Shown: positions 1 to 64,000 of the stretch, piece after piece
Numbering within the stretch: position 1 is the stretch's first letter
Layout of the letters: each line of letters opens with the position of its first letter
NCBI GenBank assembly: GCA_947454525.1
Contig: CANGJM010000004.1
Coordinates: forward strand, 124,001 to 188,000
Direction of reading: 5' to 3'
From: Flavobacteriales bacterium
GTDB lineage: Bacteria; Bacteroidota; Bacteroidia; Flavobacteriales_D; Crocinitomicaceae
DNA length: 64,000 bases
Notes under the pieces: generated by a model
What the model was told of the DNA's origin: nothing
Databases searched by the model: none
The model's input: only the letters and a program-made list of their open reading frames with translations
Program-made: the position numbers and the translations under genes

Positions 1-1059
1 GGAGGTCCAACGTCCCAAAGCTTTTAGTAACTGAACTTGTTCTTCTGGAATGGTTCCATCTGCTTTTGGACCAATGTCTAGCAGTAAATTCCCGCCCATT
101 CCAAGGCATTCGGTGAAGATTTGCAGGACTTCGTTCACTGTTTTCATGTTGTGGTCACTCGGACGATAGCCCCAATTGTCGTTGCTGGTCAGACACAATT
201 CCCAGGTATTTCGATCGGGATGCACCACAGGCATGTTCTGTTCGGGCGTATCGTAGTCCCCGTAGGATTTTAAGCGTCCGTTTAGGATGGCGTTTGGATT
301 ACTCGTATGGATGATTTGGTCAATTTTCGCTGCTTGCCATTCTTCTTCCGAGTGCTCCCAGTCTCCATCGAACCAATATAAGTCGGGTTTGAACTGCTGA
401 TTGATTTCTTGAATTTGTCCGTGCATGAAGGATAAAAAACGAGACCATCGAACACTGTCGTCCTTTATTTGATAACGGTTGTAGTCTTTGAGGAACGTTG
501 GATAATCGTCATGTGACCAATCCAACAAGGAGTAATATGCGCCAAAATGCAATCCTTCCTTACGAACGGCTTCGACGAATGGGGTGATTAAATCTCGTTT
601 CGCAGGCGTTTGATATACAACACTCAAAGGTAATTTCTCTTTCCATAGAAAATCCTTTCCATAGTTTAGTTTGAGTATCGGAAGTGCCTTTTTCAATTCA
701 GCTTCTGTGCTTCTTGGCGTTTTTAATTTCGTGTCCCAAAGTGCCACGCCATCGTGATGTTGTGTGGTCATAACCGTGTACTGTGCGCCACTTTCCTTGA
801 TCAACTTCGCCCATTCCTCCGGATGGTAATTTTCCGCTTTAAATCCATTCAGTTGTGACATGTAAGTAGGATAGGGAACACCTTTGTTGTGAAAAGCCCA
901 ACTTTCTGATGTTCCGTCCACAGCATAAATTCCCCAGTGGATAAAGATCCCCAGTTTTGCGTCAGCGAACCATTGAATGGAATCTGAATTTGTCGTTTTT
1001 TGAGAAAAAGACAAGGTGGTAAAAAGTCCAGTGATTAGAATAAAGAACAAATTTTTCAT
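1..1059 (-). CDS. Alpha-L-fucosidase (GH29 family), 3' end truncated by window edge
   Basis: Reverse-strand translation from ATG at 1059: MKNLFFILITGLFTTLSFSQKTTNSDSIQWFADAKLGIFIHWGIYAVDGTSESWAF...YWFDGDWEH...GGNLLLDIGPKADGTIPEEQ; GH29 hallmarks (FGIFIHWG-like, WFDGDWE, NLLLNIGP-like). Open through position 1, so absent from ORF track. Confidence 0.9.
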   Translation of the reverse strand, partial: MKNLFFILITGLFTTLSFSQKTTNSDSIQWFADAKLGIFIHWGIYAVDGTSESWAFHNKGVPYPTYMSQLNGFKAENYHPEEWAKLIKESGAQYTVMTTQHHDGVALWDTKLKTPRSTEAELKKALPILKLNYGKDFLWKEKLPLSVVYQTPAKRDLITPFVEAVRKEGLHFGAYYSLLDWSHDDYPTFLKDYNRYQIKDDSVRWSRFLSFMHGQIQEINQQFKPDLYWFDGDWEHSEEEWQAAKIDQIIHTSNPNAILNGRLKSYGDYDTPEQNMPVVHPDRNTWELCLTSNDNWGYRPSDHNMKTVNEVLQIFTECLGMGGNLLLDIGPKADGTIPEEQVQLLKALGRWTS

Positions 1060-1187
1060 GACGTGAAGTTACAAATTCTGTCCTGAATCCTCATAACATA
1101 TCTTTTGTGGAACGGTGTTGTAACCTAATCATTTAATCCTTAACAATTTTATCATGTGCTTAGTCGATTTAATTCGGATAGATGAAG

Positions 1188-1195
1188 TACTTTTG
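1188..1195 (+). promoter_or_regulatory. Bacteroidota-type -7 promoter element (TACTTTTG, TAnnTTTG consensus)
   Basis: TAnnTTTG match 85 bp upstream of the 1280 ORF. Confidence 0.4.
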
Positions 1196-1279
1196 TGGTG
1201 AAATTTTTCATTGATCTCCTTGACGTGAACTTCGTGTTAGCACTGAAACCAATGAAGAATTGAAAGTCTATCCTTTTCA

Positions 1280-3121
1280 ATGAATAAAGTATTCGTTCTG
1301 TGTGTTTTACTGATTTGTTTCAGGGGTCTATTTGCCCAGCAGTTAATCATTAATGAAATTTCCCAAGGAACAGGTTCAAGTGAATATGTCGAATTTGTGG
1401 TCATCGGAACACCAACATGTGTGACTCCGGTTCCAAGTTTAGATTTACGAAAAGTCATCATTGATGACAATAATGGATATTTTGCACCAGGTTCAGGTAC
1501 CGGAATTGCCAGCGGAGCAGTTCGTTTCGCAAACATTCCCTTTTGGCAAAGCATTCCGCAAGGAACGTACATCGTCATTTACAATGATGCGAGTCCAAAC
1601 ACAAGTTTACCTGCGGATGATAATACCATGGCGGATGGAAATTGCCGTTTAGTTCTTCCTTCCAGTTCCATGCTTTTGGAAAAAACAACGGTAAGTCCAA
1701 CGACGACCAATCAAAGTTATCCACCTGATGTCAATTGGACCCTTGGTGGATCATGGTCACCGTTAGCGATGGCGAATTCAGATGATTCTTTTCAAGTACC
1801 GAATATTCCATCCACAGGTGTCCCATTTCACAGTGTGAGTTGGGGGAATAATTCGAGCAATGCCATCGTTTATTTTGCGGGGTCGGCCGCTGGAAAAGTA
1901 TTTTCGTTTACAAATACCACATCAAATAACTGGAATTTAGTGGCAAACTGGACAAGTGCAGATGTTGCTACTGGACAAACTCCGGGAATGGCGAATAACG
2001 CAGCGAATGACGCATGGATTGGTAGCATGAATCCACTTTGTAGTGTGAACCCAGGAATGACGGTTAGTCCAACTATTTCCAATGAAACCTGTGTGAATGC
2101 ATGTGATGGATCCATACTGACAAGTGTCACCAATGGACTTGCTCCTTATTCCTACAGTTGGTCAAACGGCGCGACAACTAGTTCTATTTCAAATGTTTGT
2201 CCAGGTTCGTATACGGTAACAGTTACTGGAGCGAATGGTTGTTCGGTTATTGAAACGTTTACAATTACGGCAGGAACAGCAGGCTCGAACGCCACTATTT
2301 CTGCAGCGGGACCATTTACGAATCAAGATGCAGCGCAACAAATTCAAGCGATCAATGGGGGAGGAGTTTGGTCGTCCACTTGCGGTACGTGTTTATCTTC
2401 AAATGGCATGTTTAATCCACAAGTAGCTGGAATCGGGACATGGCAAGTATGTTATTCTTTGGGTTCTGGAAGCTGTGCGGATACGCAATGCATCAACATC
2501 GTTGTAACGAATGGGTGTACACCACAGACAACGACAGAGTCCTTAACGATTTGTCCGGGTGATTCCGCCTTCATTAACGGAATTTGGGAAAATTCCCCAG
2601 GACAATATTCAGCTGCTTTTCAGGATGTCAACAATTGCGATAGTACGCACATTGCGACCTTAAGTTTGTATGCGGTCACACCAACTACGGAAAACATCAT
2701 TCTATGCGAATTTGATTCCGTTTTAGTCTTTAATCAGTGGATTTACGGAGCGCAAACAGTCACGGAAGTAGAACAAACGTCCAATGGCTGTGATTATGTA
2801 CATACCGTAAATATTCAGTTAGAATCTTGTATTATCGATCCACCGGTCATTTTCATTCCAAATGTCTTCACGCCAAATGGCGATATGGTCAATGATACTT
2901 TTGAAATCGTCATACAAAACGGAAAAGTAGAGCGCGGATGGATTTTCAATCGTTGGGGCAATGTGATTTGCACTTTTTCACCGACCCAGTTGAAGTGGGA
3001 CGGAAAAGATGAGCTTACGGGCATTCCTGTTTTGGACGGCGTGTATACGTATGTGGTCTATTTTAATCCAGCAAATACGGTTAAAGAGTTGTACCAAGGC
3101 TTTGTAACCGTTTTTAAATAA
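1280..3121 (+). CDS. T9SS type B sorting domain-containing secreted protein with SprB-like repeat
   Basis: Signal peptide MNKVFVLCVLLICFRGLFAQ; SprB-like repeat (YSWSNGATTSSISNVCPGSYTVTVTGANGCSV); C-terminal IPNVFTPNGDMVNDTFEI...IFNRWGNVI...WDGK...VLDGVYTYVVYF (CHU_C / gliding-motility C-terminal type). Confidence 0.88.
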   Translation: MNKVFVLCVLLICFRGLFAQQLIINEISQGTGSSEYVEFVVIGTPTCVTPVPSLDLRKVIIDDNNGYFAPGSGTGIASGAVRFANIPFWQSIPQGTYIVIYNDASPNTSLPADDNTMADGNCRLVLPSSSMLLEKTTVSPTTTNQSYPPDVNWTLGGSWSPLAMANSDDSFQVPNIPSTGVPFHSVSWGNNSSNAIVYFAGSAAGKVFSFTNTTSNNWNLVANWTSADVATGQTPGMANNAANDAWIGSMNPLCSVNPGMTVSPTISNETCVNACDGSILTSVTNGLAPYSYSWSNGATTSSISNVCPGSYTVTVTGANGCSVIETFTITAGTAGSNATISAAGPFTNQDAAQQIQAINGGGVWSSTCGTCLSSNGMFNPQVAGIGTWQVCYSLGSGSCADTQCINIVVTNGCTPQTTTESLTICPGDSAFINGIWENSPGQYSAAFQDVNNCDSTHIATLSLYAVTPTTENIILCEFDSVLVFNQWIYGAQTVTEVEQTSNGCDYVHTVNIQLESCIIDPPVIFIPNVFTPNGDMVNDTFEIVIQNGKVERGWIFNRWGNVICTFSPTQLKWDGKDELTGIPVLDGVYTYVVYFNPANTVKELYQGFVTVFK

Positions 3122-3171
3122 TTAGTTTCAGGTATCTGTGCTGGATACAAAAAACATCTCGATTTTCCTTG

Positions 3172-3179
3172 TATCTTTG
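3172..3179 (+). promoter_or_regulatory. -7 promoter element of tmRNA gene (TATCTTTG)
   Basis: TAnnTTTG match ending 9 nt before the predicted mature tmRNA 5' end. Confidence 0.6.
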
Positions 3180-3188
3180 TAGTTCATT

Positions 3189-3589
3189 GGGGCCGACCTT
3201 GGATTTGACAGCGATAGCGGTAGTCAAGTGTCAGCATGCAGAGGGTTGAGGTGAACCTCTTAAATATCTTGTCTCGAACAATAATTGACAACACGTCATA
3301 CGCACTTGCTGCTTAATTAGCTGAATGTTAATTGGCTTAATCCGACTGAAGCACAGTAGGTTGGACAAGTACTTTCGGTAGATCGTCGCCTAATCGATTT
3401 GCCACTCGAAAGTTCATCCCATTAGGCTAGTGTTTGCGATGGTACTAAGCAAATGCGAAATTCAGTACCTAAGTTCAGGTTTTGGGTGTTCTTGTCCGTG
3501 CCTGGATCGAAAAATAACCGAGGAATAAGCATGTAGAAAGCTTGAAAACTCGTCGTTTGGACGAGGGTTCGAACCCCTCCGGCTCCACC
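3189..3589 (+). ncRNA. ssrA: tmRNA (transfer-messenger RNA)
   Basis: 5' GGGGCCGACCTTGGATTTGACAGC; acceptor stem pairs with 3' CCCCTCCGGCTCCACC; T-arm GAGGGTTCGAACCCCTC; internal tag ORF ending ...DNTSYALAA followed by TAA at 3314-3316. Confidence 0.95.
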
Positions 3590-3592
3590 TTC

Positions 3593-3638
3593 GCTCGCCG
3601 AAGTTTTTGAGTATCAAAAACGAAGGCGAGCTTTTTTA
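3593..3638 (+). terminator. Hairpin followed by T-run downstream of tmRNA (hairpin copy R1)
   Basis: GCTCGCC..TTTTTGAGTATCAAAAA..GGCGAGC followed by TTTTTT; arms pair at the base and at the loop end. Confidence 0.65.
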
Positions 3639-3684
3639 TTCAACCCATTTCCAAAACTTAACTTTTTTCACTTAAAGCGAGTTA

Positions 3685-3720
3685 GCTCGCCGAGTTTTTG
3701 AGCATCAAAACGAAGGCGAG
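3685..3720. repeat. Second copy (R2) of the GCTCGCC-GAGTTTTTGAGxATCAAAAA-CGAAGGCGAG hairpin
   Basis: Near-identical to 3593-3631 (GCTCGCCGAGTTTTTGAGCATCAAAACGAAGGCGAG). Confidence 0.75.
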
Positions 3721-3776
3721 ATAAGGCGAACTTGTCAATCGTTTTTAGTGAAATATTTTCTTGAACTTTTCGTTTC

Positions 3777-4016
3777 ATGGATATGTATTATGTTTATAAA
3801 CTTAGATGTGCAAATGGAAGTCCGTACACTGGTTGTACAAATAATCTTGAAGCAAGATTAGAAAGACATGCCAAAGGATATGTATTTTCAACAAAGGACA
3901 ACCTTCCAATTGAGTTAGAAATGTATGTTGCTTTCAATGATAAATATAAAGCATTTGCATTTGAAAAATACTTAAAGTCAGGTTCAGGAAGGGCCTTTAC
4001 CAAACGTCATTTCTAG
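3777..4016 (+). CDS. Small GIY-YIG nuclease family protein
   Basis: MYYVYKLRCANGSPYTGCTNNLEARLERHAKGYVFSTK...KAFAFEKYLKSGSGRAFTKRHF: YVY-x-YTG and R-x3-H motifs of the GIY-YIG superfamily; start may be ATG at 3783. Confidence 0.85.
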   Translation: MDMYYVYKLRCANGSPYTGCTNNLEARLERHAKGYVFSTKDNLPIELEMYVAFNDKYKAFAFEKYLKSGSGRAFTKRHF

Positions 4017-4078
4017 TTTTTAATGGGATTCTATCTTTTTGATCCACTGCACGTTAGCCCACGGGGGAAAGCGCAGCT

Positions 4079-4095
4079 AACCCCTCCGGCTCCAC
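4079..4095 (+). repeat. Direct repeat of the tmRNA 3' end (att-like), AACCCCTCCGGCTCCAC
   Basis: Identical 17-mer at 3572-3588 in the tmRNA T-arm/acceptor and at 4079-4095, bracketing the GIY-YIG ORF. Confidence 0.8.
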
Positions 4096-4229
4096 ATACG
4101 CTTGACTTCTTTAATTAAAAGTAAATATTTAAAATGCAATATTTTACATTCTGAAATATTATCTCATTTTCAACGTTTAAAGAAAGCTGCACTTTAACTA
4201 CAAGCTACTTAATAAACGATTTAAAGAAT

Positions 4230-4553
4230 ATGAGCTCGATTTCAAAACTAGAACAAGGTAATAGCATATTTACCATTCGTGGTTGTCAAGTGATGATTGA
4301 CCGAGATTTAGCAGATTTGTATCGAGTGGAAGTAAAAAGAATCAATGAACAAGTAAAACGGAATATCGAACACTTTCCTGAATATTTTAGATTTCAACTT
4401 ACGGAAAATGAAACGAATGAACTGGTCGCAAATTGCGACCGGTTTCGTACGTTAAAGCACTCAAATCAAAACCCATTTGTTTATACTGAGCAGGGAGTAG
4501 CAATGTTGTCTGCTGTATTGAATAGCGAAACTGAAATAATTGAATTCATATGA
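4230..4553 (+). pseudogene. ORF6N-domain (KilA-N/Bro-N-like) gene, apparently 3'-truncated
   Basis: FTIRGCQVMIDRDLADLYRVEVKRINEQVKRNIEHFPEYFRFQLTENE..ELVANCDRF...PFVYTEQGVAMLSAVLNS is ORF6N-like; the ORF stops right after AMLSAVLNSETEIIEFI, at the ATGA where the next gene begins. Confidence 0.7.
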
Positions 4554-5400
4554 AAAACGAAATTATTTTTTATCAACCTAATGGAATGGTTAATCATCTA
4601 GAGATTAAACTTAACGATGATACTGTTTGGTTAAATAGACAGCAATTGGCTATTTTGTTTGATAGGAATATCAAAACAATTGGTAAACATATTTCAACTA
4701 TTTTACGTGAAGAATTGAAGGGACTTTCAGTTGTCGCAAATTTTGCGACAACTGCCGCAGACGGTAAGGTTTATCACGTTGAACATTACAATTTGGATAT
4801 GGTTATTTCCTTGGGTTATCGCGTAAAGTCTTCGCATGGAATTCAATTTAGGATCTGGGCAAATGAAGTTATTAAAGATTACCTCCTGAAAGGATATGCC
4901 GTCAATAATCGCATGAATCGAATCGAAGACCAAATGGAAAGCATAAAAACCAAAGTGGATCAAATCGACCTTCAACTCCAAACGCAACTGATCCCCACAC
5001 AAGGCATTTTCTTCGATGGACAAGTATTCGATGCGTATGCACTATGCTCACGGATTATTCGTTCGGCAAACAAGCGCATTGTGCTGATCGACAATTACAT
5101 CGATGAAAGCACCTTGGTACATATGAGTAAGAAGAGGGAGGGAGTGACCGTTCTGCTCCTGACAAAAACGATGAACAAACAGTTGAATTTAAATCTTCAA
5201 AAGGCCGAGGTTTTCGGCCCAACGAGCAATATGGTGGATTTGAACTGAAATCCTTTCATAAAAGTCACGACCGATTTCTCATTTTTGATGACCATGAAGT
5301 CTATCATTTGGGTGCTTCACTCAAAGATTTAGGCAAGCGCTGGTTCGCATTTTCAAAGTTGGATAAGTCATCTGTTGATGGATTGTTGAACATGATCTGA
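4550..5400 (+). pseudogene. RhuM-like protein with PLD-like C-terminus, frameshifted by a 14-bp hairpin insertion
   Basis: 232-aa ORF (4550-5248) matches the 5435-6301 protein until LQKA; 14 extra nt at 5207-5220 shift the frame. The remaining homologous sequence (FELKSFHKSHDRFLI..) continues in another frame to TGA at 5398-5400. Confidence 0.8.
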
Positions 5401-5434
5401 CGACTTGAATTAAGTTTCTAAAATTTTAATTCAC

Positions 5435-6301
5435 ATGAAAAACGAAATTATTATTTTCAATTCCAATGAACTTGCCCATCACATAGAGGTGAGAATGGAT
5501 GAAGAAAAAGAAACATTTTGGTTAACTCAAGAACAAATGGCTCAATTATTCGAACGGGATAGAACCGTGATTTCTAAACACCTGAAGAACATTTTCAAAG
5601 ATGAAGAATTAGACGAAAAAGTGGTGTGTGCATTTTTTGCACATACCACTCAACATGGTGCCATCCAAGGGAAAACACAAGGAAAGGAAATTAAATGCTA
5701 CAACTTGGATGCAATTCTCTCCGTCGGTTATCGCGTAAATTCAAAAAGAGGTACGCAGTTTCGCATTTGGGCGAATCGCGTTTTGAAGGATTACCTCCTG
5801 AAAGGATATGCGGTCAATAATCGCATGAATCGAATCGAAGACCAAATGGAAAGCATAAAAAACAAAGTGGATCAAATCGATCTTCAACTCCATACGCAAC
5901 TGATCCCCACCCAAGGCATTTTCTTCGATGGACAAGTTTTCGACGCGTATGCGCTATGCTCCCGGATTATTCGTTCGGCGAACAAACGCATTGTGCTGAT
6001 CGACAATTACATCGATGAAAGTACCTTGGTGCATTTGAGTAAGAAAAGGGTAGGAGTGACCGTTCTGCTCTTGACAAAAACGATGAACAAACAACTTCAA
6101 CTCGATCTTCAAAAGGCCAACGAACAATATGGTGGATTTGAGTTGAAATCCTTTCATAAAAGTCACGACCGATTTCTCATTATTGATAACCATGAAGTCT
6201 ATCATTTGGGTGCTTCGCTCAAAGATTTAGGCAAGCGCTGGTTCGCATTTTCAAAGTTGGATAAGTCCTCGGTTGATGGATTGTTGACATCGATCAAGTA
6301 A
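5435..6301 (+). CDS. RhuM-family N-terminal domain fused to PLD-like (HxRx4D) C-terminal domain
   Basis: N-term MKNEIIIFNSNELAHHIEVRMDEEKETFWLTQEQMAQLFERDRTVISKHLKNIF..YNLDAILSVGYRV (RhuM-type); C-term SRIIRSANKRIVLIDNYIDESTLVHLS..SHDRFLIIDNHEVYHLGASLKDLG. Confidence 0.85.
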   Translation: MKNEIIIFNSNELAHHIEVRMDEEKETFWLTQEQMAQLFERDRTVISKHLKNIFKDEELDEKVVCAFFAHTTQHGAIQGKTQGKEIKCYNLDAILSVGYRVNSKRGTQFRIWANRVLKDYLLKGYAVNNRMNRIEDQMESIKNKVDQIDLQLHTQLIPTQGIFFDGQVFDAYALCSRIIRSANKRIVLIDNYIDESTLVHLSKKRVGVTVLLLTKTMNKQLQLDLQKANEQYGGFELKSFHKSHDRFLIIDNHEVYHLGASLKDLGKRWFAFSKLDKSSVDGLLTSIK

Positions 6302-6359
6302 CTTCATTTTAATTTAAAATAGTTCTATTCTTTCTAACTATTTTCGTAACTTCAAATAA

Positions 6360-8660
6360 ATGAAGTCCAAATTGAACCCAGAACAACGCTCTCCTGCCGA
6401 TTTTACCGAGCATTTTATTAACCAGACGAATCAGTCCATTTTCTTGACAGGCAAAGCCGGGACCGGAAAAACGACCTTGCTTCGTAAAATCATGGCATCT
6501 ACGCATAAAAATGCGGTGATTGTTGCGCCAACAGGAATCGCTGCGTTGAACGCCGGTGGGGTCACGATTCATTCCTTCTTTCAATTGCCTTTTGCGGGAT
6601 TCATTCCGGAATTCGGGGTGAAGGCCTCGTTCACGGATACGGTGAAATTCGAAACCAAGGATACCTTGATGCGTCATTTCTCCATGAACAAAACACGCAT
6701 TAAAATCATTCGCAACATCGAATTACTGATCATCGATGAAGTCAGTATGCTTCGAGCGGATTTATTGGATGCCATGGATTGGACACTGCGGAATGTTCGG
6801 AGGATTCATGAACCTTTTGGTGGTGTTCAAGTCCTGTTTATTGGTGATTTATTACAGCTTCCTCCGGTTGTGAAACAAGAGGAATGGCAAGTTCTTCGTT
6901 CGTATTACGACGGCGTATTTTTCTTTCACGCGAAAGTATTGAGGGAAATTCAGCCTTTGTATATCGAATTAACAACCATTTACCGTCAGCAAGACCAGGA
7001 TTTTATTCAAGTGCTGAATCACCTGCGAAACAATGAAATTACCGTGGAAGATGTGGAAGTGTTGAATAAATACGTCAAACCTGACTTCGATTCATCCAAA
7101 CATGATGGCTACATTACCTTAACCACGCACAATACGAAAGCCGATGAAATAAATGCGAAAGCTTTAGCAGCATTAACCGGAAAAAAAGTGAACTACGACG
7201 CAGAAGTTGTCGGTGAATACCCGAAGCATTTATTTCCTTTGGAAGAAACACTGGAATTAAAGGTTGGAGCGCAAGTGATGTTCGTTAAAAACGATTTATC
7301 CTTCGATAAAAATTACTTCAACGGGAAAATGGGAAAAATCAAATCCTTGAGCGATCAGGAAATCACTGTTCACTTTCCTGAGGAGAATAAAACCATTGTT
7401 GTGGAGAAATTCGAGTGGACAAACATTCGCTATGCCTTGAATGACTCAACCGGAGAGGTGAAGGAAGAAGTTTTGGGGACATTCGTCCATTATCCAATAA
7501 AACTTGCATGGGCAATCACCGTGCACAAAAGCCAAGGATTAACCTTCGATAAAGCGGTTTTGGATGTATCCGATGTTTTTGCGCCCGGACAAGCGTACGT
7601 CGCTTTATCTCGTTTGCGCTCATTAGACGGTTTAGTACTCTTGAAACCAATGCGCATGAATGGACTTTCTAATGATCAGCAAGTGGTTGCGTTCAGTCAA
7701 AACAAAGCGGAGGAGGAACTATTGCCGTCGTATTTAGAGCAAAGTACGAAACACTACTTAATTGCATGTTTAAAACAAGCGTTTGACTGGTACGACCTCG
7801 GCTCGAAGTGGGGGAGTCATGAGGCAAGTTATCACTTAGTAGGACTTAAAAGCGAAAAGGGAAAAAACAAAAGTTGGATCGCCATGCAAAACCAAGTGAT
7901 TCAATCTACCATGGATCCAGCGCGTAAATTTGGCCGACAGTTAGATCAGGTCTTGCAAGCACCAAAATTCGATGTCCACTTTTTAAACGAGCGTGTTCAA
8001 GCAGCATATCTGTACTTCTTTAAATCACTGGACGATGTGCTGTCTTCGAATTTGAGAAAAATCGGTGAGTTAAGTCGCGTTCGAAAAACCAAGCAATACG
8101 CGGAGGAATTGGAAGAATTAGATGAAGTCCTCACGGAAACCATTCTTCGACTTAAAAGAGCACGCCTGCTCATCGAGGCAGTGTCCGCCGGTAAGGAAAT
8201 TACGAAATCCATTGTTTGGAACCATGAAATAGCCAATTACAAAATTGGAAAGGTGGCCGCCATCAAACAAGAGTTAAAGCAAGTGCCATCATTACTAGAT
8301 GATCCAGAGGATGAATATGACGCAATTTTCACTAAAACAAGCAAAAAATTAAGCACGGCTAAAAAGGAGAAGAAATCCACCTACGAACAAACATTGGAAT
8401 TATTGGAACAAGGAAAAGATGTGCATGAAATCGCGCGCATTCGTCAAGTTTCGACACAAACCATTGGAAATCATTTTGCCTATTTGATTCGTAGTGAGAA
8501 AATCGAATTGACAGACGTCATGTCACCAAAACGAATCTCGGAACTAGCGACCATGTTCGATGGATTTGAAGGTACTTCCTTATCACCACTGAAAGAAAAG
8601 CTAGGAAACAAAGTCACTTGGGAAGAATTGAAACTCTATCAAGCGCATTCGATGCTTTAA
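6360..8660 (+). CDS. Pif1/RecD2-like SF1B helicase with C-terminal HTH-type region
   Basis: Walker A FLTGKAGTGKTTLL; IVAPTGIAALNAGGVTIHSFFQLP; LLIIDEVSMLRADLLD; GDLLQLPPV; LAWAITVHKSQGLTFDKAVLD; C-term HTH-like KDVHEIARIRQVSTQTIGNHFAYLI. Confidence 0.92.
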   Translation: MKSKLNPEQRSPADFTEHFINQTNQSIFLTGKAGTGKTTLLRKIMASTHKNAVIVAPTGIAALNAGGVTIHSFFQLPFAGFIPEFGVKASFTDTVKFETKDTLMRHFSMNKTRIKIIRNIELLIIDEVSMLRADLLDAMDWTLRNVRRIHEPFGGVQVLFIGDLLQLPPVVKQEEWQVLRSYYDGVFFFHAKVLREIQPLYIELTTIYRQQDQDFIQVLNHLRNNEITVEDVEVLNKYVKPDFDSSKHDGYITLTTHNTKADEINAKALAALTGKKVNYDAEVVGEYPKHLFPLEETLELKVGAQVMFVKNDLSFDKNYFNGKMGKIKSLSDQEITVHFPEENKTIVVEKFEWTNIRYALNDSTGEVKEEVLGTFVHYPIKLAWAITVHKSQGLTFDKAVLDVSDVFAPGQAYVALSRLRSLDGLVLLKPMRMNGLSNDQQVVAFSQNKAEEELLPSYLEQSTKHYLIACLKQAFDWYDLGSKWGSHEASYHLVGLKSEKGKNKSWIAMQNQVIQSTMDPARKFGRQLDQVLQAPKFDVHFLNERVQAAYLYFFKSLDDVLSSNLRKIGELSRVRKTKQYAEELEELDEVLTETILRLKRARLLIEAVSAGKEITKSIVWNHEIANYKIGKVAAIKQELKQVPSLLDDPEDEYDAIFTKTSKKLSTAKKEKKSTYEQTLELLEQGKDVHEIARIRQVSTQTIGNHFAYLIRSEKIELTDVMSPKRISELATMFDGFEGTSLSPLKEKLGNKVTWEELKLYQAHSML

Positions 8661-11170
8661 TTCTTTATCAGTAGAACGGGAGATTCAATTCCTCCGACGT
8701 TCAACAGATACGTTCCTGCTGTAAGTGATTCCATGGAAATTTTTGTACTGAAACCTTCTAGTTTACCGTTTAAAACCATGCGTCCTTGTTGGTCGTACAT
8801 GGAAAAACGTCCTGTTTCAATTTGGCTGCACTGAATCGTAATTTGATCGAAACTTGGATTCGGAAAAACAGAGAAAACGAGCGCTGAATACTCATTCATT
8901 CCAACATCTGAAACATTTATACATGCACTCATTACTTCGCAAGATCCTTGCGTAATGATCACTGCGTAATTTCCGGGATCCGTTGCTGTGAAAAACTGAT
9001 TTACGGCTCCTTGTATTGGCGAATTGTTGTTGTCACAATCAACCCACTGATACGTTGTTCCTTGAACGGTTGTGTTTGCGGATAAGGTCATGCCAGAAAC
9101 CGATGTTGAAACGTCTACGGTGGAAATACTTAAATTCAAGAAAGCTGTAGAGCAATTCGTCGTAGTGCCTTGATAAACGCCAGAACTTGTGTAATTGACG
9201 CCATTCCATAGATACGCATCACAAGCGCTTACGAAAAGTGTATCCGAAGTACTAGGAGTTATCGTCAAGTCAAGGTAAGCGGTTACGCAATTAGTGGTAG
9301 GACCCTGATAAACTCCGGAACTCGTAAACGTAGTTCCATTCCAATTATACGAATCACAAGCGCTTGCCATCGTGGTGTCACTGGTACTCGGTGTAATCGT
9401 TAAATCAAGGATTTCTGTCACACAATTCACTGTTGGACCTGTGTATAAACCAGAGGACGTATATGTTGTTCCATTCCAGAGGTATGATCCACATTCAGTA
9501 ACGCTTAAATTGTGTACAGTGTTCGGTGAAATCGTAAGGTTCAACATGGAAGTCACGCAGTTCACTGTTGGACCCACATAAACACCGCTGTACGTGTAGG
9601 TATTTCCATTCCATGTGTACGTTCCACACGTGCTCACAAGAAGCGTATCTTGAGTGGGTGCTGTAATCGTTAAATTCAAGGTTACCAAGGAGTCCCCACC
9701 AGAAATATTGGTTAACAAGTACGTTGCGGTATTGTTACTCGCAGTGTAGGTTACATTGTTAATCCATGTGTATGAATTACAAGAGCTTACAATGGCAATT
9801 CCGGTGTTATTCGGATTGACAGAAACGCTTTGCGCATAGATTTTTGATCCGCCTGTTGCTTTTGTTTCAATAAACGTTGCAACGACTTTCCCTGTGTTTG
9901 TTTTAGAGAAATGGATGCGTTTTTTGCTCGCAAGAAAGGTTCCCATTGGTTCTGTTTCTGATGGCCAAAAGAAGGATCCGTTCGCATCTAGTTTACATGC
10001 ATGTAAGGTCGTTGGACTTGCTCCATTGTCTAAACCGCTTTTCAATAAGAAAACTGGAAATCCGTTCACGATTTGAAGATCTCCTGAATTCACCTTCCAT
10101 GTTCCGATGGGATAGATTACTTTGGCTGTATCGGTGAATTGACGATCGCCCGTCACTTTATCAAATTTCTGGATGTAGACGCCATAGGTACTTTGAGCGG
10201 AATTGGTGTAATTACAAATGGACCAAACGTATGGTGAACCTTGACTAAAAGCGATTTTTGTGTCCATTTCATTGCGTGTCGTGGTAATATCAAAGTCCTT
10301 CCCGTTGATTCCCCAAGGAAGTGTTCCATCTGGATTTATGCGTTGCAAATAGGAGTCGAAATGCGTTCCTGTCGCCGCTTTATATCCGTAATAAACATTA
10401 TTTCCATCTTGAGTAGCACTGTAGGACGTATTCCAAACGGTAGCTTTATTCGAAAGTTGAATTGGGTTTGTCCAAAGAGGAAGTCCGAGGGAACTGTATT
10501 TCTGTGCCCAAAGGGTGGAGTTAATCCCAAAAGAAATCACGTGGAAGACTAATAAAAACTCATTATTGGATAATTCAAACAAATCACCTGGGGATTTTCC
10601 ATTCGTGGCACCATTGCTCACTTGTTGCGTTGAAGTCCAAATAGGAGCACCTGCTGCGCTATATTTTTGCATGATGGTTTGATTACTAGAATTCCAGGCA
10701 ATCACCGCTTCTCCTGTCGAAAGTGGTAGGATGGTCACCACGTATCCACCGCCTAAATTGATTCCATTCGGATTCCAAAGGTGATTTCCATTGATGTCTA
10801 ATTTGAACGCATAGCCGATTCCACCATTTGTTCCCGTTGCTCCGATGTACACGTTTTCATTTTGGTCGACAGCCATCTTCATGATCGCTGTGGATGTACT
10901 CATGGACATCGTATTGCTAACCAAAATACCATCTGGTCCAAGTTGCTTTACGCCTTGGTCGTTTAAAACCTGCATACGCAGTTCGTAGTTTACGGGAGAA
11001 CCAACGACTTTCCAAAAAACAGAAACCGTTTTTCCGTTGACCGTTCCCAGGACTTTCATGTCATCTGTGTTGGATGTTGCCACTTCTGTATTGACATCGG
11101 TAAGGGGAGTCCATTGTGCATGCAAAGAAATAGTTGCCAGTAAAAAGGTAAGGAATAGCTTGATTTTCAT
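8657..11170 (-). CDS. T9SS type A sorting domain-containing secreted protein with internal tandem repeats
   Basis: Start at ATG 11170 (MKIKLFLTFLLATISLHAQ signal peptide; the longer ORF start at 11236 is unlikely). C-term VFPNPSFDQITIQCSQ..GRFSMYDQQGRMVLNGKLEGFSTKISMESLTAGTYLLNV is a Por_secre_tail-type CTD. Confidence 0.85.
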   Translation of the reverse strand: MKIKLFLTFLLATISLHAQWTPLTDVNTEVATSNTDDMKVLGTVNGKTVSVFWKVVGSPVNYELRMQVLNDQGVKQLGPDGILVSNTMSMSTSTAIMKMAVDQNENVYIGATGTNGGIGYAFKLDINGNHLWNPNGINLGGGYVVTILPLSTGEAVIAWNSSNQTIMQKYSAAGAPIWTSTQQVSNGATNGKSPGDLFELSNNEFLLVFHVISFGINSTLWAQKYSSLGLPLWTNPIQLSNKATVWNTSYSATQDGNNVYYGYKAATGTHFDSYLQRINPDGTLPWGINGKDFDITTTRNEMDTKIAFSQGSPYVWSICNYTNSAQSTYGVYIQKFDKVTGDRQFTDTAKVIYPIGTWKVNSGDLQIVNGFPVFLLKSGLDNGASPTTLHACKLDANGSFFWPSETEPMGTFLASKKRIHFSKTNTGKVVATFIETKATGGSKIYAQSVSVNPNNTGIAIVSSCNSYTWINNVTYTASNNTATYLLTNISGGDSLVTLNLTITAPTQDTLLVSTCGTYTWNGNTYTYSGVYVGPTVNCVTSMLNLTISPNTVHNLSVTECGSYLWNGTTYTSSGLYTGPTVNCVTEILDLTITPSTSDTTMASACDSYNWNGTTFTSSGVYQGPTTNCVTAYLDLTITPSTSDTLFVSACDAYLWNGVNYTSSGVYQGTTTNCSTAFLNLSISTVDVSTSVSGMTLSANTTVQGTTYQWVDCDNNNSPIQGAVNQFFTATDPGNYAVIITQGSCEVMSACINVSDVGMNEYSALVFSVFPNPSFDQITIQCSQIETGRFSMYDQQGRMVLNGKLEGFSTKISMESLTAGTYLLNVGGIESPVLLIKN
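9120..9690 (-). repeat. Tandem about 42-aa repeats inside the T9SS protein (xxSACDxYxWNGxxYTSSGVYxGPTxNCVTxxLxLTITPSTSD)
   Basis: Four consecutive near-copies visible in the translation: STCGTYTWNGNTYTYSGVYVGPT, TECGSYLWNGTTYTSSGLYTGPT, SACDSYNWNGTTFTSSGVYQGPT, SACDAYLWNGVNYTSSGVYQGTT. Confidence 0.85.
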
Positions 11171-11284
11171 TTTGTTAATTTTTCTAAAGATAGGTATAAT
11201 CAGTGCTATTCGCGAAATTTTATTTTGGATATGCAACTTGTCTAGAAGTCAAGCGTCTGAAAAACGAAACTTAATTCTCCAACA

Positions 11285-12988
11285 ATGAAAAAGATAATTT
11301 TATTCAGCATTGCTCTTATCTCAAGTATTCAATCCCTTTCCGCGCAGGTCACTTCCATAAATTTAATGTACAATTCCATTCCAGGAATTGGTTGTCATTC
11401 GAATATGTCTGTCTGTACCAATACGGGTTCTTTGCCAGAGTCTGGAGCGCTGATTGAAGTAGATTGGATGGATGGTAGTTCAGATAACATGACGGTCTTT
11501 TCCGCTCCAAATAGTCAAAACTGTTACATTTTCGAACATGATTATAGTCAAGCGGGAATTTATAACGCATTGGTTACCGTTACAAGTGGAACATCCGGAC
11601 AGCCTGCTGGAAGTTCAACCATTGAATGGGTCATTACCAACAACAGTAATTGTGGATTTTTTAATGTGATTTCTTTGTTGAATCCATCGGCTACCTTTCT
11701 ACAAAACATTCCATATGATGTCACGAATGGTGCGGGTATAACGACAACGATTTACCCACAAAATTCATTTGGAAATGCGTATTACACAGAATTAGATGTG
11801 ACTGCAACTCCATACACGATTGGCGTAAGTGCTGCGTGGTTACAAAATAACGGATACATCCAAACATCTCCTGATTTCGTCATCTCTTCTTTTGATGCTA
11901 CTGGACATGCACTTGGTGTTCCCATGAACATGACACTCGAATGTGGAGGTAACGGTTTGTTGCCAAATCTCGAAGTGACCTCAGCAGCTGCTTTTCAATT
12001 TGTTGCGCCGATTCAACAGGGGAATGTGAACGTTCAAGTATGCAATGTTTCTTGCGGAAATTATGCAAATAGTACGATAAAAATTGCTGTTCCAGCTGGT
12101 GTAATACCGAACATAAGCAACCTTCCTAATGCGACATTTGCCAACGATACGGTTACCATCACAGAAGCGTATTTATCGGGTTGCATGTCCTATGGTTTTC
12201 CTTGTGCGTTTGCTGGAAATACACCTGCGGGAACGCTTTTCGAATTTACAGTGGAGATTTTCGCACAGGGAGAGCAAGATTTCTTGTTTAATCAATCTTC
12301 TTTTGTCGCTACGGTTCTGAATTCCTATGATCCAAACGACAAACAATGTCAGTTACCTACATACATTCAGCCAGATGTGCAGGAGAACCTACAATATACC
12401 GTTCGTTTTCAAAATGACGGCAATTTTCCAGCCTTGAATGTAGAAGTGCGAGATACGATTTCAACGAATTTAGATTTGTCCACTTTTCGTTTTATTGGAT
12501 CAAAACATCCGGTAAGTTACTCACTTGATCCAGTTTCTAGGGAAGTAGTTTTTCGCTTTAGTGGCATTCAATTGCTTCCATCAGTCGATAGTTTGGAAGG
12601 AAGTCAAGGATACGTTACTTACGAAATCGATGAATTAGCGAATTTGACCTTGAATTCCGAAATTCAAAACACCGCTTACATTTATTTCGACTTTAATCCA
12701 GCGATTATCACGAACACAACCTTGAACATTAATGGATATGTTGGACTTTCATCGCTCACAGCGGGACTTGTTGAATTGTATCCGAATCCATCAAACGGAC
12801 AACTTTTCATTAAAGGAATGGAAGCAGGAGAAATCGAGATCTATTCAATCACAGGGAAGTGTGTTTATAAAGAACATTACAGCGCTGGAAAAACACTCGA
12901 TTTATCCAATTTAACTTCTGGAATGTACGTCTTTTATGGACATTCTGCCTCGGGTGAGTTCGTTGAAAAACTGAATTTGCAGAAATAA
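11285..12988 (+). CDS. T9SS type A sorting domain-containing secreted protein (DUF11/DUF7619-like repeat region)
   Basis: Signal peptide MKKIILFSIALISSIQSLSAQ; NSYDPNDKQCQLPTYIQPDVQENLQYTVRFQNDGNFPALNVEVRDTIS..NTAYIYFDFNPAIITNTT; C-term VELYPNPSNGQLFIKG..IEIYSITGKCVYKEHY..LDLSNLTSGMYVF. Confidence 0.85.
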   Translation: MKKIILFSIALISSIQSLSAQVTSINLMYNSIPGIGCHSNMSVCTNTGSLPESGALIEVDWMDGSSDNMTVFSAPNSQNCYIFEHDYSQAGIYNALVTVTSGTSGQPAGSSTIEWVITNNSNCGFFNVISLLNPSATFLQNIPYDVTNGAGITTTIYPQNSFGNAYYTELDVTATPYTIGVSAAWLQNNGYIQTSPDFVISSFDATGHALGVPMNMTLECGGNGLLPNLEVTSAAAFQFVAPIQQGNVNVQVCNVSCGNYANSTIKIAVPAGVIPNISNLPNATFANDTVTITEAYLSGCMSYGFPCAFAGNTPAGTLFEFTVEIFAQGEQDFLFNQSSFVATVLNSYDPNDKQCQLPTYIQPDVQENLQYTVRFQNDGNFPALNVEVRDTISTNLDLSTFRFIGSKHPVSYSLDPVSREVVFRFSGIQLLPSVDSLEGSQGYVTYEIDELANLTLNSEIQNTAYIYFDFNPAIITNTTLNINGYVGLSSLTAGLVELYPNPSNGQLFIKGMEAGEIEIYSITGKCVYKEHYSAGKTLDLSNLTSGMYVFYGHSASGEFVEKLNLQK

Positions 12989-13084
12989 GAATCGTTTTTA
13001 TGTAGCTATTGAACTTCAGTACATCATTCGTAAAATAATGTGCTGAAAATCGCGTTAGCTTTAAGAACCCATCCTCTTAAGGCC

Positions 13085-13966
13085 ATGAAGAACGAATTGA
13101 TGTTGTATCAATCCGATACATTGAACGAATCCATTGAAGTGAAAATTGAGGACGACACTGTTTGGTTGTCCCAACAACAAATGTCTAGTTTATTCAAGCA
13201 GACCAAGCAAAATATTAGTTTGCACATTAATAATTGCTTCAAGGAGAACGAATTAGATAAAAAAGCAACTGTCAAGGAATACTTGACAGTTCAAAACGAA
13301 GGGGGGAGAATAGTTAATAGAAGAATTGAATACTATAATCTCGATGTCATAATTTCTGTCGGATATCGTGTGAAATCAGTTCAAGGCACTCAGTTTCGGA
13401 TGTGGGCAAATCGAATATTGAAGGACTATTTATTGAAAGGATACTCATTAAATAATCGAATGAATCGCTTAGAAGATAATGTTGAATCAATTGTTAAAAA
13501 AGTAAATGAAATCGATTTACAGATTCAATCTTCAGCTTTGCCAAATCAAGGAGTTTTTTTTGAGGGTCAAGTTTTTGATGCGTATATGCTTGCATCGAGA
13601 ATCATTCGGTCTGCAGAAAAACAAATAATCTTGATTGATAATTACATTGATGAAAGTACATTAACTCATTTATCCAAAAAAAAACTTTCTGTCAATGTTG
13701 TGTTGCTTTCAAAATCACTCACGAAAAAAATAAGTTTAGATCTTTCAAAAGCCAAGCAGCAATTCGGGAAATTTGAATGGGTTCGTTTTGAACGAAGTCA
13801 TGACCGGTTTTTAATTATTGATGGAAAAAAGATTTATCATTTAGGAGCATCATTGAAAGATTTAGGGAAAAAATGGTTTGCTTTCTCTGAATTAAATTCA
13901 AAAACCATGAGTGAAATACTTCTTTCAATAAATCAAGTCATTAAAAATAGCAACAAGGAAAAGTAG
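13085..13966 (+). CDS. RhuM-family N-terminal domain fused to PLD-like (HxRx4D) C-terminal domain, third paralog
   Basis: ATG at 13085 (MKNELMLYQSDTLNESIEVKIEDDTVWLSQQQMSSLF..YNLDVIISVGYRV); C-term SRIIRSAEKQIILIDNYIDESTLTHLS..SHDRFLIIDGKKIYHLGASLKDLGKKWFAFS. Confidence 0.85.
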   Translation: MKNELMLYQSDTLNESIEVKIEDDTVWLSQQQMSSLFKQTKQNISLHINNCFKENELDKKATVKEYLTVQNEGGRIVNRRIEYYNLDVIISVGYRVKSVQGTQFRMWANRILKDYLLKGYSLNNRMNRLEDNVESIVKKVNEIDLQIQSSALPNQGVFFEGQVFDAYMLASRIIRSAEKQIILIDNYIDESTLTHLSKKKLSVNVVLLSKSLTKKISLDLSKAKQQFGKFEWVRFERSHDRFLIIDGKKIYHLGASLKDLGKKWFAFSELNSKTMSEILLSINQVIKNSNKEK

Positions 13967-13995
13967 CTTATCATGATTAACTTCATTTCTTTCCG

Positions 13996-14003
13996 TAACT
14001 TTG
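13996..14003 (+). promoter_or_regulatory. -7 promoter element (TAACTTTG) upstream of DEAD-box helicase
   Basis: TAnnTTTG match about 16 bp upstream of ATG at 14019. Confidence 0.5.
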
Positions 14004-14018
14004 CGCAAAATTTCCCCC

Positions 14019-15338
14019 ATGACTTTTCGTGACTTAAACTTAAAGAAACCGCTTTGGAATGCCTTAGATGATTTAGGCTACGAAACGCCAACAACCATTC
14101 AAGCTGCAAGTTTCAATGTGATGATGTCTGGAAAAGATACGATTGGAATTGCGCAAACAGGAACTGGAAAGACCTTGGCGTATATTCTTCCCTGTCTATG
14201 TATGTGGAAATTCTCGAAAGAACCACATCCACAGATTTTGATCATCGTTCCAACACGTGAGTTAGTAGCTCAAGTTGTTCGCGAAGTGGAAAAATTGACG
14301 CCTTACATGAATGTTGCCGTTGGTGGCGTTTATGGAGGAACGAACATGAATACACAAGCTGCGATGGTCTTGCAGGGACTAGATGTCCTTGTTGGAACGC
14401 CAGGTAGAATCCTTGATTTAGCAGCGAATGGTTCCTTGCAATTAAAACATGCGAAGAAAGTAGTGATTGATGAGGTGGATGAAACCTTAAGCTTAGGTTT
14501 CCGTGCTCAGTTGTTGCGTATTTTTGAATTTTTACCGGTCAAACGCCAAAATATGGTGTTTTCAGCAACGTTATCTGAAGAAGTTTCTGATTTTTTAGAA
14601 GCAAACTTCACAGTTCCCGTTCGAGTGGAAGCTGCACGATCAGGAACAGCACTTGCACAGATTGATCAAATAGGATACCGCGTTCCTAACTTTTTGTCCA
14701 AAGTTCAGTTGCTTCATTATTTATTAGATAATACAGCCGATTCCTCCAAGGTTTTGGTGTTCGTTCAGTCGAGAGTTTTGGCGGATATGTTGTTCGAAGA
14801 GATGGAAAGTTCTTTGTTAAATAGCGTTGGTGTCATTCACTCGAACAAAGCACAAAACTTCCGTTTTAACAGTGTTCAAAATTTCCAAACTGGTGTTTTC
14901 CGTGTATTGATTGCGACAGATCTAATCGCCCGTGGTATTGATGTAACGGATGTTACCCACGTGATCAACTTCGATATACCGGAAATCCCAGAAAATTACA
15001 TTCACCGCATCGGTAGAACAGGACGTGCGGATAAAAACGGTGTGGCCATAACATTTGTCAGTGAGAAAGATGCGGATGCCTTGTCCAAAATTGAATCTTT
15101 GATGCAGCAGGAACTTCCATTTACGGAGGTGCCTAGCGAAGTAGAAATGACGGAAGAATTATTGGAATTCGAAAAACCAGTAGCTCAAATCCCTGGGAAA
15201 CTTCTTAAACTTGCGAAGCGCGAAGTAGGTCCTGCATTCCATGAAAAGAAAGCGAAAAACAAAAAGGTAAATGTTCGTTACGACCACAAGAAGGCCATGA
15301 TGGACAAATACGGTAAACCGAAAAGAAAACGGAATTAA
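14019..15338 (+). CDS. DEAD/DEAH-box ATP-dependent RNA helicase
   Basis: MTFRDLNLKKPLWNALDDLGYETPTTIQAASF; AQTGTGKTLAYILP; VIDEVDETLSLGF (variant DEVD); FSATLS; HRIGRTGRADKNGVAITF; lysine-rich C-terminus. Confidence 0.93.
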   Translation: MTFRDLNLKKPLWNALDDLGYETPTTIQAASFNVMMSGKDTIGIAQTGTGKTLAYILPCLCMWKFSKEPHPQILIIVPTRELVAQVVREVEKLTPYMNVAVGGVYGGTNMNTQAAMVLQGLDVLVGTPGRILDLAANGSLQLKHAKKVVIDEVDETLSLGFRAQLLRIFEFLPVKRQNMVFSATLSEEVSDFLEANFTVPVRVEAARSGTALAQIDQIGYRVPNFLSKVQLLHYLLDNTADSSKVLVFVQSRVLADMLFEEMESSLLNSVGVIHSNKAQNFRFNSVQNFQTGVFRVLIATDLIARGIDVTDVTHVINFDIPEIPENYIHRIGRTGRADKNGVAITFVSEKDADALSKIESLMQQELPFTEVPSEVEMTEELLEFEKPVAQIPGKLLKLAKREVGPAFHEKKAKNKKVNVRYDHKKAMMDKYGKPKRKRN

Positions 15339-15415
15339 TCTTTTTTCGTAATTCGAAGAAACCTTTCTAACTTTACGTCGTCTGTTAGACAAATAAATAA
15401 AAAAAAGAAAATCAA

Positions 15416-16669
15416 ATGAAATTATCTCTTACCCTTATCTTAAGCTGTTTTATTGGTCTTGTTTTTGGCCAAGCTGTTAAATCAGAAGACATTACGTATA
15501 CGTATGTTAAATTACCTACAAATCCCCTTCAACCAAAAGTGGATAATTACTATTCAACCATCACATCCTCTTCCGAAGCGGCAAACGCGAAGTTAATGGC
15601 GGAATTCGAGGCTGATAAAGCACGAGCGGAAGCAGATTACCAACGTGAGCTTGCTGATTATCCTGCAAAAGTAAAAGCTGCAGATGATAAGTTCGCAAAA
15701 GAAATGGAAGTATACAACGCGAAATCAACGGCAACAAAAGTGATTGAAAAACAATTGTTGAACGAAAATACAAAACCAGTGAAAGATTACGTGGCTCAAC
15801 CTTACCGCCGTACAATTTCTCAACCGGTATTGAAATCTAGTTACGACTATCCTTCTTTAGCGGCAACCTATTTGGTGTTGGACGGATTTACGAAAGCACA
15901 GGTAAATGCACTTTCTTACGCAGTAAATATTGAAGGTTATGAGCATTCTCAACCAATGATCAAATCAGAAGCGAAAGATGAAGTTTCAGTGAAAGACGGA
16001 GTAAGAACTACATACAAAGTGACTTATTACTGGATCGAATTTACGTACCGCATGCCAATGTCCGTTCGTGTTTCAGGTGTCAATAATCAAGAAATATTCT
16101 ATGTTGCGCCAGCTGAACTTTCAGCGTTTAAAACGTACAAATCAAGTTCTTCTAAAACAGCACCTTCATCTGATTTCTCGATGTTGGTTAAATCAACAGA
16201 AGAGAATTTGTTAAAAGAAAACTTGAAATTCATCAATCATTTGGTGAACGATCGTATCGGGTATGAAGTAACGACACGTACGACATCATTGGACTACGTG
16301 AAATCTAAAAACGATGCACACGCAGACGTAATGGAAGCATACAACAATGCAACCATTGGATTGAAAACCTTGACAACAAACGAAGCGTTGGCAAAACAAA
16401 AGTTAACAGCGGCTATCGATGCATTCAAAGTAATTTTAACAGAGTCTGATGTGTACGACAAAAAAGCGCGCATCGATAAAGATGTAACAGTGGCAGTTTA
16501 CTTTGATCTGATCGAGTGTTATTTCGCTATGAGAAACACAGTAGACGCGGAAGCAGCATTGAAAAGTGTTGGTCAATTGGATTTGTCTAACCGCGACAAA
16601 AAACAAAAAGAAAAAATGGATGAATTGTTCTTGGACTTAACGCTTCGTAAAGCAGCGAACGGTTTGTAA
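15416..16669 (+). CDS. Hypothetical exported protein with coiled-coil-like region
   Basis: Signal peptide MKLSLTLILSCFIGLVFGQ; Ala/Lys/Glu-rich segment; no family recognised. Confidence 0.7.
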   Translation: MKLSLTLILSCFIGLVFGQAVKSEDITYTYVKLPTNPLQPKVDNYYSTITSSSEAANAKLMAEFEADKARAEADYQRELADYPAKVKAADDKFAKEMEVYNAKSTATKVIEKQLLNENTKPVKDYVAQPYRRTISQPVLKSSYDYPSLAATYLVLDGFTKAQVNALSYAVNIEGYEHSQPMIKSEAKDEVSVKDGVRTTYKVTYYWIEFTYRMPMSVRVSGVNNQEIFYVAPAELSAFKTYKSSSSKTAPSSDFSMLVKSTEENLLKENLKFINHLVNDRIGYEVTTRTTSLDYVKSKNDAHADVMEAYNNATIGLKTLTTNEALAKQKLTAAIDAFKVILTESDVYDKKARIDKDVTVAVYFDLIECYFAMRNTVDAEAALKSVGQLDLSNRDKKQKEKMDELFLDLTLRKAANGL

Positions 16670-16693
16670 GAAGAACCTACTTATTTAAATGAT

Positions 16694-16724
16694 AAAGGCT
16701 TGTGAATTCACAAGCCTTTTTTTA
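16694..16724 (+). terminator. Rho-independent terminator
   Basis: AAAGGCTTGTGAATTCACAAGCCTTT perfect hairpin followed by T-run. Confidence 0.85.
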
Positions 16725-16739
16725 TTTCCTAAAAAAAAG

Positions 16740-16786
16740 TTAAACAAGCGTTTAATTTTTCATCGTTTTTAAACAATTGTTTAAAA
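16740..16786. promoter_or_regulatory. Candidate TetR operator pair upstream of the efflux operon
   Basis: TTAAACAAGCGTTTAA (16740-16755) and perfect 20-bp palindrome TTTTAAACAATTGTTTAAAA (16767-16786), both with TTAAAC/GTTTAA arms; a TAAATTTG promoter-like element follows at 16795-16802. Confidence 0.65.
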
Positions 16787-16818
16787 TAAGTGTTTAAATT
16801 TGCAAGCGAAAAATAAAC

Positions 16819-17442
16819 ATGAAAAAGGACGTTAGTACGGAACAAAAGATCAAAGATGCTGCTCGCAAGGTGTTTATGACCAAAGGATTCTCTGGTTGTA
16901 CCACGCGCGAGATAGCGAAGTCCGTCGGAATCAACGTTGCCTTGCTCAATTATTACTTCCGATCGAAGGGGAAATTATTTGAACTCATACTTGAAGCGGC
17001 ACTTTCAGATTTCGTGGATAGTATGGTTGAAGTGTTTAAGCAAGATCTTCCTTTGGAATCAAAAACACGCATGCTCATCGATAAAGAATTTGAGTTTTTG
17101 CGAAAACATCCAGAACTACCATTGTTTATCCATGCCGGTCTCAATCAAGAATCCGATGCGGAACTTGATCAATCTAATTTTTTAGGACGCCTTCACAAAA
17201 CGGGGATTTTTGAAGAATGTGAGAAAGCACAGGAAGAGGGAAGCATGCGAAAATTGAACATGATTAACGTTACCTTGTTATTCATTTCAAACTGCCATTT
17301 TCCCATCATGAGTAAAAAACTCATCTGTGGAATTTACCAAATTGATGATAATGAACACGAAGCTCGTTTAATAGAGCATCAAGAAATAGTCAAAGAAATG
17401 TTGATTAATTATTTATTCCCTAATACCAATAAACATGCGTAA
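16819..17442 (+). CDS. TetR/AcrR family transcriptional regulator
   Basis: TEQKIKDAARKVFMTKGFSGCTTREIAKSVGINVALLNYYFRSKGKLFELIL is a canonical TetR HTH. Confidence 0.93.
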   Translation: MKKDVSTEQKIKDAARKVFMTKGFSGCTTREIAKSVGINVALLNYYFRSKGKLFELILEAALSDFVDSMVEVFKQDLPLESKTRMLIDKEFEFLRKHPELPLFIHAGLNQESDAELDQSNFLGRLHKTGIFEECEKAQEEGSMRKLNMINVTLLFISNCHFPIMSKKLICGIYQIDDNEHEARLIEHQEIVKEMLINYLFPNTNKHA

Positions 17443-18739
17443 ATCGTTTAAAATCGCAGGTCTGTTTTTGGTACTTTTTCACCTGAATACTTCACGTGCT
17501 CAAGTACTGGATTTACCCACCTGTATTCAAATGGCTGATACGGCCAACCTTCAAATCCGCAATGCAAATTTAGATGTCCTGATGAATGAGCGTCAACGTG
17601 AAGCATACCTTGCAACGCGCATGCCTCAGTTGAACTTCAACGCGGACTACAAGTACAATGCGGTGATTCCTGGACAAATTATCCCGGCTTCGGCATTTGG
17701 TGGTCCTGCGGGAGTGTACAATACCGTGAAGTTCGGTGTGCCTTTCGTTTTGTCGAACAATTTGCAATTGACGCAAATCTTGTTTAACTCCCAAGTGAAT
17801 TATGGATTAGCAGCCTTGAAAATCAACTCTGAACTCGTTGGGACACAACGCGACATCGCCATTCAAGAAGTACGTTACCAGGTTTCGAATACCTATTTTT
17901 TAGTACAGGGTGTCAATCAGCAATTGTCTTTTATTGAGTCAAACATTGTTCACACACGTGCTATCTTGAAAAACATGGAAGCTTCCTTGGCACAGGGAAT
18001 CATTATTCCAACGGAAGTCGATAAAATCAAAATAAATGAGTTGAGTTTGATGAATACGAAGTCCAATTTGTTGGCGACTAAAGATCAGTTGGAGAACTTG
18101 TTGAAGATTTTAATCGGAATGCCTGCAAGTCAGCAATTGACGCTTTCTACCGATGCGATGGTTCAAAAAACCATTTTAAAAGAAGCGGCGCCGAATCTTC
18201 TACCGTTGAATTTACTTGAGTCACAACGTAAACTGAACGAAGCGGAGGCACAAGGTATTCGAATGAGTTATTTGCCTAATTTGAACTTTTACGGGATTTA
18301 CAACTATAACATCAACTTGAAACCAGAAGATGATTTCAGAACAGGTATACCAGGAGCATTTCTTGGACTTCGTTTGGATTGGAATTTGTTTTCGGGAATG
18401 GAACGTGTGAACAAAGCGAAGTTGAATCAATTGAACTTGGAGAAAATTGACAATCAATATGAATTGTTGAACCAGCAGTTGAACTATGCCATGACAACAA
18501 GCAAGCGTCAAATCACCGTGAAAGCTGAATCCTTGGATGTAAGCAAAGAACAACTTCGCCTGGCAGAAAATGTGTATGCAAATGCGAACTTGAAGTTCAA
18601 AGAAGGCTTAATCAGTTCCAATGACCTGATCATGGCGGAAACGGGACTTGAGCAAGCACAATCCAATGTTGTTTCTTCATACATTCAATTGCGTCAAGCA
18701 GAACTAGAATACTTAAAATCAATCGGAAATATCAAATAA
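17435..18739 (+). CDS. TolC-family outer membrane efflux protein
   Basis: Signal peptide; VLDLPTCIQMADTANLQIRNANLDV...LFSGMERVNKAKLNQ...AENVYANANLKFKEGLISSNDLIMAETGLEQAQ; overlaps the tetR stop by 8 nt. Confidence 0.92.
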   Translation: MRKSFKIAGLFLVLFHLNTSRAQVLDLPTCIQMADTANLQIRNANLDVLMNERQREAYLATRMPQLNFNADYKYNAVIPGQIIPASAFGGPAGVYNTVKFGVPFVLSNNLQLTQILFNSQVNYGLAALKINSELVGTQRDIAIQEVRYQVSNTYFLVQGVNQQLSFIESNIVHTRAILKNMEASLAQGIIIPTEVDKIKINELSLMNTKSNLLATKDQLENLLKILIGMPASQQLTLSTDAMVQKTILKEAAPNLLPLNLLESQRKLNEAEAQGIRMSYLPNLNFYGIYNYNINLKPEDDFRTGIPGAFLGLRLDWNLFSGMERVNKAKLNQLNLEKIDNQYELLNQQLNYAMTTSKRQITVKAESLDVSKEQLRLAENVYANANLKFKEGLISSNDLIMAETGLEQAQSNVVSSYIQLRQAELEYLKSIGNIK

Positions 18740-18748
18740 GAAAAGAAA

Positions 18749-19804
18749 ATGAAACGAATTATCTCCATCTCCATTGTTGCTGTTGTCATTATCGCTCTTT
18801 TGGTCGTGAAATTACTTTCTAACCAGAAAGCAGCACAAGAAAAAATCTTTATTTACGACGCTAAACAATCCATTTTGGTGGAAGCAGCTCGTCCCTTAAC
18901 ACATACATTTGACCGTGCCATGAGTTTTCTTGGTGTGTTCGAAGCAAATCATCAAAACAATGTTGCTTCCGATGCCTCTGGAAAATTGATTTCACTTTTG
19001 GTTAAAGAAGGGGACAATGTATCCAAAGGACAAGTGATTGCGAAATTGGATGACGAACTCATTCAACTGCAAATTGAAAACGCGAAGTTGAACATTGCGC
19101 AATTGAAAAATGACAATGCGCGTTTCTCAAATTTACGCAAGGATCAAGCGATTTCTGCGATGGAAGCAGAGAAAATGGAACTAGCCTTGAAATCAGCGGA
19201 AGTTCAATTGAAACAATTACAAAAACAATTAAAAAGCACTTCAATTGTTGCGCCTTTTAGTGGAGTAGTCACAAAGAAATTGGTTGATTTAGGTTCCATG
19301 GTGATGCCAGGATCGCCAATTGTTGAGTTGACCGATATTTCATCACTCAAGTTGACGGTTTCAGTTCCTGAACGCGATGTGATGAAATTCCAAAAAGGAC
19401 AACAAGTATTGGCCTTTGCAGATGTTTACGGAACCACTGAATTCAAAGGAAATGTCAGCATGGTTTCTGTTCAAGCGGATGCGGCTCATAACTTCAAAAT
19501 CCAAACGACTATTCAGAATTCAGCGAAAAACCGCATCATGTCTGGAATGTACGGATCTGTTGCCCTTGCGAATTCACAAAGTGTGACAACGCTTGCGGTT
19601 TCGCGTAAAGCATTGGTTGGTTCATCGAAAAATCCACAAGTGTACGTTGTACGAAACGGAAAAGCGATTTTGACATCGTTCACAGCTGGGACTTCCGATG
19701 GTGAATACCTAGAGGTTGTTTCTGGATTGACGAAAAACGATGTAGTCGTAGTCAAAGGACAAGTGAATTTAGAGAACAACTCCAACGTTAAATTGGCTAA
19801 ATAA
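18749..19804 (+). CDS. RND efflux periplasmic adaptor (HlyD/MFP family)
   Basis: Membrane anchor; SDASGKLISLLVKEGDNVSKGQVIAKLDDELIQLQIENAKL; STSIVAPFSGVVTKKLVDLGSMVMPGSPIVELTD. Confidence 0.93.
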   Translation: MKRIISISIVAVVIIALLVVKLLSNQKAAQEKIFIYDAKQSILVEAARPLTHTFDRAMSFLGVFEANHQNNVASDASGKLISLLVKEGDNVSKGQVIAKLDDELIQLQIENAKLNIAQLKNDNARFSNLRKDQAISAMEAEKMELALKSAEVQLKQLQKQLKSTSIVAPFSGVVTKKLVDLGSMVMPGSPIVELTDISSLKLTVSVPERDVMKFQKGQQVLAFADVYGTTEFKGNVSMVSVQADAAHNFKIQTTIQNSAKNRIMSGMYGSVALANSQSVTTLAVSRKALVGSSKNPQVYVVRNGKAILTSFTAGTSDGEYLEVVSGLTKNDVVVVKGQVNLENNSNVKLAK

Positions 19805-19810
19805 ACGAAC

Positions 19811-22800
19811 ATGACACTTTCTGAATTATCGATTAAACGTCCGTCGTTTATTATTGTGATTTTCACCATCCTCATTGGTGGTGGACTTATCAGCTACAAT
19901 CAGCTTTCTTACGAATTGCTGCCTGATTTCTCTCCACCGCTTTTAACGGTGACAACTACGTATCCAGGTGCATCGCCTGCAACGGTAGAGACGCAAGTTT
20001 CCAAACCGATGGAAGATGCTTTGAGTGGACTTGAAAACATTAGTGAAGTAACGGCATTCTCTTTGGATAATGCATCCTTAATGCTTCTTGAATTTAAAGC
20101 TTCGGCGGACATCGACAAATCCTTGGAAGATGCACAAAGAAAAATCAATAATGTCCTGAATAGTTTGCCTGAAGGTGCACAAACGCCTGTCATTGCGAAA
20201 ATAGAACCGAATGCATCTCCCGTATTGCAAGTAAGTGCGGTGGCTTCCAATATGGATGACCGTTCATTGATGGAATTGATGGATGATCAAATCCTTCCGC
20301 AAATCAAGCAGACAAAAGGTGTTGCCGAAGTTCAAGTTATTGGAGGTGAGCGTCGTGCTTTCAGAATCAACGTGGATAAAGACAAGTTGAAACGTAATGG
20401 TTTGACCTTGACCAATGTGAATCAAGCGATTGCTTCATCCAATGTGGAATTTCCAACAGGAAAAGTTAAGGGCGAAAGTGAACAAATGACCGTTCGTTTG
20501 GCTGGAAAATACAGTACCCTAGCAGATATCGAAAACTTGATTCTTTTCTCTCGTGGAATTTCAAGTGTAAAGTTGAAAGACGTAGCTGAAGTAATTGATG
20601 CATCGGAAGATCAAGTGGCAGTTTCGCGTTTGAATGGTGTCAATGGAATTGGATTGCGCGTGAAGAAACAAAGCGATGCCAATGCAGTGGATATGTCCGT
20701 AGCGACAAAAGAACGCTTCAAGATTCTAGAAGAAAAATACAAGAAAGAAGGATTGAAATTTACCGTTGCAACGGATACTTCGCGTCCAACAGTAGAATCC
20801 GTTGATGCGGTAATTCACGATTTGGAGTTAGCGGTATTGTTAGTGGCGGCGGTGATGTTGTTATTCTTGCACAGTATGCGAAATGCATTCATTGTACTAA
20901 TTTCCATTCCAGCTTCTTTGATTTCCACCTTCGTGGCGATGTACTTACTAGGTTATACCTTGAACTTGATGACCTTGTTAGCAATGTCCTTGGTGATTGG
21001 AATCTTGGTGGATGACTCAATTGTTGTTTTGGAAAACATCTATCGTCACCTTCAAATGGGTAAAAAACGTCGTCAAGCAGCATTAGACGGACGAAATGAA
21101 ATTGGATTCACAGCCTTAGCCATTACTTTGGTGGATGTTGTGGTATTCTCGCCGGTCGTCTTCATTGAGGGAACGATTTCTGATATCCTTCACCAATTCT
21201 CGATTGTTGTTGTGGTTTCTACCTTGATGTCGCTCTTCGTTTGTTTCACCTTAACTCCATGGTTGGCTTCGCGCTTTGCCAAAGAAGTAGAATTGAATCC
21301 AAAAAATCCTTTTCAAGCATTTTTACTCTGGTTTGAGCGTCGTGTGACGATTTTCACCGATCAATACGTGAAATTAGTGGGCTGGTCCTTGAGACATAAG
21401 TTGATTATGGCAGGTGTGATTCTTGGACTTTTTGTGGCGAGTTTTTCCACGATGGGACTAGGAATTGTTGGACAAGAATTCGTGGCGCAAGGAGATCAAG
21501 GGAAGTTCATGATCAAGTTGAAATACGATAAGAGTACAACGTTTGAAGAGAACAATGCCATTACCTTGGAAATCGAGCAATTCTTGTTGGCGCAGAAGGA
21601 TGTGATTGAAACAGTTTTTGCGAATGTCGGTGGGCCAAGTTCCGGAATGGGGGCAACGTCTTTTGGTTCAGAGAATCGTTCTGAAATCACGGTTAAAATG
21701 AAGCCGGGCATGCAAAAGAAATATCCAACCATGAAGTACATGGATGAGATTAGCGACCGAATCAAAGCGAAACACGCTGGAGTGGAAATCAAAGCCTTGA
21801 ACATGGGAATGATTGAATCCGAAGAGGCTCCGATTGAAATGTTTTTATCCTCCGATGACAATGATTTGTTAATCAGAGAGGCGAGAAGATTAAAAGCAAA
21901 GATTTTAACGATTGATGGTGCAAAGGATCCGGCTATTTCAACCGATGACATTACTCCGGAAGTGCGCATCGAATTAAACCGCGAAAAAATGGGTCAACTT
22001 GGTTTACCAATTGCCGTGGTTGGAATGCAGTTGCAAAATGCCTTGACTGGAAATGACGACAGCCAGTTTGATGAAAAGGGACATGAGTATGACATTCGTG
22101 TGATGGTTGATGAATTTGACCGTAAAAATGTCGAGGACATTAAAAACATGACCTTTAATACCTCTGATGGGAAACAAGTTCAGTTAGGTGAGTTTGCCGA
22201 AGTATCTATTGAAAATGGAAACGGGACATTGGAGCGTAAAAACCGCATCCCGAACACCACTTTGCGTTGTTGGGTGCTTGGAACAGCTGCTGGAAATGTG
22301 TCGGCGGAGATTGATAAATATTTAGAGAAAAATCCGTTGGACAAAAACGTACGTTTGACTTGGGGTGGAGAGATTAAACGTCAAAAAGAATCGATGGGTG
22401 CCCTTGGAACAGCCATGGGAATTGGATTGATTCTCGTTTACTTGATCATGGTTGCACTGTATGATAATTACGTATATCCGTTCGTTGTACTATTCTCGAT
22501 TTTGGTATCCTTAATTGGCGCAATTTTGGCCTTGGCGTTAAGTTCTTCGAACATGGGAATCTTTACGATGTTGGGAATGCTCATGCTCCTCGGACTCGTC
22601 GCCAAGAATGCGATCTTAATTGTCGATTTCACGAATCACCTGAAGGAAAAAGGGATGTCAACGTATTCCGCGCTTTTGGAAGCGGTGAAAGAACGTATGC
22701 GTCCAATCTTAATGACGACAATCGCGATGGTAGTCGGAATGATTCCAATTGCCACAGCTACAGGTTCTGGAGCAGAGTGGAAAAACGGACTTGCATGGAT

Positions 22801-22933
22801 TCTAATCGGTGGATTAACGAGTTCCATGTTCTTGACAATCATTGTCGTACCGATGATGTATTACACCGTGGACCGCATTCAAGATAAATTTCGTGCACGA
22901 ACGAAAAAATTGGTTGTAGACCTAGAGGATTAA
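19811..22933 (+). CDS. RND efflux transporter permease (AcrB/HAE1 family)
   Basis: SIKRPSFIIVIFTILIGGGLISYNQLSYELLPDFSPPLLTVTTTYPGASPATVETQVSKPMEDALSGLENI; GILVDDSIVVLENIYRH; LVAKNAILIVDFTNHLKE. Confidence 0.96.
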   Translation: MTLSELSIKRPSFIIVIFTILIGGGLISYNQLSYELLPDFSPPLLTVTTTYPGASPATVETQVSKPMEDALSGLENISEVTAFSLDNASLMLLEFKASADIDKSLEDAQRKINNVLNSLPEGAQTPVIAKIEPNASPVLQVSAVASNMDDRSLMELMDDQILPQIKQTKGVAEVQVIGGERRAFRINVDKDKLKRNGLTLTNVNQAIASSNVEFPTGKVKGESEQMTVRLAGKYSTLADIENLILFSRGISSVKLKDVAEVIDASEDQVAVSRLNGVNGIGLRVKKQSDANAVDMSVATKERFKILEEKYKKEGLKFTVATDTSRPTVESVDAVIHDLELAVLLVAAVMLLFLHSMRNAFIVLISIPASLISTFVAMYLLGYTLNLMTLLAMSLVIGILVDDSIVVLENIYRHLQMGKKRRQAALDGRNEIGFTALAITLVDVVVFSPVVFIEGTISDILHQFSIVVVVSTLMSLFVCFTLTPWLASRFAKEVELNPKNPFQAFLLWFERRVTIFTDQYVKLVGWSLRHKLIMAGVILGLFVASFSTMGLGIVGQEFVAQGDQGKFMIKLKYDKSTTFEENNAITLEIEQFLLAQKDVIETVFANVGGPSSGMGATSFGSENRSEITVKMKPGMQKKYPTMKYMDEISDRIKAKHAGVEIKALNMGMIESEEAPIEMFLSSDDNDLLIREARRLKAKILTIDGAKDPAISTDDITPEVRIELNREKMGQLGLPIAVVGMQLQNALTGNDDSQFDEKGHEYDIRVMVDEFDRKNVEDIKNMTFNTSDGKQVQLGEFAEVSIENGNGTLERKNRIPNTTLRCWVLGTAAGNVSAEIDKYLEKNPLDKNVRLTWGGEIKRQKESMGALGTAMGIGLILVYLIMVALYDNYVYPFVVLFSILVSLIGAILALALSSSNMGIFTMLGMLMLLGLVAKNAILIVDFTNHLKEKGMSTYSALLEAVKERMRPILMTTIAMVVGMIPIATATGSGAEWKNGLAWILIGGLTSSMFLTIIVVPMMYYTVDRIQDKFRARTKKLVVDLED

Positions 22934-22952
22934 TTAGAATAAAACTCCCTTT

Positions 22953-22988
22953 AAGCTCGTTTTGGTACATACTGGAACGAGCTTTTTT
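22953..22988 (+). terminator. Rho-independent terminator of the efflux operon
   Basis: AAGCTCGTT...AACGAGCTT hairpin followed by TTTTT. Confidence 0.75.
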
Positions 22989-23043
22989 CATTTATTCACA
23001 TTAATACTCCGGCGCGGTGGAAGCACATTGGCAAATTAGCACA

Positions 23044-24774
23044 TTACTCCTTAACCAACTTCTTCATCTGTTTCAGTCCATTATTGTTGACGCACAGAAA
23101 ATACGCTCCGTTTGGAAAGGAACTCACATCAAGGAGTGTTGTTGTCTTGTCAATGATCGATGAAATAAGTGGACGACCACTGATATCTAAAAGTTCAAAC
23201 TTAGCACCAAGCAGCAGTTCCTCCACTTGAATCGTCAGTACATCCTTGACTGGATTCGGATACATCAGCCAGTTTCCAGTTGCGTATTCATCAATGGAAA
23301 GAGCTAGTTGGAAATCGCTTGTTTCGTAGCTACAGCCAAACGGATCGGTGATGAGAACGCTGTATGTTCCATTTGTTGGTGGACTCAAGGTGTCGTTTTG
23401 TTGGTTTTGAATCAACACGCCATCTAGGAACCATTGAATGGAAGAGGATGCTGGATAATTGGCTAAAACCAGATCGTTTGCAGAATTCAGTGAAATACTT
23501 GGGCTCACCAATGGATTGCAATAAACGGCTGTCAGTGTATCAGAGAAACTCACACAGCCAGTTGGATTAATCGCGATTACATCATAGATTCCACTTTGAT
23601 ACACCACGTGATTTGCGTTGGTGGCGCCAGCAATCGGACTTCCGTTGAAATACCATTGATAGGCAAATCCTAAATCGGGAGTGGTAAGCGTGTGACTCGC
23701 TTGATCGTAACTGATGATAGGATTAGGTGGATACCCATAAACGTGAATGGTGTCCTGGGCAAGGACACTTGGACTCGGGTAAATGACTTGGTGATTTATC
23801 GTGTAGTTGAAATTCGATGTTCCAGCGCCGCAACCGTTGCATCCATTCAAACTTAAGGTGTGACTCCCCATGAAATCATCCGCACCAAAATAAGTTTCTC
23901 CAAAACTGTCGTCCGCCTCCCAAATTTCGATGAGATAGGTGTTCGCTGGATTCAAGTTTAGGCTGGTGTTCCACTGAACAGGTGGATTTTGGTCTCCAAT
24001 GATGTTCGATTGATAGATCAAGGTTCCATTCTGGAATAGTTTAAAGTATGCGTCCGCGTTTTCATAAGAGGGAAAGGAATTTCCGTAGTTGCTCATGCTG
24101 TTAATATGGACATTTGTCAAGGTGTATACATCTGTGGTGTCCAGGTTATTCCATGCGGTATAATAAACAAGGTAATCTCCAGGCGTTGTATAGACTTGTG
24201 GGGCTGGATTTTCACTCAATGAAATATTTCCGTTGCCAAAATTCCATAAATAAGAGAGCATTCCGGGATTATTGTTCGTGAAATTCACTGTAATCGGCGC
24301 ACATCCCGATGAACCAATCATATCGAATCCATTATTGGAAACACTTGCGGTACTTGGAAGGACCTCCATGTAAATTTGAAAAGTGAATGGATATCCTTGA
24401 ACGATGGTCAAATCCGCAATAACCGTCACATCGATTGTGTATTGTCCAGCGAGTAGGGGAGTCCCACTGATATGGACACAGCCATGTTGACTCACTTGTG
24501 GATTGTAGTCACAATTGTTCGCTGCATTATTACATTGCCAGGAAAGTCCAACGGGAAGCGAAACAGAAAGAATGTGAAAATTGGTGAAATTGTAACCCAG
24601 CGTATCCAATGGCATGACAAAGGTAATGTCCGTCCCGTAAGTTTGACCAACATTTCCCGTTGGAAGCGTGTCCGGATAAATCCCCGTTACCGTCTGATTA
24701 AAGTCAATGGTACAGATTTGTGCGTGAAAAGAATGGAAAAGACAAAGGATGATTCCCGTAAGTAAGTTTTTCAT
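23044..24774 (-). CDS. T9SS type A sorting domain-containing secreted protein with PKD-like domain
   Basis: Start ATG 24774 (MKNLLTGIILCLFHSFHAQ); PKD-like FGNGNISLSENPAPQVYTTPGDYLVYYTAWN; C-term WLMYPNPVKDVLTIQVEELLLGAKFELLDISGRPL..LLDVSSFPNGAYFLCV..KKLVKE. Confidence 0.87.
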   Translation of the reverse strand: MKNLLTGIILCLFHSFHAQICTIDFNQTVTGIYPDTLPTGNVGQTYGTDITFVMPLDTLGYNFTNFHILSVSLPVGLSWQCNNAANNCDYNPQVSQHGCVHISGTPLLAGQYTIDVTVIADLTIVQGYPFTFQIYMEVLPSTASVSNNGFDMIGSSGCAPITVNFTNNNPGMLSYLWNFGNGNISLSENPAPQVYTTPGDYLVYYTAWNNLDTTDVYTLTNVHINSMSNYGNSFPSYENADAYFKLFQNGTLIYQSNIIGDQNPPVQWNTSLNLNPANTYLIEIWEADDSFGETYFGADDFMGSHTLSLNGCNGCGAGTSNFNYTINHQVIYPSPSVLAQDTIHVYGYPPNPIISYDQASHTLTTPDLGFAYQWYFNGSPIAGATNANHVVYQSGIYDVIAINPTGCVSFSDTLTAVYCNPLVSPSISLNSANDLVLANYPASSSIQWFLDGVLIQNQQNDTLSPPTNGTYSVLITDPFGCSYETSDFQLALSIDEYATGNWLMYPNPVKDVLTIQVEELLLGAKFELLDISGRPLISSIIDKTTTLLDVSSFPNGAYFLCVNNNGLKQMKKLVKE

Positions 24775-24880
24775 GTTGAAGTAGTTAGGTTTATCGAAAA
24801 TAGAAATAAACAAACTCTTCGCCAAAATCCGGATGACTTTTAATCGAATTTAAACGGATATAGTCGTTGCGTGAGTGCTT

Positions 24881-25381
24881 TCAGGCCCGTGGACCAAGTT
24901 CAATCAATTCGAGGTCGTGAATCCGGTCTTCGGTGATGCAAAAACGCAAAATCGTTTTGACTTTATGAAAGCCTTTGTAGCCACATGCGCCTGGATTCAT
25001 CCACAACATATTGAATTTGGGGTCCATTTGAACGAGTGTAATATGCGAGTGTCCACAAATAAACAATTTCGGCGCGCCGTTCTTCATCAATTCAGCATAG
25101 GCGGGATTCGCGTATTTACCTGGTCGTCCGGCAATGTGTGTGATCAAGACCGAAACTCCTTCCACTTGAAATCTGAGAAATTCTTCGGTGTCCCTACGTA
25201 TGATGTGATCGTCTATATTTCCCCAAACGGCTCTTGTAGGTTTAAACGCACGTAATTCGTCGAGTGCTTCAAGTGTTCCAATGTCCCCTGCATGCCAGAT
25301 TTCATCAACGTTTGCGAAATGTTTTTTGATTTTCGGATCGATAAATCCATGAGTGTCAGAAAGTAAGCCTATGCGTTTCAA
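24881..25381 (-). CDS. Metallophosphoesterase, YfcE/MJ0936 family
   Basis: MKRIGLLSDTHGFIDPKIKKHFANVDEIWHAGDIG..AVWGNIDDH..ITHIAGRPGKY..LFICGHSHITLVQ..LWMNPGACGYKGFHKVKT. Confidence 0.93.
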   Translation of the reverse strand: MKRIGLLSDTHGFIDPKIKKHFANVDEIWHAGDIGTLEALDELRAFKPTRAVWGNIDDHIIRRDTEEFLRFQVEGVSVLITHIAGRPGKYANPAYAELMKNGAPKLFICGHSHITLVQMDPKFNMLWMNPGACGYKGFHKVKTILRFCITEDRIHDLELIELGPRA

Positions 25382-25464
25382 AAGAATGTTTTTTCTTAGG
25401 TAAAATTACAAAAGAATCAATTGTTAGCATCTTTTTAAGGTATTATTAAATAATCGATGAAAAC

Positions 25465-25499
25465 ATATAAATATTCATCAGAATGATATAAATATTCAT
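25465..25499 (+). promoter_or_regulatory. Two direct repeats ATATAAATATTCAT spaced 21 bp start-to-start upstream of the giant gene
   Basis: Exact 14-mers at 25465-25478 and 25486-25499, 105 bp before the start codon. Confidence 0.5.
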
Positions 25500-25603
25500 T
25501 GAACCTTTGAATGTTTTCAACAAATTTGAGTGTCAATTAAATAGTTCCTAAATTTAGCAGGCTAAAACTATGTCGTTTAGCGTTGTTTTATTAAAATCAA
25601 ACT

Positions 25604-28600
25604 ATGAAAAACCTTTACATTTTTTCTAAATCATTGGGGAAACTAGCTTCCTTTCTAGTTCCGGTGTTATTTGTGATTGGTATGTTTGGAAGTACTTCTG
25701 AAGTACTTGCTCAATGTACAAATACAAGTTCATACGGTAGTGCAGTTGCCCCAACAGGAACGGCTGTGACCACGATTTCTACGTGTTCATACCAAACGGA
25801 GTACTCGACCATTACAAGTGTGGTTGCGGGAAATCGTTATGTTGTCACAAATAATGCTGCTGCAGGTGCGTTTATTACGATTCGCTATGCTACTTCAGGT
25901 GGTACAGCGGTGGCTGCAGGATTCTCACCTTTGCAGTTTACGGCTCCATGTGCGGGAACATACTATGCACACTGGAACACGAATGCTGCATGTGGAACGG
26001 CAACTGGCTGTACAACGACAACCATCAGTTGTGTTTCTTGTGGAGCAACCAATGGGAATCAATGTACCAATACATCTTCATATGGATCAGCTACTGCTCC
26101 AACAACGGGTTCTGTAAACTTTAGTACATGTAGTTACGCAAGTGAATACTCTACACTGAATTCTGTAGTTGCGGGTACCGTTTATCGTTGTTCCTCAAGT
26201 ATTGCAACTGACTTTATAACGATACGTTCAGGTTCATCAGCTGGACCAGTTGTTGCATCTGGAAAAGGTCCTTTAACTTGGACATCAACCGTTGCAGGAA
26301 CTTATTATTGTCACTGGAGTGCAAGTGCGGCTTGTGCCACTGCTTCAGGTTGTCGAACAACAAGCATCGCCTATGTTGGTGTTGGACCATGTTCTGGATG
26401 TACAGGTACTCCTGCTCCAGGTAACACCTTAACTTCTGCTGCATTCTGTCCTTCTGGATCCAGTGTGAATCTTTCTCTTCAAAATCCAACTGGAACAGGT
26501 GCTGTTTACCAATGGCAATCTGGACCAACTTCAACTGGTCCTTGGACCAACGTTGGAACAAATGCAACAACTTTCGCTCCAATTATTACAGGTGCAACTT
26601 GGTTTAGATGTGTCGTTTCTTGTGGTGTAAACGCAGGACCTTCTACTCCTGTTCAAATTACCTTAGGGCCATGTGTACCAGTTGGTTCAACTGTTTATTA
26701 TTTAACAAATACCAATTCAACAGGTGGTATTTCAAACATTGCCACGACAGGAGCGAGTCCAGGTGGATATGGTGACTACTATAATACTCAAACCGTTTCT
26801 CAATATCCAGGAATGAGTTTTGTGGTGAATATGAATTCCATTTATTCTTCGGATTATTTCCATGTATGGGTTGACTGGAACAATGACTTTGATTTTGTCG
26901 ATGCAGGTGAAACCATTTTTATCAGTACAGGATATCAAGCGAATGCGTCCGTTACTGTACCTATTGGAGCTAGTCAAACGCCAGGTAATTACCGCATGCG
27001 TGTAGCGAATAGTTACATTGGTTCAGTTGGTTCGTGTGGACCAGCGACTTATGGAGAGTATGAAGATTACAAATTAACGGTTTTAGTTCCACCACCATGT
27101 TCAGGAATGCCTAATCCAGGTAATACTGTAGCAAATTTAAATTCCGCTCCTATTGGAACAACAATTGTATTAGGATTGCAAAATGCAACGATTGGTACTG
27201 GGGTGACTTACCAATGGCAAACGTCTTCGTCTTCAACAGGACCTTGGACGAATATTACCGGTGCAACTTCGGCGACATACTCGTTCGCATTTGCAACTCC
27301 GGCATGGTATCAATGTATCGTCACTTGTTCTGCAAGTGGAAGCACGACTGCGAATCCTATTCAGATTACGCAAAGTGCATGTATTCCAACTTCAACATAC
27401 GGAAACTCCGGCGCATATTATGGTGTCATTACCAATGTGAGCTTTGGAACGATGAACCATACATCTGGAGCCTTAGCTGCCCCTTGGTATGCAAGTTATC
27501 CAACAACAGTTGCTACGACTTCTGTAGTTGCGGGGACGACTCAAAACCTTTCGATTTCAAGTTACTACTATGATATCGTTGGTGTTTGGTTTGACTGGAA
27601 CAATAACTACATCTATGAAACAACGGAGTACGTGGCAGTGAATCCTTTGAGTAACTCAGCTGGAGTTGCTTGGACAGGAACGGCATCAGTCCTTGTTCCT
27701 GCCAATGCAAGTGTTGGATTGGTGAACATGCGCGTGCGTACAAATTACTATGGATACGCATTAACTTCAGCGGATCCATGTACGACAACCCTATACGGTG
27801 AAACGAAAGATTACAAAATTACGATTGTTGCTCCTCCGGCAGCACCTCCGATTAATGCCACAGCGTTTTCTTCATGTGCGGCGGGTGTAACATTAACAGC
27901 TTCTGTTGCAGCACCTGCTAACGTTTCTTATTACTGGCAAACAAGTGCTACTGGAACAAGTACCGCTAATGGGGTTGCTTCTTATGTGGTTTACGGAAAT
28001 GGAACGTATTATTTACGTGCGGTGAATACCTTATATAATGTATGGGGATTAGCGAGTTCAATTACCATCACATCCTTCCCAACAGTAACTCCTCCAACGG
28101 CAATCATTGTGAGCACACCAAGTTGCCCAAGTGCCAATTTGACAATGGGTGCAGCTCCTTCAGGAATCAATTACTATTGGCAAGGAACGAACTCGGCTGG
28201 ATTCTCTACAACAAATAATGCGACAGCAGCCTATAATACAAGTACAACAGGTACCTATTACGTTCGTGCGAAAGATGCAAGTGGTTGTTGGTCAGATAAC
28301 ACTTCTTCATTAGTAACGATTTATACTTCTCCAAATGCGACTGCAAACTTTGTGGCGCCTATTACTTGTGGTACAAACGGACAAATCGTATTCAACGTTC
28401 AAGGTTCAGGAACGGTATTCTTAAGTGATTTTGGTACAAATACATTGCCAACAGGAACAATTTCTGCGGGGAATGACTTCAATCCAAGTGTAAACGGACG
28501 AATGCAGTTGACTTCTCCAGTTGGAAGTAAAAATGGTGGGGTAGTGATTCCAAATAATACTGGAATTGCTTCGAACGACTTCCAAATTGACTTTGATTTC

Positions 28601-31600
28601 GTAACGATTTCTGCAGGTGTTGCAGCAGCAGATGGATTTAGCTATAGCTACGGTCCAGATGTAGTGGCTTTACCAGATGCAACTGCGGTACAAACAGCGT
28701 TGGGTGCTGCTCCTGCAACCGGTGTTTCAACACTTTGTCCAGAAAATGGATCAGGTACAGGATTGAAATTGGCATTTGATGCCTATTCAAATACAGGTGG
28801 ATGTCCAGTAGCAAATGGTACGACGGCTTCGGGTCCGAATACCTCTGTAGGTAACTCTCCTGGAGTTTATTTAATGTACAACTCTACTAGTTTACACCAA
28901 GGTTCTTCTTGTCCAGGTGTACTTTACTATTCAAATAATACCGCTTGGGCTGCATCTGGGCTTGCGGGTACAGTTACATCCACTCACGTTACCATCAAAA
29001 TTAATGCAACGGGTCAAGTATCTATGTGGCAAAATGGTGTGCAAGTAGTGAACAACGTTGCATTAGGTGCTGGTTACCTTGCAGCGGATAAGAGTACTTG
29101 GAAACATGCGTTTACGGCTCGTACAGGTGGACTTTATGAAGGACACTACATCGATAACTTAGATATTCACTACAATTTGTATGAATATTCTATTGATAAT
29201 GGTGCAACATGGACCATGCAAAATCCTATTCCAGTTCCAATCGGAATGTACCAAACAAAAGTTCGTTACGCAGGTGTAACAAACGGATGTGAGACTTCAG
29301 CAACCATCGGTTTAGCTTCAAATGGAGCGGTTAACATTGGTTCAGCTTTAATCAATGGTTCAGCAACTGCCAATATATGTTCAGGAACGAACTTCACAGT
29401 TATGGCGGCAGGCTTGCCAAATGCAGGTGGAGGATTTCAATACCAATGGCAAGCATCAACAAACAATGGTGCGACTTGGTCAAATGTTGGAACACTCATG
29501 ATTGCTTATATTGATCTGACAACTTCGGCTACTCAAAATACGCAATACCGTTTACAAGTAATTTGTCCGACAGTGACAACATACACATCTGTTGCAACAG
29601 TGACCATTTTCCAAACTCCGGCATTTACGTTATCAGCAAGTAACAATGGGATTTGGTGTGATAACTTCACCGGTGCTCAAACGATTACTGCTTCGAATGC
29701 AGGAATTACCTACGCTTGGTCTCCAGCAACTTCTTTAAGTGCTGCGACTGGTCAAACGGTTACATCAACGACACCAGCAGGTACGCAATCAACGTATACC
29801 GTGATTGGTACAAACGTAGCTGGATGTGCATTGACACAAACCATTTCAGTTGGTTTACCTTATATTAACGTTACATCAAACGTATCTAACTTCTGTGGAT
29901 CAGGTGGTTCTGCTGTGTTAACGGCAACAACCAACGCAGGAGCGAATGCTTCCTTTACTTGGTCTAACTTAAGTCCAACAACGGCAACAATGACTCCAAA
30001 TGGAGCAACTGCAAACGTGAGCATTACAGCAACGTCAAACTTCCAAGTATCGATTGCATCGTACAATGGAAATGCAGGTTGTGCTTCCGTAGGGAACTTC
30101 TCCTTAGGTGTATATCCATTGCCATCTGCGACGGTTACTACATCTGCATCTGGTGTTTGTCCAGGGACTTCAGCAGTAATTAACTCTGGTTTGAGTAGTG
30201 GAAACTTCTCCGCGATTTGTACACCATATGTGAATTATCCAGCTCCTTCGAATGCGACCTACTTGGCTAACACAGGATTGGCACAAGTGGCATTAGCTTC
30301 TGGTTCATTAGATGACGGTGGTTGGAGCGGAATTCCTTTAGGATTTAACTTTAACTTCTTTGGAACAACCTACAACACACTTAACGTTGGAACAAATGGA
30401 GTTCTTCAGTTTGGAGCTTACAATGCAACAGCTTTAGGTGACTTTACGATTGGTGCCTTACCAAATACAGTGGATCCACTTGGTGCGATTTACATCTGTG
30501 CAAATGACCTTGTTGAGTACAACGCAAACAACTACGTTCGTTATTGGACAGATGGTTTTGCTCCGAATAGACGATTTATCATCGAGTATTATGCAAGTCA
30601 ATTTGGAAATGCAGCAAACAAAGTGCGTGCGAAAGCTATTCTTTATGAAACCATCGGTGTAGTGGATGTTCAAGGAATTGAAATCATGTCAACGAATTCA
30701 AAATCTATCGGTGTGAATAACGCAACTGGAACAGTTGGAGCTGCGGCGCCGAACTGTCCTTCAAATACACCGAATTATTGGTCAGCGCAAACAGCAACCA
30801 TTCCAGCTGCTTCTCCACAAGCTTGGAGATTTACTCCACCGGCGAATTACACAACGGTTTGGACAGCAACAGCAGGTGGAACACCAATTGTTGTGGCAAG
30901 TGGAACGAATATCTTTAGTTTGAACGTTGCGCCAACGGTAACGACGAACTACTCGATTTCTTACACGAACCAAACAACTGGATGTTCGAATGCGCCAGGT
31001 TCTGCACAAGTAACAATGGCCGTATTAGGTGTTGTAGCTCCATCAGGAGTAAACGCATTAACTTCTAGTGCGCTTGTTTGTCCAGGTGATCCATTTACAC
31101 TTTCAAACAACTACACAGGAATTGTAGACGGATTGACTTATCAATGGCAAAGTGCACCAGCTGCATCTGGACCATGGACAAACATTACAGGAGCAACAGC
31201 AGCGACAAGTGTTCAAAACATGACGGCTACCACATATTACCGTTGTAACATCCAATCTTGTGGAGGAACAGCAGTGGCAACGGCAGCAGTATTGGTAAGC
31301 TTAAATACAAACTGTATCGCGGTTCCCGCAGCAGGTAACAATTCCATTACAACCTGTAACGGTGTGATCTTTGATAACGGTGGATTAACTGGACCTTACG
31401 CAGCGAGCAGCAATGGTTATACCGTAATTTATCCTTCCACACCAGGTTACATGGTTCAAATACAAGGAACTCAGTATTCTGAAGCGTCGTACGATTACCT
31501 GCAAATTTACAACGGGGTCGGAACAGCTGGTACACAGTTGTATAACTTCTCAGGAACGTCAAGTGCAGTAGGACCAATTACGTCAACTACAGGACCTTTA

Positions 31601-34600
31601 ACGGTTAACTTCTATGCTGATGCGATAATTCAATATGATGGATTTGCCTTAACATCGACATGTATTCCTCCAACACCAACAGTAACTTCAAACATTGCAA
31701 GTGCAAGTGTTTGTATTGGTAGTCCAATTACCTTAACTGCGGCAATTGCCGTTCCAGGAACAGTATATTGGTTCGCAGGCGGATGTGCTACAACGGGTCA
31801 AGTTGGAACAGGATTGTCATTGACGGTTTCTCCTTCAACGACCACAACATATTATGCACGTCTATTCGACGGAACAGTTTGGTCTACTTGTAGTTCTTAT
31901 ACCGTAACAGTAAATACATATCCAGTGATTAACGCTGGTCCAGATGTGAATATTTGTAATGGTGCAACTACTCAATTGTCAGGTTCAGTAACAAACGCTA
32001 CTGCTCCAGGGACATTTACACAGACATATTCTGGGTCTGGTTACGATAATAGTAATTTCTCTATAGGTGGCTTGACTTCAGGTGCTCCTGCAGGTGCAAC
32101 AATTACTTCCATTACCTATACAGCAACTATCGGAACTTTCTGTACTTCATGGTATAATTACAACTATTATGTAAATGGTACTTTGGTCACTGCTGGCTGT
32201 GATGGAACATTTACGTATACTGGATTAAATGGTCAACCTGCAAACGGTCAATTGTTGCAGATTTTCTCTCAAGACAATGATGCTTTTGCAGATTTTGTGA
32301 CGATGGGCTTAACAGTTACTGTGAATTATGCGGTAGCAGCGTCCACGACGGTTTGGACACCAGCAATTGGATTAAGTGCTACGAATATTCTAAATCCAGT
32401 GGCGAATCCAACAACGACGACAAACTATAATATGGCGGTAACATCTGCGCAAGGATGTACATCGAATGATCAAGTACTTGTAACGGTTCAACAATTACCG
32501 GTAGTGACGATTGCTAATCAAACGGTTTCAACATTCTGTAACGGTGGAAGTGTGGTGTTAGCACCAACGCCAACAGCACAAAGCTATGCTTGGACACAAG
32601 GAACAACGCCAGTTGGAACAGGTTCAACGTATACAGCTACAACTTCAGGAACGTATTCCTTGGTGGTAACAAATTACTATCCAACTACCGCACTTACATG
32701 TAGCAGTTTACCTTCAAATGCGATTACAGTAACCGTGAATCCAAATCCAAATACGACAATCACTCCGAGTGGTTCAACAAGTATTTGTCAAGGAGCTAGT
32801 GTTTCTTTAGCTGCAGGTGCGACAAACTCTACACCAGTGACTTACTTATGGTCGAATGGTGCAACTACTTCAAGTATCGTAGCAACCGCTTCAGGATCTT
32901 CTACAGTGGCGATCACGAATAACTTCGGTTGTACAACGACTTCGGCACCAACAACCGTAACGGTTCTTCCATTGCCAGTGGCGACTATCACAGCAGGTGG
33001 ATCAACAACGTTCTGTGCTGGTGGTTCGGTAGCATTGAATGCTTCGACAGGAGCTTCTTACTTGTGGTCTCCAGGTGGGGCGACAACTCAAGCATTATCG
33101 GCAACGACTTCTGGAAACTATTCAGTAACAGTTACAAGTGCAAACGGATGTTCAGCAACTTCAACACCAATTGCGGTGAATGTATTGACTGCTCCGGCGA
33201 ATGCGCCAATTGCTGGTCCTGCTTCATTGTGTGTGGGTAATGCTGTGGCATTGACAAACCCTGTATCAAATGGTGTTTGGTCAAGTTCAAATACTTCTGT
33301 TCTAAACGTGAATGCTTCAACAGGAGCAGGAGTTGGAAATGGAATTGGAACAGCAACGGTTACCTATACAACAACAGGTGCGAATGGATGTACTTCCGCT
33401 CAAACAGCAACAGTGAACGTTACAGGTTCTCCAGTCGCTTCGATTTCAACTACAGGAGCTACAGCAATCTGTCAAGGTGGAACAGTGACATTAACTGCGA
33501 ATCCTGCTTCATCTTACTTATGGAATAACAATGCAACAACTCAATCGATCACTGTTTCGAATGGTGGTGCTTACTCTGTGGTGATTTCAAATGGTCCTGG
33601 ATGTTCGTCTGCAGCATCTGCTCCAACAACAGTTACGGTAAATGCTTTACCAGTTGCTGCAATCAGCGCGAATGGTTCCACAGTGTTCTGTCAAGGTGGA
33701 AGTGTAAACTTAACAGCGACAGGTGGTTCAACATATGTATGGAGTAACAATACAACAGGAGCAACGCTTTCTGCTAATACAGCAGGAAACTACTTTGTGA
33801 CTGTAACAAATGCAAATGGTTGTACGGCAATTTCCAATACGATTGCAGTTGCGGTTAACGCCTTGCCAACGGCAACAATCACGGCGAACGGACCAACAGC
33901 GTTCTGTCAAGGTGGAAACGTTGTGTTGACAGCAGGAGGAAATGGAGCAATTGTTTGGACAAATAATCAAAATACACCTGCGATTACGGTAGCAGCATCA
34001 GGAAACTATGCGTACACGATCACGGATGCGAATGGTTGTTCAGCAACATCAACTCCAACAACGGTAGCCGTATCAGCTTTACCAGTTGTTCCTTCCATCA
34101 CAGGTGCTAACAACGTATGTTCTGGTGCATCTACTTTATTTGCGAATACAATGACTGGTGGAACTTGGTCAAGTTCCAATGGATCAATTGCATCTGTTGA
34201 TGCTTTAGGTTCAGTGACAGGATCAGGTGTTGGTTCTGCTACCATCTCTTACCAAGTAACGCAAAATGGTTGTTCAGCAACATCAACGAAAGTCATCAAC
34301 GTACAAGCTGCTCCAGTAGCAAGTATCTCAGCGTTAAGTTCAACAAGCTTCTGTGTTGGAGCGAACGTAACGTTGGTTTCTTCTCCAGGAGTATCGTATG
34401 TTTGGTCAAATGGTGCATCAACACAAAACGTTACCTTGAATACTGCTGGACCTATCACGGTTCAAGTAACAGGAACGAACGGATGTTCTGCGACATCAGC
34501 GCCACAAACAATCACCGTAAATGCACTTCCAATATTGGATCCAATTGCAGGAGCGAGTGTGGTGTGTGTGGGATCAACAGGAACATTGACAAATACAACA

Positions 34601-36445
34601 GGTGGAGGTTCTTGGTCAAGTGCCAATGCGAACGTAGCAGTAGTAAATGCTTCTACGGGGGCTGTTTCAGGAAATGCGGCTGGTACAGCAAACATAACAT
34701 ACGCTTACACGAATGCAAACGGATGTTCAGCATCAGTGAGTGCGCCGGTGGTGATTCAAGCATTGCCAAGTGCGGCAACAACAGTAGCTGGTTCAACAGT
34801 ATTCTGTCAAGGTGGATCCGTAACGATTACAGCTCCAACAGCTGCGTCTTACATATGGTCTCCAGGTGGAGCAACAACACAGTCAATTTCTGCAACAGCA
34901 GGTGGAACGTATACGGTTCAAGTATCCAACGGAGCTTGTTCATCTACTTCTCCAGCAACTGTGGTGACTGTAAATGCATTGCCGACAGCGAGTATCTCAA
35001 GTTCAGCGACTGCAATTTGTCAAGGTGGATCAGTTACATTGACTGCAGCACCAGCAACAACCTATACTTGGACAAATGGTGCAACAACACAATCGATCAA
35101 CGTAACAACGGCAGGAAACTACGGTGTGACCGTTTCGAATGTGAATGGTTGTACAAGTACATCAGCGCCTACAGCAATCAGTGTAAGTGCAGTGCCAGCA
35201 TCGTTTATCTCTGCTGCAGGACCAACAACATTCTGTAATGGAAGTAGCGTTGTCTTAACAGCGAACGCAGGTTCATCTTACGTGTGGTCAACGGGAGCAA
35301 CAACGCAAAATATCACCGTGAATGCAAGTGGAAACTACTTCGTGACTATTTCGAACGCGGCTGGATGTTCAACAGTATCCAATGAGATTCAAGTGACTAC
35401 GCAGCAAACGTTTGGCGCAACTGCTACAGCGGTTGGACCAACAGCAGTATGTAACGGAGCATTTGTTACCTTGGTAGCATCTCCTGGAACATCTTACTTA
35501 TGGTCAAATGGTGCAACAACACAAGGTATCAATGCAGGAGTAAACGGAAACTACAACGTGACTGTAACGAATGCTTTAGGATGTACTTCAACGTCAACAA
35601 ACATTCCAGTAACGATCTTACCAGTTCCAACTGCGGGAATCACGACAAGTGGAGCGACAACGTTCTGTGAAGGTGGATCCGTTGTATTGACAGGAACAGG
35701 TGGTAACACATACATTTGGAACTCTAGCATCAATGGTTCAACAATCACAGCTACGCAAGCAGGAACGTACATCGTAACGGCTTACGCAGCGAATGGATGT
35801 TCAGATGCGGCTGAAGTGATTGTAAACGTGAACGAAGTTCCTTCTGGATCATTGATTCTGAATGGTAACAATGTTCTTTGTCCAGGTGAGTCCTTAGTGA
35901 TCTCTGCACAACCGAACAACACGTACACTTGGAGTAACAACGCGACTACACAGTCAATCACGGTAACGACTCCGGGAACGTATTCAGCGGTATTAACTGG
36001 ATTGAACGGATGTACATCGAATTCAGATGTAGTAACTGTAACAGCTGGAGCAGCGACGTCAAGTACAATTGATGCAACAGCGTTGAGCAGTTACACATTG
36101 AATGAAGTGGTTTACACGCAATCAGGAACGTACACACAAACCTTGACGAATGCGGCAGGATGTGACAGTACAATTACCTTGAACTTAACATTGACAGTTG
36201 GAATCGAAGAAGGAAACATCACAGATGTGACGTTGTACCCGAATCCAACAAGTGAGTCATTTACGATTAAAACTTCAGCGCCAGTTTACGGTACATTCAA
36301 CATCGTAGACGCACAAGGTAAGCTTGTGTTTGCAGGGGAGATGACAGGAACGGAAACGAATGTAAACATCGCTAGCGTTGCTAGAGGAATTTACTACTTA
36401 CGTATTCCAGAAGTGTCAGAACCACTACGCGTAGTGAAAAACTAA
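25604..36445 (+). CDS. Giant (3613 aa) T9SS type A cargo, adhesin-like: GEVED, L-type lectin-like, CUB-like and Ig/PKD-like repeats
   Basis: Signal peptide ending STSEVLAQ; two GEVED domains (HVWVDWNNDFDFVDAGET..; VGVWFDWNNNYIYETTEYV..); lectin-like (NDFNPSVNGRMQLTSPVGSKNGG..FQIDFDF..ADGFSYSYG); CUB-like (VIFDNGGLTGPYAASSNGYTVIYPS..YDYLQIYNG); about 12 Ig-like repeats; C-term VTLYPNPTSESFTIKTSAPVYGTFNIVDAQGKLVF..GIYYLRIPEVSEPLRVVKN. Confidence 0.93.
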   Translation: MKNLYIFSKSLGKLASFLVPVLFVIGMFGSTSEVLAQCTNTSSYGSAVAPTGTAVTTISTCSYQTEYSTITSVVAGNRYVVTNNAAAGAFITIRYATSGGTAVAAGFSPLQFTAPCAGTYYAHWNTNAACGTATGCTTTTISCVSCGATNGNQCTNTSSYGSATAPTTGSVNFSTCSYASEYSTLNSVVAGTVYRCSSSIATDFITIRSGSSAGPVVASGKGPLTWTSTVAGTYYCHWSASAACATASGCRTTSIAYVGVGPCSGCTGTPAPGNTLTSAAFCPSGSSVNLSLQNPTGTGAVYQWQSGPTSTGPWTNVGTNATTFAPIITGATWFRCVVSCGVNAGPSTPVQITLGPCVPVGSTVYYLTNTNSTGGISNIATTGASPGGYGDYYNTQTVSQYPGMSFVVNMNSIYSSDYFHVWVDWNNDFDFVDAGETIFISTGYQANASVTVPIGASQTPGNYRMRVANSYIGSVGSCGPATYGEYEDYKLTVLVPPPCSGMPNPGNTVANLNSAPIGTTIVLGLQNATIGTGVTYQWQTSSSSTGPWTNITGATSATYSFAFATPAWYQCIVTCSASGSTTANPIQITQSACIPTSTYGNSGAYYGVITNVSFGTMNHTSGALAAPWYASYPTTVATTSVVAGTTQNLSISSYYYDIVGVWFDWNNNYIYETTEYVAVNPLSNSAGVAWTGTASVLVPANASVGLVNMRVRTNYYGYALTSADPCTTTLYGETKDYKITIVAPPAAPPINATAFSSCAAGVTLTASVAAPANVSYYWQTSATGTSTANGVASYVVYGNGTYYLRAVNTLYNVWGLASSITITSFPTVTPPTAIIVSTPSCPSANLTMGAAPSGINYYWQGTNSAGFSTTNNATAAYNTSTTGTYYVRAKDASGCWSDNTSSLVTIYTSPNATANFVAPITCGTNGQIVFNVQGSGTVFLSDFGTNTLPTGTISAGNDFNPSVNGRMQLTSPVGSKNGGVVIPNNTGIASNDFQIDFDFVTISAGVAAADGFSYSYGPDVVALPDATAVQTALGAAPATGVSTLCPENGSGTGLKLAFDAYSNTGGCPVANGTTASGPNTSVGNSPGVYLMYNSTSLHQGSSCPGVLYYSNNTAWAASGLAGTVTSTHVTIKINATGQVSMWQNGVQVVNNVALGAGYLAADKSTWKHAFTARTGGLYEGHYIDNLDIHYNLYEYSIDNGATWTMQNPIPVPIGMYQTKVRYAGVTNGCETSATIGLASNGAVNIGSALINGSATANICSGTNFTVMAAGLPNAGGGFQYQWQASTNNGATWSNVGTLMIAYIDLTTSATQNTQYRLQVICPTVTTYTSVATVTIFQTPAFTLSASNNGIWCDNFTGAQTITASNAGITYAWSPATSLSAATGQTVTSTTPAGTQSTYTVIGTNVAGCALTQTISVGLPYINVTSNVSNFCGSGGSAVLTATTNAGANASFTWSNLSPTTATMTPNGATANVSITATSNFQVSIASYNGNAGCASVGNFSLGVYPLPSATVTTSASGVCPGTSAVINSGLSSGNFSAICTPYVNYPAPSNATYLANTGLAQVALASGSLDDGGWSGIPLGFNFNFFGTTYNTLNVGTNGVLQFGAYNATALGDFTIGALPNTVDPLGAIYICANDLVEYNANNYVRYWTDGFAPNRRFIIEYYASQFGNAANKVRAKAILYETIGVVDVQGIEIMSTNSKSIGVNNATGTVGAAAPNCPSNTPNYWSAQTATIPAASPQAWRFTPPANYTTVWTATAGGTPIVVASGTNIFSLNVAPTVTTNYSISYTNQTTGCSNAPGSAQVTMAVLGVVAPSGVNALTSSALVCPGDPFTLSNNYTGIVDGLTYQWQSAPAASGPWTNITGATAATSVQNMTATTYYRCNIQSCGGTAVATAAVLVSLNTNCIAVPAAGNNSITTCNGVIFDNGGLTGPYAASSNGYTVIYPSTPGYMVQIQGTQYSEASYDYLQIYNGVGTAGTQLYNFSGTSSAVGPITSTTGPLTVNFYADAIIQYDGFALTSTCIPPTPTVTSNIASASVCIGSPITLTAAIAVPGTVYWFAGGCATTGQVGTGLSLTVSPSTTTTYYARLFDGTVWSTCSSYTVTVNTYPVINAGPDVNICNGATTQLSGSVTNATAPGTFTQTYSGSGYDNSNFSIGGLTSGAPAGATITSITYTATIGTFCTSWYNYNYYVNGTLVTAGCDGTFTYTGLNGQPANGQLLQIFSQDNDAFADFVTMGLTVTVNYAVAASTTVWTPAIGLSATNILNPVANPTTTTNYNMAVTSAQGCTSNDQVLVTVQQLPVVTIANQTVSTFCNGGSVVLAPTPTAQSYAWTQGTTPVGTGSTYTATTSGTYSLVVTNYYPTTALTCSSLPSNAITVTVNPNPNTTITPSGSTSICQGASVSLAAGATNSTPVTYLWSNGATTSSIVATASGSSTVAITNNFGCTTTSAPTTVTVLPLPVATITAGGSTTFCAGGSVALNASTGASYLWSPGGATTQALSATTSGNYSVTVTSANGCSATSTPIAVNVLTAPANAPIAGPASLCVGNAVALTNPVSNGVWSSSNTSVLNVNASTGAGVGNGIGTATVTYTTTGANGCTSAQTATVNVTGSPVASISTTGATAICQGGTVTLTANPASSYLWNNNATTQSITVSNGGAYSVVISNGPGCSSAASAPTTVTVNALPVAAISANGSTVFCQGGSVNLTATGGSTYVWSNNTTGATLSANTAGNYFVTVTNANGCTAISNTIAVAVNALPTATITANGPTAFCQGGNVVLTAGGNGAIVWTNNQNTPAITVAASGNYAYTITDANGCSATSTPTTVAVSALPVVPSITGANNVCSGASTLFANTMTGGTWSSSNGSIASVDALGSVTGSGVGSATISYQVTQNGCSATSTKVINVQAAPVASISALSSTSFCVGANVTLVSSPGVSYVWSNGASTQNVTLNTAGPITVQVTGTNGCSATSAPQTITVNALPILDPIAGASVVCVGSTGTLTNTTGGGSWSSANANVAVVNASTGAVSGNAAGTANITYAYTNANGCSASVSAPVVIQALPSAATTVAGSTVFCQGGSVTITAPTAASYIWSPGGATTQSISATAGGTYTVQVSNGACSSTSPATVVTVNALPTASISSSATAICQGGSVTLTAAPATTYTWTNGATTQSINVTTAGNYGVTVSNVNGCTSTSAPTAISVSAVPASFISAAGPTTFCNGSSVVLTANAGSSYVWSTGATTQNITVNASGNYFVTISNAAGCSTVSNEIQVTTQQTFGATATAVGPTAVCNGAFVTLVASPGTSYLWSNGATTQGINAGVNGNYNVTVTNALGCTSTSTNIPVTILPVPTAGITTSGATTFCEGGSVVLTGTGGNTYIWNSSINGSTITATQAGTYIVTAYAANGCSDAAEVIVNVNEVPSGSLILNGNNVLCPGESLVISAQPNNTYTWSNNATTQSITVTTPGTYSAVLTGLNGCTSNSDVVTVTAGAATSSTIDATALSSYTLNEVVYTQSGTYTQTLTNAAGCDSTITLNLTLTVGIEEGNITDVTLYPNPTSESFTIKTSAPVYGTFNIVDAQGKLVFAGEMTGTETNVNIASVARGIYYLRIPEVSEPLRVVKN
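32749..36030 (+). repeat. Array of about 12 Ig/PKD-like repeats (ITxxGxTTFCQGGSVxLTAxxxxSYxWSNGATTxSIxVxxxGxYxVTVTNxxGC) with interspersed Big_2-like units
   Basis: Counted by eye in the translation; each unit has a conserved FCxG and a GC near its end. Confidence 0.85.
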
Positions 36446-36462
36446 AATCGTTTAAACCTTTT

Positions 36463-36498
36463 AAACCCCGACATTCATCAGAATCGTCGGGGTTTTTT
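36463..36498 (+). terminator. Rho-independent terminator
   Basis: AAACCCCGAC attcatcagaatc GTCGGGGTTT followed by TTTT. Confidence 0.85.
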
Positions 36499-36524
36499 TA
36501 TGCTCAAAATTCCGCTCTCCGCTC

Positions 36525-36715
36525 TGTTTCCCGCTCTCGCTTTCACACTCGCTCTGCTTCTCGCTCTCGCTCTGCTTCTCGCTCTCGCTCTGTTTCCCGC
36601 TCTCCGCTCTGTCCGCCGCGGCGGACCCGCTCTCCGCTCTGCTTCTCGCTCTCGCTCTGTTTCCCGCTCTCCGCTCTGTTTCCCGCTCTCGCTCTGCTTC
36701 TCGCTCTCGCTCTGA
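36525..36715. repeat. CT-rich imperfect minisatellite (CGCTCTCGCTCTGCTTCT / CGCTCTCCGCTCTGTTTCC units) with central palindrome GTCCGCCGCGGCGGAC
   Basis: Read directly; palindrome at 36611-36626; one strand almost only C/T/G. Confidence 0.9.
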
Positions 36716-36910
36716 TAACCAGGTGCTTGGCACTAGTTCACTAATCCCCAATACTCGATAAACCCCCAACAATAATCATCGGATTAATCTAAATATTCGA
36801 TGAAAACCCCTTCTTGTTTCTTTTCAACAAGCAAATGTTCATTGGTCTTGATTTTGAGTATTTTAATTTCTAAATTGGGGCTACCAAAACTGTATTTTAG
36901 ACCCGAGACT

Positions 36911-39900
36911 ATGAATATTACTACTATTCTCCGCTCAGCGCAAGCTGTAATCAATTCACGTACGATTTCCACTACATCTGTATCCAACGCAGTTCCATCT
37001 AAGAAGTCAAGCATGACCTCGTTTATGCTGGCGCTTAGCTTGCTTTTTTCTTTGTTGAGTGTTGAGAGCTGGGGGCAGACGGTTGTTAGTTATACAACTC
37101 CGGGTAGTTATTCCTGGGTTTGTCCTACAGGGGTTACATCTGTAACTGTTCAATGTTGGGGTGCAGGTGGGTCAGGAGGTATTTCGGGATTTACTAAGGC
37201 CGGAGGAGCTGGAGGTGGAGGAGGTGCATTTGCTTCATCTGTGATAAATGTTACTCCGGGTAATTCGTATTCAATTGTTGTGGGTGCAGGTGGGATTTCA
37301 CCAACATCCACTGCAACAACTGGAAATACAGGTGGACAATCATACTTTAATACACCTTTAACTGTAATGGCTATTGGAGGAAGTGGCGGAGGATATTACA
37401 TTTCATCTACTAGTCCTGGAATTGGAGGAAATGGTGGGGCTTTTAATTCTTGCGTGGGAACAATTCGTTGGAGTGGAGGTAATGGTGGTAATTCTTCCTC
37501 AACTACCGGTAATTCTGCTACTTCCGGTGGAGGTGGCTCAAGTGCAGGTACTGGTGCAATTGGAAATAATGCAAATTTATTCACTGGAGGTGCAGCTCCA
37601 TCAGGTGGCGTTGCTGGAGTAAATGGATATAGTTCAGGAGCTGCCGGAGGTGCAGTAGGTACAAACGGAAATCCTGGTGGGGGTGGGGGATCCGGTTCTC
37701 GAAATAGTGGTACTGCAGGATTGATTGCAGGAAATGGCGGTGGAGGAAAAATTATTTTAACATTTACAGAGCCACCTTGTTCTGGAACTCCCAATCCTGG
37801 AAACACAGTATCTTCGGTTTATGCTGTTGTGTCTGGTGGTACTGTTAATTTATCCCTCCAAAATGCTACTAGTGGAACAGGAATAACATATCAGTGGCAA
37901 TCATCTACCACTTCTTCTACTGCGGGTTTTTCAAATATTAACGGTGCTACGAATAGTACTTATGTAACATCTTTGTCCGTTTCAACATGGTTTCGTTGCG
38001 TAGTTTACTGTTCCGTTAGCTCCGGGATTTCTAATGCTGTTCAAGTTTTAGTTCAGCCATATTGCGCACCAACAGGTACTGCATCTTATTACATTAATAA
38101 TTTTTCAACTACATCCGGATTAACAAACATAAACAATTCAACATTGTCTAATGGAGGTTATGGTAATTTTACTTCTCTCAATGTTTCCAATATTGCCGGT
38201 AGTTCAACAGGATTTTCAATTAGTCATTCGGCAACTTCAGGCGGAGCGGGAGTTGGTATATGGGTCGATTGGAATAATGATTTTGATTTTGCTGATGCAA
38301 ATGAACAAATAGCGCTGACTACAGCATATAATTATAGTCCTTTTACTGGTTCTATTATTGTTCCTGCCTCTACTCTTGCGGGAAATTACAGACTGAGGAT
38401 TGTAATTGATTATAATTCGACGTCTCCAATAAATTGTCCTGTTGGTATCAGTGGGGAAACAGAAGATTATATTTTTCAGGTAGTGGAATGTACATCACCT
38501 TCAACTCAAACCTCTGCTTTAACTGCGGGAACACCAGGTGTAACTTCCGCCAATATAAATTGGACAAATGGAAATGGTGCTGGAAGGGTCGTGTATATCA
38601 ATTCTACGAATTCGTTTACGAATCCAAATATCGGATCAAATCCTACAGTTTCCACAGCCTGGTCTAATACAGGTCAACAGTGTATTTATAATGGCACAGG
38701 TACTGGCCCAGTCACGGTTACTGGTTTATCTGCTTCTTCAACCTATTATCTCAGGGCATTTGAATATTGTGCTCCGGATCGCAATTATCAAACAGCCACA
38801 GCAACGGGGAATTCAAATTCATTTACTACATCGGCTCCAAGTCCAACCATAACGGTCATTGGTGCCCCAACTTTTTCTAACCAATGTGTGAATACCACAA
38901 GTAATCAAAGTTCTTTTACAGTTAGTGGGGTTTACTTAACGAATAACGTAACTATTGGTGCAGTAACAGGATACACTTATTCTACAAATCCAGCTGGCCC
39001 ATATACTAATTCTCTAACTTTTTCTCCGACAACTGGAACCTTAGCATCGACAATTGTATATGTGCGATTTACACCTACATCTGCAACTACCTTTAATGGG
39101 CCAATTGTGGTTTCTAGTACAGGTGCGACTACGCAGAATGTGGTTGTTTCGGCTGCAGGTGTTAATGCAAGTATTTCAAGTCAGCCTTCCTCTGCGGCAG
39201 AAACATATTGCAATGGAACTTCAGCAACGGCGTTAAGTGTAACAGTTCCGTCTGCAGGAGGAAGTAGTTATTCCTACCAATGGTATTCAAATGCTGCCAA
39301 TTCAAACTCAGGTGGTACGTTAATTACTAATGCAACATCAGCTTCCTATACACCACCTACGACCTCAAATGGTACAACTTATTACTATTGTGTGGTTTCA
39401 GGCTGTGGAACGAGTACGTCTACGTCAACGGTTTCTGGAGCGATTAATGTGGTGAGTTGTTCAAGTACGAACATTCCAGCTACAGGTTCAACAAATGTAG
39501 TATGCGGAACGAACACATACATTTATGACAGTGGTGGACCATCAGGTGATTATGCTACAAATAGTAATGGATTTATTGTCCTTAATAATTCTGGAAATGG
39601 AATAATTACAATTAGCGGTAGTTACTCTGCAGTTGAATCATGTTGTGATGATATAAATATTTATTCTGGTTCGGGAACAACAGGAACTCTCCTATATAAC
39701 TATTTTGGTTCTGGAAATATTACTACCTACTCGAGTACACCAGGTGAAACAATCACTATCCAAATTGTTTCAGATGGATCTGTACAGGGTGCTGGCTTGA
39801 GTTTGCTTGCAACTTATTCAGGTTTCCCCACCATTAATAATGTTTCCCCAACGAATATTTGTGGAGGTGGAACCTTAACTATTAATGGATCCAATTTCTC

Positions 39901-42900
39901 AAATATTACTGGGGTTACCATTAACAACACGGCAGTTGCTTCATATGTTGTAAATAGTCCTACGTCAATTACGGCGGTATTAACATCGAATCAAGTTGGT
40001 GGTGTTGTTGCAGTCAATTCCTCATTTTGTTCAGGAATAAGTACGACAGGTAGTTCGGTAACAATTTTACCCTCGCCAACGCTAACTTCTTCCGGAAGTG
40101 TTGCCCCAGTTTGTACATCCACCTCAGGGCAAATTACTACCTTATCATATACAGCCACCTCGAATAGTCCAATCAGTTATCAATTGGATTGGAATGCTGC
40201 TGCCAATGCAGCTGGATTAATTGACGGTACACTCACGCCATTTAGTTTCGTGGTTACGGGAGGAACAATTAATATCCCTGTTGCGGCTAACGTGGTTCCT
40301 GGGGTGTATTCAGGAACTCTCAATTATTCTAATTCAAATGGATGTTCTGGAACACAGGTTGTGAGTTTAACAATTACTCCAATTCCAACCTTGGCAAGTG
40401 TGTCTCAACAGTCTAGTTTATGTTACACACAAAATGTCAATACAAATGCAAGCATTCAATTGTCTGGATTATTACTTAACACTGCTCAGACTGCTACGTA
40501 TAATATTAATGGAGGTACTTCACAAACAATCGCATTTACTTCTTCCGCTTCTGGAACTGCAACATTGTCTGTGCCAGTTGTTTTGGCTAATAACGGTCAA
40601 ACACTTTCAATTACCAGCATCAACTGTGCGAATTTTACAACAAATAATAGTTGTGTCCTCTCCATTATTCAAGCACCAACGGCACCATCCGTTTTACCAT
40701 TAACACAAACAGTAAATGTTGGAGCCTCAGCAACTTTCACAGGAACGCGCAGTGCTTCAGCAAATACAATGACTTGGTGGACTGCTGCTTCTGGAGGAAC
40801 GGAAATTGATCCAGATGGGCCGGCGCTTTCTGTTGATTCTGTTTTCAATTCTTATGATGCGGTTGTTTTACCTTCTACGTCAATTGACTTTTGTACACCT
40901 GGTTTGATTAATGCTTCCACAACAACTTATAAGTACTACGTTCAACAGTATGATGGAACTTGTCCAAGTGCAAGGACCATGGTTCAAGTATTTACTAATC
41001 CGTTGGTTTCAAGTAGTAGTTCTAATAATTTGATTTGTCAGACGGGAGCATCTGTAACATTAACAGCAAATATAACGCAAGCCGTTGGTAGCCAAATTCA
41101 ATGGCAATTTGCCACCAATGCAAGCGGAACGGCCAACCCACCAGTGAACAATAATTTGTTACCCGGAGATTTTACCAATTTAAGTCCAAACGGAAATAGC
41201 ACTATAATTTCTGTTAGTCCATCTGTTAGTACAACGTATCAATTAAATACTGCTTCTCCATTTATGCCTTTTGGTTGTAATGTTACAACATTCAATAATA
41301 CAATCGTAAGTCCTATAAGTACGCAACAAAATGTATTGGTTTATCCATCTTTAGATTTTACACCGGTTGCAAATCCTTCTTCGATTTGTGTAGGCGGAAC
41401 ATCTACACTAATTCCGAATACACCGAATGGTAATTTTACTGCTTCGTGTATTTTACCAATAACCAGTTTAAGTTCGCCACCTACAGGTGTAACTCCTTGG
41501 GTTTTATCATCAAATGGAAGTTTAGCAACTTCACAAACATCTACTCCAAATGCTCTCCAAACAGGAGTTTTGGGCACAAATGCGGCCTTGGATGATGGAT
41601 ATTGGAGTAATATCCCAATTGGATTCACTTATAACTTTTTTGGTGAAAATGCAACAACGGTTCATATTGGTTCTAATGGAACAGTAGTTGTTGGAGTATT
41701 AAATGCGGTTGGCTCCTCACTTTATAATTTCACCGGAGGTTTCCCAAATACGGCAAACCCTGCAAGTACGATTGCTGTTTGTGCAAGAGATTTGTATTTA
41801 TCTTCTGGTTCCATTAAGTATTGGACCGAAGGGATTGCACCTACCCGTCGATTTATAGTTCAATATGACAATGTAGCCACTTACTGTTTTGGATGTTCAG
41901 GTGGTACGCAAAGTGCAGAATTAACATTGTATGAAACTTCAGGAGTAATTGAAATACGCTTATTGCAAGCTACGAATGGCTCATCTTCAGGTAGTGCCAC
42001 TTTAAAATACATTGGTCTTCAGGATCCAACTAAAACAATTGGGGCTACAGCTCCAAATTGCAGTGTTCCAAATCAATCAAATTATTGGAATGGTATTAGT
42101 GATGAGATCTCTTCATCATTAGCTTGGAGATTTAGTCCTCCATCCAATTATAGTATTGATTGGTATCAAGGATCAGGTTCAAATTTATCTGCACTAGTAT
42201 CTATTCCTTATCTTGCTGCAAATTCCACCAGTAGTTATTTTTACTCGACCTTACCTTCTCAATCGACCAATTCAGGTCAAATTACTTATTCTGTTTCGGC
42301 AACAAACACTATTACTGGATGTCCGGCAACTAAATCGGTATACGTGAATGTAAACAGTATAACAAATCCTCCTCAAGGAATCAATTCTTCCCAATGTGGA
42401 CCAGGAATTCCGACATTAGTTTTAAATACTGGAAATAACTCATCAAATTCCGTTTATTCTTGGTACGCAGCAAACCCATCATTAAATTCGAGCTTATCAA
42501 CTTATTATTCGAATAACTTCTCTAATAATATTGGGGTGAGTCCTTCTCCGGTTGGAGTATTAAGTGGTAATGCCTCACTTCAAGGGGGGGGCTTTATTCG
42601 ATTAACATCAAACAACCCGGATCTTTTAGGAGGTTTTACTATTCCAGCTAGTGGGGTAAACTCGAGTATTTATCAAATGATGTTTGATATACAGACCCCT
42701 CAAACAAGTGGTGCGGATGGTATTTCATATAGTTTTGCTAATGATGCTGATGCTAGCGCAACGGTTCCTTCAGCGGAGAATGGCACTGGAACAAAGTTGG
42801 TTGTCTCATTTGATGAATATGGATCTGGAAATGGCGGGTCAGGAATACGTTTAGTTTATGGCGGTGCAGCGGATAACCTACCCCAAGCATCGGGAGGAGT

Positions 42901-45900
42901 TGTACTTGCATATTCTAATAACACTACATGGATGAATCCGCAAGTTTTTAGTAATGTTCATATTTATATTGATCAACAAGGAAGATTATCAATGGTGTTA
43001 AATGGTAATTTGATTTTTAATAACATTCAACTTCCCAACTCTTTTGTAACAGCAGACAAATCTACTTGGAGTCATGTTTTCAAGGCAAGAACCGGGTTGA
43101 CCACGGCAGCGCATAGATTAGACAATGTGTCGATAAAACAAAATACATCATTAGTTCCTTTAATATTCAATTCCGCAACCTATACATCTAGTTTGTCACA
43201 GACAACGAATTTGTATACTGTTGAAACATTTAATGGTTGTCCGAGCCAAGTTTTGCCATTGACTGTGACTGTTAATACAGTGCCTACTTCTCCAACGATA
43301 TCAGTCCCAGCACCATATTGTCAAGGAGATCCGGCTTCATCACTTTCTGCGACTGGAACTGCTTCAAATCCATTGAACTGGTATTTGGGTTCATTAAATG
43401 CATCACCAAATACTATCGCACCAACACCAGTTACTTCTGTAGCGGGAACAACAAACTATTTAGTGACGCAAACATCGACGGCAAATGGTTGTGCGAGTGC
43501 GCCTGCAACTATTTCTGTTGTCGTGAATGCCACACCAAGTGCTCCTGCGTATTCATCAACATACTCAACAGGAACCATCACACAGTGTCAGGGTACTGCA
43601 GCGATTTCTATTTCAAGTGCAGTCGTGGCAAGTGTAGGAGGTACGCTCTATTATTATACAGTTCCTACAGGTGGAACAGCTCTTTCATTTACACCAAATT
43701 CAACGCCTTCCGTTGCAGGTACAACAACATATTATGTGAGTCAAGTGATTTCGGGTTGTGAAGGACCAAGAGCAGTCGTAACCTCTGTAGTCAACCCAAC
43801 CTTGACGGCGTCTGTTGCCCTCAATGCAAGTACGGTTTCTGTTTGTTCTGGTGGTGCCATTACCTTTACAGCTACACCAACAAATGGTGGAACTACCCCA
43901 AGTTACCAATGGTTTTTGAACAATCCAACTACACCTATTTCAGGTCAAACGGGCGCAACTTATACCTTGGCATCTCCTGCTTCTGGTGATCAGGTATTCG
44001 TTAAGATGACTTCTAATCCAGCTCCAAATTGCTTGAATCCATCAACGAGTCCAGCGACGTCGAATACAATTACTTTGAATACAGCGCCAGCAACTCCTGT
44101 TGTCAATATCACACAAAGTACACCAACGACCACTGTTTGTTCTGGAACTTCCGTTACTTTTAGTGTTGCTACTTCCACAGCATTAGGCTCTAATCCAACT
44201 TACCAATGGTTACTTAATGGAACACCGATTTCAGGTGCAACAGCGGCAACCTTGACAACAACCACTTTAATAAATAATAATGTTGTTTCTTTGATTGTGA
44301 CTTCAAGTATTGCGACAAACTGTTTGACACAAACAACGGCTACATCAGCTGGAATTAGCATGACTGTTACACCACTTACGACCATTACTACACAACCAAT
44401 TGGTGCGTCGGTTTGTCAAGGTGCAACACCTGTATTAAGTTCTACAGCTAGTGGTACAGGTACTTTAACATATCAATGGCAAAGTTGTACAAGTGCAAGT
44501 GCAACAACGGGAACCAACCTATCATCTATTTCTTATCCAACTGCATTGACCACTTCGCTTACCACACCGGCAGCGGGTGCGACACCAGGCTACTATCGAA
44601 TGGTTGCCACTGGAACTTGTGGTTCGGCAACATCGGCGATCGCGACCATTTCAATCAATACGCCTACGGCGATTACAACGCCACCAACGGCACAAGCCAT
44701 TTGTACTGGAACAACGGCAACATTCACAACTGTGGCTCAAGGACAAGGTACAATTTCCTATCAATGGTTGTTCAATGGCTCTGCTCTTTCCGGAGCAACG
44801 AATGCTAGTTACTCCATTCCAAATTTAGCAGCATCGAATGCTGGACAATACTCCGTTGCGGTTACTGCAACATGTGGTACTGTGACGTCTTCAGCTGTTC
44901 AATTGATAGTTAATCCATTGACTACCATTTCGGTACAACCAATTGCAAGTACGACGGTCTGTGATAGTACGCTTTTAAATTTATCGGTCAGCGCATCTGG
45001 AACTGCTCCAATCAGTTACCAATGGTATCGTGGTAATACGGCAATAACGAGCGCTACTTTAGCGCAATACTCGGATCCAACGACAGTGGTTGCCGAAGCA
45101 GGACAATATACGGTTCAAGTAACCGGTGGGTGTTCAATCATTACTTCAACTGCGTCAACGGTTGTTGTTCTTCCAAAAACATGGATTACTACTCAACCCG
45201 TTTCTTACACCGGTTGTGCCTTGAATCCAACTTCTTTGTCCGTGACAGGTTTAGGTGCGAACGTACAATACCAATGGAGTCTTGGATCGAATCCATCTAC
45301 AGCAATCCCGGGTGCGACAAGTTCCACGTACAACCTTTCGAATCCACAAACAAGTAACAGTGGATCGTATACGGTTACCTTGACCGGTGCGAATAATGGC
45401 CAATGTGGAACGCAAACATCCAACATTGCCTTGGTAACGATTAATCCAGTTCCATCTGCAGGAACGATTACTGGAGGAAACTCAGGAGTGTGTGTGGGAT
45501 CGACCATCAACTTAACGAATTTAGCAAGTGGGGGAGTTTGGACTTCCAGTAATCCACTGATGGGAAGTATTTCTTCGACTGGTGTTTTAACGGGAGTATC
45601 CGCTGGAACAATCACAGTAACCTATACCGTAACAAATAGCTTCGGATGTGTGAGTACCGCAACGAAAGTGATCCAAGTGAAAGGATTGCCAACTGCCTTG
45701 ATTCAAACACCATTGGCAACTTCAATCTGTCAAGGTGAGGCGATGAACTTACAGTCTTCTGCAGCGGTATCGTATGCGTGGAGCAACGGCGCAACATCCC
45801 AAAACATTGCGGTGAACTCAAGTGCAACAGGTACAGTTAACTATACCGTAACTGTGACTGGTACTAACGCATGTACGGCAACGTCTGCGCCTGTAGCGAT

Positions 45901-48900
45901 TACCGTAATTCCGGTACCGACAATTGCAGCAATCAATGGTACTGGAAACTACCCGAACTTCTGTTTAGGAAATACCTCGAATTTAACGAATGCGACAGCA
46001 AACGGTATCTGGAGTTCAAGTAATACCAACGTATTGACCGTGAATCCATTATCTGGAGCAGCAAATACCTTAACAATTGGAACGGCAACCGTTTCTTACC
46101 ACGTAGCCAATATCCCTGGTTGTTTGAATCCGAATCCAGGAACGGCAACAGCGACAATCACCGTAAGTACACCACCAGCAGCGTTTATCACGCCAAGTGG
46201 ATCCACAACGTTCTGTCAAGGTGGTAGTGTTACATTGACTGCGCCTTCAGGAGTTGGGTACAATTACTTATGGAGCAACGGAGCAACAACGCAATCGATT
46301 ACCGCAACGACTTCGGGATCATACTCCTTAACAGTAACAGCAACAGGTGGATGTTCAGTAACGTCTCTTCCAACAACGGTAACGGTTCTTCCGATTCCAA
46401 CAGCAACGATTTATCCAACAGGAGCGATTAACATCTGTTCAGGAACAAACGTAACCTTGAGTACTGGATCAGCAGTTTCATACGTGTGGAGCAATGGAGC
46501 GATTACACCAACTGTTTCGGTGAATACTTCGGGAACCTATTCGGTTACCTTAACTGGAACAAATGGATGTACAGTGACTTCAGCGGTTTCAACGGTAACA
46601 GTGACTCCGGTTCCAAGTGCGGTAATTACGGCAAATGGACCAACAAATATCTGTGATGGTGGATCCGTTGGATTAAGTGTTCCAACTGCAGGATCTTACT
46701 TATGGAGCAATGGCGCTACTACTCAAGGTATTTCGGCAACGTCTACTGGAAATTACTCCGTAACGGCAACGAATGGAATCTGTTCGGCAACATCGACGCC
46801 GGTTTATGTCAACTTTAATCCAGTTCCAAGTTCAACAGTAACGGCAAGTGGACCAACGACCTTCTGTCAAGGTGGAAACGTGACCTTAACAGCAGCAACT
46901 GGAAACTCCTTTACGTATTTATGGTCAAATGGAGCAACAACGCAATCCATTACGGTTGCAGCGTCCGGAACGTATTCAGTGACGGTAAGTAACTCCTTCA
47001 ACTGTTCGTCGACTTCGACACCAATTTCAGTCGTCGTGAACGCATTACCAACTGCAAGCATCACAGCAGGTGGGTCTACAACAATTTGTAGTGGAAACAG
47101 CTTAAGTTTAACTGCGACATCAGCAAATGCTTATTTATGGAGTACAGGTGCGACTACTCAGTCGATCAACGTTTCCGTTGCAGGAAATTATACAGTGGAA
47201 GCAATTAGTGCTGCAGGATGTACAGCAACATCTTCTGTGCTTGCATTGAACGTACTTCCTTCACCTACCGCCATTATTACACAAGCAAGTGGAACGACTT
47301 TCTGTCAAGGTGGAAGTGTTGTCATCAACTCTACACCAGCAAGTGCGTATTTGTGGTCGAATAGCGAAACAACACAAGCCATTTCAGCAACGACGACAGG
47401 TGTTTACTCTGTTTTAGTAACGGCAGCAAATGGTTGTACAGCGACATCGAACGCGATCAATGTGAATGTCTTACCAACGCCAACGGCTACGATTTATCCT
47501 GGGACAAATGTCAATATTTGTGCAGGTTCAACAGTGACCTTAAGTACGGGTACTGCGGCATCTTACGTATGGAGCAACGGTGCAATTACACCAACAATTA
47601 CTGTTAGTGCTAACGGAACACATTCGGTTACCTTAACGGGATCCAATGGTTGTACGGCAACATCTGCATTAACAACAGTAACAGTAAATCCAATTCCAGT
47701 TGCGGCAATCACAGCTACTGGAACAACAAATATTTGTAGTGGAACAAGTGTCAACTTAACTGCTACTGCGGCAGGATCATACTTGTGGAGCAATGGAGCA
47801 ACGACACAAACAATCGCTGCAAGTTTAGCTGGAGCCTACACGGTAACAGTAACAACAGCAGGTTGTAGTGCAACATCCGCTTCGACAACAGTCAACGTGA
47901 ATCAATCGCCAACAGCAAACGTGACAGCAAGTGGACCAACTTCTTTCTGTCAAGGTGGATCGGTTAGTTTCACTGCCAATGCAGGAAACGGTTATTCATA
48001 CCTATGGAGCAATGGGGCAACAACAGCAAGTATTTCTACTTCAACATCAGGAAATAACAGCGTGACGGTGACCAATTTAATTGGTTGTTCCACAACATCG
48101 GCTGTGAACGCGGTTGTGGTGAATCCAATTCCAGTGGCAACCATTACCGCAGGTGGATCAACAACGATTTGTAGTGGTTCTCCAGTGAGCTTATCAGCTC
48201 CTGCAGGAGCAAATTATTTATGGAACACAGGAGCTACTACACAATCCATAAATGCAGCAACGGCAGGAAATTACACAGTAGTTGTGACTACGGCTGCTGG
48301 TTGTTCGGCAACTTCAGTGCCAACGACGATTACCGTAAATGCCTTGCCTTCAGCAGCAATTAGTTCAAACGGTTCAACGACCTTCTGTCAAGGTGGAACG
48401 GTTGGATTATCCGCAAATAGTGGAATGACTTCTTACCAATGGAGCAACGGTGATACAGGTCAAAGTATCAATGCTGGAAACTCTGGATCGTATTCCGTAG
48501 TAGTAACGGATGCAAACGGATGTTCGGCAACGTCAAACTTGATCAACGTCAATGTGAATCCAGCGCCAACTGCAACCATTTTCCCAGGGACAAACGTAAC
48601 AATCTGTTCTGGATCATCTGTAACCTTGAGTACCAATTCAGCGGTTAGCTACAACTGGAGTACAGGAGCTATTACTCCGACTATTCAGGTGAATGCTTCT
48701 GGTACATATTCAGTGACATTAACTGGTTCGAATGGATGTAGTGCAACATCGCCTGTAACAACTGTTGCGGTAACCACAACACCAACAGCTGCTATTACTG
48801 CAAGTGGACCAACAACGATCTGTCAGGGGTCCAACGTGAGCTTAAGTGCGCCTGCTGCTGCGAATTCCTATTTATGGAATACCGGAGCAACAACGCAAAC

Positions 48901-51900
48901 AATTACAGCATCTCTTGTAGGTTCATACTTTGTGACAGTTGGATCAAATGGATGTAGTGCAACGTCACCAAGTACGTTTGTTTCCTACAATCCAGTTCCA
49001 AGTGCAGCGGTTACGGCAAGTGGACCAACAACATTCTGTTTAGGCAATAGTGTGAGTTTCTCCGCTCCGGCAGGAAATGGAAATAGCTATTTATGGAATA
49101 CAGGAGCTACGACACAATCCGTGAGTACTTCTACACCAGGTACATTTAGTGTAACGGTGACGAATGGTTACGGTTGTTCGGCGAGTTCAGCGGTGAATAC
49201 CGTTCTTGTGAACCCACTTCCAGTGGTGACGCCGATTACCGGTTCTTCTTCCATCTGTGCAGGTACACAAGGACAAGTATCAAACGTGATGACAGGTGGT
49301 GTTTACGCTAGTTCGAATTTAGGAGTAGCGAGTATCGGTCAGTTAAACGGACAAATTACTGGATTAACAGCAGGAAATTCAACGATTTCATATATCTACA
49401 CGGATGTAAACGGATGTTCAAATACAGTGACTTATCCTGTAACGATCACGGCGGCTCCAGTTGCAACAATTTCAGCTGGTGGACCAACGACCTTCTGTCA
49501 AGGAGGAAGTGTGACATTAACCGCTTCTTCTGGAACAGCTTACGCTTGGAGTAATGGAGCAACTACAGCAAGTATTACTGTTTCTGCTTCAGGTTCATTC
49601 AGTGTTTCTGTAACAGGAGCAAATGGCTGTTCAGCTAGTTCACAAGTAACAACAGTGAACGTCTTGACACCAAGTCCGGTAAGTGCCATCAACGGTGCGA
49701 ACTCGGTCTGTGTGAATAGCGCAACAAGCTTCACCAATGCGACTTCTGGTGGAACATGGTCAACATCAAATCCATTAATTGCGACTGTATCAACTGCTGG
49801 AAACGTAACAGGTGTCAGTGCAGGATCTGCAACGATTACGTATGCGATCAACTCCACGAATGGTTGTCAAAATGCGGCGACAAAAGTGGTGACTGTGAAT
49901 GCGGTTCCTGCGACAGCGCTTACAGCGAGTGGAGCGACGACATTCTGTCAAGGTTCAAACGTTTCCTTAACAGCAAGTACCGGTTCGACTTACTTATGGT
50001 CAACGGGAGCGACAACGTCGTCTATCACTGCATCGACATCAGGTACATACAATGTAACCGTGACCAATGCAAATGGATGTTCAAGTGTTTCAACGAATCA
50101 ATTAATCACCGTGAATGCCAATCCAACGGCATCGATCTCGACAAATGGTTCAACGAACCTGTGTACAGGAGGATCGATTGTCCTAATGGCAACACCAAAT
50201 TCAAGTTACGTATGGAATACAGGTGCAACGACGTCTAGCATCACAGCGACTACAGCTGGATCGTATTCAGTAACGGTGACAAATGCCAATGGATGTTCAG
50301 CAACATCAACTGCGACAAGCGTCGTAGTGAATGCGAGTCCAAGTGCTACAGTAACAGCAAGTGGTCCAACAACCATCTGTTCTGGAAGCAATGTGGTATT
50401 ATCTGCGACAGCTGTTGCAGGAAATACATACCAATGGTCAAACAATGGAGTGCTTATTTCTGGCGCAACATCTGCGAGTTATACCGCAACAACATCCGGA
50501 ACATATGCTGTAACAGTTACAAACGCATCTGGATGTTCAGCGACATCCACAACAACACCAGTAAGTGTCGTTCTTGCAACAGCAGCAACGATTACACCAA
50601 GTGGATCAACTTCGCTTTGTAATAATGCATCTGTCACATTGACTGCGACAAGTGGTGCAAGTTACTTATGGAGTAACGGTGCGACAACGCAGGCAATTAC
50701 AGTCAATACCGCAGCTAACTATACGGTGACAGTAACCAATGCACTAGGTTGTAGTGCTACTTCGGTTGCAACTCCAGTGCTTGTTAATACTTCTCCAACA
50801 GCTACTATTACAGCGGCAGGACCAACGACCTTCTGTCAAGGTGGAAATGTCGTGTTGACTGCTAGTTCAGGTGCTTCATACGTTTGGTCGAATGGTGCAA
50901 CAACAGCATCCATTACAGCTTCTACACCAGGATCATATTCGGTATTAATCACCAATGCAAGTGGTTGTGCTGCAACGGCAGCTGCAACAGCGGTAACCGT
51001 CAATGCAGCTCCAAATGCTGCGATCTCAGCTGGTGGTTCAACTACCTTCTGTTCAGGAGGAAGTGTAACATTAACAGCAAGTGCAGGAGCTAGTTACTTA
51101 TGGTCAACAGGAGCAACAACGGCATCAATCAGCGTGAATACTGCAGGAGCAAGAACAGTGACGGTAACAAATGCTGCTGGATGTTCTTCAACGTCTGCAG
51201 CTACAACGATTGTTGTGAATGCAACGCCAACAGCGAGCATCACTGCGGGTGGATCAACGACCATTTGTAGTGGATCAACAGTTACTTTAACAGCAAGTGC
51301 AGGATCATCGTATGCGTGGAGTAACGGTGCGACAACAGCGAGCATCGTAGCAAATACCACAGGTAATTACACCGTGACAGTATTCAATGCGAACGGATGT
51401 TCGGCAATTTCAACACCAACAACAGTGACGGTAAATAATCCATCTGTTGCAAATATCTCTACTTCTGGATCTACGAATTTCTGTCAAGGTGGAAGTGTCG
51501 TATTAACAGCGACTGCTGCTTCAACGTATGCGTGGAGTACAGGAGCAACAACGCAAGCCATTACGGTTTCTGCATCAGGAAACTATTCAGTTACCTTAAC
51601 AAATGCTTCGGGATGTACAAGTACTTCTCCAGTGACAGCGGTAACGTCAAACGCTTTACCTACAGCAACGATTACAGCGGGTGGAGCAACGACATTCTGT
51701 CAAGGTGGATCGGTGACATTAACAGCGAGTCCAGCGACAAGTTACGTATGGAGTAACGGAGCAACAAGTGCAAGCATCACGGTATCAACCGCAGGATCGT
51801 ACACTGTTCAAGTAGCAAATAACGCTGGATGTGTGAGCACTTCTGCAGCAACAGCGGTTAGTGTGAATGCTTTACCTACAGCAACGATTACAGCAGCTGG

Positions 51901-54900
51901 ATCCTTGAGTATTTGTGCAGGTTCAACTGTGAATTTAACAGCGAGTACGGGTGCTGCTTATCTTTGGTCAAATGGCGCAACTACGGCAACAATCGCAGCA
52001 AGTAATGCTGGAAACTACTCGGTGCAAGTAACCAATGCTGCTGGATGTATATCCACAAGTGCGGTAAGTTCCGTAGTGGTGAACGCATTGCCAACTCCAA
52101 GTATTTCAAGTGTTGGATCAACAACGATTTGTCAAGGTGCAACAGTAACCTTAACAACTGCAAATGGACCTGGATTGACGTACCAATGGAAAAACAATGG
52201 AACAAACATCGCTGGTGCAAATGGAGCATCCTATGTAGCGAATGCTGCTGGAATCTATACGGTTCAAGTAACGAATGCAGCAGGATGTTCTGGAACATCA
52301 ACGGCAAGTGCCGTGGTGGTGAATGCCTTGCCAGTTGCGAGTATTTCCAATTCTGGATCAACTACAATTTGTGCAGGTTCTTCTGTGAACTTAACAGCGA
52401 GCGCTGGAACGGCATACGCATGGAGCAACGGAGCAACTACTGCTTCGATTGCCGTGAATGCAACAGGAAACTATACAGTAAGCATCACGAATGCTGCTGG
52501 ATGTACAAGTTCCGCTTCAACCGCAATTACAGTGGTGACGCCAACAGTTGCAAGTATTACGGCGAACGGACCAACGTCCTTCTGTGCGGGTCAAAACGTA
52601 ACTTTGACAGCGAATCCTGGAGCTTCATATGTGTGGAGCACAGGAGCAACAACTGCATCGATTGCTGTTTCAACAACAAGTAATCCAACGGTTCAAGTAA
52701 CCTATGCAAATGGATGCTCATCTACTTCTGCAATCATGCCAATCACGGTAAATGCATTGCCTGCAGCAAGTATTACTGCAAATGGGGCAACAAGTTTCTG
52801 TCCAGGTGCAACGGTAACCTTGACTGCGAGTGCAGGATCATCTTATGCTTGGACAAATGGTGCGACCACAAATAGCATCATAGTTTCAGCATCAGGATCA
52901 TATGGTGTGTCTGTAACAAATGCTTCGGGATGTGTTGCGACGGCGGTTCCAACAGCGATTACGGTGTTTGCTGTTCCAACAGCAAGCATTACCACTTCCG
53001 GAGCGACAACATTCTGTCAAGGTTCAACATTGAGCTTAACAGCAAATGCTGGAGCGTCATACGTGTGGAGTAGTGGTGAGACAACTTCAAGTATCTCCAC
53101 AGGAGTATCTGGGAATTATTCGGTAACCGTATTCAACGCAAACGGATGTTCAGCAGTTTCTTCGATTGTTCCGGTAACGGTGAACGCGAATCCAGTAGCA
53201 ACAATCCAAGCGAATGGTCCAACAACTGTTTGTCAAGGATCTACGGTATTGTTAACTTCAAATGGAGGAACAGGATTTACTTGGACAAATTCAGAAACAA
53301 CAGCAAGTATTTCCGTTACAACTTCCGGATCTTACGGAGTGACAGTAACAAATGCTGCGGGATGTTCTACAACGGTGAATCCTGTAGCAGTTACCGTGAA
53401 TCCAGTTCAAGTATTGTCGCCAATCACAGGTGCGAATAGCGTTTGTGTGGGAGCAACAACAACGTATGCAAATACAACATCTGGTGGAACATGGTCAAGT
53501 GACAACACAGCTGTAGCTTCAGTGAATTCAACAAGTGGAATTGTGAGTGGTGTTTCTTCCGGATCAGCAACCATAAAATACCAATTTGTGAATGCTTCTG
53601 GATGTACAAGTGAAGTAACGAAAGTGGTAACGGTGAATACAATTGCACCAGTTTCCATCAGTGCGTCTTCAGCTACATCGTTCTGCCAAGGTGGATCGGT
53701 TACGTTAACCGCGCCAGCTGGATTGAACTATAACTGGACAAACAGTCAAACAACACAAAGTATCACGGTAAGTACTTCTGGTGCATATGCATTAGCAGTA
53801 AGCAACGCTGCGGGATGTTTCACAACGTCTTCAACGGTACAAGTGACAGTGAATCCAGCTCCAACAGTAGCTATTTCAAGTGCTTCGACAACGATTTGTC
53901 AAGGAACGACGCTTGTGCTGAATGCGCCATCAAATGCGGTATCGTATGCATGGAGTAACGGTGCAACGACACAAAGTGTGGTGATTGCAAGTGCTGGAAC
54001 ATACTCCTTAACAATCACTGATGCAAACGGATGTTCTGCTTCTACGAACACAACGATTGTGAATGGAATTAATCCACAAGCTGCAGTTTCAGCTGGTGGT
54101 GCAACAACATTCTGTCAAGGTGGTAATGTTGTGTTAAACGCAGCTGGAGGTACTTCGTTCTTATGGAACAATGGTGCAACGACACAAAACATCACGGTGA
54201 CTACACCGGGTAACTATAGTGTCTTAGTAACCAATGCGGCTGGATGTTCGGCAACATCTAATTCTATGTTCGTTAATGTTTTACAGTCTCCAACTTCAAC
54301 AATTACTGCATATGGACCAACGACGTTCTGTCAGGGTGGAAGTGTGACACTTGCTACAACGGGTGCAGCGTCTTACGCTTGGAGTAATTCAGCGACATCA
54401 CAAAGCATTGTTCCAACAACATCTGGAACGTACAGTGTGGTTGTCACAGGAGCAAACGGATGTACAGCAACAAGTAATGCCATCAACGTAACGGTGAATC
54501 CAATTCCAACTGCGGTGATTACGCCAAGTGGAGCAACAATATTCTGTGAAGGATCAAGTGTGAACTTGGTCGCTTCGGGTGGTGTTTCTTACGCTTGGAA
54601 CAATGGTTCAACTGCGACGACGCTTGCTGCGACAACGGGTGGTGTTTACACAGTGACTGTGACAAATGCTGGAGGTTGTACGGATACAGAAACCTTGACG
54701 GTAACTGTAAACGAAGTTCCATCCGCATTCATTGTGACAAGTGGATCAACAACATTCTGTCAAGGTGGTGAAGTGAGTTTGACTGCGCAAGCAGGTAACT
54801 CGTACGTTTGGAGTAACAATGCAACGACTCAATCCATTGCAGTTACAACGGCAGGAACATACAGTGTATCGATTTTAAGTCCTAACGGATGTTCAGTAAC

Positions 54901-55324
54901 ATCGAACGCAATCACGGTGGATGTAAATCAACCAAGTTCAAGTAACTTGATTGCGACTGCATTCGATGGTTATACCTTAAATGGAATTCTGTACACGCAA
55001 TCAGGTACCTACACACAAACCTTAACAAATGCAGCGGGATGTGACAGTACGATTATCTTAGAATTAACATTAACTGTTGGAATCGAGGAAGGAACGTTAA
55101 CAGACGTGAGCTTGTATCCGAATCCAACAAGTGAGTCCTTCACGGTGAAAACATCAATTCCAGTTTACGGTAGCTACAGTGTAGTTGACGCACAAGGTAA
55201 ATTGGTGTTCGAAGGTGAGATGACAGGAACTGAAACGCATGTGAATATCTCGAGCGTCGCGAGAGGAATTTACTACTTGCGTATTCCGGAACTGTCCGAA
55301 CCACTACGTGTAGTGAAAAACTAA
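36911..55324 (+). CDS. Giant (about 6137 aa) T9SS type A cargo, adhesin-like: Gly-rich N-terminus, GEVED, CUB-like, lectin-like, and about 38 Ig/PKD-like repeats
   Basis: Likely start ATG 36911 (MNITTILRS...FMLALSLLFSLLSVESWGQ); Gly-rich GVTSVTVQCWGAGGSGG..; GEVED VGIWVDWNNDFDFADANEQIAL; CUB-like TYIYDSGGPSGDYATNSNGFIVLN; lectin-like DGISYSFANDADASATVPSAENGTGTKLVVSFDEYG; C-term nearly identical to the 25604 gene (..EPLRVVKN). Confidence 0.93.
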   Translation: MNITTILRSAQAVINSRTISTTSVSNAVPSKKSSMTSFMLALSLLFSLLSVESWGQTVVSYTTPGSYSWVCPTGVTSVTVQCWGAGGSGGISGFTKAGGAGGGGGAFASSVINVTPGNSYSIVVGAGGISPTSTATTGNTGGQSYFNTPLTVMAIGGSGGGYYISSTSPGIGGNGGAFNSCVGTIRWSGGNGGNSSSTTGNSATSGGGGSSAGTGAIGNNANLFTGGAAPSGGVAGVNGYSSGAAGGAVGTNGNPGGGGGSGSRNSGTAGLIAGNGGGGKIILTFTEPPCSGTPNPGNTVSSVYAVVSGGTVNLSLQNATSGTGITYQWQSSTTSSTAGFSNINGATNSTYVTSLSVSTWFRCVVYCSVSSGISNAVQVLVQPYCAPTGTASYYINNFSTTSGLTNINNSTLSNGGYGNFTSLNVSNIAGSSTGFSISHSATSGGAGVGIWVDWNNDFDFADANEQIALTTAYNYSPFTGSIIVPASTLAGNYRLRIVIDYNSTSPINCPVGISGETEDYIFQVVECTSPSTQTSALTAGTPGVTSANINWTNGNGAGRVVYINSTNSFTNPNIGSNPTVSTAWSNTGQQCIYNGTGTGPVTVTGLSASSTYYLRAFEYCAPDRNYQTATATGNSNSFTTSAPSPTITVIGAPTFSNQCVNTTSNQSSFTVSGVYLTNNVTIGAVTGYTYSTNPAGPYTNSLTFSPTTGTLASTIVYVRFTPTSATTFNGPIVVSSTGATTQNVVVSAAGVNASISSQPSSAAETYCNGTSATALSVTVPSAGGSSYSYQWYSNAANSNSGGTLITNATSASYTPPTTSNGTTYYYCVVSGCGTSTSTSTVSGAINVVSCSSTNIPATGSTNVVCGTNTYIYDSGGPSGDYATNSNGFIVLNNSGNGIITISGSYSAVESCCDDINIYSGSGTTGTLLYNYFGSGNITTYSSTPGETITIQIVSDGSVQGAGLSLLATYSGFPTINNVSPTNICGGGTLTINGSNFSNITGVTINNTAVASYVVNSPTSITAVLTSNQVGGVVAVNSSFCSGISTTGSSVTILPSPTLTSSGSVAPVCTSTSGQITTLSYTATSNSPISYQLDWNAAANAAGLIDGTLTPFSFVVTGGTINIPVAANVVPGVYSGTLNYSNSNGCSGTQVVSLTITPIPTLASVSQQSSLCYTQNVNTNASIQLSGLLLNTAQTATYNINGGTSQTIAFTSSASGTATLSVPVVLANNGQTLSITSINCANFTTNNSCVLSIIQAPTAPSVLPLTQTVNVGASATFTGTRSASANTMTWWTAASGGTEIDPDGPALSVDSVFNSYDAVVLPSTSIDFCTPGLINASTTTYKYYVQQYDGTCPSARTMVQVFTNPLVSSSSSNNLICQTGASVTLTANITQAVGSQIQWQFATNASGTANPPVNNNLLPGDFTNLSPNGNSTIISVSPSVSTTYQLNTASPFMPFGCNVTTFNNTIVSPISTQQNVLVYPSLDFTPVANPSSICVGGTSTLIPNTPNGNFTASCILPITSLSSPPTGVTPWVLSSNGSLATSQTSTPNALQTGVLGTNAALDDGYWSNIPIGFTYNFFGENATTVHIGSNGTVVVGVLNAVGSSLYNFTGGFPNTANPASTIAVCARDLYLSSGSIKYWTEGIAPTRRFIVQYDNVATYCFGCSGGTQSAELTLYETSGVIEIRLLQATNGSSSGSATLKYIGLQDPTKTIGATAPNCSVPNQSNYWNGISDEISSSLAWRFSPPSNYSIDWYQGSGSNLSALVSIPYLAANSTSSYFYSTLPSQSTNSGQITYSVSATNTITGCPATKSVYVNVNSITNPPQGINSSQCGPGIPTLVLNTGNNSSNSVYSWYAANPSLNSSLSTYYSNNFSNNIGVSPSPVGVLSGNASLQGGGFIRLTSNNPDLLGGFTIPASGVNSSIYQMMFDIQTPQTSGADGISYSFANDADASATVPSAENGTGTKLVVSFDEYGSGNGGSGIRLVYGGAADNLPQASGGVVLAYSNNTTWMNPQVFSNVHIYIDQQGRLSMVLNGNLIFNNIQLPNSFVTADKSTWSHVFKARTGLTTAAHRLDNVSIKQNTSLVPLIFNSATYTSSLSQTTNLYTVETFNGCPSQVLPLTVTVNTVPTSPTISVPAPYCQGDPASSLSATGTASNPLNWYLGSLNASPNTIAPTPVTSVAGTTNYLVTQTSTANGCASAPATISVVVNATPSAPAYSSTYSTGTITQCQGTAAISISSAVVASVGGTLYYYTVPTGGTALSFTPNSTPSVAGTTTYYVSQVISGCEGPRAVVTSVVNPTLTASVALNASTVSVCSGGAITFTATPTNGGTTPSYQWFLNNPTTPISGQTGATYTLASPASGDQVFVKMTSNPAPNCLNPSTSPATSNTITLNTAPATPVVNITQSTPTTTVCSGTSVTFSVATSTALGSNPTYQWLLNGTPISGATAATLTTTTLINNNVVSLIVTSSIATNCLTQTTATSAGISMTVTPLTTITTQPIGASVCQGATPVLSSTASGTGTLTYQWQSCTSASATTGTNLSSISYPTALTTSLTTPAAGATPGYYRMVATGTCGSATSAIATISINTPTAITTPPTAQAICTGTTATFTTVAQGQGTISYQWLFNGSALSGATNASYSIPNLAASNAGQYSVAVTATCGTVTSSAVQLIVNPLTTISVQPIASTTVCDSTLLNLSVSASGTAPISYQWYRGNTAITSATLAQYSDPTTVVAEAGQYTVQVTGGCSIITSTASTVVVLPKTWITTQPVSYTGCALNPTSLSVTGLGANVQYQWSLGSNPSTAIPGATSSTYNLSNPQTSNSGSYTVTLTGANNGQCGTQTSNIALVTINPVPSAGTITGGNSGVCVGSTINLTNLASGGVWTSSNPLMGSISSTGVLTGVSAGTITVTYTVTNSFGCVSTATKVIQVKGLPTALIQTPLATSICQGEAMNLQSSAAVSYAWSNGATSQNIAVNSSATGTVNYTVTVTGTNACTATSAPVAITVIPVPTIAAINGTGNYPNFCLGNTSNLTNATANGIWSSSNTNVLTVNPLSGAANTLTIGTATVSYHVANIPGCLNPNPGTATATITVSTPPAAFITPSGSTTFCQGGSVTLTAPSGVGYNYLWSNGATTQSITATTSGSYSLTVTATGGCSVTSLPTTVTVLPIPTATIYPTGAINICSGTNVTLSTGSAVSYVWSNGAITPTVSVNTSGTYSVTLTGTNGCTVTSAVSTVTVTPVPSAVITANGPTNICDGGSVGLSVPTAGSYLWSNGATTQGISATSTGNYSVTATNGICSATSTPVYVNFNPVPSSTVTASGPTTFCQGGNVTLTAATGNSFTYLWSNGATTQSITVAASGTYSVTVSNSFNCSSTSTPISVVVNALPTASITAGGSTTICSGNSLSLTATSANAYLWSTGATTQSINVSVAGNYTVEAISAAGCTATSSVLALNVLPSPTAIITQASGTTFCQGGSVVINSTPASAYLWSNSETTQAISATTTGVYSVLVTAANGCTATSNAINVNVLPTPTATIYPGTNVNICAGSTVTLSTGTAASYVWSNGAITPTITVSANGTHSVTLTGSNGCTATSALTTVTVNPIPVAAITATGTTNICSGTSVNLTATAAGSYLWSNGATTQTIAASLAGAYTVTVTTAGCSATSASTTVNVNQSPTANVTASGPTSFCQGGSVSFTANAGNGYSYLWSNGATTASISTSTSGNNSVTVTNLIGCSTTSAVNAVVVNPIPVATITAGGSTTICSGSPVSLSAPAGANYLWNTGATTQSINAATAGNYTVVVTTAAGCSATSVPTTITVNALPSAAISSNGSTTFCQGGTVGLSANSGMTSYQWSNGDTGQSINAGNSGSYSVVVTDANGCSATSNLINVNVNPAPTATIFPGTNVTICSGSSVTLSTNSAVSYNWSTGAITPTIQVNASGTYSVTLTGSNGCSATSPVTTVAVTTTPTAAITASGPTTICQGSNVSLSAPAAANSYLWNTGATTQTITASLVGSYFVTVGSNGCSATSPSTFVSYNPVPSAAVTASGPTTFCLGNSVSFSAPAGNGNSYLWNTGATTQSVSTSTPGTFSVTVTNGYGCSASSAVNTVLVNPLPVVTPITGSSSICAGTQGQVSNVMTGGVYASSNLGVASIGQLNGQITGLTAGNSTISYIYTDVNGCSNTVTYPVTITAAPVATISAGGPTTFCQGGSVTLTASSGTAYAWSNGATTASITVSASGSFSVSVTGANGCSASSQVTTVNVLTPSPVSAINGANSVCVNSATSFTNATSGGTWSTSNPLIATVSTAGNVTGVSAGSATITYAINSTNGCQNAATKVVTVNAVPATALTASGATTFCQGSNVSLTASTGSTYLWSTGATTSSITASTSGTYNVTVTNANGCSSVSTNQLITVNANPTASISTNGSTNLCTGGSIVLMATPNSSYVWNTGATTSSITATTAGSYSVTVTNANGCSATSTATSVVVNASPSATVTASGPTTICSGSNVVLSATAVAGNTYQWSNNGVLISGATSASYTATTSGTYAVTVTNASGCSATSTTTPVSVVLATAATITPSGSTSLCNNASVTLTATSGASYLWSNGATTQAITVNTAANYTVTVTNALGCSATSVATPVLVNTSPTATITAAGPTTFCQGGNVVLTASSGASYVWSNGATTASITASTPGSYSVLITNASGCAATAAATAVTVNAAPNAAISAGGSTTFCSGGSVTLTASAGASYLWSTGATTASISVNTAGARTVTVTNAAGCSSTSAATTIVVNATPTASITAGGSTTICSGSTVTLTASAGSSYAWSNGATTASIVANTTGNYTVTVFNANGCSAISTPTTVTVNNPSVANISTSGSTNFCQGGSVVLTATAASTYAWSTGATTQAITVSASGNYSVTLTNASGCTSTSPVTAVTSNALPTATITAGGATTFCQGGSVTLTASPATSYVWSNGATSASITVSTAGSYTVQVANNAGCVSTSAATAVSVNALPTATITAAGSLSICAGSTVNLTASTGAAYLWSNGATTATIAASNAGNYSVQVTNAAGCISTSAVSSVVVNALPTPSISSVGSTTICQGATVTLTTANGPGLTYQWKNNGTNIAGANGASYVANAAGIYTVQVTNAAGCSGTSTASAVVVNALPVASISNSGSTTICAGSSVNLTASAGTAYAWSNGATTASIAVNATGNYTVSITNAAGCTSSASTAITVVTPTVASITANGPTSFCAGQNVTLTANPGASYVWSTGATTASIAVSTTSNPTVQVTYANGCSSTSAIMPITVNALPAASITANGATSFCPGATVTLTASAGSSYAWTNGATTNSIIVSASGSYGVSVTNASGCVATAVPTAITVFAVPTASITTSGATTFCQGSTLSLTANAGASYVWSSGETTSSISTGVSGNYSVTVFNANGCSAVSSIVPVTVNANPVATIQANGPTTVCQGSTVLLTSNGGTGFTWTNSETTASISVTTSGSYGVTVTNAAGCSTTVNPVAVTVNPVQVLSPITGANSVCVGATTTYANTTSGGTWSSDNTAVASVNSTSGIVSGVSSGSATIKYQFVNASGCTSEVTKVVTVNTIAPVSISASSATSFCQGGSVTLTAPAGLNYNWTNSQTTQSITVSTSGAYALAVSNAAGCFTTSSTVQVTVNPAPTVAISSASTTICQGTTLVLNAPSNAVSYAWSNGATTQSVVIASAGTYSLTITDANGCSASTNTTIVNGINPQAAVSAGGATTFCQGGNVVLNAAGGTSFLWNNGATTQNITVTTPGNYSVLVTNAAGCSATSNSMFVNVLQSPTSTITAYGPTTFCQGGSVTLATTGAASYAWSNSATSQSIVPTTSGTYSVVVTGANGCTATSNAINVTVNPIPTAVITPSGATIFCEGSSVNLVASGGVSYAWNNGSTATTLAATTGGVYTVTVTNAGGCTDTETLTVTVNEVPSAFIVTSGSTTFCQGGEVSLTAQAGNSYVWSNNATTQSIAVTTAGTYSVSILSPNGCSVTSNAITVDVNQPSSSNLIATAFDGYTLNGILYTQSGTYTQTLTNAAGCDSTIILELTLTVGIEEGTLTDVSLYPNPTSESFTVKTSIPVYGSYSVVDAQGKLVFEGEMTGTETHVNISSVARGIYYLRIPELSEPLRVVKN
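45690..54945 (+). repeat. Array of about 38 Ig/PKD-like repeats with interspersed Big_2-like units
   Basis: Counted by eye in the translation (ITxxGxTTFCQGGSVTLTAxxG..YxWSNGATTxSI..GxYxVTVTNxxGCSATS). Confidence 0.88.
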
Positions 55325-55344
55325 TCAAGAAAATAGCTTAAACG

Positions 55345-55377
55345 AAAAATCCCTGATAGCAATATCAGGGATTTTTT
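55345..55377 (+). terminator. Rho-independent terminator
   Basis: AAAAATCCCTGATA gcaa TATCAGGGATTTTTT. Confidence 0.88.
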
Positions 55378-55456
55378 GTTTAAGGCCCATGTAAGACTGT
55401 CTGATCTAGAACTATTTGTGAATTCAAAGAAAATTGTAGTGTACTACTTAATTCTA

Positions 55457-55464
55457 TATCTTTG
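55457..55464 (+). promoter_or_regulatory. -7 promoter element (TATCTTTG) of the MntA/HepT operon
   Basis: TAnnTTTG match 15 bp upstream of ATG 55480. Confidence 0.55.
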
Positions 55465-55479
55465 ATAAAAAACAACTGA

Positions 55480-55782
55480 ATGGGTGCCTTGGAAAATCAT
55501 ATGATGGACATTGCTTCTCTTTGTACAAAATACAAAGTGAGAGCATTATACGCCTTTGGTTCCGTGCTAACTGAAAAATTTAGTGATCAAAGTGATATTG
55601 ATTTTTTAGTTGATTTTCATCCATTGGATGTTTTTGAATACGCTGATAATTATTTCGAATTGAAGTTTTCACTTGAAGATTTGTTTCAACGACACATTGA
55701 TTTATTAGAAGAAAAAGCGATTAAAAATCCTTTTTTCAAAAAGAGTATCCACGAACACCGAAAATTGATTTATAGATCTTGA
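55480..55782 (+). CDS. mntA: Minimal nucleotidyltransferase, MntA-type antitoxin
   Basis: ALYAFGSVLTEKFSDQSDIDFLVDF: GS-x10-DxD motif of the MNT family; paired with a HEPN ORF. Confidence 0.85.
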   Translation: MGALENHMMDIASLCTKYKVRALYAFGSVLTEKFSDQSDIDFLVDFHPLDVFEYADNYFELKFSLEDLFQRHIDLLEEKAIKNPFFKKSIHEHRKLIYRS

Positions 55783-55783
55783 A

Positions 55784-56113
55784 TTGAAGACATGGTTATT
55801 TGATATCCTTAATTCTATTGATGAAATAGAGAGTTATTTTGAAGGACAACCAAAATTATTTGCAAGCTATCAAAATGATTTGAGGACAAAACGTGCAATT
55901 GAGCGTAATCTAGAAATTATAGGAGAAGCGATGAGCAGGATATTAAAATTCTCTGAAAATATCGAAATCTCAAATTCAAGAAAAATCGTTGATGTTCGAA
56001 ATCGAATCATCCATGGATACGACTCTATTTCTGATGAAGTAATTTGGGGAATTGTTATCAAACAACTTCCACTATTAAAAATCGAGGTTCAATCATTGCT
56101 TCAGTCAAACTAA
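55784..56113 (+). CDS. hepT: HEPN-domain (DUF86/HepT-type) toxin
   Basis: DIEI..IERNLEIIGEAMSRIL..IVDVRNRIIHGYDSISDEVIWGIV with RNxxxH-type motif; follows mntA by 1 nt with a TTG start. Confidence 0.85.
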   Translation: MKTWLFDILNSIDEIESYFEGQPKLFASYQNDLRTKRAIERNLEIIGEAMSRILKFSENIEISNSRKIVDVRNRIIHGYDSISDEVIWGIVIKQLPLLKIEVQSLLQSN

Positions 56114-56202
56114 GCATCATTTATTGTTTTCCTCCTCGCTCTCGCACTGTTTCTCTCTCTCTCGATTAGTCACTACTCACTACTCACACTGAGCACTAAG
56201 TT

Positions 56203-58491
56203 CTAATTCTCAATTATCGTCAAATTCGCAAAGCGCAGCAATACGGTTTTACTTCCGTGATGCGGAAAGAATATCGTTGCTTTTTTATCTGGACCCGATC
56301 CTTCCATTTTGGTTACTTTTCCTTTTCCGAAGCGATCGTGCTCAACATTGTAGCCAACCTTGATGTCTAATTCGCCAGATTTATTTGTTGGATTCGTTTG
56401 AGACACTTCTTTTAAAGAGCGCAGTGGTTGTCCGGATTGACTTCCCATTGGTTTGTTCAGTCCGCCGGAGAACGGACGCTCGGTAAATCCACCGCCCATC
56501 ATTGATCGACCTCCCGCTGGACGATTGCGCTGCTCAAACTGTAAGTAAGCGGCATCAATTTCGTCGATGAAGCGACTTGGTTCGCAAACAACCGGTTGTC
56601 CCCAAGTAAATCGTGAACTCGCATAGGAAAGCAAACAGGATTCCATGCCGCGTGTCAGTGCGACATAGAAGAGGCGTCGTTCCTCCTCTAATTCAGACCG
56701 AGAATTTAAAGCCATCAACGAAGGGAACAAATTTTCTTCGAGTCCGACAATGAAAATGTGAGGGAATTCCAATCCTTTACTGGAGTGAATGGTCATCATG
56801 GAAACATGGTTTCGTTCTTCACCTTTATCCTCGTCGGCATCGGTTAAAAGAGCTACTTCAATCATGAAATCGGAAAGTGACTTAAATTCGTCGTCATCTG
56901 ATGACTTGGTGAATTCTTGAATACCCGCTAAGAGTTCCTCGATGTTTTGAAGTCGTTCTACTTCTTCTGGTCCTTTTTCCTTTTCGCTCAAAAGTTCCCG
57001 CATGATTCCGGAAGACTTCGCAATGCGATCGGCAAGGTCAAAGGCATTCAGTTTGTTCAATTCCGCACTAAAACTTTGTACCATTGTGACGAACTCGTAA
57101 ATTTTCGATTTCGTTCCTTGGTTAACATCCGTAGGATAGGCGTCGAAATCATTCATGACGTCCCACATTGTCACATTATAACGATTGGCAGAAATAATGA
57201 TGTTCTCTAAACTCGTTTTACCAATGCCTCTTTTGGGATAATTGATCACGCGTTTCAAGGCTTCTTCGTCCTTCTGGTTCGCGGTTAAACGAAAGTAGGC
57301 GAGGAGGTCCTTGATTTCTTTTCGTTGGTAGAAGGAAAGTCCACCGTAAATACGGTAAGGAACATTTAATTTACGCAATGCCTCCTCAAAGGCACGGGAT
57401 TGTTTGTTGGTACGGTATAAAATCGCAAAGTCGTTAAACGTAGAACTTTGACTTTGTTTTAAGTCAAATATGGCATTCGCGATGGTTCGTCCTTCTTCAT
57501 TGTCGGTTAATGAACGAACAACTTTGATTTTTCCACCTTCCTGGTTATCAGTCCAAACGTTTTTAAAGATTTGGTCTTTGTTCTTTTTGATGACGCTATT
57601 CGCTGCTTCAACAATGGTCTTCGTGCTTCGGTAATTTTGCTCCAATTTGTATAAAGCGAAATCCGGATAGTCTTTTCGGAAATTTAGGATGTTTTGAATG
57701 TTCGCACCGCGGAAGGAGTAAATACTTTGAGCATCATCCCCAACCACACAAATATTCTGATACGCAGCAGCCAGTTTTTTGACAATTAAATACTGTGCGT
57801 AGTTGGTATCCTGGTACTCATCCACCAAAATGTATTGAAATTTCTGTTGGTAGTAATGCAATACATCTGGGAAATCACGGAGTAGGACATTCGTGTAGTA
57901 TAACAAATCATCAAAGTCCATGGCGCCTGCCTTTTGACAGCGATTCGCATAGGACTGGTAGATGCGTCCGATTTCTGGACGACGTGTTTGTTTATCTTCT
58001 AATTGAATTTCTTCATTTCCTTGGTAGGCCTCCGGAGAGACTAAATTGTTCTTTGCCGCGGAAATTCGTCCAAAAACCTGATTGACTTTGTAGGTTTTAT
58101 CATCTAAACTAAATTCTTTGATGATGTCTTTTAGTAGACTTTTGGAGTCTTGGGTATCGTAAATCGTAAAATTATTCGGAAAACCAATTCGGTCTGCGTT
58201 GAATCGAAGCAATTTTGAGAAGACCGAGTGAAAGGTTCCCATCGAAATGTTTTTCGCTTCTCCGCCGCCAACAATTTTACCAATTCGCTCCGTCATCTCT
58301 TTGGCAGCCTTATTGGTAAAGGTTAAAGCGAGGATATTGAACGGATCAATGCCTTGTTCCATCATGTAAGCAATGCGGTAGGTGAGGACCCTTGTTTTTC
58401 CGGATCCAGCGCCTGCAATGACCATTGTTGCACCATAGATGTGTTCAACTGCTACGCGTTGACTGTCGTTCAGTTCGTCGAGATAAGACAT
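56203..58491 (-). CDS. UvrD/PcrA-type ATP-dependent DNA helicase
   Basis: YLDELNDSQRVAVEHIYGATMVIAGAGSGKTRVLTYRIAYM; ILALTFTNKAAKEM; VDEYQDTNYAQY; VVGDDAQSIYSFRGA; MTIHSSKGLEFPHIFIVGLEENLFPS; Tudor-like C-term GYNVEHDRFGKGKV. Confidence 0.96.
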   Translation of the reverse strand: MSYLDELNDSQRVAVEHIYGATMVIAGAGSGKTRVLTYRIAYMMEQGIDPFNILALTFTNKAAKEMTERIGKIVGGGEAKNISMGTFHSVFSKLLRFNADRIGFPNNFTIYDTQDSKSLLKDIIKEFSLDDKTYKVNQVFGRISAAKNNLVSPEAYQGNEEIQLEDKQTRRPEIGRIYQSYANRCQKAGAMDFDDLLYYTNVLLRDFPDVLHYYQQKFQYILVDEYQDTNYAQYLIVKKLAAAYQNICVVGDDAQSIYSFRGANIQNILNFRKDYPDFALYKLEQNYRSTKTIVEAANSVIKKNKDQIFKNVWTDNQEGGKIKVVRSLTDNEEGRTIANAIFDLKQSQSSTFNDFAILYRTNKQSRAFEEALRKLNVPYRIYGGLSFYQRKEIKDLLAYFRLTANQKDEEALKRVINYPKRGIGKTSLENIIISANRYNVTMWDVMNDFDAYPTDVNQGTKSKIYEFVTMVQSFSAELNKLNAFDLADRIAKSSGIMRELLSEKEKGPEEVERLQNIEELLAGIQEFTKSSDDDEFKSLSDFMIEVALLTDADEDKGEERNHVSMMTIHSSKGLEFPHIFIVGLEENLFPSLMALNSRSELEEERRLFYVALTRGMESCLLSYASSRFTWGQPVVCEPSRFIDEIDAAYLQFEQRNRPAGGRSMMGGGFTERPFSGGLNKPMGSQSGQPLRSLKEVSQTNPTNKSGELDIKVGYNVEHDRFGKGKVTKMEGSGPDKKATIFFPHHGSKTVLLRFANLTIIEN

Positions 58492-58613
58492 GTAAAATTG
58501 ATTTTCTTCTCAAAAGTAGATAATAGGCGGAACATGTGGCGTCAGAACTTCATCATTTTCACTTAAGTTTTAAACAGCGTCCTTCCAAGACAAATGAAAT
58601 CAGTGGAAATGAG

Positions 58614-58621
58614 TAATTTTG
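58614..58621 (+). promoter_or_regulatory. -7 promoter element (TAATTTTG)
   Basis: TAnnTTTG match 17 bp upstream of ATG 58639. Confidence 0.5.
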
Positions 58622-58638
58622 CGCTTCAATGAATCGAG

Positions 58639-59007
58639 ATGAAAGTTTATCATAATCCTTCCTGTTCAAAAAGCCGCTTGTGCGTGGATTATTTAACGCA
58701 CGCAAACCATGATTTTGAGGTGCGCAATCACCTAAAGAATCCATTGTCAGTTCAGGAATTACAGGACTTGTTGAGAAAGCTCAAACTGAAGCCTTCACAA
58801 CTTGTTCGACGAAACGAAGCGATTTTCAAGGAAGCCCAAAAAGCTTCTATGTTAACAGAAGATGAAATTCTTCAGTTAATGGTTGATAATCCGAAACTAA
58901 TTGAACGTCCAATCGTAGAAGTGAACGGCAATGCGGTTTTGGCTCGTCCAATTGAAGTGCTAGAGCCATTTTTACAAATCGAATTGAATAGAATTACACG
59001 CAAATGA
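58639..59007 (+). CDS. ArsC-family (glutaredoxin-dependent arsenate reductase-like) protein
   Basis: MKVYHNPSCSKSRLCVDYLTHANHDFEVRNHLKNPLSVQELQDLLRKL..KPSQLVRRNE..LMVDNPKLIERPIVEVNGNAVLARP. Confidence 0.92.
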   Translation: MKVYHNPSCSKSRLCVDYLTHANHDFEVRNHLKNPLSVQELQDLLRKLKLKPSQLVRRNEAIFKEAQKASMLTEDEILQLMVDNPKLIERPIVEVNGNAVLARPIEVLEPFLQIELNRITRK

Positions 59008-60395
59008 GAACGAAATACATTGACCTAATCGAGCAAACATTTGATTTTCCTCAAAATGAGTTTAATCTCCGTGAGGACCGTTTGTTTTTCCATGGGATTG
59101 ATTTAATGCGCTTGATCAATGAGTATGGTACTCCGTTGAAGTTCAATTATTTACCTCAAGTTTCTAATAACATCCAACGTGCCAAAGGTTGGTTTCGTGA
59201 GGCCATTATGAATCTTGGTTATACAGGGAAATATCACTATTCCTATTGTACAAAAAGCAATCACTTTTCCTTCGTGTTGGATGAGGTACTAAAAAACGAT
59301 GTACACATTGAGACTTCATCTGCTTTCGATATTGATATCGTTCGTAATTTGGTGGATACAGGGAAACTTGAAAAAGGTCGTTTCGTTATTTGTAATGGAT
59401 ACAAACCCGAATTATACTTAAATAATATCGCGACCTTAATCGAAGAGGACTATTTACGCGTGATTCCAGTGGTGGATAACATCGATGAGTTAAAACGTTT
59501 GATTGCCATCACAACGAAGGAATTGAATATTGGGATTCGCATCGCGTCCGAAGAGGAACCGAAGTTTGAGTTCTATACCTCGCGACTTGGAATTCGTTAC
59601 CGTGAAATCGTTCCTTTCTACAAAGCGATCCTTAAGGAAAATCCAAGAGTGCGCGTGAAAATGCTGCATTTCTTTATTAATACGGGGATCAACGATACAG
59701 CGTACTATTGGAATGAGTTGACGAAATGTTTACGTGTCTATTCGGATTTAAAGAAACTTTGTCCGGAATTAGATTCATTGAATATCGGCGGTGGTTTCCC
59801 AATTAAGAAATCCCTTGCGTTCGATTTCGATTATGCATACATGGTTCGTGAGATCTTGACACAAGTAAAACGCGTGTGTAATGACAATGAAATTCCTGAA
59901 CCGAACATCTTTACGGAATTCGGTTCCTTTACCGTTGGAGAGAGTGGTGGAGCGATTTTCAGTGTCCTTCATCAAAAACAACAGAACGACCGTGAAAAAT
60001 GGAACATGATCGATTCCTCTTTCATGACGAACTTACCAGATACGTGGGCAATTAATCAGCGCTTCATTATGTTGCCAATCAACCGATGGAACGAAGATTA
60101 TGAACGTGTTCTCTTGGGTGGATTAACATGTGATAGCGATGACTACTACAATTCGGAACAACATTCGAATGCTATTTACCTTCCGAAATTCGATAAGAAC
60201 AACGTCTTGTACATCGGATTCTTCAATACTGGTGCTTACCAAGAAACGATTGGTGGCTTCGGTGGACTTAAGCATTGCTTGATTCCAGAGCCGAAACACA
60301 TCTTGATTCGTCGCGATGAAAATGGTTCTATTCAAACGGAAATTTTCAGTCAAGAGCAAACTGCACAAGATTATTTGAAAATTTTAGGTTATTAA
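59004..60395 (+). CDS. PLP-dependent decarboxylase, arginine decarboxylase-like
   Basis: YGTPLKFNYLPQVSNNIQRAKGWF..YHYSYCTKSNHFSFVLDEVLKNDVHIETSSAFDIDIVRNLVDTGK..LNIGGGFPI..TEFGSFTVGESGGAIFSV; ATGA overlap with the upstream gene. Confidence 0.82.
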   Translation: MRTKYIDLIEQTFDFPQNEFNLREDRLFFHGIDLMRLINEYGTPLKFNYLPQVSNNIQRAKGWFREAIMNLGYTGKYHYSYCTKSNHFSFVLDEVLKNDVHIETSSAFDIDIVRNLVDTGKLEKGRFVICNGYKPELYLNNIATLIEEDYLRVIPVVDNIDELKRLIAITTKELNIGIRIASEEEPKFEFYTSRLGIRYREIVPFYKAILKENPRVRVKMLHFFINTGINDTAYYWNELTKCLRVYSDLKKLCPELDSLNIGGGFPIKKSLAFDFDYAYMVREILTQVKRVCNDNEIPEPNIFTEFGSFTVGESGGAIFSVLHQKQQNDREKWNMIDSSFMTNLPDTWAINQRFIMLPINRWNEDYERVLLGGLTCDSDDYYNSEQHSNAIYLPKFDKNNVLYIGFFNTGAYQETIGGFGGLKHCLIPEPKHILIRRDENGSIQTEIFSQEQTAQDYLKILGY

Positions 60396-60445
60396 AATTA
60401 ACGAAAGCTTTTAAGCGCTATATTTGCGGACAATTGTGAAAGGGA

Positions 60446-60811
60446 ATGAAAGCAGAGACTATCTTTTTATTAACGGGAAATAAATTTTCAAATGCGATTT
60501 CAGCATGGGCATCTGCACGCGCAGGTGAAGTTGTGCAGGTTTCGGATAAACTCCCGGATTTTTTCGATCGAACGGATAGTTTGTTGATATTCAATCAAAA
60601 CCAAGAGTTGACGCCGGAAATCCAAGAGATTAAAAAGGCCTACGACAAACAACAAAAGCCTGTACATAAAATTGACATCAACGGAACACTGATGGTGGGA
60701 ATTTCCAACCTTGATTTATGGGTGGAAACGAATAAATGTAAAAAAATCCTTGTTTTGGGCGGTGAAGAACTTGCTGCAAACTTGAATCTTGAAAGATATT
60801 CTAACAGTTAA
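60446..60811 (+). CDS. Hypothetical protein
   Basis: 121-aa ORF with TATATTTG promoter-like element at 60419-60426; no confident family call. Confidence 0.6.
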   Translation: MKAETIFLLTGNKFSNAISAWASARAGEVVQVSDKLPDFFDRTDSLLIFNQNQELTPEIQEIKKAYDKQQKPVHKIDINGTLMVGISNLDLWVETNKCKKILVLGGEELAANLNLERYSNS

Positions 60812-60832
60812 TTGAACTGATTAGAAATAGAT

Positions 60833-60864
60833 AAAAGTCCTAACTCAACGTTAGGACTTTTTTT
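60833..60864. terminator. Bidirectional terminator between convergent genes
   Basis: AAAAGTCCTAAC tcaac GTTAGGACTTTT with T/A runs on both sides. Confidence 0.85.
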
Positions 60865-63310
60865 ATGCCCTTAATGTTGCTCCGCACTCTTTCTCGAGAT
60901 TCGCCTGTATTTTAGACATACAAGTATCAATTTCCTGGTCTGTAAGCGTTCGGTCTCCATCTTGAAGGATAAACGACAGCGCATAGGATTTCTTTCCTTC
61001 TTCCAGGTTTTTGCCTTCGTACACATCGAATAATCCTACGGACTTTAACAATTTCTTGTCAGCTTGCATGGCCGTTTGACGCAATTCAGCGAATTGAACG
61101 TTTTTGTCAAGCAATAAAGAGAAGTCGCGACGGATAGCGAAGGACTTCGGCAACTCCGAATATTCAATTTTCACACGGTTCAACAATTCCAGCAATTGAT
61201 CCCATTGAATAACGGCGTAATATACTGGGTTCTTGATTCCGAAAGCGTTTAATTGTTCTGGAGTAGCCCATCCGCATTCTGCTATCGTTTTTTTATGCAA
61301 TTCAATGGCTTGACCATCGGAAAATAAAAGGCTTTTCAATTCCTTCTCTTGTAGTTGCCCGGCGAAACCAAGGCGTTCTAATAAGCCCATCACAAGTCCT
61401 TTCAACTGGAAGTAAGAAACAAGCGTCTCTTTTCCTTTTTCTGGTGTTAGCCAATTATCTGAATGTGCTTGTCCGGTCATGCACACAATCAGTTGTGATG
61501 ACTCAGCGTATCCGTTGCTGTATTTTGCATACGTTTTTCCGAACTCAAACATGCGAAGGTTCGGAGATTGACGGTTCTGGTTGCGCTCAATGTTTTCGAG
61601 GAGTCCAAAAAGCAAGGATTGACGCATGACGTCTAGGTCCTGACTTAAAGGATTCAACATGCGAACGGAATGCTCATCCTGTAATTGCCCCATTCCCAAT
61701 TGACTCACGTAAGTGCTTTTGGTTAGGGAGTTGTTCATCACTTCAGAGAATCCTTTTCCAACCAATAACTCCGCGATGCTGCGTTGCAATTGATCTTTGT
61801 TGATTTTCGGTGCAATCGGTAAGGATAAATTCCACTTCTCGGGAATCGGAACAAGGTTGAATCCAAAGATGCGAAGGATTTCTTCAATCACATCGGCTTC
61901 TCGCGTGACATCAACGCGGTATGCTGGAATCTCAATGCTTAATTCGTCCCCATTGTCGGCTAAAAGGAGGATGTCCAAGTTGGATAAAATGTTAAAAATG
62001 GATTCTTTATCTATTTCACATCCAATAAGTTGATTTACTCTACTTAAAGAAATGCTTATGTTTTTATTCTGCGGGATATTTCCTGTCCAATCGAACGTTT
62101 CCATTCCAACATTTCCACCAGCAATCTCTTGGATTAACTGAACACAACGTTGCAAAGCATACATGGTTAAGGATGGATCAACTCCGCGTTCAAAGCGGAA
62201 ACTAGCGTCTGTGTTTAGTCCGTGCAGGCGTGCTGATTTACGGATGTTCACTGCGTCAAATAGCGCTGATTCAATGAAAATTTGAGTTGTTTCGTTGGAA
62301 ACACCGGAGCTTGCTCCGCCTAATACTCCAGCAATGCAAAGCGCTTCGTCACCATTGGTAATTAGTAATTCGGTCCCGTTTAACTTACGTTCTACTTGAT
62401 CCAAGGTCACAATCGTTTCTTCGCTTTTCGATGAACGCACGTGTACTTTTCCGTTCAATGCTTTTGCATCGAAAATATGCAAGGGAGTTCCCAATTCGCG
62501 CATAACGAAATTGCTAATATCCACAATGTTGTTAATCGGATTCAGTCCGACAGATCTCAATGCTTTTTGCAGCCATTCCGGTGATGGAGCAACTTGAACA
62601 TTGTCCATGCTCACCCCGCAATAACGCAAACAATCTTCTTGGTTTTCGATGGTCACATCAATGGGAAGATTTCCAGAAACAACCATAGCATCAACTGTAG
62701 GCCACTGAATGGATAGATGATTCGATTTTTGATGAAAATTCAAGGACGCTTTAATGTCCCTCGCTACGCCAATATGTCCCATGGCATCTGCGCGGTTCGG
62801 TGTTAATCCAATCTCGATTTGATAATCGTCCGATAAATCAAAGTATGCACTTGCAGGTGTTCCAATTGCGGTGTCTTCGGGAAGAACGATGATTCCTGCA
62901 TGTGAGTGTCCAATGCCTAATTCGTCCTCTGCGCAAAGCATTCCGAAGGATTCTACTCCGCGAATTTTTGCTTTTTTAATGTGAAATGCCTCACCTGGGT
63001 TAGGATACAATGTTGTTCCAACCGTCGCGACAACGACTTTTTGTCCAGCTGCTACATTCGGTGCTCCACAAACAATTTGAAGTTCTTCTGTTCCAATGGA
63101 AACGGTTGTTACGTTTAATTTGTCGGCATCTGGATGTTTTTCACACGTCAATACGTGTCCAATAACAACACCTTGTAATCCACCTTCAATGGCTTCAATT
63201 TTCTCAATGCTTTCTACTTCGAGTCCAGTATCGGTAAGGATTTTACCCAAATCTTCGGGGATTAAATCTGTTTGAATGTATTTTTTTAACCAGTTGTATG
63301 AAACTTTCAT
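60863..63310 (-). CDS. pheT: Phenylalanine--tRNA ligase beta subunit
   Basis: MKVSYNWLKKYIQTDLIPEDLGKILTDTGLEVESIE; tRNA-binding domain VVIGHVLTCEKHPDADKLNVTTVSIG; FDX-ACB C-terminus SFAIRRDFSLLLDKNVQFAEL..LTDQEID. Confidence 0.97.
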   Translation of the reverse strand: MKVSYNWLKKYIQTDLIPEDLGKILTDTGLEVESIEKIEAIEGGLQGVVIGHVLTCEKHPDADKLNVTTVSIGTEELQIVCGAPNVAAGQKVVVATVGTTLYPNPGEAFHIKKAKIRGVESFGMLCAEDELGIGHSHAGIIVLPEDTAIGTPASAYFDLSDDYQIEIGLTPNRADAMGHIGVARDIKASLNFHQKSNHLSIQWPTVDAMVVSGNLPIDVTIENQEDCLRYCGVSMDNVQVAPSPEWLQKALRSVGLNPINNIVDISNFVMRELGTPLHIFDAKALNGKVHVRSSKSEETIVTLDQVERKLNGTELLITNGDEALCIAGVLGGASSGVSNETTQIFIESALFDAVNIRKSARLHGLNTDASFRFERGVDPSLTMYALQRCVQLIQEIAGGNVGMETFDWTGNIPQNKNISISLSRVNQLIGCEIDKESIFNILSNLDILLLADNGDELSIEIPAYRVDVTREADVIEEILRIFGFNLVPIPEKWNLSLPIAPKINKDQLQRSIAELLVGKGFSEVMNNSLTKSTYVSQLGMGQLQDEHSVRMLNPLSQDLDVMRQSLLFGLLENIERNQNRQSPNLRMFEFGKTYAKYSNGYAESSQLIVCMTGQAHSDNWLTPEKGKETLVSYFQLKGLVMGLLERLGFAGQLQEKELKSLLFSDGQAIELHKKTIAECGWATPEQLNAFGIKNPVYYAVIQWDQLLELLNRVKIEYSELPKSFAIRRDFSLLLDKNVQFAELRQTAMQADKKLLKSVGLFDVYEGKNLEEGKKSYALSFILQDGDRTLTDQEIDTCMSKIQANLEKECGATLRA

Positions 63311-63329
63311 GCCTTGTGTATGCCTTTGT

Positions 63330-63999
63330 TTACAATATGTTGACTTCGCGTTCCAAGGTCACTCCGAACTTGGATTCTATGTCAGAAATAATTTGCGAAG
63401 ATAAGTCATAGATTTGATTCCCTGTACTTCCTCCATAATTCACTAATACTAATGCTTGCAATGTGTGAACGCCATATGTTTCAATGGTTTTTCCTTTCCA
63501 TCCAGCCTTTTCAATCAACCATCCTGCCGCTAATTTTCCGTGTTGTTCATCTACAGGGTAAAATGGTGCTTCGGGATAAGTCAATTTAATGGCCTCGTAA
63601 ACAGCACTCGCTACAATTGGATTCTTGAAGAAGCTTCCCGCATTTCCAATGACTTTGGGGTCTGGAAGTTTCGATTGACGAATCGCAATAACGGCATTGC
63701 TGACATCGCGGATGCTTGGATTCTGAACTCCCTGTTTTTCTAGTTCGGAGGAAATGGCTCCATACGAAGTATTCACTGCAGCATTCTTCTTTAGTCGAAA
63801 AGAAACTGTGCAAATGACGTATTGTCCTTTTAGTTCATGTTTGAACACACTTTCTCGGTATCCGAATGCACATGCTTGTTTATCGAAGGTGTGAACTTCA
63901 CCACTTTCCAAGTGATAAGCGCTGAGCGATTCAAAACAATCCTTGATTTCAACGCCGTATGCGCCAATGTTTTGCATCGGACTCGCGCCAACACTTCCG
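63330..63999 (-). CDS. murB: UDP-N-acetylenolpyruvoylglucosamine reductase, 5' end truncated by window edge
   Basis: GSVGASPMQNIGAYGVEIKDCFESL..VKLPDPKVIGNAGSFFKNPIV-like; HGKLAAGWLIEKAGWKGK.. ; open to the window end. Confidence 0.95.
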   Translation of the reverse strand, partial: GSVGASPMQNIGAYGVEIKDCFESLSAYHLESGEVHTFDKQACAFGYRESVFKHELKGQYVICTVSFRLKKNAAVNTSYGAISSELEKQGVQNPSIRDVSNAVIAIRQSKLPDPKVIGNAGSFFKNPIVASAVYEAIKLTYPEAPFYPVDEQHGKLAAGWLIEKAGWKGKTIETYGVHTLQALVLVNYGGSTGNQIYDLSSQIISDIESKFGVTLEREVNIL

Positions 64000-64000
64000 G

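Follow-up and report, generated by a model that had tools for sequence, protein, structure and literature searches.

A family of short chromosomal units, each pairing a small GIY-YIG nuclease gene with a tRNA or tmRNA gene, recurs in Bacteroidota and Patescibacteria. Judged from sequence comparison, these units are probably minimal mobile elements that enter tRNA and tmRNA genes and restore the target with a copied gene end. The example from which we start lies behind the tmRNA gene of the window, a 64,000-nt stretch of a Flavobacteriales contig, and on the same reading it is probably one member of the family. The genomes with which it was compared (designated G below) are drafts, and some of the arrays described here reach contig ends.

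The tmRNA locus of the window and its relatives

The initial annotation of the window had described a GIY-YIG cassette bracketed by a duplicated tmRNA 3' end, with two near-identical hairpins and no integrase. The duplication is confirmed (Table 1): the two copies of AACCCCTCCGGCTCCAC are 507 nt apart, the match lengthens to 24 nt at 92%, and chance alone would not be expected to place the same exact 17-mer twice within 500 bp. The GIY-YIG gene also stands as described, and it is the only plus-strand ORF of at least 50 aa that starts between the repeats; Pfam, run on the four ORFs that lie from the tmRNA to the helicase gene, detected no integrase. Both hairpins were found, but the second is an imperfect copy, with a folding z score of -2.2 against -5.3 (-22.8 kcal/mol) for the first. 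Together with its T run, the first hairpin occupies the position of the tmRNA terminator, and its architecture is conserved across phyla. No group I intron fold was found around the ORF, and Rfam at gathering scores returned only the tmRNA in the window.

Table 1. Features at the tmRNA locus, in window positions
Feature	Position	Strand	Basis or remark
tmRNA gene (ssrA), intact, target	3189-3589/3590	+	ARAGORN and Rfam
Proposed unit, 507 bp, entering the tmRNA T-loop between GGGTTCG and AACCCC	3572-4078	+	Repeat spacing; boundaries by analogy
17-nt tmRNA 3' end AACCCCTCCGGCTCCAC, read as the gene-restoring end	3572-3588	+	
Second 17-nt copy of AACCCCTCCGGCTCCAC, read as the orphaned end of the target gene	4079-4095	+	
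Left-end hairpin GCTCGCC-GAA-GTTTTTGA/TCAAAAAC-GAA-GGCGAGC, then T run	3593-3631	+	
Imperfect second copy of left-end hairpin	3685-3720	+	z -2.2
79-aa GIY-YIG ORF	3777-4016	+	PF01541, E 2.7e-12
Right junction segment CTTTTTGATCCACTGCACGTTAGC...GCGCAGCT	4035-4078	+	
Possible remnant of the left end of another unit, CATACGCTTGACTTC vs CCTTCGCTCGCCTTC	4095-4109		Weak

The insertion site had been placed at the 3' end of the tmRNA gene. It does lie in that gene, but the boundary falls in the T-loop, 18 nt from the tmRNA 3' end, where the stability percentile of the abutting DNA is 0.043. The limits of the unit were set by analogy with the filled and empty tRNA-Phe sites described below and with boundary positions at other loci. 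The right junction segment is not random sequence, as it is also present in tmRNA units of related genomes that have no GIY ORF; it contains a short hairpin, GTTAGC/GCTAAC, that extends into the right-hand repeat. Positions 4035-4112 align at 86% with a related locus (L067), which is the weak basis for the possible decayed left end in Table 1. Between the unit and the helicase gene, the window also has an ORF6N gene and two RhuM-family genes (4230-6301), of which G015 retains only a remnant of the last.

In related genomes, the tmRNA site has been entered repeatedly by units that spare the gene and strand its native end. Empty ssrA loci, which the annotation had suggested looking for, exist in G045 and G025, where the tmRNA is directly followed by the terminator TCCACAGGAAAGCAC. 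Two different ORF-less inserts occupy the site in G068 and G050, each ending in a copy of the tmRNA 3' end plus TCCACAGGAAAGCAC; it is because these inserts precede the native terminator of G045 and G025 that we conclude on repeated entry. One ORF-less unit, unit A (TCTGAT...CCACTGCACGTTAG...CCCCTCCGRCTCCAC), is common at the tmRNA in this genus. As side observations, the inverted repeat of unit A has arms that both co-vary between genomes (GATCAAAAAGCT/AGCTTTTTGATC and GATAAAAGCACTG/CAGTGCTTTTATC, by inspection of L058, L196, L203, L205 and L036, all after tmRNA), and the tmRNA of G080 is followed by near-identical tandem copies of the tmRNA 3' end plus terminator with no ORF (L043).

These neighbors bear on how the bracket in the window is to be read. 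The annotation had held that a second repeat in relatives without the cassette would count against it, and this is in part the case: a second tmRNA 3' copy is present and the GIY ORF absent in G022 and G068, because other, ORF-less units occupy the site. At the tmRNA of G015 the GIY unit is present and the right-hand copy absent. Also, the GIY unit is followed by an A-like right end in the window and in G002, and is preceded by A in G036. The repeat at 4079-4095 may derive from a neighboring ORF-less unit A, and 3572-4078 may be a composite in which a GIY unit is fused to the right end of A, because the right part of the bracket is common to ORF-less units and G015 has no right copy. A single clean insertion spanning 3572-4078 was considered and is not proven, given the copy without GIY in G022 and G068 and the GIY unit without copy in G015. 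A composite locus in the window leaves the family-level picture untouched. The annotated idea of a minimal element that rebuilds its target is thus supported at the family level, by recurrence, filled and empty tRNA-Phe sites and tandem units, while the window bracket itself is possibly composite.

Recurrence, loop boundaries and empty sites

As the annotation had anticipated, the arrangement occurs elsewhere, at many tRNA and tmRNA genes with end copies in two phyla. The same nuclease lies 3' of the tmRNA in close relatives (L065, L066 and L067), and in distant relatives it follows tRNA-Ser (Patescibacteria) or tRNA-Ala or tRNA-Asp (Bacteroidota); altogether, the family is found beside more than 10 kinds of tRNA. 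Patescibacteria have tiny genomes, yet 166 of the 240 sampled carry the family, with up to 14 matches per genome. A same-strand tRNA or tmRNA lies within ~520 nt upstream of the ORF at 22 of the 30 best Patescibacteria loci, compared with a chance value of ~1-2% that we estimated from ~45 tRNA genes per Mb. This linkage does not extend to the superfamily as a whole, since a related clade of GIY-YIG ORFs, which served as an internal control, is without it in 12 of 13 rows. Relatives in different phyla are 65-70% identical. In the protein tree, target kinds are clustered (46 changes vs 62.4 when shuffled, with none of 200 shuffles as low), although near-copies contribute to this count, and the tmRNA group of the window branches from within tRNA-Ser elements that belong to another phylum. 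The presence of the units is patchy. We found no relative in the phages, plasmids and viral contigs searched, and Rfam returned only an unrelated riboswitch at loci without a detected tRNA.

The left end recurs with the nuclease. CC followed by TTCGCTCGCCGAAG stands directly after the mature end of tmRNA, tRNA-Ser, tRNA-Ala and tRNA-Asp in the two phyla; the exact left-end 16-mer occurs in 2 of 396 genomes across Bacteroidota, so this end is not universal. The left end folds into a stem, a symmetric GAA/GAA internal loop and a further stem, whose sequences vary between elements with the pairing kept (152 of 160 cells paired and no shuffle above 135, an illustrative figure from arms picked by eye).

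Beyond the ORF, a target-end copy scoring at least 12 was detected at 12 of 57 3'-side loci and 8 of 17 5'-side loci, compared with 0 in shuffled controls, 0 in reversed controls and 1 or 0 at other loci; in this query-versus-flank test, 0 of 57 shuffled or reversed flanks reached 12. The test used terminal segments only; its whole-tRNA version had a noisy null because tRNAs share the T-loop. The copy is undetectable at about 45 of the 57 3'-side loci, which decay of a useless copy would explain, as would simple adjacency. Where copies were found, they have regular limits: those of 3' units reach as far as the T-loop and end 16-23 nt from the 3' end (10 of 11), and those of 5' units end in the D-loop, at a distance of 10-23 nt from the 5' end (8 of 8). 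By stability, the junction stretch ranks in the top 10% of the 40-nt windows of its locus for 8 of 11 3' units and 8 of 8 5' units. With 15-30 nt, the end copies are too short and too conserved for dating a foreign origin. A probably element-borne gene end together with the native end beyond the ORF was seen at tRNA-Phe, tRNA-Arg, tRNA-Leu and tmRNA.

Filled and empty sites are seen at tRNA-Phe within one genus. The site is filled in G015 and G068, in the order tRNA, terminator, GIY ORF, palindrome, and a copy of the last 18 nt plus terminator; it is empty in G036, G002 and G000 (the genome of the window), with the tRNA and terminator only and flanks 73-90% identical to the filled locus. Hence, the tRNA-Phe locus has what is expected of a homing element, namely a position beside its target and related alleles without it. 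Units also occur in tandem. The tRNA-Phe unit of G015 is repeated (329 bp, 98% identical), and at tRNA-Arg of G073 a 295-bp unit of the 5' version is present twice at 100% identity, in an array that reaches the contig end. Slippage alone can produce tandem arrays.

It would be tempting to regard such loci as remnants of genomic islands, the repeats being att scars of tyrosine-integrase islands and the GIY ORF a leftover passenger. The 3' ends of ssrA and tRNA genes receive integrase-driven islands that leave a copy of the RNA-gene end on the far side, much as is found beyond the inserts described here, and the tmRNA 3' end is a classic site of this kind. The ORF6N and RhuM genes downstream and the several different units at one tmRNA site would also fit. 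However, there is no integrase between the repeats, the inserts measure 0.3-0.5 kb, the ~300-bp tandem units hold only a GIY gene with short tRNA end copies, one nuclease family serves more than 10 kinds of tRNA, the 5' units are bounded in the D-loop, phage and plasmid matches were not found, and the filled member of the tRNA-Phe pair in G068 contains the GIY unit only. An origin from islands is therefore unlikely.

Another process that could yield tandem units is duplication driven by hairpins, in which a tRNA end is duplicated and a REP-like palindrome inserts into its D- or T-loop, the GIY gene being only a neighbor or the helper of the palindrome. The junction palindrome TCCGCCNNGGCGGA is indeed dispersed, with 38 sites in the genome of the window and 27, 21, 17 and 4 in others (reversed control, 0); 12 of 16 inspected sites lie outside open frames of at least 100 codons, and the palindrome may have inserted independently of GIY units. 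It also breaks ORF-less half-tRNA arrays (L232, L229 and L172). Against this, the palindrome varies in sequence between genomes while its position and linkage to GIY are constant, and the 3' units at tmRNA and tRNA-Ser are without TCCGCCNNGGCGGA, which makes this explanation a quite unlikely one. As to the arrays themselves, L172 (G000:C8:1-571, in the genome of the window) has three tandem 70-bp ORF-less units before an intact tRNA-Arg, each a tRNA-Arg(tct) 5' half whose D-loop is interrupted by TCCGCCCCGGCGGA or a close variant of it, and a distant GIY-YIG ORF follows the intact gene. L232 (in G015) and L229 and L235 (both in G058) hold the 5' half of a different tRNA in 52-bp tandem arrays, interrupted by the TCCGCCNNGGCGGA palindrome, and no GIY ORF was seen near these three.

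The nuclease and a possible route of insertion

The 79-aa ORF of the window is intact and encodes a UPF0213-like single domain (residues 3-71). Membership in this family follows from profile similarity to UPF0213 structures, the best matches being 1zg2 (E 8.8e-18) and 1ywl (E 1.1e-13), and the closest named relatives of the window are Crocinitomicaceae MAGs. Y7, Y17, G19, R27, H31 and E63 are invariant in the alignment, and catalytic-type residues are thereby retained. Known free-standing GIY-YIG homing endonucleases typically have a separate DNA-binding region, whereas this protein ends at residue 79 with no such region beyond its catalytic domain, which is a real difference. Ssn, a family of site-specific single-strand GIY-YIG nucleases, offers a lead only.

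Compared with three relatives, the ORF has a dN/dS of 0.04-0.07: purifying selection on it, at the same locus in several species, is strong. Such selection is unusual for a fixed homing gene and leaves room for a host function of the protein. That the gene is altogether a host gene, kept beside tRNA genes for a cellular job such as tRNA or DNA end processing, would agree with this constraint, with the transcription direction shared with the tRNA or tmRNA and with the left hairpin in terminator position, but is improbable given that the gene is patchy and, at one locus, present or absent among genomes of a single genus, that it occurs in many copies per genome at different tRNAs and that relatives across phyla are 65-70% identical.

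We therefore favor mobile elements that restore their targets, which are probably moved by free-standing homing of the GIY-YIG nuclease. A unit would consist of a copy of the target end, a structured stretch, the UPF0213-like nuclease gene and usually a junction hairpin; in 3' units the structured stretch would follow the gene end and often supply its terminator, and the junction hairpin would adjoin the orphaned piece of the host gene. We speculate that the nuclease cuts an empty tRNA or tmRNA gene in the T-loop (3' units) or the D-loop (5' units), and that the host repairs the break from a template in which the gene end flanks the element on both sides. The copy carried by the element would then restore the gene, and the host's own end would be left stranded beyond the element. 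Subsequent exchange between these two short repeats could amplify units in tandem, and internal loss could give rise to ORF-less mini-units. The comparisons above show the anatomy of the units, their recurrence, the end copies with their boundary positions, the filled and empty sites, the tandem units and the constraint on the protein; from these we infer the cutting, the repair route and the mobility in trans of the mini-units.

Relation to known elements

Two described systems resemble the family in part. SegB of T-even phages is a free-standing, intron-less GIY-YIG homing endonuclease encoded beside tRNA genes, and its action in T6 produces tandem repeats of a 718-bp unit of tRNA-Tyr and segB, in which the 5' end of the tRNA shares microhomology with the 3' end of segB (PMC13096335, citing Brok-Volchanskaya 2008). 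The tRNA-adjacent GIY-YIG gene without an intron and the tandem amplification are thus shared with SegB, which is phage-borne and for which the available part of that account describes neither a rebuilt tRNA end nor a loop-bounded copy (PMC13096335). In contrast, the present family resides in bacterial chromosomes, encodes a single domain of 79 aa in the window and uses many kinds of tRNA. Mobile ORFs of fungal mitochondria, known from hybrid genes in Allomyces (atp6) and Glomus (atp6, atp9, cox2 and nad3), carry a copied 3' end that replaces the host end and leaves the native end downstream (PMC3630166). In carrying a target-end copy and displacing the native end beyond the ORF they are like the units described here, but they occupy mitochondrial protein genes and are mostly LAGLIDADG (GIY-YIG in atp9), and a 5' version, a left-end hairpin and mini-units are not described in the available part of that source (PMC3630166).

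For UPF0213, the records of the closest solved structures say hypothetical proteins only, and tRNA-gene linkage holds for only part of the related sequences found here. Our literature search returned no description of GIY-YIG genes with tRNA genes in Patescibacteria or with tmRNA in Bacteroidetes, and none of such units in the literature on UPF0213. The family looks like undescribed minimal self-moving DNA. We advance more tentatively, as a claim that may well fail, that it forms an undescribed class of autonomous elements of 0.3-0.5 kb, each with one single-domain GIY-YIG nuclease, precise T- or D-loop entry, restoration of the gene by the end copy of the element, hairpin ends and ORF-less derivatives, abundant in Patescibacteria with exchange to Bacteroidota. 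If true, these would rank with the smallest autonomous mobile elements on record for bacteria, and target rebuilding, so far described in fungal mitochondria, would extend to bacterial chromosomes. They would also account for the partial tRNA copies that lie next to tRNA genes in the two phyla and suggest a role for a group of small GIY-YIG proteins whose nearest solved relatives are without assigned function.

Elsewhere in the window there are two giant ORFs, at 25604-36445 and 36800-55324, of 3613 and 6174 aa.
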